From positions 124,001 to 188,000 of the forward strand of contig OW568867.1 of assembly GCA_938743325.2 (NCBI GenBank): DNA of 64,000 nt, given 5' to 3'. The DNA is from Pycnococcus provasolii. Lineage: Eukaryota > Chlorophyta > Pseudoscourfieldiophyceae > Pseudoscourfieldiales > Pycnococcaceae. Of the stretch, positions 1 to 64,000 are shown piece after piece (within the stretch, counting starts at the first letter, position 1; every line of letters starts with the position of its first letter). Both the position numbers and the translations under genes were made by a program. The notes beneath the pieces are model-generated. The model searched no databases and was not told the origin of the DNA. It worked only from the letters and a program-made list of their open reading frames with translations.

Positions 1-621
1 CTGCTTTGCCCTGAAATGGAACCGATGAACCTGGTAGGGTAGAATTCGCAAGATGAGTTTTGGAGGCTGAAAAGGTTGCGGAACTCCACCACGGGACGGA
101 CTCCTTCCCCTAGCTAGGTGACTGAGTTCCGGAATGGCGGAATCCACCGGCGCAACATGAGGTATTGAGGTTGGTTTTGTGTGGCATTGTTTTAAAACCT
201 TTATTAGGTGGATTCAGGTGGTCAATTGTGATTAAGAGAGGATCGTTTTCTTGTACTGTCTGACTGTGGAGGTGCGTGAAAACTGAAAAGGCGGGTAACG
301 ATTTACTCTATGGATAGTAGGAAGGCCTTCCTACTATGCATTACGACACGTAATAAGGGAGGCTGGTAGGAAATACTGGTGCCCATAGTTCTCTACCTAT
401 ACGAGAAGGACGCACGTGGTCACGTCAGTTGTCGTGCGGGCGAATCCACGGAAAAAGGAAAGTGACGCCATCGAAGTGAAAAGTGACGCCACGCATCACA
501 CAAGCGTGATGCAGGTCCAGTCACCCATCTCATCCGGGAACCTGTCTTGCATGGGCCGGCTTCCCCCCAGTGAAACCGTTATCGCTTCGGTGCATTGGGA
601 GTGAGGAATTAGCGCTGAAGC
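1..621. other. Left edge, no gene recognised
   Basis: I see no convincing coding frame here; the open frames are short and their peptides resemble nothing. The stretch is less GC-rich than the gene blocks and holds one perfect palindrome. It may be the outer flank of the repeat that starts at 622. Confidence 0.5.
314..337. repeat. 24-bp perfect palindrome
   Basis: The 12 bases 314-325 are the exact reverse complement of 326-337, centred on GGCC. It lies in a stretch without genes. It could form a hairpin, or be a trace of an element end; nothing nearby decides this. Confidence 0.8.
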
Positions 622-785
622 ATTTGTATGGGACTGGTGCAAGACCACTGGTGCAAGACCAGGGACAGGTCCCCACTCCAACGGAGGGTTTACTACCTGG
701 GCAAAAACTGGTGCAGACTAAATTCACGTTGCAAGAGTTGAATATTTCTAGGAAGTACGACCTGAGTGCCCGTATTCCCGTACCG
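622..785 (+). repeat. Interspersed repeat, subfamily A, inverted partner of 11465-11640
   Basis: This 164-bp stretch is the reverse complement of 11465-11640, except that the right copy has a 12-bp internal duplication. Its inner part, about 750-785 (TTTCTAGGAAG then GACCTGAGTGCCCGTA), is shared with a second subfamily at about 21170-21326, 25155-25320 and 43620-43773. Together the five copies define a repeat family. The two A copies face each other across a 10.7-kb gene-fragment block, so they may be ends of a large element or unrelated short insertions. I see no target-site duplication. Confidence 0.75.
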
Positions 786-938
786 GGCCGTGTCCCATTC
801 CCGCCCATTCCCCTGCCATTCCCCTGCCATTTTCGCGCGCGTCGACCGCTGTTGACGCATCCTTCCTGGGCACGTCGTCATCAAGCCGAGCAGATTTCGC
901 GAGCCATCACGCAACCTCTCGCCGACGCCGTCGTCTTT

Positions 939-2093
939 GGGACAACCGATAGCGTTGCAGGCGTCGTCAACGGCTAGTCAGGAACAGTCGCATTCAACCT
1001 CCTCGACGCTCAAGCAACAAATGTACAAAATTGCGCCGCACCTGCCATCAAATACGAGTACGTTGTCGAGGTGTGCCGCGGGAAGATTGACGCCGATATT
1101 CGCACCACCCTGCCTCCTCGCGGGAGCCAGACTCTGGAATGCCGTCGGCGGGACGACGTACTCGGCACCCAGCTGTGCGGAGTTCGTGAGTAGGAGTTCG
1201 TGATGGTGGACAGCTTCGGCGTGAAGAGCGTGAAGCCTGGAGTGGTGTCCATCACCGTAACGCCGGACAACGACGCTCCTATGGTGATGTTCGCATCCAA
1301 CCCGCAGGTGGTGTACGACAGCATTGCTATCTTGGCGCCGATGACGCTCGTGGACGTCGACGGCAAGAACGATCGCTTCACCGTCACGCTGTCGAGCCCG
1401 AACAGCCACCTCGCGGCGTCGGACTCGGACTGCGCTCCCATATTGCCGGACTTTGACGCGTTCGAGACGTGCATGTCGTCGAAGCCTGACAAGCTCACGA
1501 TCACCGGGTCGATGCTTGACATCAACGCGAAGCTGACGAGCGTCCTGCTGTTCAACCCACTCAAGCAGGACACCGTCGTCGCGGTGACGGCGACCGACAG
1601 CGGTTCGCCCGTGCGCTCGAGCACGACGGAGTTGGGAATCACCGTGAACATTTTGCCCATTCGACTGGCAATGTTCTCACCCAACGGATTGGGTATGGAC
1701 CTGTACTGGAGGTACCCGTCGTCGTTCGTTGCGGAGAACCCTACGAAGGACTGCTCGGCTCTCTTCGTCGCCGAGACGGTGGGCAAGCTTGGATACGCGC
1801 CAACGTGCGAGTTCACGACGAACAAGGTGCTGCACGTCCAGTTCGGGCTACGTGCGACGGTGCTGCCGTCGGACGACCTCGTCACGTTGACCAACTCCGT
1901 GCAGCTCACGTGCAACAGCGCGGAGATTTTGGACGGATGCGCGAACGGCCCGGTGGAGAACTCGATGACTGTTCAGGCACGTATCCCGTACAACGCGATT
2001 GTGCCAACGGCCATCATCACCGCACCCGAGAAGGTGGGCAAGTGCGACTTGGCGGAGATCTCCGCTCGCCTCAGCCAGGGCTTCGCCGGACGC
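939..2093 (+). pseudogene. REJ-like secreted or surface protein fragment
   Basis: One frame reads from about 939 to 2093 through cadherin-like beta-sandwich sequence (about 1200-1660) into a Cys-rich stretch and then a stretch typical of the receptor-for-egg-jelly (REJ) domain found in polycystin-type and algal surface proteins: TAIITAP, then GKCDLAE, then a Ser/Gly-rich end near 2085. Two in-frame TAG codons, at 975 and 1191, interrupt it; both fall inside sequence that looks conserved. No start codon or signal peptide is visible, so the 5' part is missing. At 2093 the frame runs without a break into the tail of a different gene (LamG/PA14 type, intact junction at 52980), so the right edge is a rearrangement breakpoint. 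Domain call is moderately sure; function as cell-surface protein is inference. Confidence 0.6.
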
Positions 2094-2683
2094 TCGATGA
2101 AGTCGTCCGCCGCCTTCTCCGTTTCCGACACTCACTGCCTGCCGTCAGAAACGGCGTCTGACCTTGTTCAGTACGGCAACCTGCGAACGCAGGGTGGCGA
2201 GACGAACTTCGCGATGCGCCTCGAAGGCCCGAAGGGCGTTCCCGGCTCGTACTCCGACGACACGGACGGCTCGTACACGTTCCGCTACACGCCGGCAGTT
2301 GCCGGACACTACCGCATGTACATGGCACACGGTGTTGAAGTCCCGTGTTCAGCTACGGCGGATACACGTGCGTCGGAGGAACGAAGACGGGACGCGACTA
2401 CTGCACGCTCGACCTGACGTCGTCCGACGGCGTCGAGAAGCCGTTCTGCGTCGCCGTTTCGGAGGACAGCTCGCTCTCCACGTTTGCGGGATCGACGTAC
2501 GCGATGTGCTGCGAGTGGCACGTCGATGCTCGCCGAGGCGGTCGTAGCACGCCCGACCGCTCGTTGGTCGATGCTCGACTTGGACGACACGCTTTGGCGA
2601 AGTGTCTTTACGGCATGGAAGCCGCTTGCGGACAGCACACTCACCCTGCCGCGATCGATCATGCCAACCAAGGTTCCTGGTGA
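2093..2683 (+). pseudogene. 3' tail of a LamG/PA14 secreted protein, displaced copy
   Basis: This is the end of the gene that lies whole-length at 52390-54930 on the other strand. It encodes a filamin- or Ig-like sandwich (about 2170-2335, ending in a TFRYTPAVAGHYRMYM stretch) and then a Cys-rich end (Y-G-G-Y-T-C, later AMCCEW near 2505-2525). A one-base frame change near 2345 separates the two parts and is shared by both copies. Here it is fused to unrelated REJ-like sequence at 2093, so it cannot make its original protein. Confidence 0.65.
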
Positions 2684-3163
2684 GACTGAAATCATGGCGA
2701 AGCTTGCTACGGCGGCGTCAGCCGCAGCCTCGGATGCCACATGCAATATTCGCGCGCCGTGCTCAGCACGTTAACGCCATGGCTATCGGAAGATGGCGAG
2801 ATTAGGGCAGCTCTCGATGTTGAGGTGCGACAAGAAGAGGGCACCTCAGCTGAGTGGGCAGCTCGCCTTCTTCGCCGCAGGACAGCATCGGCTGCCATGG
2901 GTTCACTCTGGTCTGACGCATTAGAGACTTGGCACAAGGCAAGTACTGGCATGTCTGCCAATGCTGCCGATCCAAGATCGGCAAGCGCGACACCTGGACG
3001 GCGCGCGGCGTGCATGCTGAGCGCTGTGACGCGAGCTTCCAGCTGGTGGCTGTGGACTTCTTGCCTCCGCCGGTACTATGAATTGTAATTAATTGTAATT
3101 AATTACAATGGTAATTCGAATTACTTATTCCCCCTACTGCTCATCCCTAACCCTGACAATCCT
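2684..3163. other. Interval with small palindromes, no sure gene
   Basis: A 115-codon frame at 2741-3088 (+) gives an Ala/Arg/Trp-rich peptide with no recognisable fold and I do not call it. The 3' side (3081-3130) is AT-rich and holds a perfect 18-bp palindrome at 3092-3109 and a 14-bp one at 3111-3124, between two gene 3' ends. They could act in transcript end formation; that is inference. The same stretch is repeated at about 51940-52390. Confidence 0.5.
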
Positions 3164-4441
3164 TCACTTGAAGAGGTGCGCACAACGTCGCTGTACGCCA
3201 TTGCATCTGTGCCTGCCGTTGTTGCCTGCGTAGAGTAGCTTCTCGCATTTGTCGCACTGGACGGTTCTTTCACCGGCGTGCCTCTTCGCGAATGCGTCGT
3301 GAGCAGCCGCGCATGCCTTCTTGGCGAATCTGCCAGGGTCATCCTTGACGGCGTTGGCGAATTTTCCATCCTTCCATGCGTCGTGAGCAGCCGCGCCGCC
3401 CTTCTTGCCGGTTCCGACAGGGTCATCATTGACGGGGTTGGTCTTGGCGAATCTGCCAGGGTCATCCTTGACGGCGTTGGCGAATTTTCCATCCTTCCAT
3501 GCGTCGTGAGCAGCCGCGCCGCCCTTCTTGCCGGCTCCGACAGGGTCATCCTTGAGGGCGTTGGCGTATTTTCCATCCTTCCATGCGTCGTGAGCAGCCG
3601 CGCCGCCCTTCTTGCCGGCTCCGACAGGGTCATCCTTGAGGGGGTTGGCGAATTTCCCATCCTTCCATGCGTCGTGAGCAGCACGCCCTCCAGCACGCCC
3701 TGCGGCTCCTGCAGCACGTCGAGCCCGCTCGGAGTCGACATTCCCTTTTAGCTCTTCAGCAGAAATGTGTAAGTTCACCCCGGCCATCCGCGCCCACTGC
3801 GTCATTGCACCAGCGTCGTGCGACGTGCGTTCGTCCACGTCCGCCATGCGCCCAAGTCGCCGCCTGTCGACGTAGATGCAGGGGTGAGACATGTCAAAAC
3901 TCACATCGTGATCCACCTCCAGGGGGCCTCCATCGCGCGTCATCCCGCACCGAAGGCAGGGCACGCCGAAATGCTTCAGCACCATCGACAGGATGCTCGC
4001 GCGTGCTTGAACTGTCAGTTTGAAGGCTTCGTCGTCGCGCAACCACCGCGTGAGCAACTCCTTGAACTGCAATCCTGACGGCATTATAAAAGGAAAGAAG
4101 TCAATCCACAGGAAATCCATCCCCGTGATGGCTTTCACCCATTGCGGCGTGACGCCGTCCATCACGTCATTCACAGCCTCACGCCCGCGCCCGCGACCAT
4201 ATGTGCCCAGCACGCACGCGCCTACGGCCGAGGTGAAGGCAGTATGCGTCTGAAGCAGGAACGAGGATGGCAAGTCGCGCTCGACTTCTTCACAGGTAAT
4301 GCAGTTTTCCACTAACAGCTTCTCGCGAGTGCGCGCCGCAAGCTCGAGGGCATTCTCGATGTATCTGGGTGCCACGCCACGTCCGAAAAAACTGACAACG
4401 CCGTCTCGCCAACCCGCGGCCTCGCGCACGACACCCGTCAT
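3164..4441 (-). CDS. HNH-like, zinc-binding protein with tandem AHDAWKDGK repeats (copy 1)
   Basis: A 425-residue uninterrupted frame. Residues 1-155 are globular with no family I recognise. Residues 162-178 (CxxC, then LEVDHD) look like the start of an HNH nuclease-type zinc motif: two Cys followed by an acidic His-containing strand. Residues 254-385 hold at least five copies of a unit of about 26-45 residues built on AAHDAWKDGKFAN..KDDP, very rich in Lys and Asp. The C-terminus (Cys396, Cys399, His411, Cys413/420) looks like a second zinc knuckle. An intact second copy lies at 50627-51904. The unit repeats are also nearly identical at DNA level, which implies recent internal duplication. 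Nuclease activity is inference from the motif; the canonical second HNH histidine is not clear. Confidence 0.7.
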   Translation of the reverse strand: MTGVVREAAGWRDGVVSFFGRGVAPRYIENALELAARTREKLLVENCITCEEVERDLPSSFLLQTHTAFTSAVGACVLGTYGRGRGREAVNDVMDGVTPQWVKAITGMDFLWIDFFPFIMPSGLQFKELLTRWLRDDEAFKLTVQARASILSMVLKHFGVPCLRCGMTRDGGPLEVDHDVSFDMSHPCIYVDRRRLGRMADVDERTSHDAGAMTQWARMAGVNLHISAEELKGNVDSERARRAAGAAGRAGGRAAHDAWKDGKFANPLKDDPVGAGKKGGAAAHDAWKDGKYANALKDDPVGAGKKGGAAAHDAWKDGKFANAVKDDPGRFAKTNPVNDDPVGTGKKGGAAAHDAWKDGKFANAVKDDPGRFAKKACAAAHDAFAKRHAGERTVQCDKCEKLLYAGNNGRHRCNGVQRRCAHLFK

Positions 4442-4509
4442 CTGCTAGTTTTATTGGGGAATTTAAGGGATTAAGAGATTTAAGGGATTTAATTTAAGGG
4501 ATTTTTTTT

Positions 4510-6623
4510 TTGGTTAAGGTTGTTAGTTCAGTTCCCTTTGGTTCCGCGTTCTCGCCCCTTCAAGCACCCGCCTCTCCCCCCTCGCCCTTCTCCCATCCCC
4601 TCCATCCCTGCAGTGCTTCTGGCATGTCCGGCGTGAATGCACATGCTACACTGCGTCCTCATGCCCCGGCGTCTTGCAGTTGGCGTCGTGGCGTCATTGG
4701 TACACACCGCCGCCTCACGCATGGTTCCTGGGTGAGCGTGCGCCCACCGTTCCGTGCGCTCGTCGGTTCGTTCGAGTGGCGTGCTGAGACAGGAGCTACT
4801 GCCGTGCGTCCTTCGACCGGCACACCTTTCGTGACGTCGCACGTGCAGAGAATCGCGCTGCAGCATACGCAAGCCACGAATTCGTGCGTCTCCACACAAA
4901 CGATCTGCGTGCAACGTGCGTCAACCACGCGTCCCATCGCATCCGCACCTTTCTACCGCGAGTGGTTACCTCCAGCCGGGCTACAGTATGGGCCATCGTT
5001 TGCGGTGGCGACAAGCCTGCGTACCTGTGGCACTCGCACCAGCGCACAGGTCGTTGGTGACGACGAAAGTGCTTGCGCATACACAGGATTGGCACCAGGC
5101 GTGCTCGATGCGGGCTTGCACGCATCTCTGGCGAGAGATGTGCGACAGCACACCGACAAGGGCGCCACTGGTGGCATCGCGCCAGCATCAGCTAAAAGTT
5201 CCTTCCGCACTTCGCGCAATCGTTGCGATGCGGCGGAGCATGGGGCAAGCACTGCACACGCTGCACGTGCAAGTCCACGACGATGGATCGTCTGATCACG
5301 ATTTCCGCGACAACGCCGATTCGACGATTCCTGTCATGATAGTCGGCGGACTCGTCACGAAGTCCGTGGCAACAAAACATTCCGCGACAGTTGCGGATGC
5401 AGATGCCAAGGTGACATGCGCCTACGAGGTTGCATGGCGCACTGCTATCACGTCAGTTCCTCCATCAACGAGAGGTGTGAATCGGCAAGACGAATCCGCC
5501 CTTTCGCTCACAATGGGGAAAAGGTGTGGGCACGTCTTCAACGTGCAAGCTCATCGTCTCCTCCTTGCGCTGCTGGATGTGGTGCAGACCCGTGATCACG
5601 GATATCTGCGTATGCTTACGCATGGAGCATTGCTGACGCCGATCTTTGAAGTTACCCGCAAACGGAACCGGTCGTCATCGTCGGCAGTTTGGGCGTGGGC
5701 AGCTCTTCACACGGCATCGCTCGAGCTTTCGCTAACAACCACCGCGGTGGCGTGCGATGGCGACGATCTATCATCCGCGAAATGTTCTGTGCATAGTGCA
5801 CCTCGGCTGATGTCGACGCGAGGAGGATTCGGCGTCGCAGTACGAAGCGGGTCGGTGAGTACTGCGCAGCTTGTGAATGGACCAACGGAACGCTCCGTCG
5901 CGAGCGTGAGCGATTGGCAGGATGCCTTCCATCTCATTGCACGTCCACGAGGGAGCATCGCTTCCCTTCGCGCGGTGCCCGTCACCAGCGCGTCGCCATC
6001 CAATCCTCGTCACGCCATTCATCTCAGCGTGTTCGCAGTGGGCTTGATTTTTACGCGACTTGCTGAATGTGCTCGACTTGTACCCCGGTGATCCCGGCGC
6101 ACCCGGCGGAGATTGCGCAGGCGCCGTTGCCGTGTCTTCGTCGCTACCCTTGGGTACCGCGCTCTTCGGCCAGGCATTTGGCAGCTTGGGTACGCGCGTT
6201 GTGGATGCTGACGCACGCCTGCTCGCACCAATGCCAGCGTCACTATGTGTAGGTGAAGCTGCGTCCATTTCCACCGTCACACTCACGGCGGATGCTTGCC
6301 TTGCGCTCATGACGCGGCGCACTGCTGTGCCATCTGCAATGATTGTGCACAGCGTATCTGGAGGCGTCGGCCTAGCGAGTGCGAGGCTTGCACGCCACCT
6401 GCACCTCGCCATCCACGGATCTGCGGGAACGTCGACGAAGCGATCAGCAGCGCGCCGATGGGACTCCTCATTTGCATCTCCGTGCGACTCGGTTGCGGTT
6501 GCAAGCAGTCGCAGCACGTGCTTCGCAGAAACGTTCGCCACTTTACAAACTCCGACGGTGCTCGCACTGAACAGCCTGACCAGTACCGGATTTGTCGCAG
6601 CCACGATAAATAATAATAAGTAA
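4510..6623 (+). pseudogene. Type I polyketide synthase segment: DH, structural KR, ER (copy 1)
   Basis: Read in three forward frames, this stretch follows the order of a reducing type I PKS. About 4960-5190 matches a dehydratase (AGLQYGPSF and GVLDAGLHASLA). About 5195-5560 continues the DH end and linker (VPSALRAIV, GGLVTKSVA, YEVAWRT). About 5540-5900 resembles the structural half of a ketoreductase (VW.W, then CDGDD). About 5930-6610 is an enoylreductase: DLYPGDPGAPGGDCAG, LLAPMPASL, then a GGVGLASARLARHL nucleotide-binding loop and LALNSLT. Frame changes near 5190, 5750 and 6056 and the lack of ketosynthase, acyltransferase and carrier domains show a broken gene piece. The same breaks occur in the copy at 48445-50558. 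A ketoreductase scrap lies at 18945-19222. Confidence 0.8.
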
Positions 6624-7722
6624 CCCAAAAACAAAAACCAAAAACAAAACCCAAAAAAAAACACCCCACCAACACACACAATTTAAACGTACCTGTTGTT
6701 GATGTTGTTGATGTTGTTGTTGTGAGGTTGTGGTGAGTAAGGGAAGGTAGGGTGGTGTTAGGTTACGGGCAGGTAGGGTGGTCTTAGGGAACGGGTAAGG
6801 CAGGCATGTCTAATGGCCATGGTGTGTGCACCCTACTCCCATCATCACACAATGACACGCACGAACAAACAAAAGGACACACACACACAAAACAAAACAG
6901 CTCACACACACACACACGCGCGCGCGCGCGCGCGCGCGCGTACGCACACACAGACAGACAGACAGACAAGCAAAGACAAACGGACAGACAAGCAAAGGCA
7001 TACATACCTGCACGAAAAAGTAATGGCGATGGGTTAGGGATCCCAGTGACGAGGATGATGATGCCGCAGGGCGGAACGAGTTTACGTTCCGAGGTACAAG
7101 TTCACAAGTGGCACGCGCCTGTGTGCTTGTACTCGTACATCCACTACAGTAAGACTTGTCCAGGTGGGAGGTTCGAGCGGTCTTGAACGTGAGCCCCGAG
7201 TTTCCAGATCGTGCAAGTGCCTTTCCAGGGTGGCCTTTAGGTTGTGCAGGTTCTTGATATTTCTCGATTCTACTCTTAGTTACTTTTTTCCAGTCTGCAG
7301 TCATGGTTACATACCAAGAAAAGATTTACATACCATCCGATTTACATCCGACCTTAACACTATTCGTTCCGGGCAGAATCAGGGTGCAAGGAAAACCAGT
7401 ACGGGGGGAGGTTGATCGAAAAAAACCTGACCGGGGGATTGATCTCCCACAGGTCGGGAAATGAAAAATACCATAGAACCCTAACGTAACCCTAGTTGTC
7501 AGCACAGCCTTATGGAGACGTCGCCAGGAGACGCGGCTTGGCTCTAGAGTTAGCTCTAGTTTATACCAGTTCGATAGAACCAAAGATCACTAAATTCTGA
7601 CCGGTTATCACAAAGTTATCACTGTTCCCATAGGGAAATTAACTTTTTGCGACCCCTGTACTTTCCTACTCTCCGGATAAATCCTCCGAGGAACAAGTTT
7701 ACTCCCGGCCTTCACGAGTGAA
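6624..7722. other. Intergenic stretch with microsatellites
   Basis: No gene is visible. The stretch holds an (AC)n run passing into (CG)n at about 6901-6941, a CAGA/CAAA-rich segment to 7010, and degenerate GGTAGGGTGGT repeats around 6745-6790. It precedes the SNM1 gene and presumably contains its promoter, though I see no defined element. Confidence 0.5.
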
Positions 7723-10008
7723 ATGTCGGGCCATGGCACCTGGCAGCGTGGTGGTCAACATTTGTCTCGGCATCCTTCTTTGGATTTCAATCCTTCTTCT
7801 TCAGGGAGAACTTGGTCAGGGAGGGAGCCTCAAGAGGAGGCGGCGCACCGTCATGAGGCTCCTCCTTATGATGATGCACATGCTCCTCCTTATGATCCCA
7901 CAGGAGGAGGGATCAGCCTGCTTTCAACCCATGCCCATGATGAGTATGAGTCGTCTAACCTTAGGTTGCGTCCTTGGAGAGGTGCCAGTCATGGAGTCTA
8001 TGGTCACGGTGGTCGACCTCTTGTTCCTCTTACTCAGCAGGGAAGTCAGCAGCAACATGAGGGGGGGATTCAAATGTCGTCAATGTCGTCAGGAGGAGGA
8101 GGAGGAGGAGGAGTTGGAGGAGGAGGAGTTGGAGGAGGAGGAGTTGGAGGAGGAGGAGTCGTGCCTCCTCTGCAGCAACATCATCCTTGGAGGAGTCCTG
8201 GTGGTGAGCACTTCCCTTCCACATGTGGTGGTGGTCACTTCATTCGTTCCTCCGTCGTTACACCACCTGTGGGCCTGGGAAGCAAACATACGTTTCCTAA
8301 TCAGAATAGTGTCCGCTCAGCAGACCGCACGGGGGACAGACCACCTTTACAGCAGATGTTTCAGGAGGAGTCACACCTTCTTCAGCCTCAGGCTCACCAT
8401 GCCGGACTACGTGGCGACGACAGTGATAAATCCAAAGATGTTCTACCCGCCGACGGTATCGCACCAGAAGAAGTTGAAGAAGAAGAGGAAAGGCTACCCC
8501 GCGAACTCTTAGGAGAATTCCTCTCCTCATTGTCGTTGACGCACCTCCTTGACGTGTTCCAAGCACAAGATATCACGTACGACGTCCTGCCTTTGCTGAC
8601 GGATGACGACCTCTCTGAACTCGGAGTCACGTCATTAACGACACGTCAGCTCTTCATCAAGGCGGCCCGTTCGCCCAAGTCAAAAAGTCAGAACAACAAC
8701 AACACAGCCTCTTCGTCGCCGCAGAAAAAGAAACTCAAAAACACAACAACGACAAATACAACCATACAAATGCAACTTGGGTTTGGAGGCCGGCTGGAAA
8801 AACCGCCGCTCGCCCCTCCTCAAGCACAACCCGCCGCTGCCACCACCACCAACAACAACAACAACAACAAGAAGAAGACTAACACATCACAACAGCCTCC
8901 ACCGTGGTGCATGCCACTCGACGGAACACGCGTCGTCGTCGACTGCTTTCAGGCGAAACAGAGGAGGTGGCTGAAAGCACACTTCGGAGGGACACAAGTC
9001 ACACCACTCTTCTTCCTGACGCACTTTCACAGCGACCACTACGGGGGCCTCACGAAAGGATTCAACGAAGGCACGATTTACTGTACGCACGCCACCGCGC
9101 AGCTCGTCACCAGGAAGGTGGGCGTGAATGCCAGCTATGTGCGCTCTTTGCCGCTAGATACGCCCACGCCTATCGACGACGGGATCACCGTCACGCTAGT
9201 CGATGCGAACCACTGCCCAGGGGCAGCCATGCTGCTCTTTCGGCTGCCGTCAGGACGGCTTGTGCTGCACACCGGTGACATGCGCTACGACGCCACGGCA
9301 TTCCAGGCGAATGCGCACCTCGCCGCCGCCGCACAGGCATCGGCAAGGGGAACACGCATGCGCGTTGTGCTTGACACGACGTACGCCGAGCCCAAGCACA
9401 CGTTCGCGCCACAGCGTGAGCTCGTCGAGTACGTCGTGAGTGCAGTACAGATGGAAACTTTCAGGTCGCAATCGACCCTTTTCCTATTTGGAACGTACGC
9501 ACTTGGCAAGGAGCGCGTCGTGCGGGAGGTGGCTCAGCGACTAGGACGCAAAGTTTGTGTGACCAACGACAAGAAGCTCGTCTGCGATTGCGTCTTTGGA
9601 AGCGAGGAGAAGCCGTGGTGGACCACCAATGCCGGGGAAACGAATCTTCACGTGTGCCCAATCTGGCGTCTCAACTTCAAGAACCTCGCCGCAGAGCTGA
9701 AGAGCAAGCGGCACACGTACTCCACCGTAGTTGCATTCGCGCCGACGGGATGGGCACTTGGAGGGAAACCAGGTCAGGCGGCACCGACAGCGGCGAACAA
9801 CTCTTTGGGAGTAACGCGCGAGCAAAAGGGATCTGCCATCCTGTATCGCGTACCGTACAGCGAGCACAGCAGCTTCCCAGAACTACGCGCCTTCCTGCAG
9901 TGGCTCAAACCAAGCGAGGTACTTCCGCACGTGGGTAACGATGGGGCGTGGAAGATGCAGCGCATGATTCGTGCGCTCGTCGCGCCTGAGACATCGTCAA
10001 AGAAATAG
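7723..10008 (+). CDS. SNM1/PSO2-type 5' nuclease with SAM domain (metallo-beta-lactamase/beta-CASP)
   Basis: A 761-residue frame for a DNA interstrand-crosslink-repair nuclease of the DCLRE1/SNM1/PSO2 family. Residues 1-180 are low complexity, rich in Gly, His and Ser with a Gly-Val tandem repeat. Residues about 262-318 form a SAM domain (LLGEFLSSLSLTHLL, then LLTDDDLSELGV). The metallo-beta-lactamase core follows: HxHxDH metal motif at His434-His439, a DANHCPGAAM motif, then HTGDMRYD. The C-terminal part is the DRMBL segment with YSEHSSFPELRAFLQWLKP, ending in TAG. The chain is complete, unlike the copy at 45371-47345. The acting place is inferred to be the nucleus. In the family, the SAM domain is not usual in animals' SNM1A, so it may be a lineage trait. 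Confidence 0.9.
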   Translation: MSGHGTWQRGGQHLSRHPSLDFNPSSSGRTWSGREPQEEAAHRHEAPPYDDAHAPPYDPTGGGISLLSTHAHDEYESSNLRLRPWRGASHGVYGHGGRPLVPLTQQGSQQQHEGGIQMSSMSSGGGGGGGVGGGGVGGGGVGGGGVVPPLQQHHPWRSPGGEHFPSTCGGGHFIRSSVVTPPVGLGSKHTFPNQNSVRSADRTGDRPPLQQMFQEESHLLQPQAHHAGLRGDDSDKSKDVLPADGIAPEEVEEEEERLPRELLGEFLSSLSLTHLLDVFQAQDITYDVLPLLTDDDLSELGVTSLTTRQLFIKAARSPKSKSQNNNNTASSSPQKKKLKNTTTTNTTIQMQLGFGGRLEKPPLAPPQAQPAAATTTNNNNNNKKKTNTSQQPPPWCMPLDGTRVVVDCFQAKQRRWLKAHFGGTQVTPLFFLTHFHSDHYGGLTKGFNEGTIYCTHATAQLVTRKVGVNASYVRSLPLDTPTPIDDGITVTLVDANHCPGAAMLLFRLPSGRLVLHTGDMRYDATAFQANAHLAAAAQASARGTRMRVVLDTTYAEPKHTFAPQRELVEYVVSAVQMETFRSQSTLFLFGTYALGKERVVREVAQRLGRKVCVTNDKKLVCDCVFGSEEKPWWTTNAGETNLHVCPIWRLNFKNLAAELKSKRHTYSTVVAFAPTGWALGGKPGQAAPTAANNSLGVTREQKGSAILYRVPYSEHSSFPELRAFLQWLKPSEVLPHVGNDGAWKMQRMIRALVAPETSSKK

Positions 10009-10078
10009 ACAGTCAAAGATATAATGTATAAATATAAAATGCATTCTGTTTCGAATGAATCTGTAATAACAAATGTAA

Positions 10079-10690
10079 TCAAGGATCGATTGAAAGAATT
10101 TTGGATTCAGCCGCCAGCTCAGCGCCGAGAATTGGCGCTGGGCCGTGCATTCGCAAAGCCTCCATGAATACACCGTGAGCGAGTCGGAGTGGATTTTCAT
10201 TGTTGTAAGAGGAGACAAGCGTCGTGAGGCTCACGTCGGAGAGCGGGTATGCAGAAGAAGAAAGAGAAGAAAGCTCGTCGCTGCTCATCTTGTTTTGTTC
10301 CGCCGGCGAAAGACGGGCGCGCTTCTCAAGTTCAGCCTCGATCCATGTTGCAATGCGAGCCTCACGCGACTCGTGCGCGACGCGACGCTGCAGATCTGGA
10401 TCAGCGGCGAGAAACAGCACGCTCCACGCGAGGCCTATCGCCGTGGTGTCGATGATGCGCTGCAACCACGAAGTGGAATCGTCGTTCTCCTTCTCTGGAA
10501 GTTGCTCCTCAGGCGTGTCACCTTCATGGTCACGTTCTGTGCCCTTGCCGCCATCATCATCGTCATCCGCGAGTCGCGCCCAAAGGAACGCCGATTCGAT
10601 GGAGCTGTCGCAGAGCCGTATCGGTAGAACCTGAGCCTGATTGGGAAAGCGGGAGGCGAAGGAGATGAACGATTACTACTTCGACCAGCA
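10079..10690 (-). pseudogene. Cytochrome P450 fragment (I-helix to K-helix)
   Basis: The minus-strand frame contains an I-helix-like stretch (IIDTTAIGLAWSVLFLAADP, at about 10395-10455) and, after an acidic spacer, FMEALRMHGPAPI, which carries the ExxR of the P450 K-helix. The N-terminal half and the haem-binding Cys region are missing: the frame stops at 10079 soon after the K-helix, just downstream of SNM1. It is a fragment of a membrane-bound monooxygenase gene placed tail-to-tail with SNM1. In this neighbourhood P450 and PKS pieces could come from one metabolic locus, but that is inference. Confidence 0.65.
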
Positions 10691-10699
10691 CGCTCAGGC

Positions 10700-11464
10700 G
10701 GAAGCGGAGAAGGAGGAGCGGGCGGCGGCACTGCGAGAGCAGGAGCGGGTTCGCAGTGTTGCGGAGGGTACCGGCACGATCGCTCGGGTACTTTGAAAAG
10801 CAGTACTCGTCGACAAGCAACCTGCACGCACAGGACGTTGCGAAGAGCGCCCCCTCCACCTCGCACGCCGGACTTGCGCACGGGTCGCTGCAACCTTTCG
10901 CCTCAAACGCGCACACGCCATCCGGCACAGCCACGCTCTGGCAGAGTGGATCGGTGCTCAGAGACTTACCTCCCGCCATTGTGCAGTGTTGGAGTGCAAG
11001 CTCGTACGGACAGAAGCCGGTTGGCAACGGCAGCGGAAGGAATGGGTGGCACTCCGCCTCGCCAGGGTGCATTAAGCAGAACTCGCTGATAGCGGCAAGG
11101 CAACTGCCCGACGGCGATTCGCCTCGCCAAACACCAACGCCGCACGCGCTGCATGGCACGCTATTCGATGACGCAAATGGACATGCCGGCTCGGTGGATG
11201 GACGGCAGCACGTCTGAATCTTCGGGAATGCGGCGCACCCGAGCTCGTTGCCGTCCGATACTCCGCTGCCGCACGCCAGACCCTGCGGGAGTATGCCGTC
11301 GCCGCGATTCAAGTTGCCCTCATCTTCGGTATTCAGCACGAATGTGCCAGCATCGAAGCCCGCACGGCACGTCCCATCGAAGGACAAGTAGCAGTCACCC
11401 TGCTTTCCGCTGCAATCACGGCCATCGTAACCAGTCGCGCACACGCACGTTCCTGGGAACTTAT
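10700..11464 (-). pseudogene. Cys-rich EGF-like secreted protein fragment
   Basis: Minus-strand reading begins at the repeat border with FPGTCVCATGYDGRDCS, a classical EGF-like motif, and continues with about 20 more Cys, including CCRPSTEPACPF and a region of SDPCASPACEVEG, before running into unrelated sequence near 10740. The start is cut exactly at the repeat at 11465, and no signal peptide remains. It must have been part of a longer extracellular protein. Confident as an EGF-type piece, not as a particular family. Confidence 0.55.
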
Positions 11465-11640
11465 CGGTACGGGAATACGGGCACTCAGGTCGTGCTTCCT
11501 AGAAATATTCAACTCTTGCAACGTGAATTTAGTCTGCACCAGTTTTTGCACCAGTTTTTGCCCAGGTAGTAAACCCTCCGTTGGAGTGGGGACCTGTCCC
11601 TGGTCTTGCACCAGTGGTCTTGCACCAGTCCCATACAAAT
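11465..11640 (-). repeat. Interspersed repeat, subfamily A, right partner
   Basis: Reverse complement of 622-785, with an extra 12-bp unit near 11542-11565. Its inner end abuts, and has cut, the EGF-like fragment. The outer end has no direct repeat in common with the left copy that I can see. Confidence 0.75.
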
Positions 11641-11760
11641 AATGTATTCAGGCTGAAAAAGGCAGTGTGTTTCCGGACTGTTACCAGGTACCCGCCAAGG
11701 TACAAATCAGTACCCGCCAGCTCGTCGAACTCCTTCCACAAGGACATCTCAACGTACGCT

Positions 11761-12267
11761 ATGGCGGCGGCTGTCGACGACGTCGTCGGCGTGTCCAAGA
11801 GCCAGAACAAGGACTGGAAGGTCCAATTCTCGGCGGGTGATGTCGAATATTACTTCCGCTGCCCTAGCCGTGAGCTCTGCATCTACCTTCGCCTCTGCGC
11901 GGACCGCGCTTGCTTGTGCTCCCAGGACTTCGCCAACGGAAGCCTCGGCGGTCTCCTCTCGGTGTATGCAGACATGCGACCATCGATCTCCCCGGCGGCC
12001 AAGGAAACCTTCAAAAAGGCGCGGAATGCCTTTGCCTCCGCGGCAAAAAAATGGCTGAAGAAGTCGTCAATGAGCATTGAGACCGCGCGGTCGTACGAGC
12101 TAAACGAGCTGGACGAGTCTCATAAGCCGAAGATGCACACCAAGTGTAATGGTTGCAGACAGAGCATGGAGCCCCAGTTCAAGACCTTGTGCACGCAGTG
12201 CAGCGAAAAGGCCAAGCAGAAGTACCAGGAGGAGAAGCGAGCGAAGGCAGCCAAGGACGCCAAGTAG
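11761..12267 (+). CDS. Small protein with C-terminal CxxC...CxxC zinc ribbon
   Basis: A 168-residue frame from an ATG followed by Ala codons to TAG. The N-terminal ~110 residues form a mixed globular part with several Cys (Tyr-Phe-Arg-Cys, CIYLRLCADRACLC). The last 45 residues have CNGCRQ, then LCTQC, a likely four-Cys zinc ribbon, followed by a Lys-rich helix. I do not recognise the family. The gene is unbroken, has a consensus poly(A) signal 40 bases downstream, and sits just outside the repeat at 11640, so it is probably a working host gene. A longer start upstream (11581) is possible but would begin inside the repeat. Confidence 0.65.
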   Translation: MAAAVDDVVGVSKSQNKDWKVQFSAGDVEYYFRCPSRELCIYLRLCADRACLCSQDFANGSLGGLLSVYADMRPSISPAAKETFKKARNAFASAAKKWLKKSSMSIETARSYELNELDESHKPKMHTKCNGCRQSMEPQFKTLCTQCSEKAKQKYQEEKRAKAAKDAK

Positions 12268-12306
12268 GAATGCAGTACAGTCAAAAATCACCAGTTAAGA
12301 AGAATG

Positions 12307-12312
12307 AATAAA
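12307..12312 (+). promoter_or_regulatory. Polyadenylation signal AATAAA
   Basis: Canonical hexamer 40 bases after the stop of the zinc-ribbon gene ending at 12267, in an AT-rich 3' flank. Position and strand fit a poly(A) signal. Confidence 0.5.
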
Positions 12313-12570
12313 AGTTACAAAGCTTAAAATTCAAAATAGACTCACAATTACATCTAGTACATACAAATGTTTCTTCTACAAAGACGAGCGAGCTGCTTCA
12401 AAATCCACCGACGACGTTTCTGCCGTAGAAAACGCCGATTGGCATATCACGACCACCTTCTCCACTACCACTGCCGAGCCCTCCTAGCAGATCCTCGAGA
12501 CCAAGGCCATAGAAAGTCATCTCGCCCACGCACTCGCACGCGAAGCGCAGGCTTCCCCTTGGTGTGAGCA

Positions 12571-12924
12571 TCACCGCAGGGTCATCGCGGTATCGGCATG
12601 CACAGTCAGACTCTCTGGAGGGAGCTGAGGGGATGCCGAAAGGGCAGCCGCGCCAAAATGGCCTCGCGTGGGGATGTTCATGGCGGCAGCGTGTGGCACT
12701 TCTTCGCCTGTCGCAGCCTCGGCATCAACTAGCAAGGGTGTCGTGATCGACGGCTGCGTGACGTTAGCCTCCATGACGTCCACCGTCTCGGGCGATGGTG
12801 TGTAGTCGAAGCGCCACGCAAGCACCGTGAAGATAAGCTGGTTGAGCGCCATGAGTCCAGCAAGGCTGAAGAAGTAGTACTCCGCGTTGCCTTTGTTGAG
12901 GTTCTTTTCCGAACCGACACTCAA
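12571..12924 (-). pseudogene. C-terminal stub of a POT/NPF peptide or nitrate transporter
   Basis: The minus-strand frame starts with NLNKGNAEYYFFSLAGLMAL, then a hydrophobic helix ending in WRFDY. This is the last transmembrane helix of the proton-coupled oligopeptide (POT/PTR) transporter family, where a D/NLN.G.LDYFY motif precedes the final helix. A ~75-residue hydrophilic tail follows. Everything upstream of this helix is gone: at about 12925 the sequence changes to the less GC-rich block of the nuclease gene. So the transporter gene was cut at this point by insertion or rearrangement; I find no other part of it in the window. Confidence 0.7.
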
Positions 12925-13078
12925 GGCCTTTGTCGTCGAGGTGGTTGACCGTGTTATAAAATTTCGAAAAAATTATAATACGATTAACGAACCGAACGCC
13001 ATCGAGGGTACGATAAGGAATTTTTTTGAATCTCACTCTGCCGACTTGCAATCACGAAAGCAAATCGCCTCAAACAAC

Positions 13079-15982
13079 ATGGGCGAATTTTGCGCCATTT
13101 CGACTGAAATTCAAGAATTCAGCATGCCATCGATTTTCACCTCATTCGTGTATCGACTCATGTTGGTTTCATACACAGAATCCGACGAAGCTCTCCTGAA
13201 GAAAATCGGACCCGTTCTTTTAGAAGCCCTCAAGAATCTCGGCTATACGGATGATGGGGAAGACTTACAGTCGACACGGTCCTTTTACCAATGTGGTGGG
13301 CCAAGGTCCGAAAACGCTCCTTACGGTTCGCATGCTATCCGGGAAACCTTGAGTCTATATTTAAGCGTGTTAAGAGGTTATTCGACCATGCCAAAGACCT
13401 TAAAGGATGATGCGCCCATCTTCATTCCTTTCATTCTCGAATTCATCCGAACCGACACGAATGCAAATGGCGCTATCGTAAGTCCATACGGCGGTGCTCA
13501 GCTTGTATTCATGCCTAACAAAAGGCAAGACAGGGTGGAACAAGCTAGTCAACGGCTTGACGATATGAGTATCGCGGAAATGCGAGAGGATAACGAAGCA
13601 ATTTCACAAATTCTTCGATGCGACAGCAAGAACTTCGACTGGACACTGTTCAATCTTGTAAAAGAAGTCCTCAGTTCCTTGCCGGACCATTCGTGGATAA
13701 ACTCTATTTTCATGACATGTGATGAGTTCAATCGTCTGAAAAGCGCACTTCCTCCTAGCGTCGACGTTACCCGCATTATGGGTATCGACAACAACGTCGG
13801 ACAGTGCACGGCGTCACGTCTTCACGTGAACCCGACAGAGTTCCGCTTTGACTTGCGGCGGCGGCCGTTCGTGAAGCCGTCGAAAGACGCGTGGAACAAG
13901 AAAAGTCCGATGGCGCGCCAGAAGCACAAGACTGTGTACGCACCGGCCAAGCGACACAGTGTTCTTCAAAAAGCTATGGTCAAGCTTTTTTACGGCGAAC
14001 AACCCCCCTCGGCAATCGTCATGGGAGAAGCTTTTGACAACCCAACGATGGCAAACTCGAAGAAGACTGGTGGGTACGGTGCACCCGAACAACTGCGTGA
14101 CTCGGTGCCTGATTCTGTGCCTTTCATACGTGTTCCAGAGGTGTTCACTACGCGAGTGCGTGTGAGCAACGACGGTAAAACCACGGATGTCCTCAAGAAT
14201 GTCACGACGTTTATGCCCCAGGAGCGAAAAACGCCGGTTGGAAACGTGATCGATAGCAAAGATCCGATCCATCCGAAAAATGGCACTTACCTCCGAGGCT
14301 CGTTGTTCAACAACTTCGAAGTGGAGGTACACGGTGACCCAAGCTGGATTGGCACAGTCAAGCCCAATGCACTTGACGCGAATGGAGACGTTTCTGTACC
14401 TGTGGATGTACCACGACGCCAAACTCGTTCGGCATCAACATCACGAGTGGGAGGACGAGCAGGGCGAGGAAGAGGACGAGCAGCACGGGGAGGACGAGCA
14501 CAACCGCCTCCGCCGCCACTGCCACCGCCGTCTCTACAAGTGAATGTCACCGAAAAGGTTTATGGCGATGACACAGCGAGAGTTCGAGATTGGGCAGCGC
14601 TTCGAGGACACGTTGTGGAAAGCCATGTGCTGGATGTGTTAAAGTTGCGCTTAAGTGATAGCCACACTGCGAATGCAGGCAATTTTGTCGAAGACGAAGA
14701 AAATTTCGTTTGCGGCAATCCTGACATCATCGTTACACCCTCGGACAGTGGCCTTTGCGGCACTCCTACACTACTCGAGGTGAAGTCGACGTTGAAGACC
14801 ATCGAAGTCGGTCTTTTGTTAAAGTGGTTCTGTCAAGTACAGGTTTACCTCATGTTGATGTCCGACGTGCATGATACCGCGTATCTCGTCGTCAAGAAAT
14901 TCGTGGTTGGTAAACCGTTTTGGAAAGTGAAGGATGCACGTCCATTTCGCGTTTGGGCGGTGAAACGCATGCCAGCTTTCGCTGAACTAGTTCGTCAATC
15001 AAGAGACACACAGCCAAAGGAGCGTGCTGCATTCATCCTGAAAGAGCTCTTCACGCACAAGTTTTGGGCATGCAGTGATACGACGGAACGTCTATCCTGT
15101 TACCTCAAGGAGGTCACAGACTCCGACTTCGAAACTACAACGTGTCTCATTCTGCAAGAGCTCGGGTCGTCAACTCTTCATAGGGGGAATCGTCAATTAA
15201 GAGCCGACATCGGCAAAACTCTTCACCACAACAACAAGAAGAATCCGTTGCCGTTGATATATGAAGATTTGACAGAACTTGAAAAATCGTTCGTGTACGT
15301 CAAGCACGGCGTGAAGTGGAGCCGCGCACAGAAAAGCTTTTTCTCACGCGACGGGTCGGCAGCCCGTTCAATCGCCGCGCAGGCCCACCACTTCGCGAAT
15401 ACACCTAATGTGGTGGATCTTTCTTTCGTCCCACACGGTGGTGACGCCGCTAACGTGACTAAGCTTGGCCACTTGGTCGAGTGTAATCTCGCACGCGCTG
15501 CTCGAGATGACGATTATGACATGGCGCAATTCGAGGCGTATCAAACCAAGATGATAAAGCGGAAGTTTGTGTATGCTCTAATGGCTAAGCTCAGTTCTGA
15601 AAAAGAATTTGAAAATGTGTCGAACTTCGACGGGCGTTGGAATTTGCGTGCGGAGACGACTGGTCCACATCCACAAACTTCGACATCCGACGCGGCTATG
15701 TTCCAAAAGGTGGTACAAGACATTAAAAATTTGGAACAAGCGCGGAAATCGGAACTCGCAGCGAAGAGGGTGAGCTCGAAAGTGCAAAAAGCCGCGGCAT
15801 CGGCTAGGGACACCTTGACTCGTGAATTGACTGCCACTAAAGAAACAAGACCGAAACAGCAAAATCGTGGCGAGTCTCTTCGTCGAGGAACGCGCAAGAG
15901 AACCAAGTCACAAGTTGCTTTAGAGCAAGATGGCAGTGGTGACGATGACGGATCTTCCCCATCGCGGATGAAGACGTCGTGA
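13079..15982 (+). CDS. Giant protein with RecB/YqaJ-like PD-(D/E)XK nuclease core
   Basis: The open frame extends from 12887, but its first part overlaps the transporter stub in antisense; I prefer the Met at 13079 (967 residues). In 12887 numbering, a nuclease core lies at about 575-670: Asp613 in GNPDIIV, Glu631-x-Lys633 in LLEVKST, and a QxxxY motif at Gln650-Tyr654. This is the arrangement of RecB, Cas4 and YqaJ/lambda-exonuclease-type enzymes. The ~500 residues before it and ~300 after are unrecognised; residues about 520-550 are Arg/Gly and Pro rich, and the C-terminus is basic with coiled-coil character, then Ser/Asp rich. The block is clearly less GC-rich than its neighbours, has no breaks, and starts where a host gene is cut. 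It looks whole and like cargo or core gene of a mobile element of unknown type. Confidence 0.65.
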   Translation: MGEFCAISTEIQEFSMPSIFTSFVYRLMLVSYTESDEALLKKIGPVLLEALKNLGYTDDGEDLQSTRSFYQCGGPRSENAPYGSHAIRETLSLYLSVLRGYSTMPKTLKDDAPIFIPFILEFIRTDTNANGAIVSPYGGAQLVFMPNKRQDRVEQASQRLDDMSIAEMREDNEAISQILRCDSKNFDWTLFNLVKEVLSSLPDHSWINSIFMTCDEFNRLKSALPPSVDVTRIMGIDNNVGQCTASRLHVNPTEFRFDLRRRPFVKPSKDAWNKKSPMARQKHKTVYAPAKRHSVLQKAMVKLFYGEQPPSAIVMGEAFDNPTMANSKKTGGYGAPEQLRDSVPDSVPFIRVPEVFTTRVRVSNDGKTTDVLKNVTTFMPQERKTPVGNVIDSKDPIHPKNGTYLRGSLFNNFEVEVHGDPSWIGTVKPNALDANGDVSVPVDVPRRQTRSASTSRVGGRAGRGRGRAARGGRAQPPPPPLPPPSLQVNVTEKVYGDDTARVRDWAALRGHVVESHVLDVLKLRLSDSHTANAGNFVEDEENFVCGNPDIIVTPSDSGLCGTPTLLEVKSTLKTIEVGLLLKWFCQVQVYLMLMSDVHDTAYLVVKKFVVGKPFWKVKDARPFRVWAVKRMPAFAELVRQSRDTQPKERAAFILKELFTHKFWACSDTTERLSCYLKEVTDSDFETTTCLILQELGSSTLHRGNRQLRADIGKTLHHNNKKNPLPLIYEDLTELEKSFVYVKHGVKWSRAQKSFFSRDGSAARSIAAQAHHFANTPNVVDLSFVPHGGDAANVTKLGHLVECNLARAARDDDYDMAQFEAYQTKMIKRKFVYALMAKLSSEKEFENVSNFDGRWNLRAETTGPHPQTSTSDAAMFQKVVQDIKNLEQARKSELAAKRVSSKVQKAAASARDTLTRELTATKETRPKQQNRGESLRRGTRKRTKSQVALEQDGSGDDDGSSPSRMKTS

Positions 15983-15994
15983 TCGGATTTCGCA

Positions 15995-16019
15995 GGAACC
16001 ATTACGTGAGAATGGTTCC
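15995..16019. terminator. Hairpin just after the nuclease gene
   Basis: Nine-base perfect arms (15995-16003 and 16011-16019) with a seven-base loop, 12 bases after the TGA. It may mark the element's end or form a 3' UTR hairpin; no run of T follows, so the terminator label is only positional. Confidence 0.35.
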
Positions 16020-16061
16020 GCCTGTATTTGTGTGAACGTGTGCTGATGTGGAGAGACACAG

Positions 16062-17868
<1,807 letters not shown>

Positions 17869-18106
17869 TGGAGAGTGGTGTCGTTTGGGAGAGGAGGGGG
17901 GGGCCCTTGAGAGGTGGGGCAGAGCGAGAGGTTCCGGCAAGGGAGATAAAAAAAAAATCATCAGGTTTTGTTATGATGACCCACCCCCCCTTGTGCCTTG
18001 GTTGGAGGTTCCTCTATCGTAACCTCTTCGACTTTCTTACCCCTTCTCCATCCTTCCAGCCTACGGGGCCCCTACTCTTTTTCCGACATCGTCCATTTCC
18101 AAATTC

Positions 18107-18916
18107 ATGACCCACCCCCCTCTTGGGAAAAAAAAGCAGCGGAGAGAAGCAGCTATTGCTCGTGCTGCTGCTGCTGCTGCTGCTGCTGCTGCGGAGCACC
18201 AGCACCAGCACCAGCACCAGCTCCAGCAGCAGCAGCAGCCTGCTCATCGTGCTCCTGCTAATCGTGCTCCTGCTCATCGTGCAGCTCCTCCTCCTGCTCA
18301 TCGTGCAGCTCCTCCTGCCGCCGATCCTGCTGCAGCTCCTCCTGCCGGTGGTGCTGCTGCATTTCCTCCTGCTGGTGGTGCTGCTCCTGCTCCTGCTGCC
18401 GATCCTGCTGGTGGTGCTGCAGCTCCTCCTGCTGGTGGTTGTTTTCGCCGGGTCGCGGCGGACGGCCGGCGCCGCTTTCAAAAGGGACCTTCTGAGATGT
18501 CGCGCGAGTGGCGCGTTATGGAGGGGGCTGCGCGTAGTGAGTATGTGCGCCTCCGCTGGAATGCGCGTGCTCAAAAAGAGGTCGCTTCAGCGCGAATGAA
18601 GAAAGCGCGCGCGACGCGCATGGAGGCGCACGCCTCCATACTCCAAGACATCGCGACGTGCACGCGGCACGACAGTGATTTTTGTAAGAGGCTCGCGGTG
18701 CAGCTCAGCGCGAGCAAGCGTAGTCTAGCGAAAGAGATCGACAAACTCGTCGACGTCGTCGAGGTCGACGACGCAGACGACGATGACGAGTTCGACGACG
18801 ATGATAGCAACGGTTTAACAAACGAGTGTTCGGCCATCTTTCCTTACGAAGAAGATGACGCCGATGGTGGCGGTGGCGGTGGCGCTGGCGGTGCCGATAA
18901 CGCGGTTATGGTTTGA
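18107..18916 (+). CDS. Ala/Pro-rich low-complexity protein with basic and acidic tail
   Basis: A 269-residue frame. Residues 15-115 are runs of Ala, His-Gln and Ala-Pro-His coded by CTG/GCT-type trinucleotide repeats. Residues about 125-220 are a normal-looking helical, basic segment (SREWRVMEGAARSEYVRLRW, later RLAVQLSASKRSLAKEI), then an Asp run and a Gly run. The trinucleotide repeats are open in more than one frame, so the N-terminus is doubtful, but the helical segment is codon-biased like host genes. No family recognised. It ends 13 bases before the duplicated block at 18929. Confidence 0.5.
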   Translation: MTHPPLGKKKQRREAAIARAAAAAAAAAAEHQHQHQHQLQQQQQPAHRAPANRAPAHRAAPPPAHRAAPPAADPAAAPPAGGAAAFPPAGGAAPAPAADPAGGAAAPPAGGCFRRVAADGRRRFQKGPSEMSREWRVMEGAARSEYVRLRWNARAQKEVASARMKKARATRMEAHASILQDIATCTRHDSDFCKRLAVQLSASKRSLAKEIDKLVDVVEVDDADDDDEFDDDDSNGLTNECSAIFPYEEDDADGGGGGGAGGADNAVMV

Positions 18917-18944
18917 TGTTTTTTTTGGGAAATTTTATTTTCTT

Positions 18945-19222
18945 TTATTTTTTTTCCAAGCACATTCAAGCCCAACTCAGGCGTCACGACGCCCACGCCC
19001 GCACGCTCCGCGCGACCGATCGTGATCTTATCATTCGTCGCCATGCCCCCGCCGATCCACGCGCCCCACTCCAAGATCGGCACCTGCTCGCCACTCGCAT
19101 GCGCGGCGTGCGCGGCGGCGTCGAGCGCGGCATTCTCGGCGCGGTAGTTGGACTGCCCCGGCGAACTGAGGAACACCGCCAGCGACGAAAACGGAACCTA
19201 GAACCTGTGCCGATACCGCATT
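18945..19222 (-). pseudogene. PKS ketoreductase (KR) domain scrap
   Basis: Minus strand reads VPFSSLAVFLSSPGQSNY, then AENAALDAAAHAAHASG and LEWGAWIGGGMA. This is the second half of a type I PKS ketoreductase, including the Ser and Tyr of its active site (the SS of FSS and the Y of SNY). It has no start, and is joined at about 19222 to IPT-type sequence and at 18945 to an AT-rich tail, so only ~85 residues of a multi-kilobase gene remain. It complements the DH-ER segment at 4510-6623 but lies on other DNA and in another orientation. Confidence 0.75.
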
Positions 19223-19895
19223 CGAGCGCCGAACTTGCGCAGCATCTGGTGCATCTCAAGGTCGGCACTCTCGCCCTCCTCAGCCTTCGCCGAGTACAGG
19301 TACGTGCACGTCGCGCGGTTCTTCGAGTACGACTGTCCATCGAGCGACACGCGCAGGTCAACCACGCCCACGTTGACGACCGCAGGTGCGACGCACTTGA
19401 ACTTGGAATACACACCTCGTCGCCTTCGAGGATCTCGAACGTTGCACCAGCCGCCGTGAACTACTCGCCGTCGAGCGAGAAGAGAAGCGCGACGTTCTCA
19501 CGTGCCGTGCCCGGGTGCGCCGTGCACACCACTGCCAGGCTTGCCGAGTCGGCGGTGAAGTAGAACGAGTCGGCAGGAACGACGGAGCTTCCGAACCTAC
19601 ACAAGAAAAGCTGCTGTCCCTCCGGCACCGCCGCGCGCCAGCTTCGGCGTCACGCGCGTTCCGCCCGTCGCAGGGCCCACGGCGGGAGCCAGCGCCACCA
19701 TGCAAAGCTCCGAGATCTTGATCGTCGTCGACGCCACGGGCAGCTCTGAGACGTCGTTCACTCCATTGCTGTCGTCAGCATCCGCCGCGTACACGAGTCC
19801 GTAGAAGTCGTAGAGCGAGAACTCGTAGAAGCCGTAGAAGTCGTAGAACGTCGTCTGGTAGACGGTGTGAGCCACCTCGGTCGGCTCGCCGAACT
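19222..19895 (-). pseudogene. Decayed paralogue of the IPT-domain gene at 34816
   Basis: Minus-strand pieces match the 34816-36005 gene closely: [20 protein letters not shown] near 19895, [19 protein letters not shown] near 19700, and [19 protein letters not shown] near 19400. The order is different: the piece that comes first in the intact gene lies last here, so the copy is shuffled or comes from a longer tandem IPT gene. A frame change lies near 19650 and an in-frame TAG at 19461-19463. It is bounded by the KR scrap and by a palindrome cluster. Confidence 0.7.
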
Positions 19896-20013
19896 TTGGG
19901 GATATCCCCAAGTGGAAGTACCGCAACCAGGAGAAACCCGAAATCAACCCTGACATACCACGAGCTCTGGACGAGCTCCCCCATCTTCGGGGGTGCCAGG
20001 AAGGTCCACGGGG

Positions 20014-20070
20014 ACCAAGAAAATCCACATTAATGTGGATTTTCTTGGTGATACGTTATCTTGATAACGT
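20014..20070. repeat. Palindrome cluster: 36-bp perfect palindrome plus 18-bp hairpin
   Basis: 20014-20031 is the exact reverse complement of 20032-20049. Next to it, 20053-20070 has 8-base arms and a TT loop. Shorter hairpins lie just upstream (GGGGATATCCCC near 19897, GAGCTC pairs near 19961, GGTCC/GGACC at 20003-20016). The cluster is repeated unchanged at about 42474-42530. It sits between gene scraps and may be a recombination end or a bidirectional transcript end. Confidence 0.85.
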
Positions 20071-20392
20071 GATCTTTTTTTTCTTTTCTCTTTTTTTTCT
20101 TTTTAGACTTCTTTTCGTAAGAGGTGTCAGTCCTCTGTTTGTTTTTTTTAGGATGTTTTTCTTCATCCATATGCAAAAAAAAATCTTTCTTTTTATTACA
20201 AAGTTACAAACCACCCACTCACTGCTCTTGCTCTCACGTGCGCGCTGCGTTCGATGGCATCTGCGACGGTAGCGCCACGACGACCCGGCGAGGTGCACAT
20301 TCCTCACCGACGCCGACGCCGACGGCACCACCACCATCACCGTCGTCGTCATCAGCGGCAGCGGCAGACGACAGTGGGAATGACACGGGAGT

Positions 20393-20430
<38 letters not shown>
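20393..20430 (+). repeat. Poly-G tract of 38 bases (second tract of 26 at 20621-20646)
   Basis: Uninterrupted G runs on the + strand, counted from the sequence. The copies at 42853-42878 and about 43069-43093 are 26 and 25 long. Such runs can form G-quadruplexes and slip in replication or in sequencing. Confidence 0.9.
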
Positions 20431-20460
20431 CGAGGGGATGCGAAACCCTAGGCTTGCCTA

Positions 20461-20590
20461 GATTGTGCTGCGCCGCCGCGTAGCCCCGCGCAGCCGCCTG
20501 CTCGTAGCAGTGTGCCGCCAGCGCAGGATCAGCGGCCACGCCCAGACCGTGCTGGTAGCAGTGCGCGAGTCCTGCTACGCGTTCATGACA
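20461..20590 (-). pseudogene. Sel1-like repeat scrap
   Basis: Minus strand reads VAGLAHCYQHGLGVAADPAL, then AAHCYEQAAARGYAAAQHNLG: one and a half Sel1-like repeats (TPR-related, about 36 residues each, with the LG.CY..G.GV pattern). The scrap lies between the two poly-G tracts and has no start or stop of its own. Sel1 repeats act in protein-protein binding; here only a fragment remains. Confidence 0.7.
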
Positions 20591-20749
20591 GGAGCAATGA
20601 AAGAATGAGAAGGAAAAGGAGGGGGGGGGGGGGGGGGGGGGGGGGGAGGGGGCGAGAAATCCTCCCACGAGCCAAACTAGGTCGGAAGGAGGGAGAGTGA
20701 GAGAGTCCCGATTCTGCTGCTTCGGGAACGACTTTTCCTTTTTGTCGGG

Positions 20750-21492
20750 GAACTTGTTGTCGGGAACTTGTCCCCCGTTTTGTAGGGGCGTACAGGTCGA
20801 GACGACTGAAGACGCTCGATCGGTTTCGACCTTTTCTTGATAGATCCACACAGGTGACCCACACCCCCCCTACTAAGATACCCTACTTGGTTGTCGGGAA
20901 CTTGTCCCCCGTTTTGTAGGGGCGTACAGGTCGAGACGACTGAAGACGCTCGATCGGTTTCGACCTTTTCTTGATAGATCCACACAGGTGACCCACACCC
21001 CCCCTACTAAGATACCCTACTTGGTTGTCGGGAACTTGTCCCCCGTTTTGTAGGGGTGTACAGGTCGAGACGACTGAAGACGCTCGATCGGTTTCGACCT
21101 TTTCTTGATAGATCCAAACCCCTTTTTTCTTCCTTTCTGGAGAATGGAATAATTGAGTTTTAGCATGGTCCTAGTGGTGCAAGACCAAGGGCGAATCCCC
21201 AAAGTGGTCGGGGGCGTGCCGACCAAAAATTAGTGGGGCAGTTAGTGGGGCAGACTAAATCGCCCGTTATAACAGGAGAGTATTTCTAGGAAGCACGACC
21301 TGAGTGCCCGTACTCTCGTACCGGTTTGGTGGAGGGCCGACCTATCGCCCCGTTGTTCTCCGCCGACCTAACGCCCCGTTGTGGAGAGGTCCTCCTGGAG
21401 GTGATCGTTTTTTCGCCACCTCCAGGAGGACCTCTCCTGGAGGTGGCGAAAAAACGACACCATCTCCGCCATCGCCATCACCACTCACCACC
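20750..21492 (-). repeat. Left 677-bp terminal inverted repeat with 134-bp satellite units
   Basis: 20816-21492 is the reverse complement of 24988-25664. The outer part is a tandem 134-bp unit (unit starts at 20761, 20895 and 21029, minus orientation, GACCTGTACGCCCCTACAAAA when read on the other strand). The inner part is the subfamily-B repeat (about 21170-21326) and a strong hairpin (21406-21456). The two arms enclose 3.5 kb with a serine protease gene, which is the structure of a foldback-type transposon: long inverted repeats whose outer half is a satellite. No transposase is visible between the arms. Confidence 0.85.
21406..21456. repeat. 51-bp hairpin at the inner edge of the inverted repeat
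   Basis: Perfect 21-base arms (21406-21426, 21436-21456) around a nine-base loop. The same hairpin occurs at about 25025-25075 in the right arm and near 43852-43902 in the duplicated left arm. Confidence 0.85.
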
Positions 21493-21495
21493 TAG

Positions 21496-21640
21496 TCACG
21501 TATCTTTTCGCCGTTCCGTACTGCGTGTCGCTGATGGTCATATCGTACGCGCTGACGGACTTTGCGACGGTTCCCGCGGCACCTCCGACGCGGAAGAACC
21601 ACCGCGCCACCTCCGGTGTGCACAGTTTTGTCAATATAGG
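21496..21640 (-). other. Unrecognised peptide-coding scrap
   Basis: Minus strand reads ARWFFRVGGAAGTVAKSVSA and then a stretch with YDMTISDTQYGTAKRYVTR. It reads like conserved protein (possibly the end of an exon) but I cannot name it, and it has neither start nor stop. Present again at about 43943-44087. Confidence 0.25.
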
Positions 21641-21827
21641 CTTTAGATGTAGTAGTGGACAACAGTTGAACGCCGCAATACAATGATGAAGTCGGAGGAA
21701 GGATGGTTGGTGTTTGCAAGCCTCAAGTCAACACGCACAATACGATCAATCATCGCTGGCGCCGTGCCTCTCGAGGTGAGAGTGTGGAGTCACCAAAACA
21801 CGCAACACGCTGCCGCTGTTCTTCAGG

Positions 21828-24457
21828 ATGATGATGGTGATGAACTCTGCTGCTGTGATGTCAGCCGCTATTTCCCTTATCATCATGCTCACATCATCAC
21901 AAGCCACGCTCACTTTTGCGGCGGACATGAACGAACCAGTCATGGCCAACACGCCCGTCGCACCAAGAACGGATACCATGATCAAGGCGATCGTCAACGG
22001 AGTTACCACGCCACCTGACAAAATTCAACTCGCCACGTGGGACAATACCTTGCTGGAGTCGAATGCGCGTGAAATTGAGAACGACATGGCGAGGCACACG
22101 GAGCTCGAGGAGGCGTCGTCCGCGAATGGAGGTGTCGAGGCGACGAACGGACAGGAGGGAACGTACGTGCGTGGTGCGTCTAAGCCACCGATGGCGTACG
22201 GCGTGCCTCTGGAAATTGGACCGAACGGCGTGGGGTCGAAGGACAACGGAACGCACTACCAGCTGTTTGACGGCGCACACATCCGGAAGATGATGATTGA
22301 TGCACCACAGACTACGTCGCTCACGATCCACTTCAGCGTGTTTTATATCCCACAGTGCGCCGATGGCGCGTGCGACCTGTTCATCTACAGCAACGAAGGG
22401 ACGACGCTGTACTACACGCACGACGACATTCGCCCTGATCGCAAGTTTGTTTTGTCACGCCGCCCATCCACGGCGACCGCGTGACGATCGAGTACTACGA
22501 ACGATTCAGCCACGATCCGCCGATGCGCTTGCACATCACGAGCGTTATGCAGGGATTCCGCGACGTGAGCGTGCGCAGCGCTTCGTCGACGACGGAGGAG
22601 ACGTCGACGTCGATGTCGATGATACCGCGTCTGCAGGATGTGTACAACATCACGGACGACCAGGACGGGGTGATCGCGAAGGATCCTCACGGAGACAGTG
22701 GACTGTGCAACAACGACATCACGTGCCAGCTCGGCGACGGCTTTGACAAGGAGAGGCGTGCCGTCGTTCAAATTCTCACGGGAGGCACGAGTGGACAGGC
22801 TGTGTGCACGGGAACACTGCTCAACACGCAGGATAGCACGAAGCAGTACGTCATCACCGCGCACCACTGCCTCGGCGACTCGGGCGGGCAGAGCGTCGAC
22901 TACTGGGGATTCCTCTTCAATTACGAGCGTGAGTGCAGCCGCTTCGCCGCACCGCGCCGCTTCGACGAGTTTGTGCAGGGTGCGCGTCTGCTGTTCGCGG
23001 ATCGACCGAGCGACACCATCTTGCTTGAAATCACGAGCCCGATTCCGAGCCACTACCGTCCATACTACCAAAGATGGGATACAGAGGTGGACAACATGCC
23101 CCAGAGCAGCTTCGCAATCCACCATCCCAGCGGCGACTACAAAAAGATCAGCCTCGATCGCCACCGCGCGTCTCTCACAACGTGCACGTTCTGCGACCGC
23201 GTGCCGAACACGCACTTCCTCGTCAGTGGGTGGGACGACGGCACCACGGAGCGCGGCAGCTCGGGATGCGGACTGCTTGACGCCACGACGAAGCGTCTCG
23301 TGGCCGTGCTCAGCGCAGGTAGCGCGAGCTGCCCCGACAACAACGGATACGACTTCTTCGGGCGTCTCAGCCGCGCGTACGACAGCGGGCTTGGAAGGTG
23401 GCTGATGCCCGTGAACACCGGCGTGCGCAAGATGGACGCGCGAGATGGTTCGTCGACGTACGCCGTGAACTCCGTTGCATCGTCGACGCCAGCCATGACC
23501 GCAGATCGCCTGCTTGCTCTGTCACCCGACGGGTCGGGTGCGGGAGTCGTCACCACGGAGGGTGGCTCCGCGGGACTGGTGCAGGTGAAGCTGAATGCGT
23601 GGCCCGAGGGTGCGCGCACCGTGGAGGTGATTGTGGCCACCTCCGATACGACCGAGGGCCAGGTGTCGTGCATGGGAATGGCGGGTGGTCTGGCGCTCAG
23701 TGACACGAGCGTGCGCCTTTCGGACGAGAGCGCCCTTGCCGCGCAGCTCGGTGGCACGACCTTTTCGGAGCGGTGCACGCTTCGCTTCACGTCGTCGACG
23801 TCGTCGCGCCAGTTTGCGGGCGGCGTGACGAACGGCGCGGCGTGGTACCCTGTGAGTGGGACTTCGCAGGACGCCCTGTACGCGTCGACGGGCGCGCTCG
23901 AAATGACGATTGAGGTGAGCGACACGAAAGCTCCGTCGGCACACCAGCTCGATCGCATGGCTGCGGACCACGAGCGTGCGCTATCAGGCTTTGTGATGCG
24001 AGCTGCGGGTGCGAGCGGCGCGCTCGCGGGACGTGTTGTGGATGCCGCAACCAATGCCGGGATCCCCGGTGCCGTGGTGACTGTGAACAATGGCGTGCCG
24101 ATCCTTGTGGGCGACGATGGCACGTACCACAATGCGCTCCTTCCAGGTGATTACAGCGTGCGCGTGTCTGCGCCAGGGTATGCGCCTGGGACGAGAACCG
24201 TTCGCGTGATTGGCCCGGTGAGCCAGTACGCAATTGCGCTTCCCATCGCAACGGCAGACTTTGCGCTGGGAAAAGTGTCCTCCGTGGAGGTGGAATCCAG
24301 CGGCGAAATGGGTGTGGAGGTGCATGGCACGTGCCGCTCGCTGACGGTGCGTGTCACGAATGCGACGCCAAACGGCAGGGTTGTGATTGCGCGCGGTCCA
24401 GGCGGGCGTGCTGGTGGTTTTCTTGGAATTAAAGAAATACAAATTAGAACTTCTTAG
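21828..24457 (+). CDS. Secreted lysyl-endopeptidase-like serine protease with C-terminal regulatory-like domain
   Basis: The first frame (21828-22484) starts with a signal peptide (AAISLIIMLTSSQATLTFA) and a ~170-residue pro-region. The second frame (22481-24457) continues it; a frame change near 22455 (VLS versus THPPIHGD reading) separates them and is shared by the copy at 44275. In the second frame, the trypsin-fold protease has His129 (TAHHCL), Asp178 (DTILLE) and Ser261 (RGSSGCGL), with CTGTLLN before the His, closest to lysyl endopeptidase-type secreted enzymes. Residues about 500-610 hold a carboxypeptidase-regulatory-like sandwich (LAGRVVDAATNAGIPGAVVT). It lies as the only clear gene between the 677-bp inverted repeats. 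Either it is frameshifted, or a small intron or base error explains the break. Confidence 0.75.
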
Positions 24458-24985
24458 AACTTAGAACTTAGACTATATTTGCATCACACGTGTTGATTGT
24501 AAACTTTCAGGTGGTCAAGATCCCGAACGCCACGTGTGGTCAATCTGCTCCGCCGCCGCCGCCGCCGCCGCATCAATCTGCTCCGCCGCCTCCTCCGGGT
24601 CAAGCAGCGTCAATCTGCTCCGCCTCCTCCTCCGCCGCTCCCGCCTTCCCTTGCACAGCCGTCTCCACCTCTTCCACCACCTTCGCCGACGATGCCGGAT
24701 ATGACGTGGCAGTACGACGACGCAATGGCGCGTCTTCTCGGCGAGCCGGTTGCCCCGCGCGCACCTGCCCCGGCACAAGCGCTGCCGCCTCAACCTCGTC
24801 TTGCTTCACCGCCCTCATCACCACGTCATCGCGCTAAGCTATCGGCAAGGGCACGCGACCTCCTTGCTGACCTGAGCGACGACGACGACGACGACATGGC
24901 CGCGGCCGCGGCTCTTGCCCGTTTGATTGTGCAGGAGGGCGTTGCCCCAGGTGCCTGTCACACAAGCGAAGGAGGGGAGTATTGA
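24413..24985 (+). other. Possible intron and Pro-rich last exon after the protease
   Basis: A GTGGTT at 24413 and a TTTCAG ending near 24511 bracket an AT-rich 99-bp stretch, unlike the GC-rich flanks. If spliced, the protease would lose its AT-rich end and gain a Pro/Ala-rich tail (about 24536-24960) ending near the right inverted repeat. The 5' site is not consensus, so this is a suggestion; the Pro-rich frame may also be noise from CCG repeats. Confidence 0.3.
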
Positions 24986-24987
24986 AG

Positions 24988-25664
24988 GGTGGTGAGTGGT
25001 GATGGCGATGGCGGAGATGGTGTCGTTTTTTCGCCACCTCCAGGAGAGGTCCTCCTGGAGGTGGCGAAAAAACGATCACCTCCAGGAGGACCTCTCCACA
25101 ACGGGGCGTTAGGTCGGCGGAGAACAACGGGGCGATAGGTCGGCCCTCCACCAAACCGGTACGAGAGTACGGGCACTCAGGTCGTGCTTCCTAGAAATAC
25201 TCTCCTGTTATAACGGGCGATTTAGTCTGCCCCACTAACTGCCCCACTAATTTTTGGTCGGCACGCCCCCGACCACTTTGGGGATTCGCCCTTGGTCTTG
25301 CACCACTAGGACCATGCTAAAACTCAATTATTCCATTCTCCAGAAAGGAAGAAAAAAGGGGTTTGGATCTATCAAGAAAAGGTCGAAACCGATCGAGCGT
25401 CTTCAGTCGTCTCGACCTGTACACCCCTACAAAACGGGGGACAAGTTCCCGACAACCAAGTAGGGTATCTTAGTAGGGGGGGTGTGGGTCACCTGTGTGG
25501 ATCTATCAAGAAAAGGTCGAAACCGATCGAGCGTCTTCAGTCGTCTCGACCTGTACGCCCCTACAAAACGGGGGACAAGTTCCCGACAACCAAGTAGGGT
25601 ATCTTAGTAGGGGGGGTGTGGGTCACCTGTGTGGATCTATCAAGAAAAGGTCGAAACCGATCGA
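24988..25664 (+). repeat. Right 677-bp terminal inverted repeat
   Basis: Mirror of 20816-21492: hairpin (about 25025-25075), subfamily-B repeat (about 25155-25320), then 134-bp satellite units in plus orientation to 25664. The third unit is cut off at CGAAACCGATCGA. Confidence 0.85.
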
Positions 25665-25676
25665 TCCGATTAGCGT

Positions 25677-25745
25677 CTCCCTTGTCTAAGACCTGTACGC
25701 CCGTCCACAAGGGGGGACACGAGCCCGACTACCATAAGGAAAGGA
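25677..25745 (+). repeat. Diverged satellite unit, partner of 31637-31705
   Basis: This ~65-bp stretch (CCTTGTCTAAGACCTGTACG at its core) occurs in the same orientation at about 31637-31705, on the far side of the Ulp1-JmjC gene. It aligns with the 134-bp unit (GACCTGTACGCCC, then CACGAGCCC..ACTA for ACAAGTTCCCGACA), so it is an older subfamily of the same satellite. Confidence 0.65.
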
Positions 25746-26139
25746 AAGGAGACCTCAAACCTCTCCTCCTTGTACCTTTAGCCCTCCTTAGAATAGGGTT
25801 GTTAGAACCCTTAACCCGAATAGAAAGAAGAAAGAGCACCGACGACGACGACGACACACGAAGCACCACCACCACACAGCACACGAGAGTCCCGGCGGGA
25901 ACGCTGCCGTGGCTTCCACGCGCAATGCACAAGCATCGCGTCGGCGCCTGCTGACAGACTGCGCGCAGACGTGCTCACCACACTCGCTACCAGTGACAGC
26001 ACGAACGAGCACGTCGAGCGTGCCGCAGCGCAGCTCATTGAGGCGGGAGGCGATGCCGCTGTGCCACTTGCGCTCGAGCTTGGTGCGCACGCGGAGCGCC
26101 TGCTAGTAGACGTCACCGAAAGGGTCGCCGTGTACAGGT

Positions 26140-26830
26140 ATGCGGAGAACGCCGCGGCCGCGCGAAAGCAGCAACGCGAATGCCAACATTTCCGCGGATG
26201 TGTCTTGGCTGCTCGTGCCGGAGGCGGATGGGGGTGGCGGCGGCGTATCACGCTTCCTGCGACGGGAGGCGGAGCGTGCAAACGCGGCACGCGCCGCGGC
26301 GCTCGGACCATCCGCAAATGGCGTGCGCAGTGCGCAGCAGTTTGACGCGCTGTTTGGGTCGACGCCGAGCACAATTGCAAAGCGAGAGGATGGCATCAAA
26401 CTACCCGCGAATTCCACTCGAATGCCACACGAAATTTCAAGCCAGGACGAGAGGAAATACATGTGCCAGCACGCGAGCGACACAGTAAGCCACCCGCTTC
26501 AACACCCGTGGCGATCGGTGATCTTGAGCCATGGATGCAGACGGCTTTCGACCGAGGGATACGAGACGTTGAATGCCATTCAGAGCACCATCTTTCCCAT
26601 GGGAATTGGGAGCTGCGAGAACATCCTGGGTGCTCCAACTGGTGCGGGCAAGACGAACATCGCGATGATTGCGGTGCTTCGCGCGCTCGCGCCGTACGTA
26701 GAGTGCGGACTGATTGACGTGCGTGATGAAGACGAGAGCGAGGGGCAGCAACAACGTCGGCGCAATGCCAGTGGCAAGGTGGAGGCAGCAGCAGTATCAG
26801 GAACAGACCGGCGAAGAAGATCTTCTACGA
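26140..26830 (+). pseudogene. ASCC3/Brr2-type Ski2-like helicase fragment
   Basis: The clearest part is LNAIQSTIFPMGIGSCENIL followed by APTGAGKTNIAMIAVLRAL (about 26570-26690): Q-motif-like sequence and Walker A of the Ski2-like helicases ASCC3, Brr2 and Mer3. Upstream, SRFLRREAERANAARA and a KLPANSTR motif match the stretch before the first helicase cassette, and IGDLEPWMQTAF (26505-26540) lies in another frame, so at least one frame change occurs near 26545. The reading fails soon after the Walker A region. Only ~230 of a ~2,000-residue protein is left. Confidence 0.7.
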
Positions 26831-26929
26831 CTGTAATTACATATGTAAACAACTCATGGTGGTGGCACAACACAATATATCAAATTGTTTTTGGTTTTAC
26901 ACGTAAACAAAATTTAGAGAGAAAGAAAA

Positions 26930-29900
26930 TCAACGAGCTCCAGCACCGCCCGCAGCTAGTGCCTCCGCCGCCGCCGCCCAGGCATGCATAGCAACCGCGC
27001 GAGCCTGAAGCACATCTTCCTTATGTGTGTGACCCTGCTTGAGACCGCGATAGTCGTCAGCGAGGTCCACCGCGAACTGTGCATTCTCCACAGACACGAA
27101 GTCGACCGCAATCTTCACACAAGGTCGCAGGTTACGCACCTGATGCGGGCATCGCGATGGCACGAACACGGCGTCGCCCTCGCGCTGGTAGATGCGCCAC
27201 GGAACAATGCCCGTCTCCTGCTTGAGCAGCGCCAGGTCATCCTTGCGTAGGTATACCAGTTGATCGTGAATCGGATGGTCGAGTACAGATTCGTCACGCA
27301 CGGCGGCGTCTGTCTCGTTCTGCGTCGCTGTGAGCACCACCTTGGTCGGGCCGTGGTACCAACGCCCTTCCGCTGCTTTCTCCTTGATCCACAACTCGAG
27401 CTTAGCAGCATCATTGCGGTGGAAGAGGTCCCAAACAGCCCCCACTTCGTCGTGCTGGCAAGGAAGATAGCTGAAATCCCTCTCCCCCTCCTCCTGAGCC
27501 TTCACCATTGCATCCGACTGAACATGCACAAGCAGGTTCACTGCATCTGCCATGTCGTAGTGCATCTTCGTCACACTGTCGCCACGGTCCTCGAATCCGT
27601 TTTTGCCCTCGCACGGCGCCTCGTCCGGGGACCCGAAGGCGATGTAGCACTTTGGCCCGAGGTCAGGTTGGCTCAAGTTCTGCGGAAACAGGCTGACGAC
27701 ATTGAACGGACCCTTCGGATTCGTGTACTCTGGCACGGGACACATCTCGTAGAAATCTGCCGTGTGCCGTGGCGCAAAATCGCGCATGTCACCATCCGGC
27801 GGCCAGTCCTTCAGCTTCAGCAGCTCCCTGACTCCATTTTTGCGCTTCACACCTCCTTGAAGGTAGTTGGTGAAGAACTCGCCCACCTGCATGCCAGTCA
27901 TCTCACAGATGTCACTGCACCGGATGATCGTCAAAGAGTTTCCCTCCTGTCGTGTCTGGCCTGGACGCGATTCGCGCGCCATGCGCCGCAGCACCCTCGG
28001 CGCCCACGACATTCGGCCGATGCACCGGCGCATGAGGATGGGCTCACCCTGCATCCATCTTTTGTGAAAGGCGGCAAACATCTCCGGATCAGTACGCTCG
28101 ACGAACTGCGGTCCATACTTCACGCCATCGGCGGTGCGTAGATTGCTCGGTTCCGGCTTGCCTTCGATGCCGTGCCGCATCTGCCACATCGTGGGTGAGA
28201 AGATGTTTTTGTGCAACTTCGCAGCATCAGCTGGCAAGCTTGCGAGAACGACGTTGCTCGTGTTGTCCACTTCCGGCGATCCCTCCTCGCCAGGATTGAT
28301 GTTAGAGACAGGCGTACAGATGGACGGCATGTCCGCGATGCGCTCACCGCGTTGCAGCACCTTCTTCGCCAGCGGAAGGCGGGGAAGTGTGGCAGGATCC
28401 GTATGTTTCGGCAAGGGTAGCTGAAGAGCCGCATCGAAGCGGCTGGCAGGCTCCAGTCCGCATCGCTTGAGCGACTTGACGAAATCCACCTCCTCCTGAT
28501 CAGCGTCCATTGTTTCTTGCATCGCTTGGACGCGTCTGATGAAGCAATCAGGACACAGCTCAGTATCAGGCGGTCCCTGCCCTTCCTCTTCCTCCTCTTC
28601 CTCTTCCTCCTCGTCGTCATCCTCGTCGTCGTCGTCGTCGTCGTCGAGGCCTTTTGCAGCCGGTGCTGCAGCCGCCATCGCTGCTTTCTCCTCCTCCTTT
28701 TGCTTTTGCCACGCCTCGATCTCCTTTTCGGTCGCCGGTGCGGAGTAGTAGTCGTTCCACAGCGACGTTCCACACGCGGGATTGCTGCAGATGGCGCGTT
28801 CGCCGTCGCCAACCGCATTGATTGTGCGCTCCGCAACCTGGTCAAGCGCATGGAGCTTTTGGTGCGCCAGCGCCGCCTCGTGCGCGCTCCTGGCAATTCT
28901 GGGAACGCACGTCGCCGCGAGCGCGTGTGCGACGTGTTTGGCGAAATCCTGTTTCTCGCCTTGTGGGATGGGCGGCAGTTCGCCGATGACGCCGTCTGCA
29001 TTTTCGTAGTACAACGCCGTCGCACCTGTGTCACGATCGAGCTGTTTTCCTGGAACGCCACGAAGGCACACGCGGCATGAGCACACGGCACGGCACTGTG
29101 GACAGCCTCCTTTCATGAATTCTATCCACCTCTTCTTGAGTTCTTCAGGTGTTTTGATGTTCCAGGCGTCGATGAGCGAGCTGTGGTGCAGGTAAATGCA
29201 CTTGGGGCAGACACGTGGGCAGGGCAGCGTGTAGACACGTAGGTTGAATTTTGACTTCTTTGACGTCGTCGTCGTCGCATTTCCAGTTTTCTTCACCTCC
29301 TTACCCTGGTTGGGGCACACGGCAAAGACGGGTGCCCGTCCTCTGCACCAGTGGCAGCAGCTCGTTGCATCGGACAGGTTCGCGTAGAGTTTCGCATTTT
29401 CGTTGATTTTCTCCGCGAGAGCTTTGCGTTCCTCTTCTGTGTTGTTTGATGTGTCGCTGGCGAGAATGTTTCTTTTGGCGCGTGCGAGCGGCAGTGGTGG
29501 TGGTTGTTGTTTTTGTGACTGCGACTGCGACTCCATTTTTTCAGCCATCCTGATGTGTTTCTCGCAGTACCTTTCACCGAATTCTGACTCCTTGTGGCAC
29601 TTTTTCCCGTTTGCCGCAACGAATTTGCACCTGTCGTCTTCCTGGCTTGCGTACGTGTTGAATGCCTGATTAGCTCGTGCAGCTGCGCGTCGCGTCGGCG
29701 GCGTGGATGTTTGCCATGTTTGTTGTGTCGACTGCTTTTGTGCTTCTTCTTTTTCCACTTCCGGCTTTTGAGAAGCTGCTGCTGCTGGTGCTGCTGCTGC
29801 TGGTGGTGGTGCTGCTGGTGGTGGTGGTGCTGTTGGCGGTTTGTTTGTTTTATTCAAACAACCTACTTTTTGGTCGAGCAGCTCGACGCACATCCGCACT

Positions 29901-31609
29901 CTCAAGTTGGGCATATCCCGCTGATCGAAACCGAAGTGCTTCGGCCGACCCATGCAGCGGCTCTCCACCTCAGCGTATGTCGCGGCGAACACACCGCAAT
30001 CCCATCCATTTCGCTGCTCCGGAATGTCCTGAGGGAAGAGGACGGGCCAGTTCTCGACGTCACTGATGTGCGTGTTCTCGCGCGTCCTCGCCTCGTCGAT
30101 CGCGAACTGCTTCATCGCCTCGAGACAGTCGTGGTCCTCGCTCTTGAAGCTGTCGTAGTACACGAACGCTTGCGCCTCGAGGTCGATCACCGCGCAGCAC
30201 CAGTGGTTGCCCTTGTGAATTGGCGCGATGATCTTGTCGCAGCTGTCGAACAACGTCTTGCCACCGTGCACCTTCGCGAGCTTCTTCGCGCGCGTCCACC
30301 GCTCAAGGTACGTGTACTTGTGACTGTCCTGAAAGAGCTTGTTGTAGAAACACGTATTGAAGAAGTGGCACCGAGGTCTTCTTCGACCACCGGGGTCACC
30401 GTCACGGCGCCAGGCGAGATCGCGATCCTGCAGGAGAGCGACGTAGCAGTTGATCACCTCGTCGTTCAGCCACCCCTGCTTGTGTAGCGTCGATAGGTCG
30501 CGCCGCGTCAAGTCAAGGCGGTCGCGTTCGTGAGAGCACATAATCTCCCCCCCATTGTTGGCGTTGATCGCGTCCAGGTAGCGCTCGCGGGCCACGTCAT
30601 CCAGGTTCTCGAAGTCACGCAGAATCTCGTCCTCGAGCTCCGTCTGCTCCTCCTTTTCCTTAGACAGCGAGGGCGTAGGCGGCACGCCAGTCCCAGCCAT
30701 GCGCTCACGCGTCAGAGCCTCCGCGCGCTCCTGCGTCAGCTTAATCTCCTCGTCGCGCGAACGCACCGTGGCTTTTGCGTCCACCTCTTGGCGGTGCAAG
30801 GAGACATTCTGCAGCCGCTCGAGGATTGCGTTGATGCGCGCGTTCGTCTCGTTGAGCTTCCGTTCACTCTCGACAAGCGACAGCTCAGCCTCCGACGATC
30901 CCGCTAATGGCGTCCACGTAGTTGGCTGCTGCTCCTGCTGCTGCTGCTGCTGCCTGTGTCTGCTGCTGTTGTTGGTGTCGTCCATGACGTAGCTCGCGAA
31001 GTCGTTGTAGTACGAGTACGGCGTTGTTGCTGCTGCTGTCGTCGCTGCCGGCGTGATTGTGGTTGGTGCAGGCGTGCGTGACGTCGCCCACCTCGACGCC
31101 AGAAGGGGTCTCCCAGAGTCTATAGCCCGCTCTCTTCTGTTCCTTTCGATGTCGCTTACCGGCTTGAGTCGTTTGCACACGTCGACGTCCACCGCCGTTC
31201 GAGGGGGACACCTTCGCGTCGACGGCGCAAAGTCCAGCCTGGTACCTGAGAGTGCTCTGTCAGTTGTCGCCACCGCCGCCGTCGTCGTCGCCTCGTCAAA
31301 AAGCAGGCGCCTCTTGCCCAACGATTGCCTGTACGAGTCGTCCGCGCCGCGCGCCTCCCCCACGGCGTCTGCGGCGCCCTCCTGTGGTGCTATTGGCGTT
31401 GGCGGTGGTGGTGGTGGTGGTGGCGGTGGTGGTGGTGGTGGTGGTGGTGGTGGTGGTGGTGGTGGTGGCGGTGCCGCAACCAACGCGGCGTCTGCGGCGG
31501 CCTCGCGGGCGGCGCGCTGGCGGGCGCGCTGGCGCTGCTTCTTCAGCGCCTCTTTCGATGGTGGAGGCTTGCCAAGTGGTGGCGGTGGCGGAGGCTTGTA
31601 TCGCACCAT
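26930..31609 (-). CDS. Ulp1-type SUMO/NEDD8 protease fused to KDM3-like JmjC demethylase
   Basis: A 1,559-residue unbroken frame. Residues 1-230: Pro runs and low complexity. About 230-330: coiled coil. About 360-580: C48 (Ulp1/SENP) protease, with LNDEVINCYVALL, His near 470 (GNHWCCAVID), and Cys near 537 (NGWDCGVF). About 690-720: a WRC-like CxxC..H zinc motif (RCKFVAANGKKCHKESEFGE). About 760-850: Cys-rich zinc region (CCHWCRGR, CPRVCPKC, CSCRVC) as in KDM3/IBM1 demethylases. About 960-1010: acidic run. About 1190-1510: JmjC domain with His-Tyr-Asp near 1349 (TKMHYDMADAVNLL) and distal His near 1488 (CPHQVRNL). KDM3 enzymes remove methyl groups from H3K9 with Fe(II) and 2-oxoglutarate; C48 proteases remove SUMO-type modifiers. 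Both sets of catalytic residues are present. I know of no standard family with this fusion. Confidence 0.85.
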   Translation of the reverse strand: MVRYKPPPPPPLGKPPPSKEALKKQRQRARQRAAREAAADAALVAAPPPPPPPPPPPPPPPPPPPPPPPPTPIAPQEGAADAVGEARGADDSYRQSLGKRRLLFDEATTTAAVATTDRALSGTRLDFAPSTRRCPPRTAVDVDVCKRLKPVSDIERNRRERAIDSGRPLLASRWATSRTPAPTTITPAATTAAATTPYSYYNDFASYVMDDTNNSSRHRQQQQQQEQQPTTWTPLAGSSEAELSLVESERKLNETNARINAILERLQNVSLHRQEVDAKATVRSRDEEIKLTQERAEALTRERMAGTGVPPTPSLSKEKEEQTELEDEILRDFENLDDVARERYLDAINANNGGEIMCSHERDRLDLTRRDLSTLHKQGWLNDEVINCYVALLQDRDLAWRRDGDPGGRRRPRCHFFNTCFYNKLFQDSHKYTYLERWTRAKKLAKVHGGKTLFDSCDKIIAPIHKGNHWCCAVIDLEAQAFVYYDSFKSEDHDCLEAMKQFAIDEARTRENTHISDVENWPVLFPQDIPEQRNGWDCGVFAATYAEVESRCMGRPKHFGFDQRDMPNLRVRMCVELLDQKVGCLNKTNKPPTAPPPPAAPPPAAAAPAAAASQKPEVEKEEAQKQSTQQTWQTSTPPTRRAAARANQAFNTYASQEDDRCKFVAANGKKCHKESEFGERYCEKHIRMAEKMESQSQSQKQQPPPLPLARAKRNILASDTSNNTEEERKALAEKINENAKLYANLSDATSCCHWCRGRAPVFAVCPNQGKEVKKTGNATTTTSKKSKFNLRVYTLPCPRVCPKCIYLHHSSLIDAWNIKTPEELKKRWIEFMKGGCPQCRAVCSCRVCLRGVPGKQLDRDTGATALYYENADGVIGELPPIPQGEKQDFAKHVAHALAATCVPRIARSAHEAALAHQKLHALDQVAERTINAVGDGERAICSNPACGTSLWNDYYSAPATEKEIEAWQKQKEEEKAAMAAAAPAAKGLDDDDDDDEDDDEEEEEEEEEEGQGPPDTELCPDCFIRRVQAMQETMDADQEEVDFVKSLKRCGLEPASRFDAALQLPLPKHTDPATLPRLPLAKKVLQRGERIADMPSICTPVSNINPGEEGSPEVDNTSNVVLASLPADAAKLHKNIFSPTMWQMRHGIEGKPEPSNLRTADGVKYGPQFVERTDPEMFAAFHKRWMQGEPILMRRCIGRMSWAPRVLRRMARESRPGQTRQEGNSLTIIRCSDICEMTGMQVGEFFTNYLQGGVKRKNGVRELLKLKDWPPDGDMRDFAPRHTADFYEMCPVPEYTNPKGPFNVVSLFPQNLSQPDLGPKCYIAFGSPDEAPCEGKNGFEDRGDSVTKMHYDMADAVNLLVHVQSDAMVKAQEEGERDFSYLPCQHDEVGAVWDLFHRNDAAKLELWIKEKAAEGRWYHGPTKVVLTATQNETDAAVRDESVLDHPIHDQLVYLRKDDLALLKQETGIVPWRIYQREGDAVFVPSRCPHQVRNLRPCVKIAVDFVSVENAQFAVDLADDYRGLKQGHTHKEDVLQARAVAMHAWAAAAEALAAGGAGAR

Positions 31610-31636
31610 AGTTTGGTATGAGGAATGAGCGTCTGT

Positions 31637-31705
31637 CTCCCTTGTCTAAGACCTGTACGCCCGTCCACAAGGGGGGGCACGAGCCCAACTATCAAGTAGG
31701 GTAGT
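31637..31705 (+). repeat. Diverged satellite unit, right partner
   Basis: Direct copy of 25677-25745, extended on the right by AAGTAGGGTA as in the 134-bp unit. It lies 85 bases from a main array in the opposite orientation, so the two make an inverted junction. Confidence 0.65.
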
Positions 31706-31789
31706 ACCTTTTCCCCAAGCTCGCCGCCCTTTCCTCCCGCCTTTCCGGCGTCCGGAAAACCGGGGAGGGCGTCCGGAACTTACGGATTT

Positions 31790-32466
31790 TCTTGATAGAT
31801 CCACACAGGTGACCCACACCCCCCCCTACTAAGATACCCTACTTGGTTGTCGGGAACTTGTCCCCCGTTTTGTAGGGGCGTACAGGTCGAGACGACTGAA
31901 GACGCTCGATCGGTTTCGACCTTTTCTTGATAGATCCACACAGGTGACCCACACCCCCCCCTACTAAGATACCCTACTTGGTTGTCGGGAACTTGTCCCC
32001 CGTTTTGTAGGGGCGTACAGGTCGAGACGACTGAAGACGCTCGATCGGTTTCGACCTTTTCTTGATAGATCCACACAGGTGACCCACACCCCCCCCTACT
32101 AAGATACCCTACTTGGTTGTCGGGAACTTGTCCCCCGTTTTGTAGGGGCGTACAGGTCGAGACGACTGAAGACGCTCGATCGGTTTCGACCTTTTCTTGA
32201 TAGATCCACACAGGTGACCCACACCCCCCCCTACTAAGATACCCTACTTGGTTGTCGGGAACTTGTCCCCCGTTTTGTAGGGGCGTACAGGTCGAGACGA
32301 CTGAAGACGCTCGATCGGTTTCGACCTTTTCTTGATAGATCCACACAGGTGACCCACACCCCCCCTACTAAGATACCCTACTTGGTTGTCGGGAACTTGT
32401 CCCCCGTTTTGTAGGGGTGTACAGGTCGAGACGACTGAAGACGCTCGATCGGTTTCGACCTTTTCC
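31790..32466 (-). repeat. 134/135-bp satellite array, five units, minus orientation
   Basis: Units start (CGGGAACTTGTCCCCCG) at 31851, 31986, 32121, 32256 and 32390. Four spacings are 135 and the last 134, from one extra C in the C-run. The units are nearly identical, so the array was made or homogenised recently. Each unit has potential GGTCGA/TCGACC and CCCC/GGGG hairpins. Confidence 0.95.
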
Positions 32467-32577
32467 CCTAAACCGTAAAAAGTAGTACTTATTCTCCGGA
32501 CGTCTTGGCGAGTTCTCCGGACGCTGGGGAGAGGTGACCTGTGGGGGATCCCCACAATAGGAAGGGAATGGAAGGCC

Positions 32578-33735
32578 TGTTGCCTCGTGCCCTGGTCTTC
32601 TACTTCGTCGCAGTCTTCGTAGTCTTCGTCTCCGTGCTCCGTGGTTCGGCCTCGCAGTCTTCATCTCGTCCGTCTCTCCTTCAACATTCGTCTCTCCGTC
32701 AACACCAAACGCCATGGCCATGGCAAGTCAAAGGTACGTCGATGCGCACTGTGTCGCACAGAGGTGGCACTGTGTCCCACAGAGGTGCATTTACGACGAG
32801 CTAAGGAATGTTAGCTAAGGAATGTTAAGCTCAACAACCTATGTTATAACACACTGAAACTAACAAACCTCCCACCATGACCTACCAGGGTATACTGTGC
32901 TGTCCGTGCACGGCGTCGCGGCGACGAACCACAGGCTGCACCTGCAAGCGCCGGACGTCGAGGAGGTTGACTTGCAGAACATTTGGGACGTCATTCCACA
33001 AAACAGCTCGCAACGCAGAGGCAGGCATCGTTGACTGAGGACGACGACGGCACGCACGTGAACATCCCGGCGTTGAGAGCAGGAGCGTCATCTTCCGCAA
33101 GTCTTTGTGGCGCCGGCTGCCACGGCGCAACAGACGGCACCACTTGCCTGTGCACTGCGCTCTTCTCCGGCGTCAAGTGTGACGAGGGCCCGGAGATGTT
33201 CGCGAGCCAGGAGTTCGACGTGCGCTTCCAGGGAAAGAACACAATGCCTGACATCGACGACAAAGCGCGCCAGCTGCCCGCCTCGTTCGACGGGCCATAC
33301 CTGCTGAACGAGCAGGATGTCGAGCGCAACCAGGCTGAGGCGATGCGCATCTATTTGCCTGGCAAGCAGCCTCCATGGCGGCGCGTGGGAAAGGTGGACT
33401 GCCGCTGCTCGCGCTCAAACCGCCCACGGACCACGGGACGGACGTCAGTGCCCGCCTGGATGCGGAAGGGCCGTCGGCGACGGCAGCGCTAGCTCTTGGC
33501 CGAAGCTGCCGCGCGTTTCTCGTGCGCACCGCGAGCGCGCTCAACTCACTGCCCGAGCCTGGTGGGCTTGGCGCCGCGGCAAAAGCTGCCTCGCGAGCAC
33601 GTCGGGCGACGCTGGCGACACGTCGCGTGGCGACGAAGCCGAGCTTGAGTCGGCGGGATTCATGCGCACCGTTATCCGTGGGCTGACGGTCGTGCTGAAT
33701 GCGTATTACGAGCAGGGGGCGCGACAATTTTGAAT
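32578..33735 (+). CDS. Secreted EGF-like protein gene with an intron, partly degenerate
   Basis: Exon 1 (32578-32733) encodes a signal-peptide-like start (RALVFYFVAVFVVFVSVLRG). A near-perfect AAG|GTACGT donor at 32734, an AACTAAC-like branch point and an acceptor at 32886-32888 (CCTACCAG) define a 155-bp intron. Exon 2 continues GYTVLSVHGVAATNHRLHLQ, later EEVDLQNIWDVIP, to about 33030, where its frame closes. A second frame then gives an EGF-like motif (CGAGCHGATDGTTCLC, CDEG; about 33100-33200) and a plausible stretch QEFDVRFQGKNTMPDIDD; a third gives Ala-rich helices to 33690. Frame changes suggest decay or unseen introns. The gene lies between two satellite arrays. The family is unknown to me. 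Confidence 0.45.
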
Positions 33736-34446
33736 GTTAATATGATCATTTAATTCATTATTTTTCCCTCGCACAGACCCGTCCAGACCCCGTCCATTCC
33801 CTTATTTGCCCATCTGAATGCTTTCCTCCTCACCTCAATTAGCCAAAGGTGGCGGAGGCGGAATATCTTTCTTGGACCGCTTCGTCGGCGGTGGCGGCGG
33901 CGGCGGTGGTGGTGGCAGTGCTCGCTTATTGGAATAGGTGGTAAACTGTCAAATATCACTGAAATTTATGATGGGAAGACCCCATTATCCTCCCCTAGAA
34001 ACCTGCGAAAGCCTCCCGGAATTCTGACCTTTTCTTGATAGATCCACACAGGTGACCCACACCCCCCTACTAAGATACCCTACTTGGTTGTCAGGAACTT
34101 GTCCCCCGTTGTGTATGATATCTCGTTGCGAGATCGACAAGATCCATGGCAAGTCCATGACGTGAATGCTGCGACATGAGCGTGAGAGTGCGCGTTTGCC
34201 GCGTTATGTCGTCCCGTTACCCACTCCACACAGCGTAGCGACAACACAAGCTGCGAGCATGCGTCAACAACGACAAGAAAGGAGGGCCAATAAATGCGCG
34301 AGCGCGGGATGAACAATCGTCCGGCTATCAGGGCAGCCGGGAACAGAACTGGGGACCCACCAGGCAGAGAGAGACACAACGCCCGGAAAAATATCCAACC
34401 AACCCCTAACCCGTCCCCTCCCACCAACCCCTAACAATGAACGTCT
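33736..34446. other. Intergenic stretch with one satellite remnant
   Basis: No gene recognised. About 34032-34115 is a single, slightly diverged minus-orientation satellite unit. A (GGC/GGT) run lies at 33885-33922. The rest is unremarkable. Confidence 0.6.
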
Positions 34447-34775
34447 CAGAAAGGAAGAAAAAAGGGGTTTGGGTCTATCAAGAAAAGGTCGAAACCGATC
34501 GAGCGTCTTCAGTCGTCTCGACCTGTACGCCCCTACAAAACGGGGGACAAGTTCCCGACAACCAAGTAGGGTATCTTAGTAGGGGGGGTGTGGGTCACCT
34601 GTGTGGATCTATCAAGAAAAGGTCGAAACCGATCGAGCGTCTTCAGTCGTCTCGACCTGTACACCCCTACAAAACGGGGGACAAGTTCCCGACAACCAAG
34701 TAGGGTATCTTAGTAGGGGGGGTGTGGGTCACCTGTGTGGATCTATCAAGAAAAGGTCGAAACCGATCGATCCGA
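34447..34775 (+). repeat. 134-bp satellite array, 2.3 units, plus orientation
   Basis: Begins with AGAAAGGAAGAAAAAAGGGG, the same pre-array sequence found (reversed) at about 21118-21145 and at 25345-25365, then two full units and a third cut at the same CGAAACCGATCGA as the array at 25664. The shared cut point in two places hints at a defined unit end. Confidence 0.9.
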
Positions 34776-34815
34776 CGAGCGTACTATATCCCTTTCCTCC
34801 ACGTGAGGGAACCCA

Positions 34816-36005
34816 TTGCGCTCCACCCAATCCCCTAACCACCCACGTAGGCTCCTCCTCTCCCCTCCCCCCTCTCCTCCCCTCTTTTCTTTTAGTTTTC
34901 CGAGCGCGTGCTCGCTCGCCCTGCTTTCGGCGTTGTTCACCACCGCAGAAGCATACAGCGAGCGAAAGCCGTTCGAGTCTCACGAGAGCCACATGTGGGC
35001 AAAGAACAGCACGCACAAGATGTGCAGGCCCGTTGCGAGCGTCTCGCCTCTCGTGGGTCCCGCGAGCGGAGGTACCAAAGTTACGCTACAGCCGTTCCAG
35101 CAGCTGCCGGAAGACCAAAAGTTCTTCTTCTGCCAGTTTGGAGACACAACCCTCATCGCCGACTCGTTCTACACGATGCGCGGAAGGCCCGCGATCGTGC
35201 GCACGGATCCCCAGGGAACGGACAAAGAGTCCGTGCCGTTGCGCCTTAGCTACGATGGCCTGACGTTCACCGACACCGGCGTGGACTACCACTACCACAG
35301 CGAGCTGTCCATTGCCCAGGTGAGCCCAGCAGCGGGAACTCTCGCAAGTGGCACCGAGGTGATGCTCGAGGTGAGGGGAAAGCTTACGCACAGCAGCTTC
35401 AACGACACGTGGGCGACAACCGCGACGTGCCGTTTCGATGAGACGGAGGTGCCCGCAACGTTCGAGATCATCGAAGGCGACGAGATGTATTCAAAGTTCA
35501 AGTGCGTCGCACCTGCGGTCGTCAACGTGGGCGTGGTTGACCTGCGCGTGTCGCTCGATGGACAGTCGTACTCGAAGAACCGCGCGACGTACACGTACCT
35601 GTACTCGGCGAAGGCTGAGGAGGGCGAGAGTGCCGACCTTGAGATGAACCAGATGCCGCGCAAGTTCGGCGAGCCGACCGAGGTGGCTCCCACCGTCTAC
35701 CAGACGACGTTCTACGACTTCTACGGCTTCTACGAGTTCTCGCTCTACGACTTCTACGGACTCGTGTACGCGGCGGATGCTCACGACAGCAATGGAGTGA
35801 ACGACGTCTCAGAGCTGCCCGTGGCGTCGACGACGATCAAGATCTCGGAGCTTTGCATGGTGGCGCTGGCTCCCGCCGTGGGCCCTGCGACGGGCGGAAC
35901 GCGCGTGACGCCGAAGCTGGCGCGCGCGGTGCCGGAGGGACAGCAGCTTTTCTTGTGTAGGTTCGGAAGCTCCGTCGTTCTTGCCGACTCGTTCTTCACT
36001 GTAAC
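34816..36005 (+). CDS. Secreted protein with three IPT/TIG domains, 3' end lost
   Basis: About 397 residues from 34816. Residues 28-50 form a signal peptide ([15 protein letters not shown]). Three IPT/TIG immunoglobulin-like repeats follow, each starting with a P..G..SGGT motif: near 78 ([15 protein letters not shown]), near 173 ([17 protein letters not shown]) and near 355 ([14 protein letters not shown]). Between the second and third lies an odd Phe/Tyr-Asp repeat ([20 protein letters not shown]). At about 36005 the homology ends and the frame runs on by chance through AT-richer sequence into the NEDD8 fusion. A shuffled relative lies at 19222-19895. Extracellular or surface role is inferred from signal and domains. 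Confidence 0.65.
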
Positions 36006-36195
36006 AAAACATGAGGAAGGTATCCTCAAAAATCCACCTATAATGGAGGAATGTAACCTCCTAGTCAAAAATCTCGCGATTCTCTACCTCCTAGTAGGCT
36101 ACTGCCGAAGGGAGAAGTCGACGACCCTGCCACCACCAGCAAGATGGGTGGCAGGGCGGCGATGGCGTTTGCTGCGCCGCCAGCGCGGGGGAACC

Positions 36196-39100
36196 ATGAT
36201 TGTGGTGAAGACGCTCACGGGAAAGGAAATTCCAATTGACATTGAACCCTCGGACACCATCGAGCGAATCAAAGAGCGTGTCGAGGAGAAGGAAGGCATC
36301 CCGCCCGTGCAGCAACGCCTGATTTTCGATGGAAGGCAGCTGCACGACGAAATGACGGCAACGGAATACGGCATCGAAGGTGGCTCTGTGCTTCACTTAG
36401 TACTTGCGCTGCGTGGTGGCGGTGGCACCGCCGCGAGTGGCTCTGGAGGTGGCAAACCCAGCGCCGTTGTCATAGGAGCCATTGTGAGTGGACTCGTACC
36501 AACTGCACCCAATGAGTTCATAGTCAAGACCGCGCGTGGCATAGTGGAGAAACATACAGTACAAGGAGTCATAGACGCGTTCAATGGGAAACTCCTTGAA
36601 CAGACTGTACTCAACACGATAGCTCTCGCAGCTATCGTGGGAAACGTGTACATCATCCTACGAAATGATGTTTCCTTAATACAGTATGTCACAGAGTTTC
36701 ACAGTCAAAAAATATCTTTTGCCGAAAGGGATGCTTTCATTTCCAACCAATTTATGCATCTCGCGAAAACTTTGGTAGATAGTTGTCTACACTTTAATTC
36801 CTGGTTCGAGAGTAGGTGCGCTGATTATATGCGCAAGCGCGCTGTATTCAATAAAATGGTTTTTTGTGCGGAGGTTCACTCGCTCATTGAAGATGGAGCG
36901 CATTCAAATTTCTGGGATAAGGTGAATGTCTTCGCAGGCAATAACACATGGAAAACGCTTTATCACAAATATGATAATAGCGATAATGATGATAGTAGCC
37001 CTAACCCTGATAATGATGATAGTAGCGTGCCGTTGCCGCTACTCGTGGAGTTGCCGCCACCAAAACCTCGCACGGCCCACCCCAGGTTTGCGCCGGCGGG
37101 TCCGCAGCGCCAGGGTGCATCTGATACTTTCGAGCAACGTGAGGCCAACGAATGGTCTTTCGTAGCTATTGCGAACAGGAACCATGAAATTGGAAACGCA
37201 AAGGAGGCACTTGGAGAAGCAAGTACGACATCAGCCGACATCGTAGCGGAAGCGAAGGAACGCCTCAGCAAACCAAACAACACGACGCTTCACGAAGTCG
37301 TAGAACCGGCAGTAATCGCCCTTAAGCTCGCTGACGCTGACGCCGATAACATGAAGAATCTCGCTTTGCGTGTCCTTCGACACAACGTCAACGAGGATGG
37401 TGCCGGTGCCGGCATCCGCCACGCCCATACCAGGAGCAATCGACGCCAGGCGGCGTTTACGCGCGTGGGAGTCGCAGACGATGGGCTCGCGTACTTCATC
37501 GGCCAGAGCGCGAACAATGGAGAAGGTTATGCAATCACGGCGCTCGCTCCTACCACAAGTGACGAGAAAGATCTCGTCGCTGAATTGTTCAAACTACGCG
37601 ACAAGGCTGTTGCGCTAATGACGGACGTTGATCTGTGGCCGGATGATAAAGGACGTTTGGACAACATGGTGGTGATCCAAGCTGACCTAATGAATACCAT
37701 CAATCGGGGCGGCTTCGCCATGCACAGGGATCATGCTGGTAATGATGGCGCTGCGCAGACGCTAGAGGGCAACCAGGGGGACATGAACGTGGTCACCATC
37801 ACTTTTACTGTGAACGATGAGGAATCACATGTCCCGTACCTTGCCGTCGACGATGACAAGAACAACCAATGGGTTGTGCCACTTGAGGGTAAGGTGGTTG
37901 CTCACGCACAGCTTTGCTCGCAGAAGAACTTCAAGCACGGCGTGAAGTTGACTTGCCAAGGCGGGTGGAGGGTGACGTTCACGTTTAGGTGCTGCAAAAC
38001 AAACGGCAGCAATAACCTCACATGTGCACGAAAGATGTTACAAGATAGCAAAGATTCTTTTTTGCCGCAGCCACCCGGATCTGGGATCCGCACCAAGTCT
38101 TCCACTTCGAAAGCGAGGGTGCGTCCAAGCTCCAGTACGGAGGCTGGTGACTACGAAGAGATTCTCGTTTCACGTGCCCGAGGGAATGTTGATACACTCC
38201 CGAGTGGTCTTAAACCAGCGGCAGCTTCAAACCGCAACGGCTCGCGGGAGACGACTGCGCTTGTGGGGATGGAGAACCGTTTTCTGTTTGACGTGGACAA
38301 GGCAACCAAGGCACTCGCCAATTCAGGTTACGTCATGATCGTGAAGAATGACGTGCTGGAACCTATTTCGGGCAACCAAGATCGGCCTACCGTTTACGGG
38401 TGGCCCCTCACAACGCCATTGCCGGGCTCAATTTCGCTGGGGAAGAGTGGTGTCGAGCCAAGCGACGGAGCAAGTCAGCTGTACCAATGTGTCGGTTCAG
38501 GCGGAGTCACCTGTGTCAGGCTAGGCGTGTGTGACACGCGGAGCGAAGCTGCTAGCGCCACCGCGCTTGCATACGCGCTCAATTATGCGGGCGTGTTGAT
38601 GTCTCCCGCGACGGAAGCCGACATACGTCTTGCCTTCGCCCCGCTACTGACTGCTGCTAAGGCCAATGGTGTACGTCTAATCTTAGGCCAACCTGGTGGC
38701 ACAGACCAAACTGAGAAGATTGACAGCGTTGCTTCTGGTATCGTAGAGTCAACGCTAAGCAAACGTGACATCCAAGATGACAAAATACGCAAATTCGTCA
38801 TGAATCAGCGTCTCGATCACGTCCGCACAAGGGGGAATGCGGAGAAACCACGAAACCGCGAGGTCGTGCACAACAACGTGGACAGTGGGATGCCCATTCG
38901 TGTGTTTTCTTTCATGAGAAGTGAAAAAGAAATGACATTAAATGCACAGCAACTAGGTGTGGCTCTCGCCGTGTGCGCCGAGGCGGCACACATCATCCGT
39001 AGTGGGAGGTTGCCGTGTGCTTTGCCAAATTCTGTTGACAAAAAATTCTACGACAACTTGCATGCCTTGTTTAATGGCATCGACACGAAACGAGTGTTGC

Positions 39101-41379
39101 AGGAGTGGGGCGTCGATGAAGCACCCGATGAAGCATCGCTCGTACAAGCGAGAAATTCGATCAACACAAGTTTGTGTGACCACAATTGCGTGCGGAAGGG
39201 GCGGCTCCTCATCTCCACAGGAGCGTGGAGGGCGATGGAGGTGGTGACAGCTCGCCGCGACGATGACACTTCGACTGGCGCATTAACCACGACGGTGCTC
39301 GAGCCGTGGATACAGCCAGTGTGCAGAGACAGCGCATCGCACGGCAAAAAGGACAATCAACCTTTCCACGATCAGCCATCTCACCCACCACCTCCAGATT
39401 CAACTTGCACACTTGGCGCCTTCACGGCTGTCGTGGGCTGCGATGCCGCCAAATGCGTCACGTGCAAGGAGCAATTCGACGGAAACCCTGTACGAGACGC
39501 GAGGGTCGGCCTCTTCACACACCCGAATCGCGGATGTCTACTCTCTCTTCGGAGTTCGTCCGATGGTTGCCACGGGTGTGTCGTGTGCGACTCTAAGTGC
39601 GTCCGAATGTGCGCAAACAACACATGTGCGTGGGGCGCGGCTTGCACCGAGCACGCCGACGTTATCTTCGACAAATCAGGGTTTTGCGTTTGGTGCGGAG
39701 GCGGCTCAACACTCGCTAGGGCGCACTGCACGGCGGCTCACGTGTTACGAGCAGCCGAACTCGATTTCGGGCCGGTAGTGCCGGCTAACGTCACGGTGGC
39801 TGATGACGTCGCGGACAAGCTAGTTGAGACACTACAGAGAGTAAAATCCTCAGACTCAATCTTGCCCTACTTGAATGACAATGTGGGCAGCACACTGACA
39901 CTCTCGATCGACCAGGTGATGCAAAACCTAACATCACCTTTGCTGCGCCGTAACCTACATGACGAACAAGACCTGGCTCCTGCGAAGGTTGCGCTGCAAG
40001 ACGCTAGCATCTTGGAAACGTGTTCGTTAACCCTGCGAGCGCTTGGCCGTGACAACATTAGGGGTGTGAATATACTCACTGCAATAAATGAAACGGCGAA
40101 GGAACTCGCTGACCAATTGGCAAATATTTACGGTTCACTACATAGGACCGAATCGAACGGCAAAGTGCTCGCCGCCGAGATGGACACTATGGGCAAGGTT
40201 GCCGAGGCTGTGGAGAGAAAGCTCGCCGGGCATGTGGTGGATGTGATGAACAAACAGCTTTCAATCCGCGCAACCGGAAAATCCGATCAAATCGAGTACG
40301 ACAAGACATGTCTTTTTCAACAAACGACACCCCCTCAAATTGGAGATGTTGGTGTGCCGATCTTTAGCAAAGCCGATCCTGTGATGATCTACGCCAAGGA
40401 AGTCCTGATGAAGTACACGAAAAACTGCGAGCCATCTGAGAAGATTGCGGTAGCCGCGATCGTCGCATCCGTCGCCACGTACCTTGGCGTGCACGACGGA
40501 GACTACGGTATGAAGGAATTCATGAAATCCGTCGAGTCCGACTCGCAAAACGCCGGCAGTGCCGGGGCGGCAAGAGGAGTTGACTACTTGGCCAAAAACG
40601 TCTCTCGAGCCATGGAAAATGAGGGCGCCGAATGGAGTTGCGCACCTGGGTACGCCAAAAGGTTCAACGACAACACTGTTAACGGCGGTCTTGGTAGGAG
40701 CATGCGAGCACAGCTCAAACCAGGAGCAGACAACCTTTTGAAAAGGGTGGAAAAGGTGTACAAGGTCAATGAATCGGTGCCGTCGCATAACAGTGGTGTC
40801 TGGAAGGACGTCGCGAGCGCCGTGGGCGCCACTGGTGAGACGTTCGTCCAGTTCAAGGTACTCAAGGCTATGGGTTGGCTGCTCGAGCAAGCCAATGAAT
40901 ACGACATCGCGGGGGCAATCCGGCGATCGTGGGAGGGCCGGAGGGCCGGATCAGGCGCCGAGACGGGCGCTCTGCACCTCGTGTACAGCGGCTTTGCAAG
41001 CACACCCGTGGGGCGGACTACGCCTCGGACGAGCCTCGACAAGGTGAACGGCAAAGGGGTTGCCCAATTGCTCGTGCCACTCTGTGCTCGGATCAACGCA
41101 ATCCTACGTGGCGCGGGGCTATTCGACCCGCATACAGAGTTGCGCCCAATCACACCAGGTGAACTCGAAGAGTTCCTCTGCGACGCTAGAAAAGAACGCG
41201 TAGAACTAGCGGTGCGCAACGGGTACGCTGTCGAATTTGTCACCGGGAAAATCGCATCGTCGACCTCGGGGTTGAAGCGCACCCGAGACGATGAGGTGAA
41301 TGGCCTCCAAGAGAAAAAGTCGCGTAGAGACGACGATGAGTCCGAAATGGAGGAGGACACCGAGACGGAGGACTGCTGA
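36196..41379 (+). CDS. Giant NEDD8-fusion protein with AlkB-like 2OG-Fe(II) oxygenase and zinc region
   Basis: 1,727 residues from the NEDD8 Met. Residues 1-76 are NEDD8, not ubiquitin: [20 protein letters not shown] and the ending LALRGG with Ala72, the residue that distinguishes NEDD8. A Gly-rich link follows. From about residue 90 the DNA becomes less GC-rich and no longer resembles host genes. Residues about 505-600 carry an AlkB-like double-stranded beta-helix: His510-x-Asp512 (MHRDHAG), strands [10 protein letters not shown], distal His581 (FKHGVK) and Arg598 (RVTFTFR). About 1080-1180 is a Cys/His-rich zinc region ([26 protein letters not shown]). The remaining ~550 residues are helical and unrecognised, ending in an acidic tail and TGA. 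The upstream frame is open to the IPT gene, but the NEDD8 Met is the natural start. It looks whole. Confidence 0.7.
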
Positions 41380-41403
41380 AAAGTAACGAAATTTTATTTT
41401 CTT

Positions 41404-42354
41404 TTATTTTTTTTCCAAGCACATTCAAGCCCAACTCAGGCGTCACGACGCCCACGCCCGCACGCTCCGCGCGACCGATCGTGATCTTATCATTCGTCGC
41501 CATGCCCCCGCCGATCCACGCGCCCCACTCCAAGATCGGCACCTGCTCGCCACTCGCATGCGCGGCGTGCGCGGCGGCGTCGAGCGCGGCATTCTCGGCG
41601 CGGTAGTTGGACTGCCCCGGCGAACTGAGGAACACCGCCAGCGACGAAAACGGAACCTAGAACCTGTGCCGATACCGCATTCGAGCGCCGAACTTGCGCA
41701 GCATCTGGTGCATCTCAAGGTCGGCACTCTCGCCCTCCTCAGCCTTCGCCGAGTACAGGTACGTGCACGTCGCGCGGTTCTTCGAGTACGACTGTCCATC
41801 GAGCGACACGCGCAGGTCAACCACGCCCACGTTGACGACCGCAGGTGCGACGCACTTGAACTTGGAATACACACCTCGTCGCCTTCGAGGATCTCGAACG
41901 TTGCACCAGCCGCCGTGAACTACTCGCCGTCGAGCGAGAAGAGAAGCGCGACGTTCTCACGTGCCGTGCCCGGGTGCGCCGTGCACACCACTGCCAGGCT
42001 TGCCGAGTCGGCGGTGAAGTAGAACGAGTCGGCAGGAACGACGGAGCTTCCGAACCTACACAAGAAAAGCTGCTGTCCCTCCGGCACCGCCGCGCGCCAG
42101 CTTCGGCGTCACGCGCGTTCCGCCCGTCGCAGGGCCCACGGCGGGAGCCAGCGCCACCATGCAAAGCTCCGAGATCTTGATCGTCGTCGACGCCACGGGC
42201 AGCTCTGAGACGTCGTTCACTCCATTGCTGTCGTCAGCATCCGCCGCGTACACGAGTCCGTAGAAGTCGTAGAGCGAGAACTCGTAGAAGCCGTAGAAGT
42301 CGTAGAACGTCGTCTGGTAGACGGTGTGAGCCACCTCGGTCGGCTCGCCGAACT
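41404..42354 (-). pseudogene. Second copy of the PKS KR scrap and IPT paralogue
   Basis: Matches 18945-19895 base for base over nearly all its length, including the frame change and the TAG (here 41920-41922). The KR part is 41404-41681 and the IPT part 41681-42354. As in copy 1, neither part has a start codon of its own. Confidence 0.75.
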
Positions 42355-42473
42355 TTGGGGATATCCCCAAGTGGAAGTACCGCAACCAGGAGAAACCCGA
42401 AATCAACCCTGACATACCACGAGCTCTGGACGAGCTCCCCCATTCTTCGGGGGTGCCAGGAAGGTCCACGGGG

Positions 42474-42530
42474 ACCAAGAAAATCCACATTAATGTGGAT
42501 TTTCTTGGTGATACGTTATCTTGATAACGT
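42474..42530. repeat. Second copy of the palindrome cluster
   Basis: The 36-bp palindrome (42474-42509) and the 18-bp hairpin after it are unchanged from 20014-20070. Confidence 0.85.
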
Positions 42531-42908
42531 GATCTTTTTTTTCTTTTCTCTTTTTTTTCTTTTTAGACTTCTTTTCGTAAGAGGTGTCAGTCCTCTGTTT
42601 GTTTTTTTTAGGATGTTTTTCTTCATCCATATGCAAAAAAAAATCTTTCTTTTTATTACAAAGTTACAAACCACCCACTCACTGCTCTTGCTCTCACGTG
42701 CGCGCTGCGTTCGATGGCATCTGCGACGGTAGCGCCACGACGACCCGGCGAGGTGCACATTCCTCACCGACGCCGACGCCGACGGCACCACCACCATCAC
42801 CGTCGTCGTCATCAGCGGCAGCGGCAGACGACAGTGGGAATGACACGGGAGTGGGGGGGGGGGGGGGGGGGGGGGGGGCGAGGGGATGCGAAACCCTAGG
42901 CTTGCCTA

Positions 42909-43038
42909 GATTGTGCTGCGCCGCCGCGTAGCCCCGCGCAGCCGCCTGCTCGTAGCAGTGTGCCGCCAGCGCAGGATCAGCGGCCACGCCCAGACCGTGC
43001 TGGTAGCAGTGCGCGAGTCCTGCTACGCGTTCATGACA
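42909..43038 (-). pseudogene. Second copy of the Sel1-like repeat scrap
   Basis: Same one-and-a-half repeats as at 20461-20590, between shortened poly-G tracts (26 and 25 bases). Confidence 0.65.
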
Positions 43039-43195
43039 GGAGCAATGAAAGAATGAGAAGGAAAAGGAGGGGGGGGGGGGGGGGGGGGGGGGGAGGGGGC
43101 GAGAAATCCTCCCACGAGCCAAACTAGGTCGGAAGGAGGGAGAGTGAGAGAGTCCCGATTCTGCTGCTTCGGGAACGACTTTTCCTTTTTGTCGG

Positions 43196-43938
43196 GGAAC
43201 TTGTTGTCGGGAACTTGTCCCCCGTTTTGTAGGGGCGTACAGGTCGAGACGACTGAAGACGCTCGATCGGTTTCGACCTTTTCTTGATAGATCCACACAG
43301 GTGACCCACACCCCCCCTACTAAGATACCCTACTTGGTTGTCGGGAACTTGTCCCCCGTTTTGTAGGGGCGTACAGGTCGAGACGACTGAAGACGCTCGA
43401 TCGGTTTCGACCTTTTCTTGATAGATCCACACAGGTGACCCACACCCCCCCTACTAAGATACCCTACTTGGTTGTCGGGAACTTGTCCCCCGTTTTGTAG
43501 GGGTGTACAGGTCGAGACGACTGAAGACGCTCGATCGGTTTCGACCTTTTCTTGATAGATCCAAACCCCTTTTTTCTTCCTTTCTGGAGAATGGAATAAT
43601 TGAGTTTTAGCATGGTCCTAGTGGTGCAAGACCAAGGGCGAATCCCCAAAGTGGTCGGGGGCGTGCCGACCAAAAATTAGTGGGGCAGTTAGTGGGGCAG
43701 ACTAAATCGCCCGTTATAACAGGAGAGTATTTCTAGGAAGCACGACCTGAGTGCCCGTACTCTCGTACCGGTTTGGTGGAGGGCCGACCTATCGCCCCGT
43801 TGTTCTCCGCCGACCTAACGCCCCGTTGTGGAGAGGTCCTCCTGGAGGTGATCGTTTTTTCGCCACCTCCAGGAGGACCTCTCCTGGAGGTGGCGAAAAA
43901 ACGACACCATCTCCGCCATCGCCATCACCACTCACCAC
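43196..43938 (-). repeat. Second copy of the left inverted repeat, without its partner
   Basis: Copy of 20750-21492 including satellite units, subfamily-B repeat and hairpin. The right arm was not copied because the duplication stops inside the protease gene at 45371. Confidence 0.85.
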
Positions 43939-44274
43939 CTAGTCACGTATCTTTTCGCCGTTCCGTACTGCGTGTCGCTGATGGTCATATCGTACGCGCT
44001 GACGGACTTTGCGACGGTTCCCGCGGCACCTCCGACGCGGAAGAACCACCGCGCCACCTCCGGTGTGCACAGTTTTGTCAATATAGGCTTTAGATGTAGT
44101 AGTGGACAACAGTTGAACGCCGCAATACAATGATGAAGTCGGAGGAAGGATGGTTGGTGTTTGCAAGCCTCAAGTCAACACGCACAATACGATCAATCAT
44201 CGCTGGCGCCGTGCCTCTCGAGGTGAGAGTGTGGAGTCACCAAAACACGCAACACGCTGCCGCTGTTCTTCAGG

Positions 44275-45371
44275 ATGATGATGGTGATGAACTCTGCTGC
44301 TGTGATGTCAGCCGCTATTTCCCTTATCATCATGCTCACATCATCACAAGCCACGCTCACTTTTGCGGCGGACATGAACGAACCAGTCATGGCCAACACG
44401 CCCGTCGCACCAAGAACGGATACCATGATCAAGGCGATCGTCAACGGAGTTACCACGCCACCTGACAAAATTCAACTCGCCACGTGGGACAATACCTTGC
44501 TGGAGTCGAATGCGCGTGAAATTGAGAACGACATGGCGAGGCGCACGGAGCTCGAGGAGGCGTTGTCCGCGAATGGAGGTGTCGAGGCGACGAACGGACA
44601 GGAGGGAACGTACGTGCGTGGTGCGTCTAAGCCACCGATGGCGTACGGCGTGCCTCTGGAAATTGGACCGAACGGCGTGGGGTCGAAGGACAACGGAACG
44701 CACTACCAGCTGTTTGACGGCGCACACATCCGGAAGATGATGATTGATGCACCACAGACTACGTCGCTCACGATCCACTTCAGCGTGTTTTATATCCCAC
44801 AGTGCGCCGATGGCGCGTGCGACCTGTTCATCTACAGCAACGAAGGGACGACGCTGTACTACACGCACGACGACATTCGCCCTGATCGCAAGTTTGTTTT
44901 GTCACGCCGCCCATCCACGGCGACCGCGTGACGATCGAGTACTACGAACGATTCAGCCACGATCCGCCGATGCGCTTGCACATCACGAGCGTTATGCAGG
45001 GATTCCGCGACGTGAGCGTGCGCAGCGCTTCGTCGACGACGGAGGAGACGTCGACGTCGATGTCGATGATACCGCGTCTGCAGGATGTGTACAACATCAC
45101 GGACGACCAGGACGGGGTGATCGCGAAGGATCCTCACGGAGACAGTGGACTGTGCAACAACGACATCACGTGCCAGCTCGGCGACGGCTTTGACAAGGAG
45201 AGGCGTGCCGTCGTTCAAATTCTCACGGGAGGCACGAGTGGACAGGCTGTGTGCACGGGAACACTGCTCAACACGCAGGATAGCACGAAGCAGTACGTCA
45301 TCACCGCGCACCACTGCCTCGGCGACTCGGGCGGGCAGAGCGTCGACTACTGGGGATTCCTCTTCAATTAC
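44275..45371 (+). pseudogene. Truncated second copy of the serine protease gene
   Basis: Signal peptide, pro-region and the start of the protease domain through the catalytic His are kept, with the same frame change as copy 1 (near 44902). At 45371 the reading passes into the antisense strand of the SNM1 copy, so Asp178, Ser261 and the C-terminal domain are missing. A chimeric frame continues to 45557 but cannot be an active enzyme. Substitutions against copy 1 are few (for example an Arg for His and a Leu for Ser in the pro-region). Confidence 0.8.
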
Positions 45372-46227
45372 GGTGGAGTACGTGTGCCGCTTGCTCTTCA
45401 GCTCTGCGGCGAGGTTCTTGAAGTTGAGACGCCAGATTGGGCACACGTGAAGATTCGTTTCCCCGGCATTGGTGGTCCACCACGGCTTCTCCTCGCTTCC
45501 AAAGACGCAATCGCAGACGAGCTTCTTGTCGTTGGTCACACAAACTTTGCGTCCTAGTCGCTGAGCCACCTCCCGCACGACGCGCTCCTTGCCAAGTGCG
45601 TACGTTCCAAATAGGAAAAGGGTCGATTGCGACCTGAAAGTTTCCATCTGTACTGCACTCACGACGTACTCGACGAGCTCACGCTGTGGCGCGAACGTGT
45701 GCTTGGGCTCGGCGTACGTCGTGTCAAGCACAACGCGCATGCGTGTTCCCCTTGCCGATGCCTGTGCGGCGGCGGCGAGGTGCGCATTCGCCTGGAATGC
45801 CGTGGCGTCGTAGCGCATGTCACCGGTGTGCAGCACAAGCCGTCCTGACGGCAGCCGAAAGAGCAGCATGGCTGCCCCTGGGCAGTGGTTCGCATCGACT
45901 AGCGTGACGGTGATCCCGTCGTCGATAGGCGTGGGCGTATCTAGCGGCAAAGAGCGCACATAGCTGGCATTCACGCCCACCTTCCTGGTGACGAGCTGCG
46001 CGGTGGCGTGCGTACAGTAAATCGTGCCTTCGTTGAATCCTTTCGTGAGGCCCCCGTAGTGGTCGCTGTGAAAGTGCGTCAGGAAGAAGAGTGGTGTGAC
46101 TTGTGTCCCTCCGAAGTGTGCTTTCAGCCACCTCCTCTGTTTCGCCTGAAAGCAGTCGACGACGACGCGTGTTCCGTCGAGTGGCATGCACCACGGTGGA
46201 GGCTGTTGTGATGTGTTAGTCTTCTTC

Positions 46228-46258
<31 letters not shown>

Positions 46259-47345
46259 CAGCGGCGGGTTGTGCTTGAGGAGGGGCGAGCGGCGGTTTTT
46301 CCAGCCGGCCTCCAAACCCAAGTTGCATTTGTATGGTTGTATTTGTCGTTGTTGTGTTTTTGAGTTTCTTTTTCTGCGGCGACGAAGAGGCTGTGTTGTT
46401 GTTGTTCTGACTTTTTGACTTGGGCGAACGGGCCGCCTTGATGAAGAGCTGACGTGTCGTTAATGACGTGACTCCGAGTTCAGAGAGGTCGTCATCCGTC
46501 AGCAAAGGCAGGACGTCGTACGTGATATCTTGTGCTTGGAACACGTCAAGGAGGTGCGTCAACGACAATGAGGAGAGGAATTCTCCTAAGAGTTCGCGGG
46601 GTAGCCTTTCCTCTTCTTCTTCAACTTCTTCTGGTGCGATACCGTCGGCGGGTAGAACATCTTTGGATTTATCACTGTCGTCGCCACGTAGTCCGGCATG
46701 GTGAGCCTGAGGCTGAAGAAGGTGTGACTCCTCCTGAAACATCTGCTGTAAAGGTGGTCTGTCCCCCGTGCGGTCTGCTGAGCGGACACTATTCTGATTA
46801 GGAAACGTATGTTTGCTTCCCAGGCCCACAGGTGGTGTAACGACGGAGGAACGAATGAAGTGACCACCACCACATGTGGAAGGGAAGTGCTCACCACCAG
46901 GACTCCTCCAAGGATGATGTTGCTGCAGAGGAGGCACGACTCCTCCTCCTCCAACTCCTCCTCCTCCTCCTCCTCCTGACGACATTGACGACATTTGAAT
47001 CCCCCCCTCATGTTGCTGCTGACTTCCCTGCTGAGTAAGAGGAACAAGAGGTCGACCACCGTGACCATAGACTCCATGACTGGCACCTCTCCAAGGACGC
47101 AACCTAAGGTTAGACGACTCATACTCATCATGGGCATGGGTTGAAAGCAGGCTGATCCCTCCTCCTGTGGGATCATAAGGAGGAGCATGTGCATCATCAT
47201 AAGGAGGAGCCTCATGACGGTGCGCCGCCTCCTCTTGAGGCTCCCTCCCTGACCAAGTTCTCCCTGAAGAAGAAGGATTGAAATCCAAAGAAGGATGCCG
47301 AGACAAATGTTGACCACCACGCTGCCAGGTGCCATGGCCCGACAT
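45371..47345 (-). pseudogene. 3'-truncated second copy of the SNM1-type nuclease gene
   Basis: The start, low-complexity N-terminus (10 codons shorter in the Gly-Val repeat), SAM domain and metallo-beta-lactamase core with its HxHxDH are kept. The last ~95 codons, including the YSEHSSFPEL segment of the DRMBL region, are lost at 45371, where the frame continues into antisense protease sequence until 44859. A fusion protein of 828 residues is open on paper, but loss of the DRMBL end should destroy function. Confidence 0.8.
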
Positions 47346-48444
47346 TTCACTCGTGAAGGCCGGGAGTAAACTTGTTCCTCGGAGGATTTATCCGGAGAGT
47401 AGGAAAGTACAGGGGTCGCAAAAAGTTAATTTCCCTATGGGAACAGTGATAACTTTGTGATAACCGGTCAGAATTTAGTGATCTTTGGTTCTATCGAACT
47501 GGTATAAACTAGAGCTAACTCTAGAGCCAAGCCGCGTCTCCTGGCGACGTCTCCATAAGGCTGTGCTGACAACTAGGGTTACGTTAGGGTTCTATGGTAT
47601 TTTTCATTTCCCGACCTGTGGGAGATCAATCCCCCGGTCAGGTTTTTTTCGATCAACCTCCCCCCGTACTGGTTTTCCTTGCACCCTGATTCTGCCCGGA
47701 ACGAATAGTGTTAAGGTCGGATGTAAATCGGATGGTATGTAAATCTTTTCTTGGTATGTAACCATGACTGCAGACTGGAAAAAAGTAACTAAGAGTAGAA
47801 TCGAGAAATATCAAGAACCTGCACAACCTAAAGGCCACCCTGGAAAGGCACTTGCACGATCTGGAAACTCGGGGCTCACGTTCAAGACCGCTCGAACCTC
47901 CCACCTGGACAAGTCTTACTGTAGTGGATGTACGAGTACAAGCACACAGGCGCGTGCCACTTGTGAACTTGTACCTCGGAACGTAAACTCGTTCCGCCCT
48001 GCGGCATCATCATCCTCGTCACTGGGATCCCTAACCCATCGCCATTACTTTTTCGTGCAGGTATGTATGCCTTTGCTTGTCTGTCCGTTTGTCTTTGCTT
48101 GTCTGTCTGTCTGTCTGTGTGTGCGTACGCGCGCGCGCGCGCGCGCGCGCGTGTGTGTGTGTGTGAGCTGTTTTGTTTTGTGTGTGTGTGTCCTTTTGTT
48201 TGTTCGTGCGTGTCATTGTGTGATGATGGGAGTAGGGTGCACACACCATGGCCATTAGACATGCCTGCCTTACCCGTTCCCTAAGACCACCCTACCTGCC
48301 CGTAACCTAACACCACCCTACCTTCCCTTACTCACCACAACCTCACAACAACAACATCAACAACATCAACAACAGGTACGTTTAAATTGTGTGTGTTGGT
48401 GGGGTGTTTTTTTTTGGGTTTTGTTTTTGGTTTTTGTTTTTGGG
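47346..48444. other. Inverse copy of the 6624-7722 spacer
   Basis: Same microsatellites in reverse ((CG)n and (GT)n at about 48127-48167). No gene recognised. Confidence 0.6.
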
Positions 48445-50558
48445 TTACTTATTATTATTTATCGTGGCTGCGACAAATCCGGTACTGGTCAGGCTGTTCA
48501 GTGCGAGCACCGTCGGAGTTTGTAAAGTGGCGAACGTTTCTGCGAAGCACGTGCTGCGACTGCTTGCAACCGCAACCGAGTCGCACGGAGATGCAAATGA
48601 GGAGTCCCATCGGCGCGCTGCTGATCGCTTCGTCGACGTTCCCGCAGATCCGTGGATGGCGAGGTGCAGGTGGCGTGCAAGCCTCGCACTCGCTAGGCCG
48701 ACGCCTCCAGATACGCTGTGCACAATCATTGCAGATGGCACAGCAGTGCGCCGCGTCATGAGCGCAAGGCAAGCATCCGCCGTGAGTGTGACGGTGGAAA
48801 TGGACGCAGCTTCACCTACACATAGTGACGCTGGCATTGGTGCGAGCAGGCGTGCGTCAGCATCCACAACGCGCGTACCCAAGCTGCCAAATGCCTGGCC
48901 GAAGAGCGCGGTACCCAAGGGTAGCGACGAAGACACGGCAACGGCGCCTGCGCAATCTCCGCCGGGTGCGCCGGGATCACCGGGGTACAAGTCGAGCACA
49001 TTCAGCAAGTCGCGTAAAAATCAAGCCCACTGCGAACACGCTGAGATGAATGGCGTGACGAGGATTGGATGGCGACGCGCTGGTGACGGGCACCGCGCGA
49101 AGGGAAGCGATGCTCCCTCGTGGACGTGCAATGAGATGGAAGGCATCCTGCCAATCGCTCACGCTCGCGACGGAGCGTTCCGTTGGTCCATTCACAAGCT
49201 GCGCAGTACTCACCGACCCGCTTCGTACTGCGACGCCGAATCCTCCTCGCGTCGACATCAGCCGAGGTGCACTATGCACAGAACATTTCGCGGATGATAG
49301 ATCGTCGCCATCGCACGCCACCGCGGTGGTTGTTAGCGAAAGCTCGAGCGATGCCGTGTGAAATGCTGCCCGCGCCCAAACTGCCGACGATGACGACCGG
49401 TTCCGTTTGCGGGTAACTTCAAAGATCGGCGTCAGCAATGCTCCATGCGTAAGCATACGCAGATATCCGTGATCACGGGTCTGCACCACATCCAGCAGCG
49501 CAAGGAGGAGACGATGAGCTTGCACGTTGAAGACGTGCCCACACCTTTTCCCCATTGTGAGCGAAAGGGCGGATTCGTCTTGCCGATTCACACCTCTCGT
49601 TGATGGAGGAACTGACGTGATAGCAGTGCGCCATGCAACCTCGTAGGCGCATGTCACCTTGGCATCTGCATCCGCAACTGTCGCGGAATGTTTTGTTGCC
49701 ACGGACTTCGTGACGAGTCCGCCGACTATCATGACAGGAATCGTCGAATCGGCGTTGTCGCGGAAATCGTGATCAGACGATCCATCGTCGTGGACTTGCA
49801 CGTGCAGCGTGTGCAGTGCTTGCCCCATGCTCCGCCGCATCGCAACGATTGCGCGAAGTGCGGAAGGAACTTTTAGCTGATGCTGGCGCGATGCCACCAG
49901 TGGCGCCCTTGTCGGTGTGCTGTCGCACATCTCTCGCCAGAGATGCGTGCAAGCCCGCATCGAGCACGCCTGGTGCCAATCCTGTGTATGCGCAAGCACT
50001 TTCGTCGTCACCAACGACCTGTGCGCTGGTGCGAGTGCCACAGGTACGCAGGCTTGTCGCCACCGCAAACGATGGCCCATACTGTAGCCCGGCTGGAGGT
50101 AACCACTCGCGGTAGAAAGGTGCGGATGCGATGGGACGCGTGGTTGACGCACGTTGCACGCAGATCGTTTGTGTGGAGACGCACGAATTCGTGGCTTGCG
50201 TATGCTGCAGCGCGATTCTCTGCACGTGCGACGTCACGAAAGGTGTGCCGGTCGAAGGACGCACGGCAGTAGCTCCTGTCTCAGCACGCCACTCGAACGA
50301 ACCGACGAGCGCACGGAACGGTGGGCGCACGCTCACCCAGGAACCATGCGTGAGGCGGCGGTGTGTACCAATGACGCCACGACGCCAACTGCAAGACGCC
50401 GGGGCATGAGGACGCAGTGTAGCATGTGCATTCACGCCGGACATGCCAGAAGCACTGCAGGGATGGAGGGGATGGGAGAAGGGCGAGGGGGGAGAGGCGG
50501 GTGCTTGAAGGGGCGAGAACGCGGAACCAAAGGGAACTGAACTAACAACCTTAACCAA
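48445..50558 (-). pseudogene. Second copy of the PKS DH-KR-ER segment
   Basis: Reverse copy of 4510-6623 with the same frame changes and only scattered substitutions (for example WARAAFH for WAWAALH). The shared breaks show that the gene piece had already decayed when it was copied. Confidence 0.8.
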
Positions 50559-50626
50559 AAAAAAAATCCCTTAAATTAAATCCCTTAAATCTCTTAATCC
50601 CTTAAATTCCCCAATAAAACTAGCAG

Positions 50627-51904
50627 ATGACGGGTGTCGTGCGCGAGGCCGCGGGTTGGCGAGACGGCGTTGTCAGTTTTTTCGGACGTGGCGTGGCACC
50701 CAGATACATCGAGAATGCCCTCGAGCTTGCGGCGCGCACTCGCGAGAAGCTGTTAGTGGAAAACTGCATTACCTGTGAAGAAGTCGAGCGCGACTTGCCA
50801 TCCTCGTTCCTGCTTCAGACGCATACTGCCTTCACCTCGGCCGTAGGCGCGTGCGTGCTGGGCACATATGGTCGCGGGCGCGGGCGTGAGGCTGTGAATG
50901 ACGTGATGGACGGCGTCACGCCGCAATGGGTGAAAGCCATCACGGGGATGGATTTCCTGTGGATTGACTTCTTTCCTTTTATAATGCCGTCAGGATTGCA
51001 GTTCAAGGAGTTGCTCACGCGGTGGTTGCGCGACGACGAAGCCTTCAAACTGACAGTTCAAGCACGCGCGAGCATCCTGTCGATGGTGCTGAAGCATTTC
51101 GGCGTGCCCTGCCTTCGGTGCGGGATGACGCGCGATGGAGGCCCCCTGGAGGTGGATCACGATGTGAGTTTTGACATGTCTCACCCCTGCATCTACGTCG
51201 ACAGGCGGCGACTTGGGCGCATGGCGGACGTGGACGAACGCACGTCGCACGACGCTGGTGCAATGACGCAGTGGGCGCGGATGGCCGGGGTGAACTTACA
51301 CATTTCTGCTGAAGAGCTAAAAGGGAATGTCGACTCCGAGCGGGCTCGACGTGCTGCAGGAGCCGCAGGGCGTGCTGGAGGGCGTGCTGCTCACGACGCA
51401 TGGAAGGATGGGAAATTCGCCAACCCCCTCAAGGATGACCCTGTCGGAGCCGGCAAGAAGGGCGGCGCGGCTGCTCACGACGCATGGAAGGATGGAAAAT
51501 ACGCCAACGCCCTCAAGGATGACCCTGTCGGAGCCGGCAAGAAGGGCGGCGCGGCTGCTCACGACGCATGGAAGGATGGAAAATTCGCCAACGCCGTCAA
51601 GGATGACCCTGGCAGATTCGCCAAGACCAACCCCGTCAATGATGACCCTGTCGGAACCGGCAAGAAGGGCGGCGCGGCTGCTCACGACGCATGGAAGGAT
51701 GGAAAATTCGCCAACGCCGTCAAGGATGACCCTGGCAGATTCGCCAAGAAGGCATGCGCGGCTGCTCACGACGCATTCGCGAAGAGGCACGCCGGTGAAA
51801 GAACCGTCCAGTGCGACAAATGCGAGAAGCTACTCTACGCAGGCAACAACGGCAGGCACAGATGCAATGGCGTACAGCGACGTTGTGCGCACCTCTTCAA
51901 GTGA
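50627..51904 (+). CDS. HNH-like repeat protein (copy 2)
   Basis: Encodes the same 425 residues as 3164-4441, with no difference that I can see in the translations: N-terminal unknown part, CxxC..VDHD motif at 162-178, AHDAWKDGK repeats at 254-385, C-terminal zinc knuckle. Complete preservation in both copies, while the neighbouring PKS piece shares breaks, fits either very recent copying or selection on this gene. Confidence 0.7.
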   Translation: MTGVVREAAGWRDGVVSFFGRGVAPRYIENALELAARTREKLLVENCITCEEVERDLPSSFLLQTHTAFTSAVGACVLGTYGRGRGREAVNDVMDGVTPQWVKAITGMDFLWIDFFPFIMPSGLQFKELLTRWLRDDEAFKLTVQARASILSMVLKHFGVPCLRCGMTRDGGPLEVDHDVSFDMSHPCIYVDRRRLGRMADVDERTSHDAGAMTQWARMAGVNLHISAEELKGNVDSERARRAAGAAGRAGGRAAHDAWKDGKFANPLKDDPVGAGKKGGAAAHDAWKDGKYANALKDDPVGAGKKGGAAAHDAWKDGKFANAVKDDPGRFAKTNPVNDDPVGTGKKGGAAAHDAWKDGKFANAVKDDPGRFAKKACAAAHDAFAKRHAGERTVQCDKCEKLLYAGNNGRHRCNGVQRRCAHLFK

Positions 51905-52389
51905 AGGATTGTCAGGGTTAGGGATGAGCAGTAGGGGGAATAAGTAATTCGAATTACCATTGTAATTAATTACAATTAATTACAATTCATAGTACCGGCG
52001 GAGGCAAGAAGTCCACAGCCACCAGCTGGAAGCTCGCGTCACAGCGCTCAGCATGCACGCCGCGCGCCGTCCAGGTGTCGCGCTTGCCGATCTTGGATCG
52101 GCAGCATTGGCAGACATGCCAGTACTTGCCTTGTGCCAAGTCTCTAATGCGTCAGACCAGAGTGAACCCATGGCAGCCGATGCTGTCCTGCGGCGAAGAA
52201 GGCGAGCTGCCCACTCAGCTGAGGTGCCCTCTTCTTGTCGCACCTCAACATCGAGAGCTGCCCTAATCTCGCCATCTTCCGATAGCCATGGCGTTAACGT
52301 GCTGAGCACGGCGCGCGAATATTGCATGTGGCATCCGAGGCTGCGGCTGACGCCGCCGTAGCAAGCTTCGCCATGATTTCAGTCTCACC

Positions 52390-54930
52390 TCACCAGGAAC
52401 CTTGGTTGGCATGATCGATCGCGGCAGGGTGAGTGTGCTGTCCGCAAGCGGCTTCCATGCCGTAAAGACACTTCGCCAAAGCGTGTCGTCCAAGTCGAGC
52501 ATCGACCAACGAGCGGTCGGGCGTGCTACGACCGCCTCGGCGAGCATCGACGTGCCACTCGCAGCACATCGCGTACGTCGATCCCGCAAACGTGGAGAGC
52601 GAGCTGTCCTCCGAAACGGCGACGCAGAACGGCTTCTCGACGCCGTCGGACGACGTCAGGTCGAGCGTGCAGTAGTCGCGTCCCGTCTTCGTTCCTCCGA
52701 CGCACGTGTATCCGCCGTAGCTGAACACGGGACTTCAACACCGTGTGCCATGTACATGCGGTAGTGTCCGGCAACTGCCGGCGTGTAGCGGAACGTGTAC
52801 GAGCCGTCCGTGTCGTCGGAGTACGAGCCGGGAACGCCCTTCGGGCCTTCGAGGCGCATCGCGAAGTTCGTCTCGCCACCCTGCGTTCGCAGGTTGCCGT
52901 ACTGAACAAGGTCAGACGCCGTTTCTGACGGCAGGCAGTGAGTGTCGGAAACGGAGAAGGCGGCGGACGACTTCATCGAGACGGCGTAGATCTCGCCCTG
53001 GAAAATTCGCTTGTCCTCGGGTGCACCAGTCACCATCTCGGCGGCAAGCTCGCGTCCGATGGCAATGCCGCTCGTCGACTCCTCGGGGAAGAGAGCCTTC
53101 TCGCTGAAAGGCGCTTGCGTGAAGTGCTTGAACTGGCAGACGTATCCGTCGACGTTCATGTACATCGACGATCCGTCGTAGCGGCCGCTGACGAAGCTCC
53201 ACTTCCCGGCTGTCACGGGACACTTGTAGCCCGTCATCTCGCGGTAAACTCCCTCCTCGATGCACACGGCAAAGTTCAGCTGGCCATCCACCGTTCCGAG
53301 CGAGATTCCAAAGGCGCCAGCGCTCGACGGCAGCGAGAAGATCGTCTGGAATCCGTCCGTCTTTTCGGGTTTGACCCACGCATCCACGCGCGCTGGAACT
53401 GGTCCCGTGCGCATGTACATCGTCGGGATGGTTGCCATCGGAACCTTGCCCTCGACGGACCACGAAAGCGAGTACGACGCGTCGCCCGTGTTATCGCTGT
53501 AGTGCATCGTGATGGGATACCATCCAGCCGTGAGCTCGACGTTGCCCGTGAGCGTGCGCGTGGCGCCAGTGTACGCGGCATCGTCGATAATCAGCTGGCC
53601 GTCGACGACGAGCTGAACGCCGTCGTCCGCCGTGACGTGGAAGTAATACTAGTCAGAGATGGGAGCGTAGATGTAGCCGGTGATCTGCGCGGACCAGCCG
53701 TCAGTCGGTGCCCCGCCGAAGGGGGTTCGCACTGCCAAAGTTCTCCGTGCCGGTGAACTTCTTCTGCGTCTTCAGGCCGTTCGCGGCGTAGAACGTCGTG
53801 AGCAGGCCAGCGGCACCCTTGGGCGCCGTGAGCGCGGGCACCGACACCGTCGTGGACTTGCCGGTGCCGAACAGCGCGGCGTAGCCCCAAGTCTTGTCCA
53901 GCTCCTTGATTTCCTCCGCGCACAGCACGCGGGAGTATACCGCCACGGAGTCGATGACGCCCTAGAAGTAGAGGCCAATCTTCTTCGCGGTGAGCACCTC
54001 GTCGATGACGTCCGCGTACTTGGACGTCGACGACACTTTCTCGCCATTCACGAATGTCTCCAACGTCGAGCCGGGCATGCAGCCAGCCACAAACTTCCAG
54101 CTGCCAGCCTGGAGGGTATTCTTCGTGGCGGCGCATGACGGGTATCCCGTCGTCGCCTCCCACGAGGGGTAGTCGTCCGGCGTGGAGGGGAAGTCGACGT
54201 CGTAGTTGTACGCCCACATGGCGACAGTCGATCCCGTGCATCCTGGGATGGAGATGTAGTCCTTCGCGCCGAACGTGTAGGCGGTGTTGTTGTATCCGCG
54301 CATGCCGGCGACGAGATCCGCGCCAACAACGGTTCCGTGGTTGGACGACGCGAGGTCCTGGGCATCGCCGTTGAACGGGTAGAAGCACGACAGGTCGGTG
54401 GACAGGTCCATGTTCGACACCATCTGGGAGAATGCGGTGGAGCCAAATCCGCCGGCAGGGCCATTGGAAACGGTGAGCGTCTTCGCGCCCTCCACGCACG
54501 CGGCGTTTGGCAGCGTCGCCTTGATGGTCTCGTCGTCGACGATGGAATAGTCCAGCGATGCGCCATTCAGCGTCGTCACGGACGTCTCGACGAAGTTAAC
54601 GCCCTTGATGGTCACCTCGCTTCCCACAGCCATCTGGGCGTAGCCGAGCGGGTGCTTCACCGACAGCGTCTCCGCGGGGAACCACGGTGCCGTCAAGCGT
54701 CGACTTCGTGGCGTCGGCTCCGTACGTACCGCACGTCGAGTTTGTGAACTGCGTGAAAGGCATGCCTTGCGAGGTGACGCTCGCGTCGCCGTACTGCGCG
54801 AACCACGTGTTCTTCGTGTCGTTGGCAAAGTTGTTCATCTTCGACGCCGTGGCAACCTCAGATCCCTTGATGTCGAAAAACAACCACCCCTCCTCGCGCA
54901 CCCGCCGGGCTCCCGAGGGAACCCTTCGGC
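52390..54930 (-). pseudogene. Large secreted protein: IPT, LamG, PA14, LamG-type domains
   Basis: Read 5' to 3' on the minus strand: WLFFDIKGSEVATASKMNNF (from about 54890), an IPT domain (VGSEVTIKGVNFVETSVTTL, about 54630), a LamG/concanavalin fold (STDLSCFYPFNGDAQDLASS, about 54390, to IDSVAVYSRVL near 53945), a PA14 domain (TTFYAANGLKTQKKFTG to TADDGVQLVVDGQLIIDD, 53800-53590), a second LamG (ARVDAWVKPEKTDGFQTIF, 53390-52985), then the filamin-like tail. In-frame TAGs lie at 53962-53964 and 53650-53652, and frame changes near 54680, 53720 and 52735. These proteins usually carry a signal peptide; none is visible. Probably a decaying surface-protein gene, or one read with errors. Its tail was copied to 2093. 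Confidence 0.7.
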
Positions 54931-55717
54931 CGGCGGTGAGCAGGCTATTATCGCCAAACTCACACGCCACGTGGCCATTGCAGGGCGGTGGCGCGCCCGA
55001 GGGCGCGCCGTGTGCGCGAGGGTGGGGTGTGGTGCGACCGTCATTTGACATGAAGGTGGGGAATGAGAGGTCGGGTGCGCGGGGAGGTCGGGACTCTCTG
55101 CACGGGCTGCCGGGGCTGGGGACCACGAAGTTAACAACGAAGTTAACCTTCCTCAAGGACTTGCTCGTGTTTGCACTTTTCCTTCAGTGGCCCGGGACAA
55201 CGGGCCGAGGCCCGAGGGGCTCCGGAAAGGCGGCACGCTTGCTCGAGGCCCCCTCTGGCTCGTCCATTCAGGTCTGTCTTGCACGACGGGCCGAGGCCCG
55301 AGGGGCTCCGGAAAGGCGGCACGCTTGGTCGAGCTCGCACAGGCGTGCAAGGTTGCACGGAACTCCATCAAAAGCGTATCCCCAGGTGGAGAGCTTTGTG
55401 CTTTGTGCTGCACAAGTGCTTGTGCTTGTGCCTTGGTCCACTCAGCCACTAGCAACAAGAGAACCTTTACCCTACACCACAACAAGGTTAACAAAAAGAT
55501 GAAAACGGTTCGGCAAACCCCCAAAACGTTCTTTCTCTCTTGTCAATCCTGGCAGCCTGGGGGGGGGGGGGATGAGTTCGGGGATCCTCCCCATGAGGTC
55601 AACGGAGAACAGCCCAGGGAGGTCCCGTCACTTCGCCCTGCTCCCCTCCGCACCCTCCCTCCCCTCGCGCGATGCTCTCAAGGCGAACGGCGAACACATG
55701 CAAACGTGCATGCAAGA
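54931..55717. other. Spacer with GC-rich duplicated segment
   Basis: No gene recognised. A ~45-bp GC-rich sequence (GGGCCGAGGCCCGAGGGGCT and on) occurs twice at about 55200-55247 and 55286-55330. A 12-base poly-G lies near 55559-55570. Confidence 0.5.
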
Positions 55718-56320
55718 CTAGCAGTGGCGACGGTGGTCATCGCTGCGGGCACTGCGATGGCTGCAAAGGCGGAGCCGAGGATCAATCTGCAAGGACTCGC
55801 GTACATGCTTACGTCCATGGTCGGCGAGGCGGCGAAAATGGTTCTCACGCAGAGCTTGCTGACAAAGACGAACGAATCGAAGAGCAGTAGCACGCCGAAA
55901 ACAGCAACAGGCTGGTCGTACCAACAAGCTAACAGGTACTTGGATACGCTGGGCTCATCGTCGTTCGTCACCTCCGCCTTTCTTGGCATCGGCGCGCACG
56001 TCTACGAGGCGGACGGCTTGTACCGTGCCCTTCCCAACCTCTTCCTCGCCAAGCCGATGTATACCGTCGTCAAGTCATCTCTCGCGTTCTTCGTCAACCT
56101 CAGCCAGCTCGCGGCACTGTCGTTGTGTGGAAGCCTCGTGCTGAAAGTGGCCGGGTGCGTGAAGAGCGCTCTGCTTGTCTACCTTGGATGGCTGCTCTTC
56201 AACGAGGAGGTGAGCGCGCAGGGCATCTTCGGATACGGAGTGTCGCTCGTGGGCTTCTACTTCTTCACGCAGTCGAAGCAGAGCGCCGCTGTGCCGCCAA
56301 AGGCGGCTGAAGTATCGTAA
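55718..56320 (+). CDS. C-terminal half of a TPT/nucleotide-sugar transporter
   Basis: From 55718 the frame (open since 55187) becomes transporter-like for 200 residues: LAVATVVIAAGTAMAAKAEP, INLQGLAYMLTS, VTSAFLGIGAHVYEADGLYR, then ALSLCGSLVLKVAGCVKSAL and GIFGYGVSLVGFYFFTQSKQ. This is the order of helices 5-10 of triose-phosphate/sugar-phosphate and nucleotide-sugar antiporters of the TPT family, including the V.G.VK..LL motif of the last repeat. The first half of the ~330-residue family is missing and upstream sequence is GC-rich spacer, so the gene is truncated, or its first exons lie in the spacer unseen. Membrane location would be plastid or Golgi. Confidence 0.65.
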   Translation, partial: LAVATVVIAAGTAMAAKAEPRINLQGLAYMLTSMVGEAAKMVLTQSLLTKTNESKSSSTPKTATGWSYQQANRYLDTLGSSSFVTSAFLGIGAHVYEADGLYRALPNLFLAKPMYTVVKSSLAFFVNLSQLAALSLCGSLVLKVAGCVKSALLVYLGWLLFNEEVSAQGIFGYGVSLVGFYFFTQSKQSAAVPPKAAEVS

Positions 56321-56356
56321 TCTTGTATTTGTCTTTTTACATGTGTATTGTCGCGT

Positions 56357-56960
56357 TCACCTTCCCGCGCCTCGAACAACGCGTAGAGGTTTACACAGGC
56401 CTGCAAAATCGACGCGAAGGCGATTGGCTCGACGTAGCGCTTCTGCCGCTGCACCGAGATTGGGCGCGGGAAGCTTCTCACCACCCGCAAGGCGCACCTG
56501 CGCGGTGTCTATTGGCGTCTCAGCGAGAGAGCCACGCGCGAAGACGCGCTCCCAGAATGACGCGGCGCTATGGGATCGCAACGCCTTGAAGAGCGTCACG
56601 GCGAGCTCCGCGTTGGAGACGGTCCACTCCCACGTGACATACGAGTCAACGTCTTATGCAAGCTCTCCGTCGACAAGTGTCATGTCGCCGTGCTTCACCA
56701 CGAGCCTGCGTCCGCGCGAAACGGTGGCAGACACATGTGCACTCTTACTATCTTCGCCAGGTGGTGACGACGAAGCGAGGCTGACCGTGACAGTTTCTGC
56801 ATCCTGCGCCCACCGGAAAGCGTCGTTGTCACCGCCATGCGCGTCGTTTAACTGCTGCGGTGTTTCCACGAGTGCAGTGGAAACACGCCACGGCCCAGAG
56901 AGCTCGCCACCAGGACTCGTCGCACGTGCACGAAGGGTGAATGTCGATCTTGCTGGCAAG
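56357..56960 (-). pseudogene. Secreted FN3-like sandwich fragment
   Basis: Minus strand reads FTLRARATSPGGELSGPWRV, the C and F strands typical of fibronectin type III or related sandwiches, then a hydrophilic stretch with TVTVSLASSSPPGEDSKSA and VKHGDMTLVDGELA, a stop, and further protein-like sequence (WEWTVSNAELAVTLFKAL) in the same direction. No start is present. It is tail-to-tail with the transporter. Weak family assignment. Confidence 0.35.
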
Positions 56961-57074
56961 TTTGACAGGTCGACACCACATCGTGACCCTTCCCCAAGGT
57001 TGGGTTAGGCCTGCCTTGCTGCCTGCTTTGCTCTCCCCACCTCCTTTGCCCCAGGGATTCGACCAATCTTTTTC

Positions 57075-57305
57075 ATGAAGGAGGAGGCGGAGATGTCGCG
57101 GCAACCGCAACCTCAACCGGGTACCTTGTGGTACGAGTTGACCGTCATGGAGCAAAAGAAAGACGAGGAAAGAAGGAGGGAGGAGGAAAAACAAAGCGAA
57201 GAAATGATAAAAAAAATACAGCAGGAGGAGGAGGAGGAGGAAGCGAAAAAGAAGAGGGACGAGGCGGCGTCGATCGCGCTCGCAGAGAAACAACACAACT
57301 CCTGA
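57075..57305 (+). CDS. Short Glu/Lys-rich coiled-coil protein
   Basis: A 76-codon frame, Gln-Pro rich at first, then a charged helix (DEERRREEEKQSEEMIKKIQ) from about residue 28. It has an ATG and a TGA and an in-frame context free of shadows from a better gene. No family; it may be an exon of a longer gene. Confidence 0.35.
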   Translation: MKEEAEMSRQPQPQPGTLWYELTVMEQKKDEERRREEEKQSEEMIKKIQQEEEEEEAKKKRDEAASIALAEKQHNS

Positions 57306-57573
57306 CGCTGGTTTGGGCATGTTTAGGCGTTGACGACAGTGTGAAGGACGGTGACTTGTCACTTGACCAAACGCGGTGGTCAACCACCACGCGCCTTGCA
57401 GCCTTGCAGAAGGCGTTGCCCACCACTCTACCGGCTTCCGGGCAGTCCGGGCAGTCCCCAGGGTAAGGTGTGGTGTCTGGTCAGCCTTAGACTTTTTTAA
57501 CCTCCTGGGCTCGCAGTCAGTCAACCCCCAGGCAAGTCCTCATTTCCACTTTTCATCTCAACCTTAAGTACAT

Positions 57574-58500
57574 ATGTCCTCCTCGAACTCGCTCGAGTCC
57601 GTTGAGGCGGTTGCCTCGTACGTAGAGGAGTACATGCAGTACCACGACTACGCGTCGACGCTCGCGGCTTTCACCGCCGAGCGAAAACTGAACCTGTCCG
57701 CTCGCTCATCGGGGGGGGGGGGGGGGGCAGCACGCCGCGCTTGGGTCGGGACTCCACTTGGGACTCGCGGCACGTGGCGGTGTGGGTGCGAAGCCTTCCT
57801 TCACGCCCTCCGAACGAATCAACCTCATTCGCGAAAATGATGCGGTGCTTCTCGTACGGGGAAAGAGATTCCTTCTTCAGGCTGTGGGAACGACTTGTGC
57901 CCGCAGCCCTAAGGAGAGCTGACGACGCGACGAGAAGACAGGAGTTTCGAGCGCACGTCTACTTCGCACTCTTCCCGGGACTGCCAGTCACAAACGGAAG
58001 TGGACCGGACGCGCAAACGCCGTCGAGGGCTGACGCTCTGCGCGCTTTTCACACATTCCTTAACACGAAAGGCGTCGGCGAGATGGACGCGGACCCGGAG
58101 TTTGTGCCGTTCTACGCGCTGCCTTACGTCGAAGACCCGAGAACACACCCGAGCTTCAGGCTCCTCTTCACAGAAACTTGGGCAGACGAACAGACAAGTG
58201 CCATGGCAGAATTTCTGAACAACGTCCCTGCCGCTCCGCCGAGACCAACCATCTACACCGCAGCGGCAACGCTCGCAGGGCACAGGTGCGCAGTCACCGC
58301 GCTCTCCGTGAGCCCGGACGGACGCCTGCTCGTCAGCCAGTCAAACGATAGCCTCATCCTGTGCGACGCGAGGATGCTCGCGCGCCTTCGCGTGCTTGGC
58401 GCGGGGCCGCACGGCGCGCAGTGTGTCGCCTTCTCGCCGCGCGACGAAAGCATCGTGACCGCTTACCGCAACGGAGAATTCTGGGTGTGTAACACAAGAA
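57574..58500 (+). pseudogene. LisH/ARMC9-like protein with WD40 repeats, split by a poly-G tract
   Basis: The first frame (57574-57710) encodes a LisH motif (VASYVEEYMQYHDYASTLAAF). A poly-G run at about 57710-57727 breaks the frame. In a second frame, from about 57838, CFSYGERDSFFRLWERLVPAAL and EFRAHVYFALFPGL match the segment after LisH in ARMC9-type proteins, followed by DADPEFVPFYALPYVEDPR, then WD40 blades (AGHRCAVTALSVSPDGRLLV, then AQCVAFSPRDESIVTAYR). Homology ends at about 58490 next to GGGTGTGTAAC, a possible splice donor. So the chain may continue in later exons. The poly-G break may be an assembly error, because all else looks well kept. Confidence 0.6.
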
Positions 58501-58582
58501 CAACGTTTGTTAGTCAACGTGGTCAACGCGCGGAGCTCCGCCCACCCCCCTTCACCTCTCCCCATTTCAACCGTCCGATCCC

Positions 58583-59239
58583 ATGGGGCGAAAAAAAAAC
58601 AAAGAACTGGCGGAAAACGCCCCAGCTGGCGCTCAGAGCGCGTTCCACCACGTGGTGAACGACGCAACTCTAGACAACGCAGCTGCTGCTGGAGACGCAG
58701 CGTTTCAACGCGAACTGGGCGCGCGGGGAGTGTTAATTGTGCAAGCTAACGAGGCGCGCGACGACGACAACGGCCGCGCGGTCGCAGCGCAGGTGGAGCT
58801 CAGCTCGGCGTGGAGCCAAGCAGGACTACGCGCGGTAGGGAGGGGAGGGGGCGTGCAGGAGTGCGCGGGCGTCATGGGCGCGGAGTTCGCGAGCCACAGC
58901 GCGCACGTCGGCTTGGTGAGGGCGCCAGTGGAAGAGGGGCCTTGCTGGGGGAAGTCCCGCCCCCACGTGGTGAGGCAGGCGAAAGCTTGGGGGTTGAGGG
59001 AGGAGTCCGAGGAAAAAAACAGGCAGGGTGAGAAGGAGTTTGCAAACGAGAGGAAGGCCCTTGCCAGTTCGGTGAGGCTTTGCGTGCGAAAGGCGAGCGA
59101 GGAGAAGGAGGGAGCGCGAGGTGAGCTTGCAAGGGAGGTGAGGACCGCCCACGAAAAGTTGCTTGGCCTCGCCCCCCCCCACGTTCCGCACCGCAGGTTC
59201 GAGATTTGCCCTTTTTCCCGTTCCCGCTCTTATTTATGA
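58583..59239 (+). CDS. Hypothetical protein with coiled-coil end
   Basis: A 218-codon frame. Residues 1-75 (AFHHVVNDATLDNAAAAGDA and on) read like normal protein; the middle is Gly-rich and doubtful; residues 140-200 form a charged helix. It might be a later exon of the LisH gene upstream or a separate gene. No family recognised. Confidence 0.3.
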   Translation: MGRKKNKELAENAPAGAQSAFHHVVNDATLDNAAAAGDAAFQRELGARGVLIVQANEARDDDNGRAVAAQVELSSAWSQAGLRAVGRGGGVQECAGVMGAEFASHSAHVGLVRAPVEEGPCWGKSRPHVVRQAKAWGLREESEEKNRQGEKEFANERKALASSVRLCVRKASEEKEGARGELAREVRTAHEKLLGLAPPHVPHRRFEICPFSRSRSYL

Positions 59240-59398
59240 CTTCACAGTTACCCCACCTCCAGACACCGAGAACGCGCCATCAACCATCCGCGCGTCTTCC
59301 GATCACGCCTGCTCTGCTGGCTTAATGCGGTCCTCTCTCTTCATTATTCCCATCATAGTGTCCTCATAGTCACTCAGGAAGTCGGTCCTCAACTCTTC

Positions 59399-60556
59399 AT
59401 GGTCGAGCACGTCTTCTGCCTGTCTTCTGCTTCACACGGGGTGGCAAGACAACACGGTGTGACACCTCCTTCATCGAAGGACATCATCAACAAAGAGTTC
59501 TCGTCTGCAATCAAACTTGCACTGAAAGAAAGCACTGAAAAGCGAAAATGCGACGCGGAGGAATACCAGTCGGAACTCGCGTCGAGGGTATTCTCGATGG
59601 TGTGGGTACAGTGGGCGCACGCTCGGCGCATTTTGCGCGAAGAGGAGCGGAGGCGCAAGGCGCAGAAGAATGCGCTGCTTGCGACGGGAGGTCTGCACAA
59701 GCTGGTCATCGCAGATGACGGGCGTCGCGTCAACTGCTGGGGCTTGAACAACCACGGACAGGCTCCTTGCGAAGGCTTGGACGCAACCACTGGCAAGTGG
59801 ACTGCCATAGCCGCAGGACTCAGACATAGCCTACTTCTGCACGATGACGGAAATATTTTGTGCATTGGAGACACGGAGGATGGGCGTATACCCGCGCACC
59901 CACACACTGCAGCTGGAGACTTCGTGGGGGTGTCAGCGGGCAACGTGCACAGCGTCGCGCTCCGCAACAACGGCAGCGTCGTGTGTTGGGGTTCCAACAC
60001 GTACGGGCAAGCACCTCCGGAAGGCGTGGCTGGTGACTTTGTGATGATCGCAGCCGGCGGCTACCACACGATCGCTCTCCGACGGGACGGCTCGTTGGCG
60101 TGCTGGGGCCAAAACCACTATGGCCAGGCGCCCCCGGAGGGCATTCAGGGCAACTTCGTGGCGATTGCGGCTGGCGGCGAGCACACTCTCGCCATCCGAA
60201 CGGACGGCCGCGTTGCGTGCTGGGGCCTCAACTTGTGCGGCCAGGCTCCTCCGGACGGCTTGGATGGAAATTTCGTCGCGGTTGCGGCTGGACATCGGCA
60301 CTCGCTGGCGCTTCGTGCCGACGGTTCGTTGGCGTGCTTCGGCTACAACGCTTTCGGCCAAGCGCCGCCGGAGGGCATGCAAGGCCCGTTCACGTCGATC
60401 GCGGCGGGCGGTGACTACTCGTTGGCGCAGCTGCAACAAGGTGACGACGGCACTTCCGAGTTGCATGGTTTCGGCAAGGAGAAGTGCTACCACGCGTACA
60501 TGCTAAGCGCAGTGGACGGTCCACTAGCCGATCCGTTCCCGCACGCACACCCGTGA
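59399..60556 (+). CDS. RCC1-like beta-propeller protein
   Basis: A 385-residue unbroken frame. Residues about 20-95 are helical and charged. From about 100 to 350 there are seven repeats of ~38 residues with the pattern AAGxxHTLAL..DG.V.CWG.N..GQ.PP.G, for example IAAGGYHTIALRRDGSLACW. This is the RCC1/BLIP-II-type seven-bladed propeller. True RCC1 acts as Ran exchange factor, but the short GQAPPEG loops here are typical of the wider RCC1_2 group, whose function varies. I therefore do not assign nucleotide exchange. The gene has normal codon use and is followed by telomere-like repeats. Confidence 0.8.
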   Translation: MVEHVFCLSSASHGVARQHGVTPPSSKDIINKEFSSAIKLALKESTEKRKCDAEEYQSELASRVFSMVWVQWAHARRILREEERRRKAQKNALLATGGLHKLVIADDGRRVNCWGLNNHGQAPCEGLDATTGKWTAIAAGLRHSLLLHDDGNILCIGDTEDGRIPAHPHTAAGDFVGVSAGNVHSVALRNNGSVVCWGSNTYGQAPPEGVAGDFVMIAAGGYHTIALRRDGSLACWGQNHYGQAPPEGIQGNFVAIAAGGEHTLAIRTDGRVACWGLNLCGQAPPDGLDGNFVAVAAGHRHSLALRADGSLACFGYNAFGQAPPEGMQGPFTSIAAGGDYSLAQLQQGDDGTSELHGFGKEKCYHAYMLSAVDGPLADPFPHAHP

Positions 60557-60670
60557 CCTCACGTGAGTAACGTACCAGAAAGTTGTTACAAATGTTGCTG
60601 TTGATGTGTGACCCATTCACAGTACAGTCTGTTCGTTCAACCCGACAGTTGACCAGGAGGACGGGACCCC

Positions 60671-60706
60671 CCTAGCCCTAACCCTAATCCTTAACCCTAA
60701 CTCCAT
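60671..60706 (+). repeat. Short telomere-like repeat (CCCTAA type)
   Basis: A degenerate run of about five CCCTAA/CCTTAA units between the RCC1-like gene and the next start codon. Confidence 0.7.
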
Positions 60707-60739
60707 TGTGCTCCGAACTACTTTGCTTGTTCGATTTTT

Positions 60740-61603
60740 ATGGCGTCCGACGCCTCCTCGCCGCCTGCTCTGGATCCAGGCGGCAGCGGCGACGACGGCT
60801 TCACGGGTGGCATCACGCTCCAGACAGGTGACGTCGTCGCGCTTTTCATCGCTTGCTTGCTCATCGTAGTCACCGCGGTCATTTCGACGTACGCCTACGC
60901 GCTCAACGCGGCGGAAAGAACAGCCAGAGAGAGAGCCATCAAGCAAAGAAAGGCACAAATCCAAGCCGTGCAGGAGAACGCCGGCAGAAGCTCGCCGGCT
61001 CGGACACAGGCACAGGCACAGGCGCAGGCACGGGCACAGACACAAACTAAGGAAAGTGCGACGATTAATGACGAGCCAACGCCGCCACCAGAGGTGACTG
61101 TCAGCAAAGCAAAGGATAACAAGTTCAACGTCACGTCGCGAGCTTACATACGCGCAGATAAGGACCACGTCTATCGACTTCTGACGAAGGCTGAGTTGAA
61201 GAATTGGTCGAGCACAATAGAAAACGTCAAGGAGGTGGACAGAGACGGAAACGTTTCGGTCAACACGCAGAGCGCCGTGTGGCGCATACGAATCCTATGG
61301 GCGGAGTTCAAAGGGCTTGTGCCCATGTCCATGCGCAACGTCGAACACGCGAGCAAGCGCGCTGTCGAGCAGCTCTTAGTGGATGGCGGGGGCAAGATCA
61401 GAAGTTTGGAGGCAAAGTGGCGCGTCGAGGATGACCCAGCGCGTCCTGGTGTTTGTATTGCCCACTGCTCTCAGAATGTGACGCTGCGCCTCGCTTTCTT
61501 CCCTTCACCCGTGAGAGGCATCGCGGCACGCGTTCTGCGCGCAAACACGCTCACGGTCATGCGCGAGCTCAAGGGTGCAGCTGAATGCAAAAAATTGATG
61601 TAA
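60740..61603 (+). CDS. Membrane-anchored START/SRPBCC-type lipid-binding protein
   Basis: 287 residues. Residues 31-54 are one transmembrane helix (VVALFIACLLIVVTAVISTY). A charged, Ala-Gln-rich linker (about 60-115, with QAQAQAQARAQTQ) follows. Residues about 128-285 resemble the SRPBCC/START or polyketide-cyclase/COQ10 fold: TSRAYIRADKDHVYRLLTKA, WSSTIENVKEVDRDGN, and a C-terminal helix RANTLTVMRELKGAAE. Such domains hold hydrophobic ligands such as lipids. The family assignment rests on pattern and length, not on diagnostic residues. The gene is intact with TAA stop and converges on the next gene. Confidence 0.6.
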   Translation: MASDASSPPALDPGGSGDDGFTGGITLQTGDVVALFIACLLIVVTAVISTYAYALNAAERTARERAIKQRKAQIQAVQENAGRSSPARTQAQAQAQARAQTQTKESATINDEPTPPPEVTVSKAKDNKFNVTSRAYIRADKDHVYRLLTKAELKNWSSTIENVKEVDRDGNVSVNTQSAVWRIRILWAEFKGLVPMSMRNVEHASKRAVEQLLVDGGGKIRSLEAKWRVEDDPARPGVCIAHCSQNVTLRLAFFPSPVRGIAARVLRANTLTVMRELKGAAECKKLM

Positions 61604-61682
61604 AAAATATTTTATGTGTGTTCTTTTCGATTTACAGTTTACAACGTTTCCTTTCCAGACAAAGCAACAAAAGATATTATGT

Positions 61683-62891
61683 CTAGTGCCTTGACCTCGC
61701 CCTTGGACGAGGTGCCGCATCAGCCGCCGCGGCTGCTGCGACCACCGCAACGGGGCTCACCGCGGCGTCAGAATCCAGCTCGTTGTCAGCACCATGTAGA
61801 GCGCCGTACGACGTCTGTTCAAAATCTGGCTCAGCCTCTGACGCTGAACCGCCTCCCATGGACTTGAAGAACGATCCTGCGGCGTTCAAAAGCAGCAGCG
61901 GAAGCACCCACTTGTAGAGGAGAAGCACCATGTCGGCGACGCGCTCGATGGACGCGCGCGCGCCCGCACGCCGCGACAGAAACGCGCGAAACTCCTCTTC
62001 CAAGCTCATGAAATGCGCGCCCGTCTGGTTGGTTGCTGCGAGCGTGCACGCCGGCATATGTTCGTTCGACGCGAACGTGTCACCTTGCCTTGCGGCGTCG
62101 CAAGCGCGCAGGAACTCGGCGAAGAGTCCTGCGGCGGTGTCGACGTCGGACGTGACGTTGCGCAGTGCGCGTGCCATTCCTGCGTACTGCCGTTCCCCGC
62201 CGCCTTCGCCAGCCTGCATCGTGCTCGCCTGCGCCGCGAATGCGACGGCAGACGCGGTTCCCGCCGCGGTCAGCCTGAGCACGTTGCTAGCCACAGCTAT
62301 CGTAAGGTTCGCAGCTGCCAGTGCCGCAGCACTGCCGTAGTTACCGACCGTCTTCAGGCCGTTCGCGGCGTCGCCGGCGCCTAGTAGCAGGAGCAGCAGG
62401 CTAACGAGAGCGAGCGTTCGAAACCACGTCCATCCTGAGTTTTGTGAAGAGCGCAGTTTCTGGTTTTGTGGCGTATTGAGTTTTTTGAATTTCGGCGCCG
62501 CGAGGGTTGCGCCCCACACTCCCGCGCTTGCGTTTGCTTTTGCGTTTGCGTTTGCTTTTGCGTTTGCATTGCCCGTTGTGTTGTGCTGCATCGCGTTGTT
62601 CGGCGGCGTCCGCAGACCCTGGTGTTGCAGTGTGCCAGGCGAGGAGACGCGTCGGGGCGAGCTCCCAGTCGCCTGCACTTGTTTCGGCGAAACTCTCACC
62701 AAGTGCGCCGCCGCATGTGTTCCCCCCCCCTGCTTGTTTCCACTTCCGCCGGGGACATTGCCGGTACCCGCATTGCTCGTTGAAACGTGTGCTGAACCAG
62801 CAGGCGGGGAGAGAGCATTCGCGGTTTCCCTAATAGAGGCGGAAGAAGAACCATGAGGCTGCATACCTACAGGTAGAGGCATGGCACGCAT
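61683..62891 (-). CDS. Hypothetical membrane protein with Ala/Asn-rich N-terminus
   Basis: 402 residues. Residues 1-150 are low complexity, rich in Ser, Gly and Asn with an AKANANAKANA repeat. A transmembrane helix lies at about 158-172 (LALVSLLLLLLGAG), a helical Ala-rich lumenal part at about 180-300 with NxS/T sites (NLT, NVT, NQT), and a second helix at about 325-345 (MVLLLYKWVLPLLLLNAAG). The tail is acidic then Ala-Arg rich. No known family. Two membrane helices flank a glycosylation-competent domain, so both ends would face the cytosol. Confidence 0.6.
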   Translation of the reverse strand: MRAMPLPVGMQPHGSSSASIRETANALSPPAGSAHVSTSNAGTGNVPGGSGNKQGGGTHAAAHLVRVSPKQVQATGSSPRRVSSPGTLQHQGLRTPPNNAMQHNTTGNANAKANANAKANASAGVWGATLAAPKFKKLNTPQNQKLRSSQNSGWTWFRTLALVSLLLLLLGAGDAANGLKTVGNYGSAAALAAANLTIAVASNVLRLTAAGTASAVAFAAQASTMQAGEGGGERQYAGMARALRNVTSDVDTAAGLFAEFLRACDAARQGDTFASNEHMPACTLAATNQTGAHFMSLEEEFRAFLSRRAGARASIERVADMVLLLYKWVLPLLLLNAAGSFFKSMGGGSASEAEPDFEQTSYGALHGADNELDSDAAVSPVAVVAAAAAADAAPRPRARSRH

Positions 62892-63142
62892 AAGCTAGAG
62901 GCTATTAATGGAGTGTGCTGCAAGGCCGGGTGCCGGGCGTGGACGTGGGGAAAGGCGACGAACAGAGCCGACCAGATCTACCACTACGCGCCTTGGCCTC
63001 TTGGCCTGGGGGGGGGCGGGGGGGGGGGGGGAAGAGGCCTGGATTCCGAGACGGACGGAATGGAATCCAGCGGCGGGATTTTTTAGTTTTAGTTTTAGTT
63101 CTATTTCAGTTCGGGTCGGAGGTGGTTATTAGGAAACCGAAC

Positions 63143-63226
63143 CACCCTAACCATCTAACCCTAACCCTAACATCCTAACCCTAACCCTAATACCCTAACA
63201 CCCTAACCCTAACACCCTAACCCTAA
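63143..63226 (+). repeat. Telomere-like repeat array (CCCTAA)n
   Basis: About 13 CCCTAA units with irregular spacers (CATCCTAA, TACCCTAACA). It is interstitial here: sequence with an open frame follows. A G-rich run of about 20 lies at 63009-63030. Confidence 0.85.
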
Positions 63227-63567
63227 TCTTCAGTTCTACTTGTTTAATTGGGGTTTTTGATTGGGGGGAGTCGCTCGCGCTGCTGGTTCTGGGCGGCCGC
63301 CAGGAGGGTCACGGCCCCTCTCGAGACCCTCGAGTGGCCTCTCCCTTAGGGCTGCGCGCGCGTATCCACTCTTGCTGTTGGTTGCTTGCTTCGCAAACAA
63401 CCTAACAGCCGCACTACACACGAGTAGTGGGAGGTCGAACACACGTCGGACGCGTCTTCGAGGGACGTAGTTTGTACACCGAAACGGTCTAAGTATCTAC
63501 GCTTAGATCTAGGCATCAGCAATCTTCGATTGGAAGTTTACTGTGCAGATCCTTAATCGATTGATTA

Positions 63568-64000
63568 ATGGCTGACGCGCCGAACGAACTCGAGGTTCTG
63601 GAAGCTCGTCGCGAAATATTGCAGCTGGAGATTAGTCAGATTACGCTTGCACAGGAGCGCCGCGCAGCTGCAGAAGCTGAGCAGAAAGGCAAGAAGGCTG
63701 TCGACGAAGGAGGCGAGCCCACGTTAGATTACGTGGTGCCTGCCATCTACCCGGACGCTCGCCACGCGGAGTCGCTACCTACGGCTGGGATTCTGCGTCG
63801 CGGCAAGCCAACCCTGCTTTCTTTGCCGTCGAACCCTGTCCTTCAGCACCTAGAGGCTGAATCGGTTAAACAGGGACACGCGTCGTCCCACAACGCGTGG
63901 ATTTTCCGATCGATTGTGAGTGTCAGCGCATACCTGGAACTCGGAGTGTTGAGTCTGCAACAAGAGACCGACGACCGAGTGGAGGATTTAGCGACTTACG
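63568..64000 (+). CDS. Open frame at window edge, possibly gag-like
   Basis: From ATG at 63568 the frame stays open to the end (144 codons). It begins with a charged coiled coil (NELEVLEARREILQLEISQI), then a segment (LPTAGILRRGKPTLLSLPSN) reminiscent of capsid-like proteins of LTR- or DIRS-type elements. The ~300 bases before it have no genes and could be an element's leader or terminal repeat. I cannot confirm this without the rest; it may also be a host gene. Confidence 0.35.
   Translation, partial: MADAPNELEVLEARREILQLEISQITLAQERRAAAEAEQKGKKAVDEGGEPTLDYVVPAIYPDARHAESLPTAGILRRGKPTLLSLPSNPVLQHLEAESVKQGHASSHNAWIFRSIVSVSAYLELGVLSLQQETDDRVEDLATY

Follow-up and report, generated by a model that had tools for sequence, protein, structure and literature searches.

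NEDD8 is usually encountered either as a short precursor of its own or paired with ubiquitin. An insertion of NEDD8 in a pestivirus was reportedly described by Baroth et al. in 2000. Ubiquitin fusions are described for the algae Bigelowiella and Guillardia in passages of PMC6332867, with entries of up to 832 aa and partners that include hypothetical proteins; there, the ubiquitin-family unit is fused in frame to an unrelated protein, in most cases N-terminally, and the main text of that paper does not mention NEDD8. In plant and algal ubiquitin-NEDD8 (RUB1) genes, as outlined in sections of PMC3968751 and PMC3215745, NEDD8 is the last unit of the chain. Pestiviruses, according to passages of PMC8310069, carry ubiquitin or NEDD8 inserted from host mRNA before a large protein, where the unit serves as a processing signal, whereas an AlkB domain is reported in parts of PMC9289625 from an orchid Ty3/Gypsy lineage. 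Here we describe a frame of the green alga Pycnococcus provasolii (assembly GCA_938743325.2, contig OW568867.1, positions 124,001-188,000; this stretch of 64,000 nt is the window, and coordinates are those of the window). Like the algal ubiquitin fusions, it joins a ubiquitin-family unit in frame to an unrelated partner, but the unit is NEDD8, it is intronless and preceded by the remnant of a ubiquitin tail, and the partner comprises ~1,650 aa. The alga's own ubiquitin-NEDD8 gene, which lies on contig C31, shares the layout of the plant and algal genes, has its intron inside NEDD8 and would be the direct source; in our frame, however, a giant protein comes after NEDD8. As in the pestiviruses, a host-mRNA unit would precede a large protein, yet the setting is nuclear DNA, and no viral gene and no replicase were found. 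As in the orchid elements, an AlkB-type domain may lie in a genomic segment that is repeated, but the ORF has no LTR, gag or pol of its own that we could find, and the cofactor tyrosine is lost. A search of titles and the starts of abstracts found no NEDD8-oxygenase fusion.

The ORF at 36196-41379 of the forward strand is open for 1,727 codons up to its stop codon at 41377-41379, as the first-pass annotation had reported. At local base composition, the chance of such an open frame is ~1e-33; across the same span, stops number 71 and 100 in the other two forward frames, and 47, 31 and 76 in the three reverse ones. The annotation had also let the frame begin with NEDD8. A full NEDD8 is indeed present, but the beginning has to be revised: the same frame stays open 5' of NEDD8 through a TIG stretch, amounting to 2,187 codons from a TTG, and therefore NEDD8 may be internal rather than N-terminal, and the start codon is not fixed. 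The change in composition noted just after NEDD8 is reflected in the GC content at codon positions 1/2/3, which drops from 0.65/0.41/0.56 (codons 1-150) to 0.51/0.33/0.46 (codons 101-250), and the Cys/His-rich region has 18 C/H among the 100 residues starting at 1087, as compared to 4.5% over the whole protein (Table 1).

Table 1. Features of the giant frame and its surroundings (window coordinates; residues counted from the NEDD8 Met)
Feature	Position	Strand	Remarks
Upstream extension of the giant frame	34816..36195	+	TIG domain, Pfam E 4e-6
Inverted copy of a fragment family	35662-35995		inside the upstream extension; second place at C7:793 kb
Ubiquitin-tail match	36178..36195	+	17/18 bases match the 3' end of the host ubiquitin unit; codes ..RGGT before the NEDD8 Met
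NEDD8/RUB unit	36196..36426	+	77 codons including GGGG; intronless
NEDD8-to-oxygenase-like region, residues 78-424	36427..37467	+	no family above cut-off
Probable 2OG-Fe(II)/AlkB-like domain, residues 425-625	37468..38070	+	N500, H510, D512, H581, R592, R598
Residues 626-1055	38071..39360	+	no family above cut-off
Cys/His-rich stretch, residues 1056-1195	39361..39780	+	up to 18 C/H per 100 residues
C-terminal ~530 residues	39781..41379	+	no family above cut-off; basic, then acidic tail
Repeat R'	41388..45372	.	direct copy of R, 18929-22925

The NEDD8 unit belongs to the Pfam ubiquitin family (E 7.9e-26). Among the best 60 of 250 PDB matches, compared on single units (multi-unit chains score higher through their added units), the top natural match is RUB1 (1bt0, 122.5 bits), with NEDD8 chains at 113-121 bits and ubiquitin chains at ~92-98. 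The unit is nearer to NEDD8/RUB than to ubiquitin and retains the Ala72 and RGG end that had been recognized before (LALRGG, continuing as LALRGGGG). Its DNA is 89-90% identical to the host ubiquitin-NEDD8 gene. Over the NEDD8 part together with the bases immediately upstream, 131/148 and 96/107 bases match on the two sides of an intron of 87 nt in the host gene; this intron is exactly absent from the giant's NEDD8. Upstream, the homology extends into the ubiquitin tail; downstream, it runs as far as the last glycines, the point at which the host gene ends. Because the intron is missing exactly and the ubiquitin tail is matched, the sequence comparison makes capture from spliced ubiquitin-NEDD8 mRNA the most likely origin, which sharpens the earlier notion of a captured NEDD8 to a spliced copy of the host gene including the end of its ubiquitin unit. 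At the protein level, 66 of 77 residues are alike (dS 0.285, dN 0.078, dN/dS 0.27). Of 26 base differences, 23 precede a stretch of 53 nt in the NEDD8 tail that is identical to the host, and the remaining three follow it, all at glycine wobble positions; the processing tail is thus unaltered while the body diverged, with 11 of 77 residues changed. Lysines are gone from positions 3, 47, 53 and 56, and position 51, with the numbering offset taken from the PDB matches, is His in the giant's NEDD8 as opposed to Gln in the host's.

Residues 425-625 probably represent a 2-oxoglutarate/Fe(II) oxygenase (AlkB-like) domain, whose signature is present, though modest in statistical terms. His510, Asp512, His581 and Arg598 were all located correctly in the first reading and, together with R592, align with own-genome AlkB domains as the HxD...H iron ligands and the RxxxxxR pair (8 domains aligned, of 11 matches). 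Scored with a profile of these eight, the giant's domain came out ahead of 2,000 shuffles (9.0 against 6.0 bits), whereas the whole giant yielded 4.8 bits with that profile, not above the best shuffles of the domain. In hhalign comparisons, the domain had a P of 0.0027 and three other stretches of the giant 0.25, 0.47 and 0.47; the probability reported for the domain was only 11%. A loose form of the motif occurred in 663 of 5,000 shuffles. Pfam detected no oxygenase in the whole protein at E<=1. The cut-out stretch matched PF03171 at E 0.19 (12.5 bits, against a curated cut-off of 23) and was outscored by the unrelated PF21160 (E 0.072), and neither in the whole protein nor in the cut-out stretch did any oxygenase family exceed the curated Pfam cut-off. 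The N-x-Y motif, which according to a passage of PMC9289625 steadies 2OG through Asn-193/Tyr-195 in ALKBH5, is broken: N500-T-I502 carries Ile where the 2OG-stabilising Tyr is expected. The AlkB-like label draws on the motif and on a profile signal of modest size, but not on Pfam, and is weaker than the first-pass annotation implied.

For the ~1,650 non-NEDD8 residues, no relative was detected in viral, prokaryote or phage collections. Short peptide patterns, which capture close relatives only, retrieved none for the whole protein and four parts among viral contigs, and none for the giant protein among prokaryote genome contigs; tblastn against phage records returned just four Salmonella phage matches at E 3-9. 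The PDB contained no relative either (best E 0.03 for the whole protein, 0.61 for the domain), and the PHROGs matches were two unknown families (E 0.004 and 0.035). Pfam and NCBIfam matches to TmoB, PF21160, prfH, ATP_synt_b and others, all unrelated and at E ~0.03-0.2, were discarded as chance.

Our preferred reading, which we consider evenly poised between right and wrong, is that a NEDD8 from spliced mRNA was fused, as a cleavable leader, to an AlkB-like giant of no known family. It builds on features that are present: the open frame, an intronless NEDD8 preceded by the ubiquitin tail, a processing tail that has been conserved, the oxygenase motif and candidate peptidases. We infer that a piece of spliced ubiquitin-NEDD8 mRNA, from this lineage or a near relative, would have been joined to the giant via cDNA or RNA recombination; that, once the fusion is transcribed, a NEDD8/ubiquitin C-terminal hydrolase (C12) or a DEN1-like C48 peptidase would cut the product after LRGG; and that the large protein so freed, starting with GGTAASG, may be catalytically active and demethylate or hydroxylate nucleic acid or protein. 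Above cut-off, the genome contains two matches to C12 peptidases and eight to C48, one of the eight within the window, and it also encodes a ubiquitin directly before NiSOD (LRGG-HCQVPCG), rendering the protease-freed leader proposed in the first-pass annotation plausible. Sections of PMC3215745 report that human SENP8 cuts Chlamydomonas NEDD8 off a C-terminal GST partner, and that position 51 is critical for the human enzyme; the His at this position counts against a cleavable leader.

A somewhat unlikely alternative has the ORF encode the chief protein of a mobile or viral element not described before, with NEDD8 from a host mRNA releasing the downstream protein in pestivirus-like fashion and the only full-length copy found residing in the window. 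A mobile or viral origin is possible, given the captured intronless host NEDD8, a partner without a family above cut-off, the AlkB domains known, from passages of PMC9289625, in the orchid Gypsy lineage and in RNA viruses, and the pestivirus NEDD8 insertion cited in PMC8310069. The codon adaptation of the giant is also low, fourth lowest of 53 rows (a set that contains duplicates, some parts of the giant and frames that may be spurious), with ORF1031 beside it and a Gypsy pol close by, in a test made conservative by the presence of the giant and ORF1031 in the codon reference. This leans towards an element without proving it, and two SNM1-like host gene copies rank similarly low, seventh and eighth; the bottom of the list is taken by an unplaced frame of 414 codons on C31. 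Deletion-broken pieces of the giant's gene on contigs C31, C5 and C10 lean the same way, again short of proof. However, the C31 and C5 copies (99-100% identical) lie inside blocks of ~11 and ~17 kb that share the flanks and include parts of ordinary genes, and are therefore segmental duplications. The C10 match is a small relic of two non-adjacent scraps (78 and 53 bp) joined together, which rules it out as a second gene. Scrambled, non-colinear inverted fragments flank the ORF at 34444-35995 and 41686-43590, and no clean ends were seen among the repeats examined there. R' itself is a mosaic: it combines a PKS KR fragment with a gene fragment that recurs at C7:793 kb, a 64-bp piece of a dispersed repeat and a 135-bp array. 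An element bounded by R and R' as long terminal repeats was rejected: R' ends (45372) inside a protease gene, which in R continues beyond the corresponding position (22925), and R' overlaps the inverted SNM1 segment by 8 bp. Pfam and NCBIfam revealed no transposase, reverse transcriptase, integrase, replicase or polymerase domain in the ORF. Scans of viral contigs for close relatives of the giant, its parts and ORF1031 were empty, and a search for the capsid family PF04451 had no match, but neither did its control. The earlier proposal that this may be the core of an undescribed element is not demonstrated: neither clean termini nor such enzymes were found, and the other copies are fragments within segmental duplications or a small relic. 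A more specific version, which we rate as highly improbable, makes the giant the central protein of an RNA-templated green-algal element (for instance a retroelement of a new kind, or an RNA virus that became endogenised) that would have gained NEDD8 and the ubiquitin tail by recombination with spliced host mRNA and would rely on host NEDD8 proteases to free an AlkB-type protein. On contig C2, a ubiquitin-S27a start lies inside a second giant frame; were the RNA-templated version true, that frame would be a second such capture.

It is unlikely, in our estimation, that NEDD8 remains uncleaved as a permanent ubiquitin-like domain docking the giant to the neddylation or proteasome machinery. The changes in its body and the lost lysines indicate that selection does not maintain the unit as a free modifier, which would suit such a domain, as would the frame being open upstream; in contrast, the tail read by proteases is the best-conserved part of NEDD8, and LRGG is followed by an apparently flexible stretch of 11 residues. 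A chance in-frame landing of a retro-copied NEDD8 before an unrelated ORF, or an assembly mis-join, is quite improbable: the region is pieced together from copied fragments and the joint (within 36294-36959) occurs once in the assembly, but a single frame spans all 1,727 codons, the homology stops at the final glycines as the host gene does, and no repeat of at least 60 nt was reported at the joint.

The NEDD8-led giant is best read as a fresh variation on the algal habit of ubiquitin fusion. If the cleavable-leader reading is true, NEDD8, like ubiquitin, could be recruited as a removable leader, here by placing a copy of a spliced message before a giant orphan protein, and the fusion would provide a natural substrate for the little-known NEDD8 processing enzymes of plants and algae. 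Should the giant be part of an element, the case would parallel, in the nucleus, the capture of the same modifier by pestiviruses.

The giant, as we call the protein of the NEDD8 fusion (residues numbered from the NEDD8 Met), was described in the first-pass annotation as an unbroken 1,727-residue frame beginning with NEDD8. The frame is indeed open throughout and carries NEDD8 at the front, but it does not start there, as it continues open in the 5' direction to 34816, and Pfam places a TIG domain within this upstream part. Because of this upstream opening, it is uncertain where translation of the giant begins. An A stands at -3 of the NEDD8 Met (AACCATGA), although the equivalent Met in the alga's own ubiquitin-NEDD8 gene is internal.

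The proposed capture of NEDD8 is well supported. In the host gene, NEDD8 forms the second half of a ubiquitin-NEDD8 fusion, an arrangement reported in PMC3968751 from plants, mosses and algae, and is interrupted by an 87-nt GT-AG intron after the QQ codons and two bases of the next codon. This intron is exactly absent from the window copy, which matches the host gene at 131/148 and 96/107 bases on either side of it. Upstream of the window Met, 17 of 18 bases match the host ubiquitin tail; when the 195 bases before this Met were aligned freely and locally with the ubiquitin unit, the score of 15 was not above shuffles (maximum 18.5 in 300), and the weight of the match lies in its collinearity and contact with the ATG rather than in a local score. 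The two NEDD8 units share 66 of 77 residues (dS 0.285, dN 0.078), and the tail contains a 53-nt run identical to the host, followed by three differences at the wobble bases of the last glycines. The simplest account of these sequences is that NEDD8 was captured from a spliced ubiquitin-NEDD8 mRNA, donated either by this species or by one closely related to it.

A protease-freed NEDD8 leader, as had been proposed, is plausible by analogy within the same genome, where ubiquitin directly precedes a NiSOD, with HCQVPCG straight after LRGG, such that a cut after LRGG would leave the His first. Ubiquitin-NiSOD is a known algal fusion according to PMC6332867, and on this analogy the NEDD8 of the giant is probably a removable leader. 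Candidate cutting peptidases are present (two C12 and eight C48 matches), and PMC3215745 describes human SENP8 cutting Chlamydomonas NEDD8 off a C-terminal partner, but position 51, key for SENP8, is His in the window NEDD8. Separately, a frame joining a Ulp1 (C48) peptidase and a JmjC domain lies 4.6 kb from the fusion.

The residues H510, D512, H581 and R598, from which an AlkB-like 2OG-Fe(II) oxygenase had been claimed, are all present in the putative domain (residues 425–625), together with N500 and R592. A profile was built from 8 aligned of 11 AlkB-domain matches in the alga's own genome. Against it the domain reached 9.0 bits, where the best of 2,000 shuffles had 6.0; the score of the giant as a whole was 4.8 bits, level with the better shuffles. 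Among 693 windows from 202 frames in seven regions, the domain ranked second (9.0) to an ORF on C36 (9.1), which we take to be a prolyl-4-hydroxylase-like oxygenase; apart from overlapping windows and the giant's copy on C31, the next score was 7.2 bits, for an unplaced frame at window 981. With hhalign, P was 0.0027 (probability 11%) for the domain, compared with 0.25, 0.47 and 0.47 when three other parts of the giant served as controls. A strict motif, chosen post hoc, occurred in 0 of 5,000 shuffles, a loose motif in 663. Against the claim, Pfam returned no oxygenase at E<=1 on the whole giant; on residues 486–605 PF03171 came up at E 0.19, but a family unrelated to it scored better (E 0.072). 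Membership of the 2OG-Fe(II) oxygenases is therefore likely but not proven, as is the putative oxygenase role of the giant, and a stricter assignment, to AlkB proper, is uncertain, the N-x-Y pair reading N-x-I. Residues 78–424 and 626–1727 match no family above cut-off in Pfam or NCBIfam, and searches of viral, prokaryote and phage collections found no relative.

Protein and DNA searches recovered one full-length copy in the genome, besides partial copies and a relic. Seven of eight inspected C31/C5 junctions share 1–3 bases (one read by eye beyond two mismatches) and one has a 19-base filler, a sequence pattern as in end-joining. The copied block, from window 20.5–44.9 kb, spans ~11 kb on C31 and ~17 kb on C5, where the Ulp1-JmjC gene copy is broken by two clean deletions. 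Since no copy covers 36294–36959, the joint between NEDD8 and its partner rests on one assembly place.

The surroundings are a patchwork. Bases 28–296 of the repeat R' match seven C30 places at 86–87% and encode a polyketide-synthase KR fragment; bases 299–968 match C7:793 kb at 91–96%. A 64-bp piece of R' matches dispersed sites, with at least seven LTR-like pairs 7.5–11 kb apart in the same orientation and at least one oppositely oriented pair at a spacing of 14 kb, lower bounds from 40 of 61 candidates scored. The inverted duplication carries most of an SNM1-like gene; it overlaps the R' end by 8 bp, and the second gene copy is a frame without the DRMBL part. We infer that this mosaic fits repair by template switching.

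Features of the window and of other contigs (C) of the same assembly; bare coordinates are window positions
Feature	Position	Corresponding window segment	Detail
Giant	36196-41379 (+)		1,727 codons without a stop
ORF1031	12887-15982 (+)		1,031-residue orphan
Ulp1-JmjC frame	26930-31609 (-)		Pfam E 2.4e-29 and 5.8e-12
R'	41388-45372	18929-22925	direct repeat
Inverted duplication	2093-9733 and 45365-52980		7.6 kb, nearly perfect
134/135-bp tandem repeat copies	20831-21100, 25341-25774, 31652-32461, 34447-34880, 43062-43547		both strands
Partial copy of giant	C31	35990-36293	99%
Partial copy of giant	elsewhere on C31	35990-36198 then 37502-38915	100%
Partial copy of giant	C5	38572-39819 and 36960-37119	100%
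Relic of giant, two scraps adjoining	C10	38992-39069 and 37198-37250	94-95%
Host ubiquitin-NEDD8 gene	C31, about 547.6-548.2 kb (-)		
Light-harvesting gene arrays	C31:133-143 kb and 360-366 kb, both strands		equal profile scores
Ubiquitin-NiSOD fusion	C16:121821-122042 and downstream (L018)		Pfam Sod_Ni E 2.8e-29
Ty3/Gypsy-type pol frame	C5:30570-36824 (L030, L037)		RT, RNase H, integrase, C-terminal PHD finger
Ubiquitin and start of S27a in giant frame	C2, about 1251.5-1259.5 kb (-) (L025)		2,802 codons

C7, the source contig, lies within a 32.3-Mb nuclear genome of 46 contigs. A profile search of this genome gave 51 light-harvesting protein matches; of two queries, one had its nearest matches among Lhca3-type chains from plants and algae with chlorophyll a/b (7yca_3 ranking highest), and the other scored highest with light-harvesting chains of entry 9vfj, then Lhca2- and Lhca4-type chains. 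We read the source as a green alga with chlorophyll a/b. The arrays on C31 possibly reflect recent amplification.

In codon adaptation the giant is fourth lowest of 53 rows, adjoining ORF1031 (second lowest) and near the Gypsy pol frame on C5; the two SNM1-like copies are seventh and eighth. Such values fit an element or virus gene but also a weakly expressed host gene, and a mobile-element reading of the giant is possible. ORF1031 has a YqaJ-like stretch, matched on a cut-out only (E 0.053, below cut-off), and short relics at C36:196.9 and 200.4 kb (45% and 57% identical), and the Gypsy pol frame possibly has a DNA-methylase-like tail, judged by eye.

Another giant frame, on C2, encloses ubiquitin together with the beginning of ribosomal protein S27a. 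In it, kelch/DUF2341 parts come first and integrase-repeat-like units (below cut-off) follow the ubiquitin-S27a segment; at least 2,078 of its codons fall in the stretch read, past whose end the frame runs. The giant of the window is a real and unusual fusion gene, and the C2 frame appears to be a second case in which a ubiquitin-family unit has been captured into such a frame.
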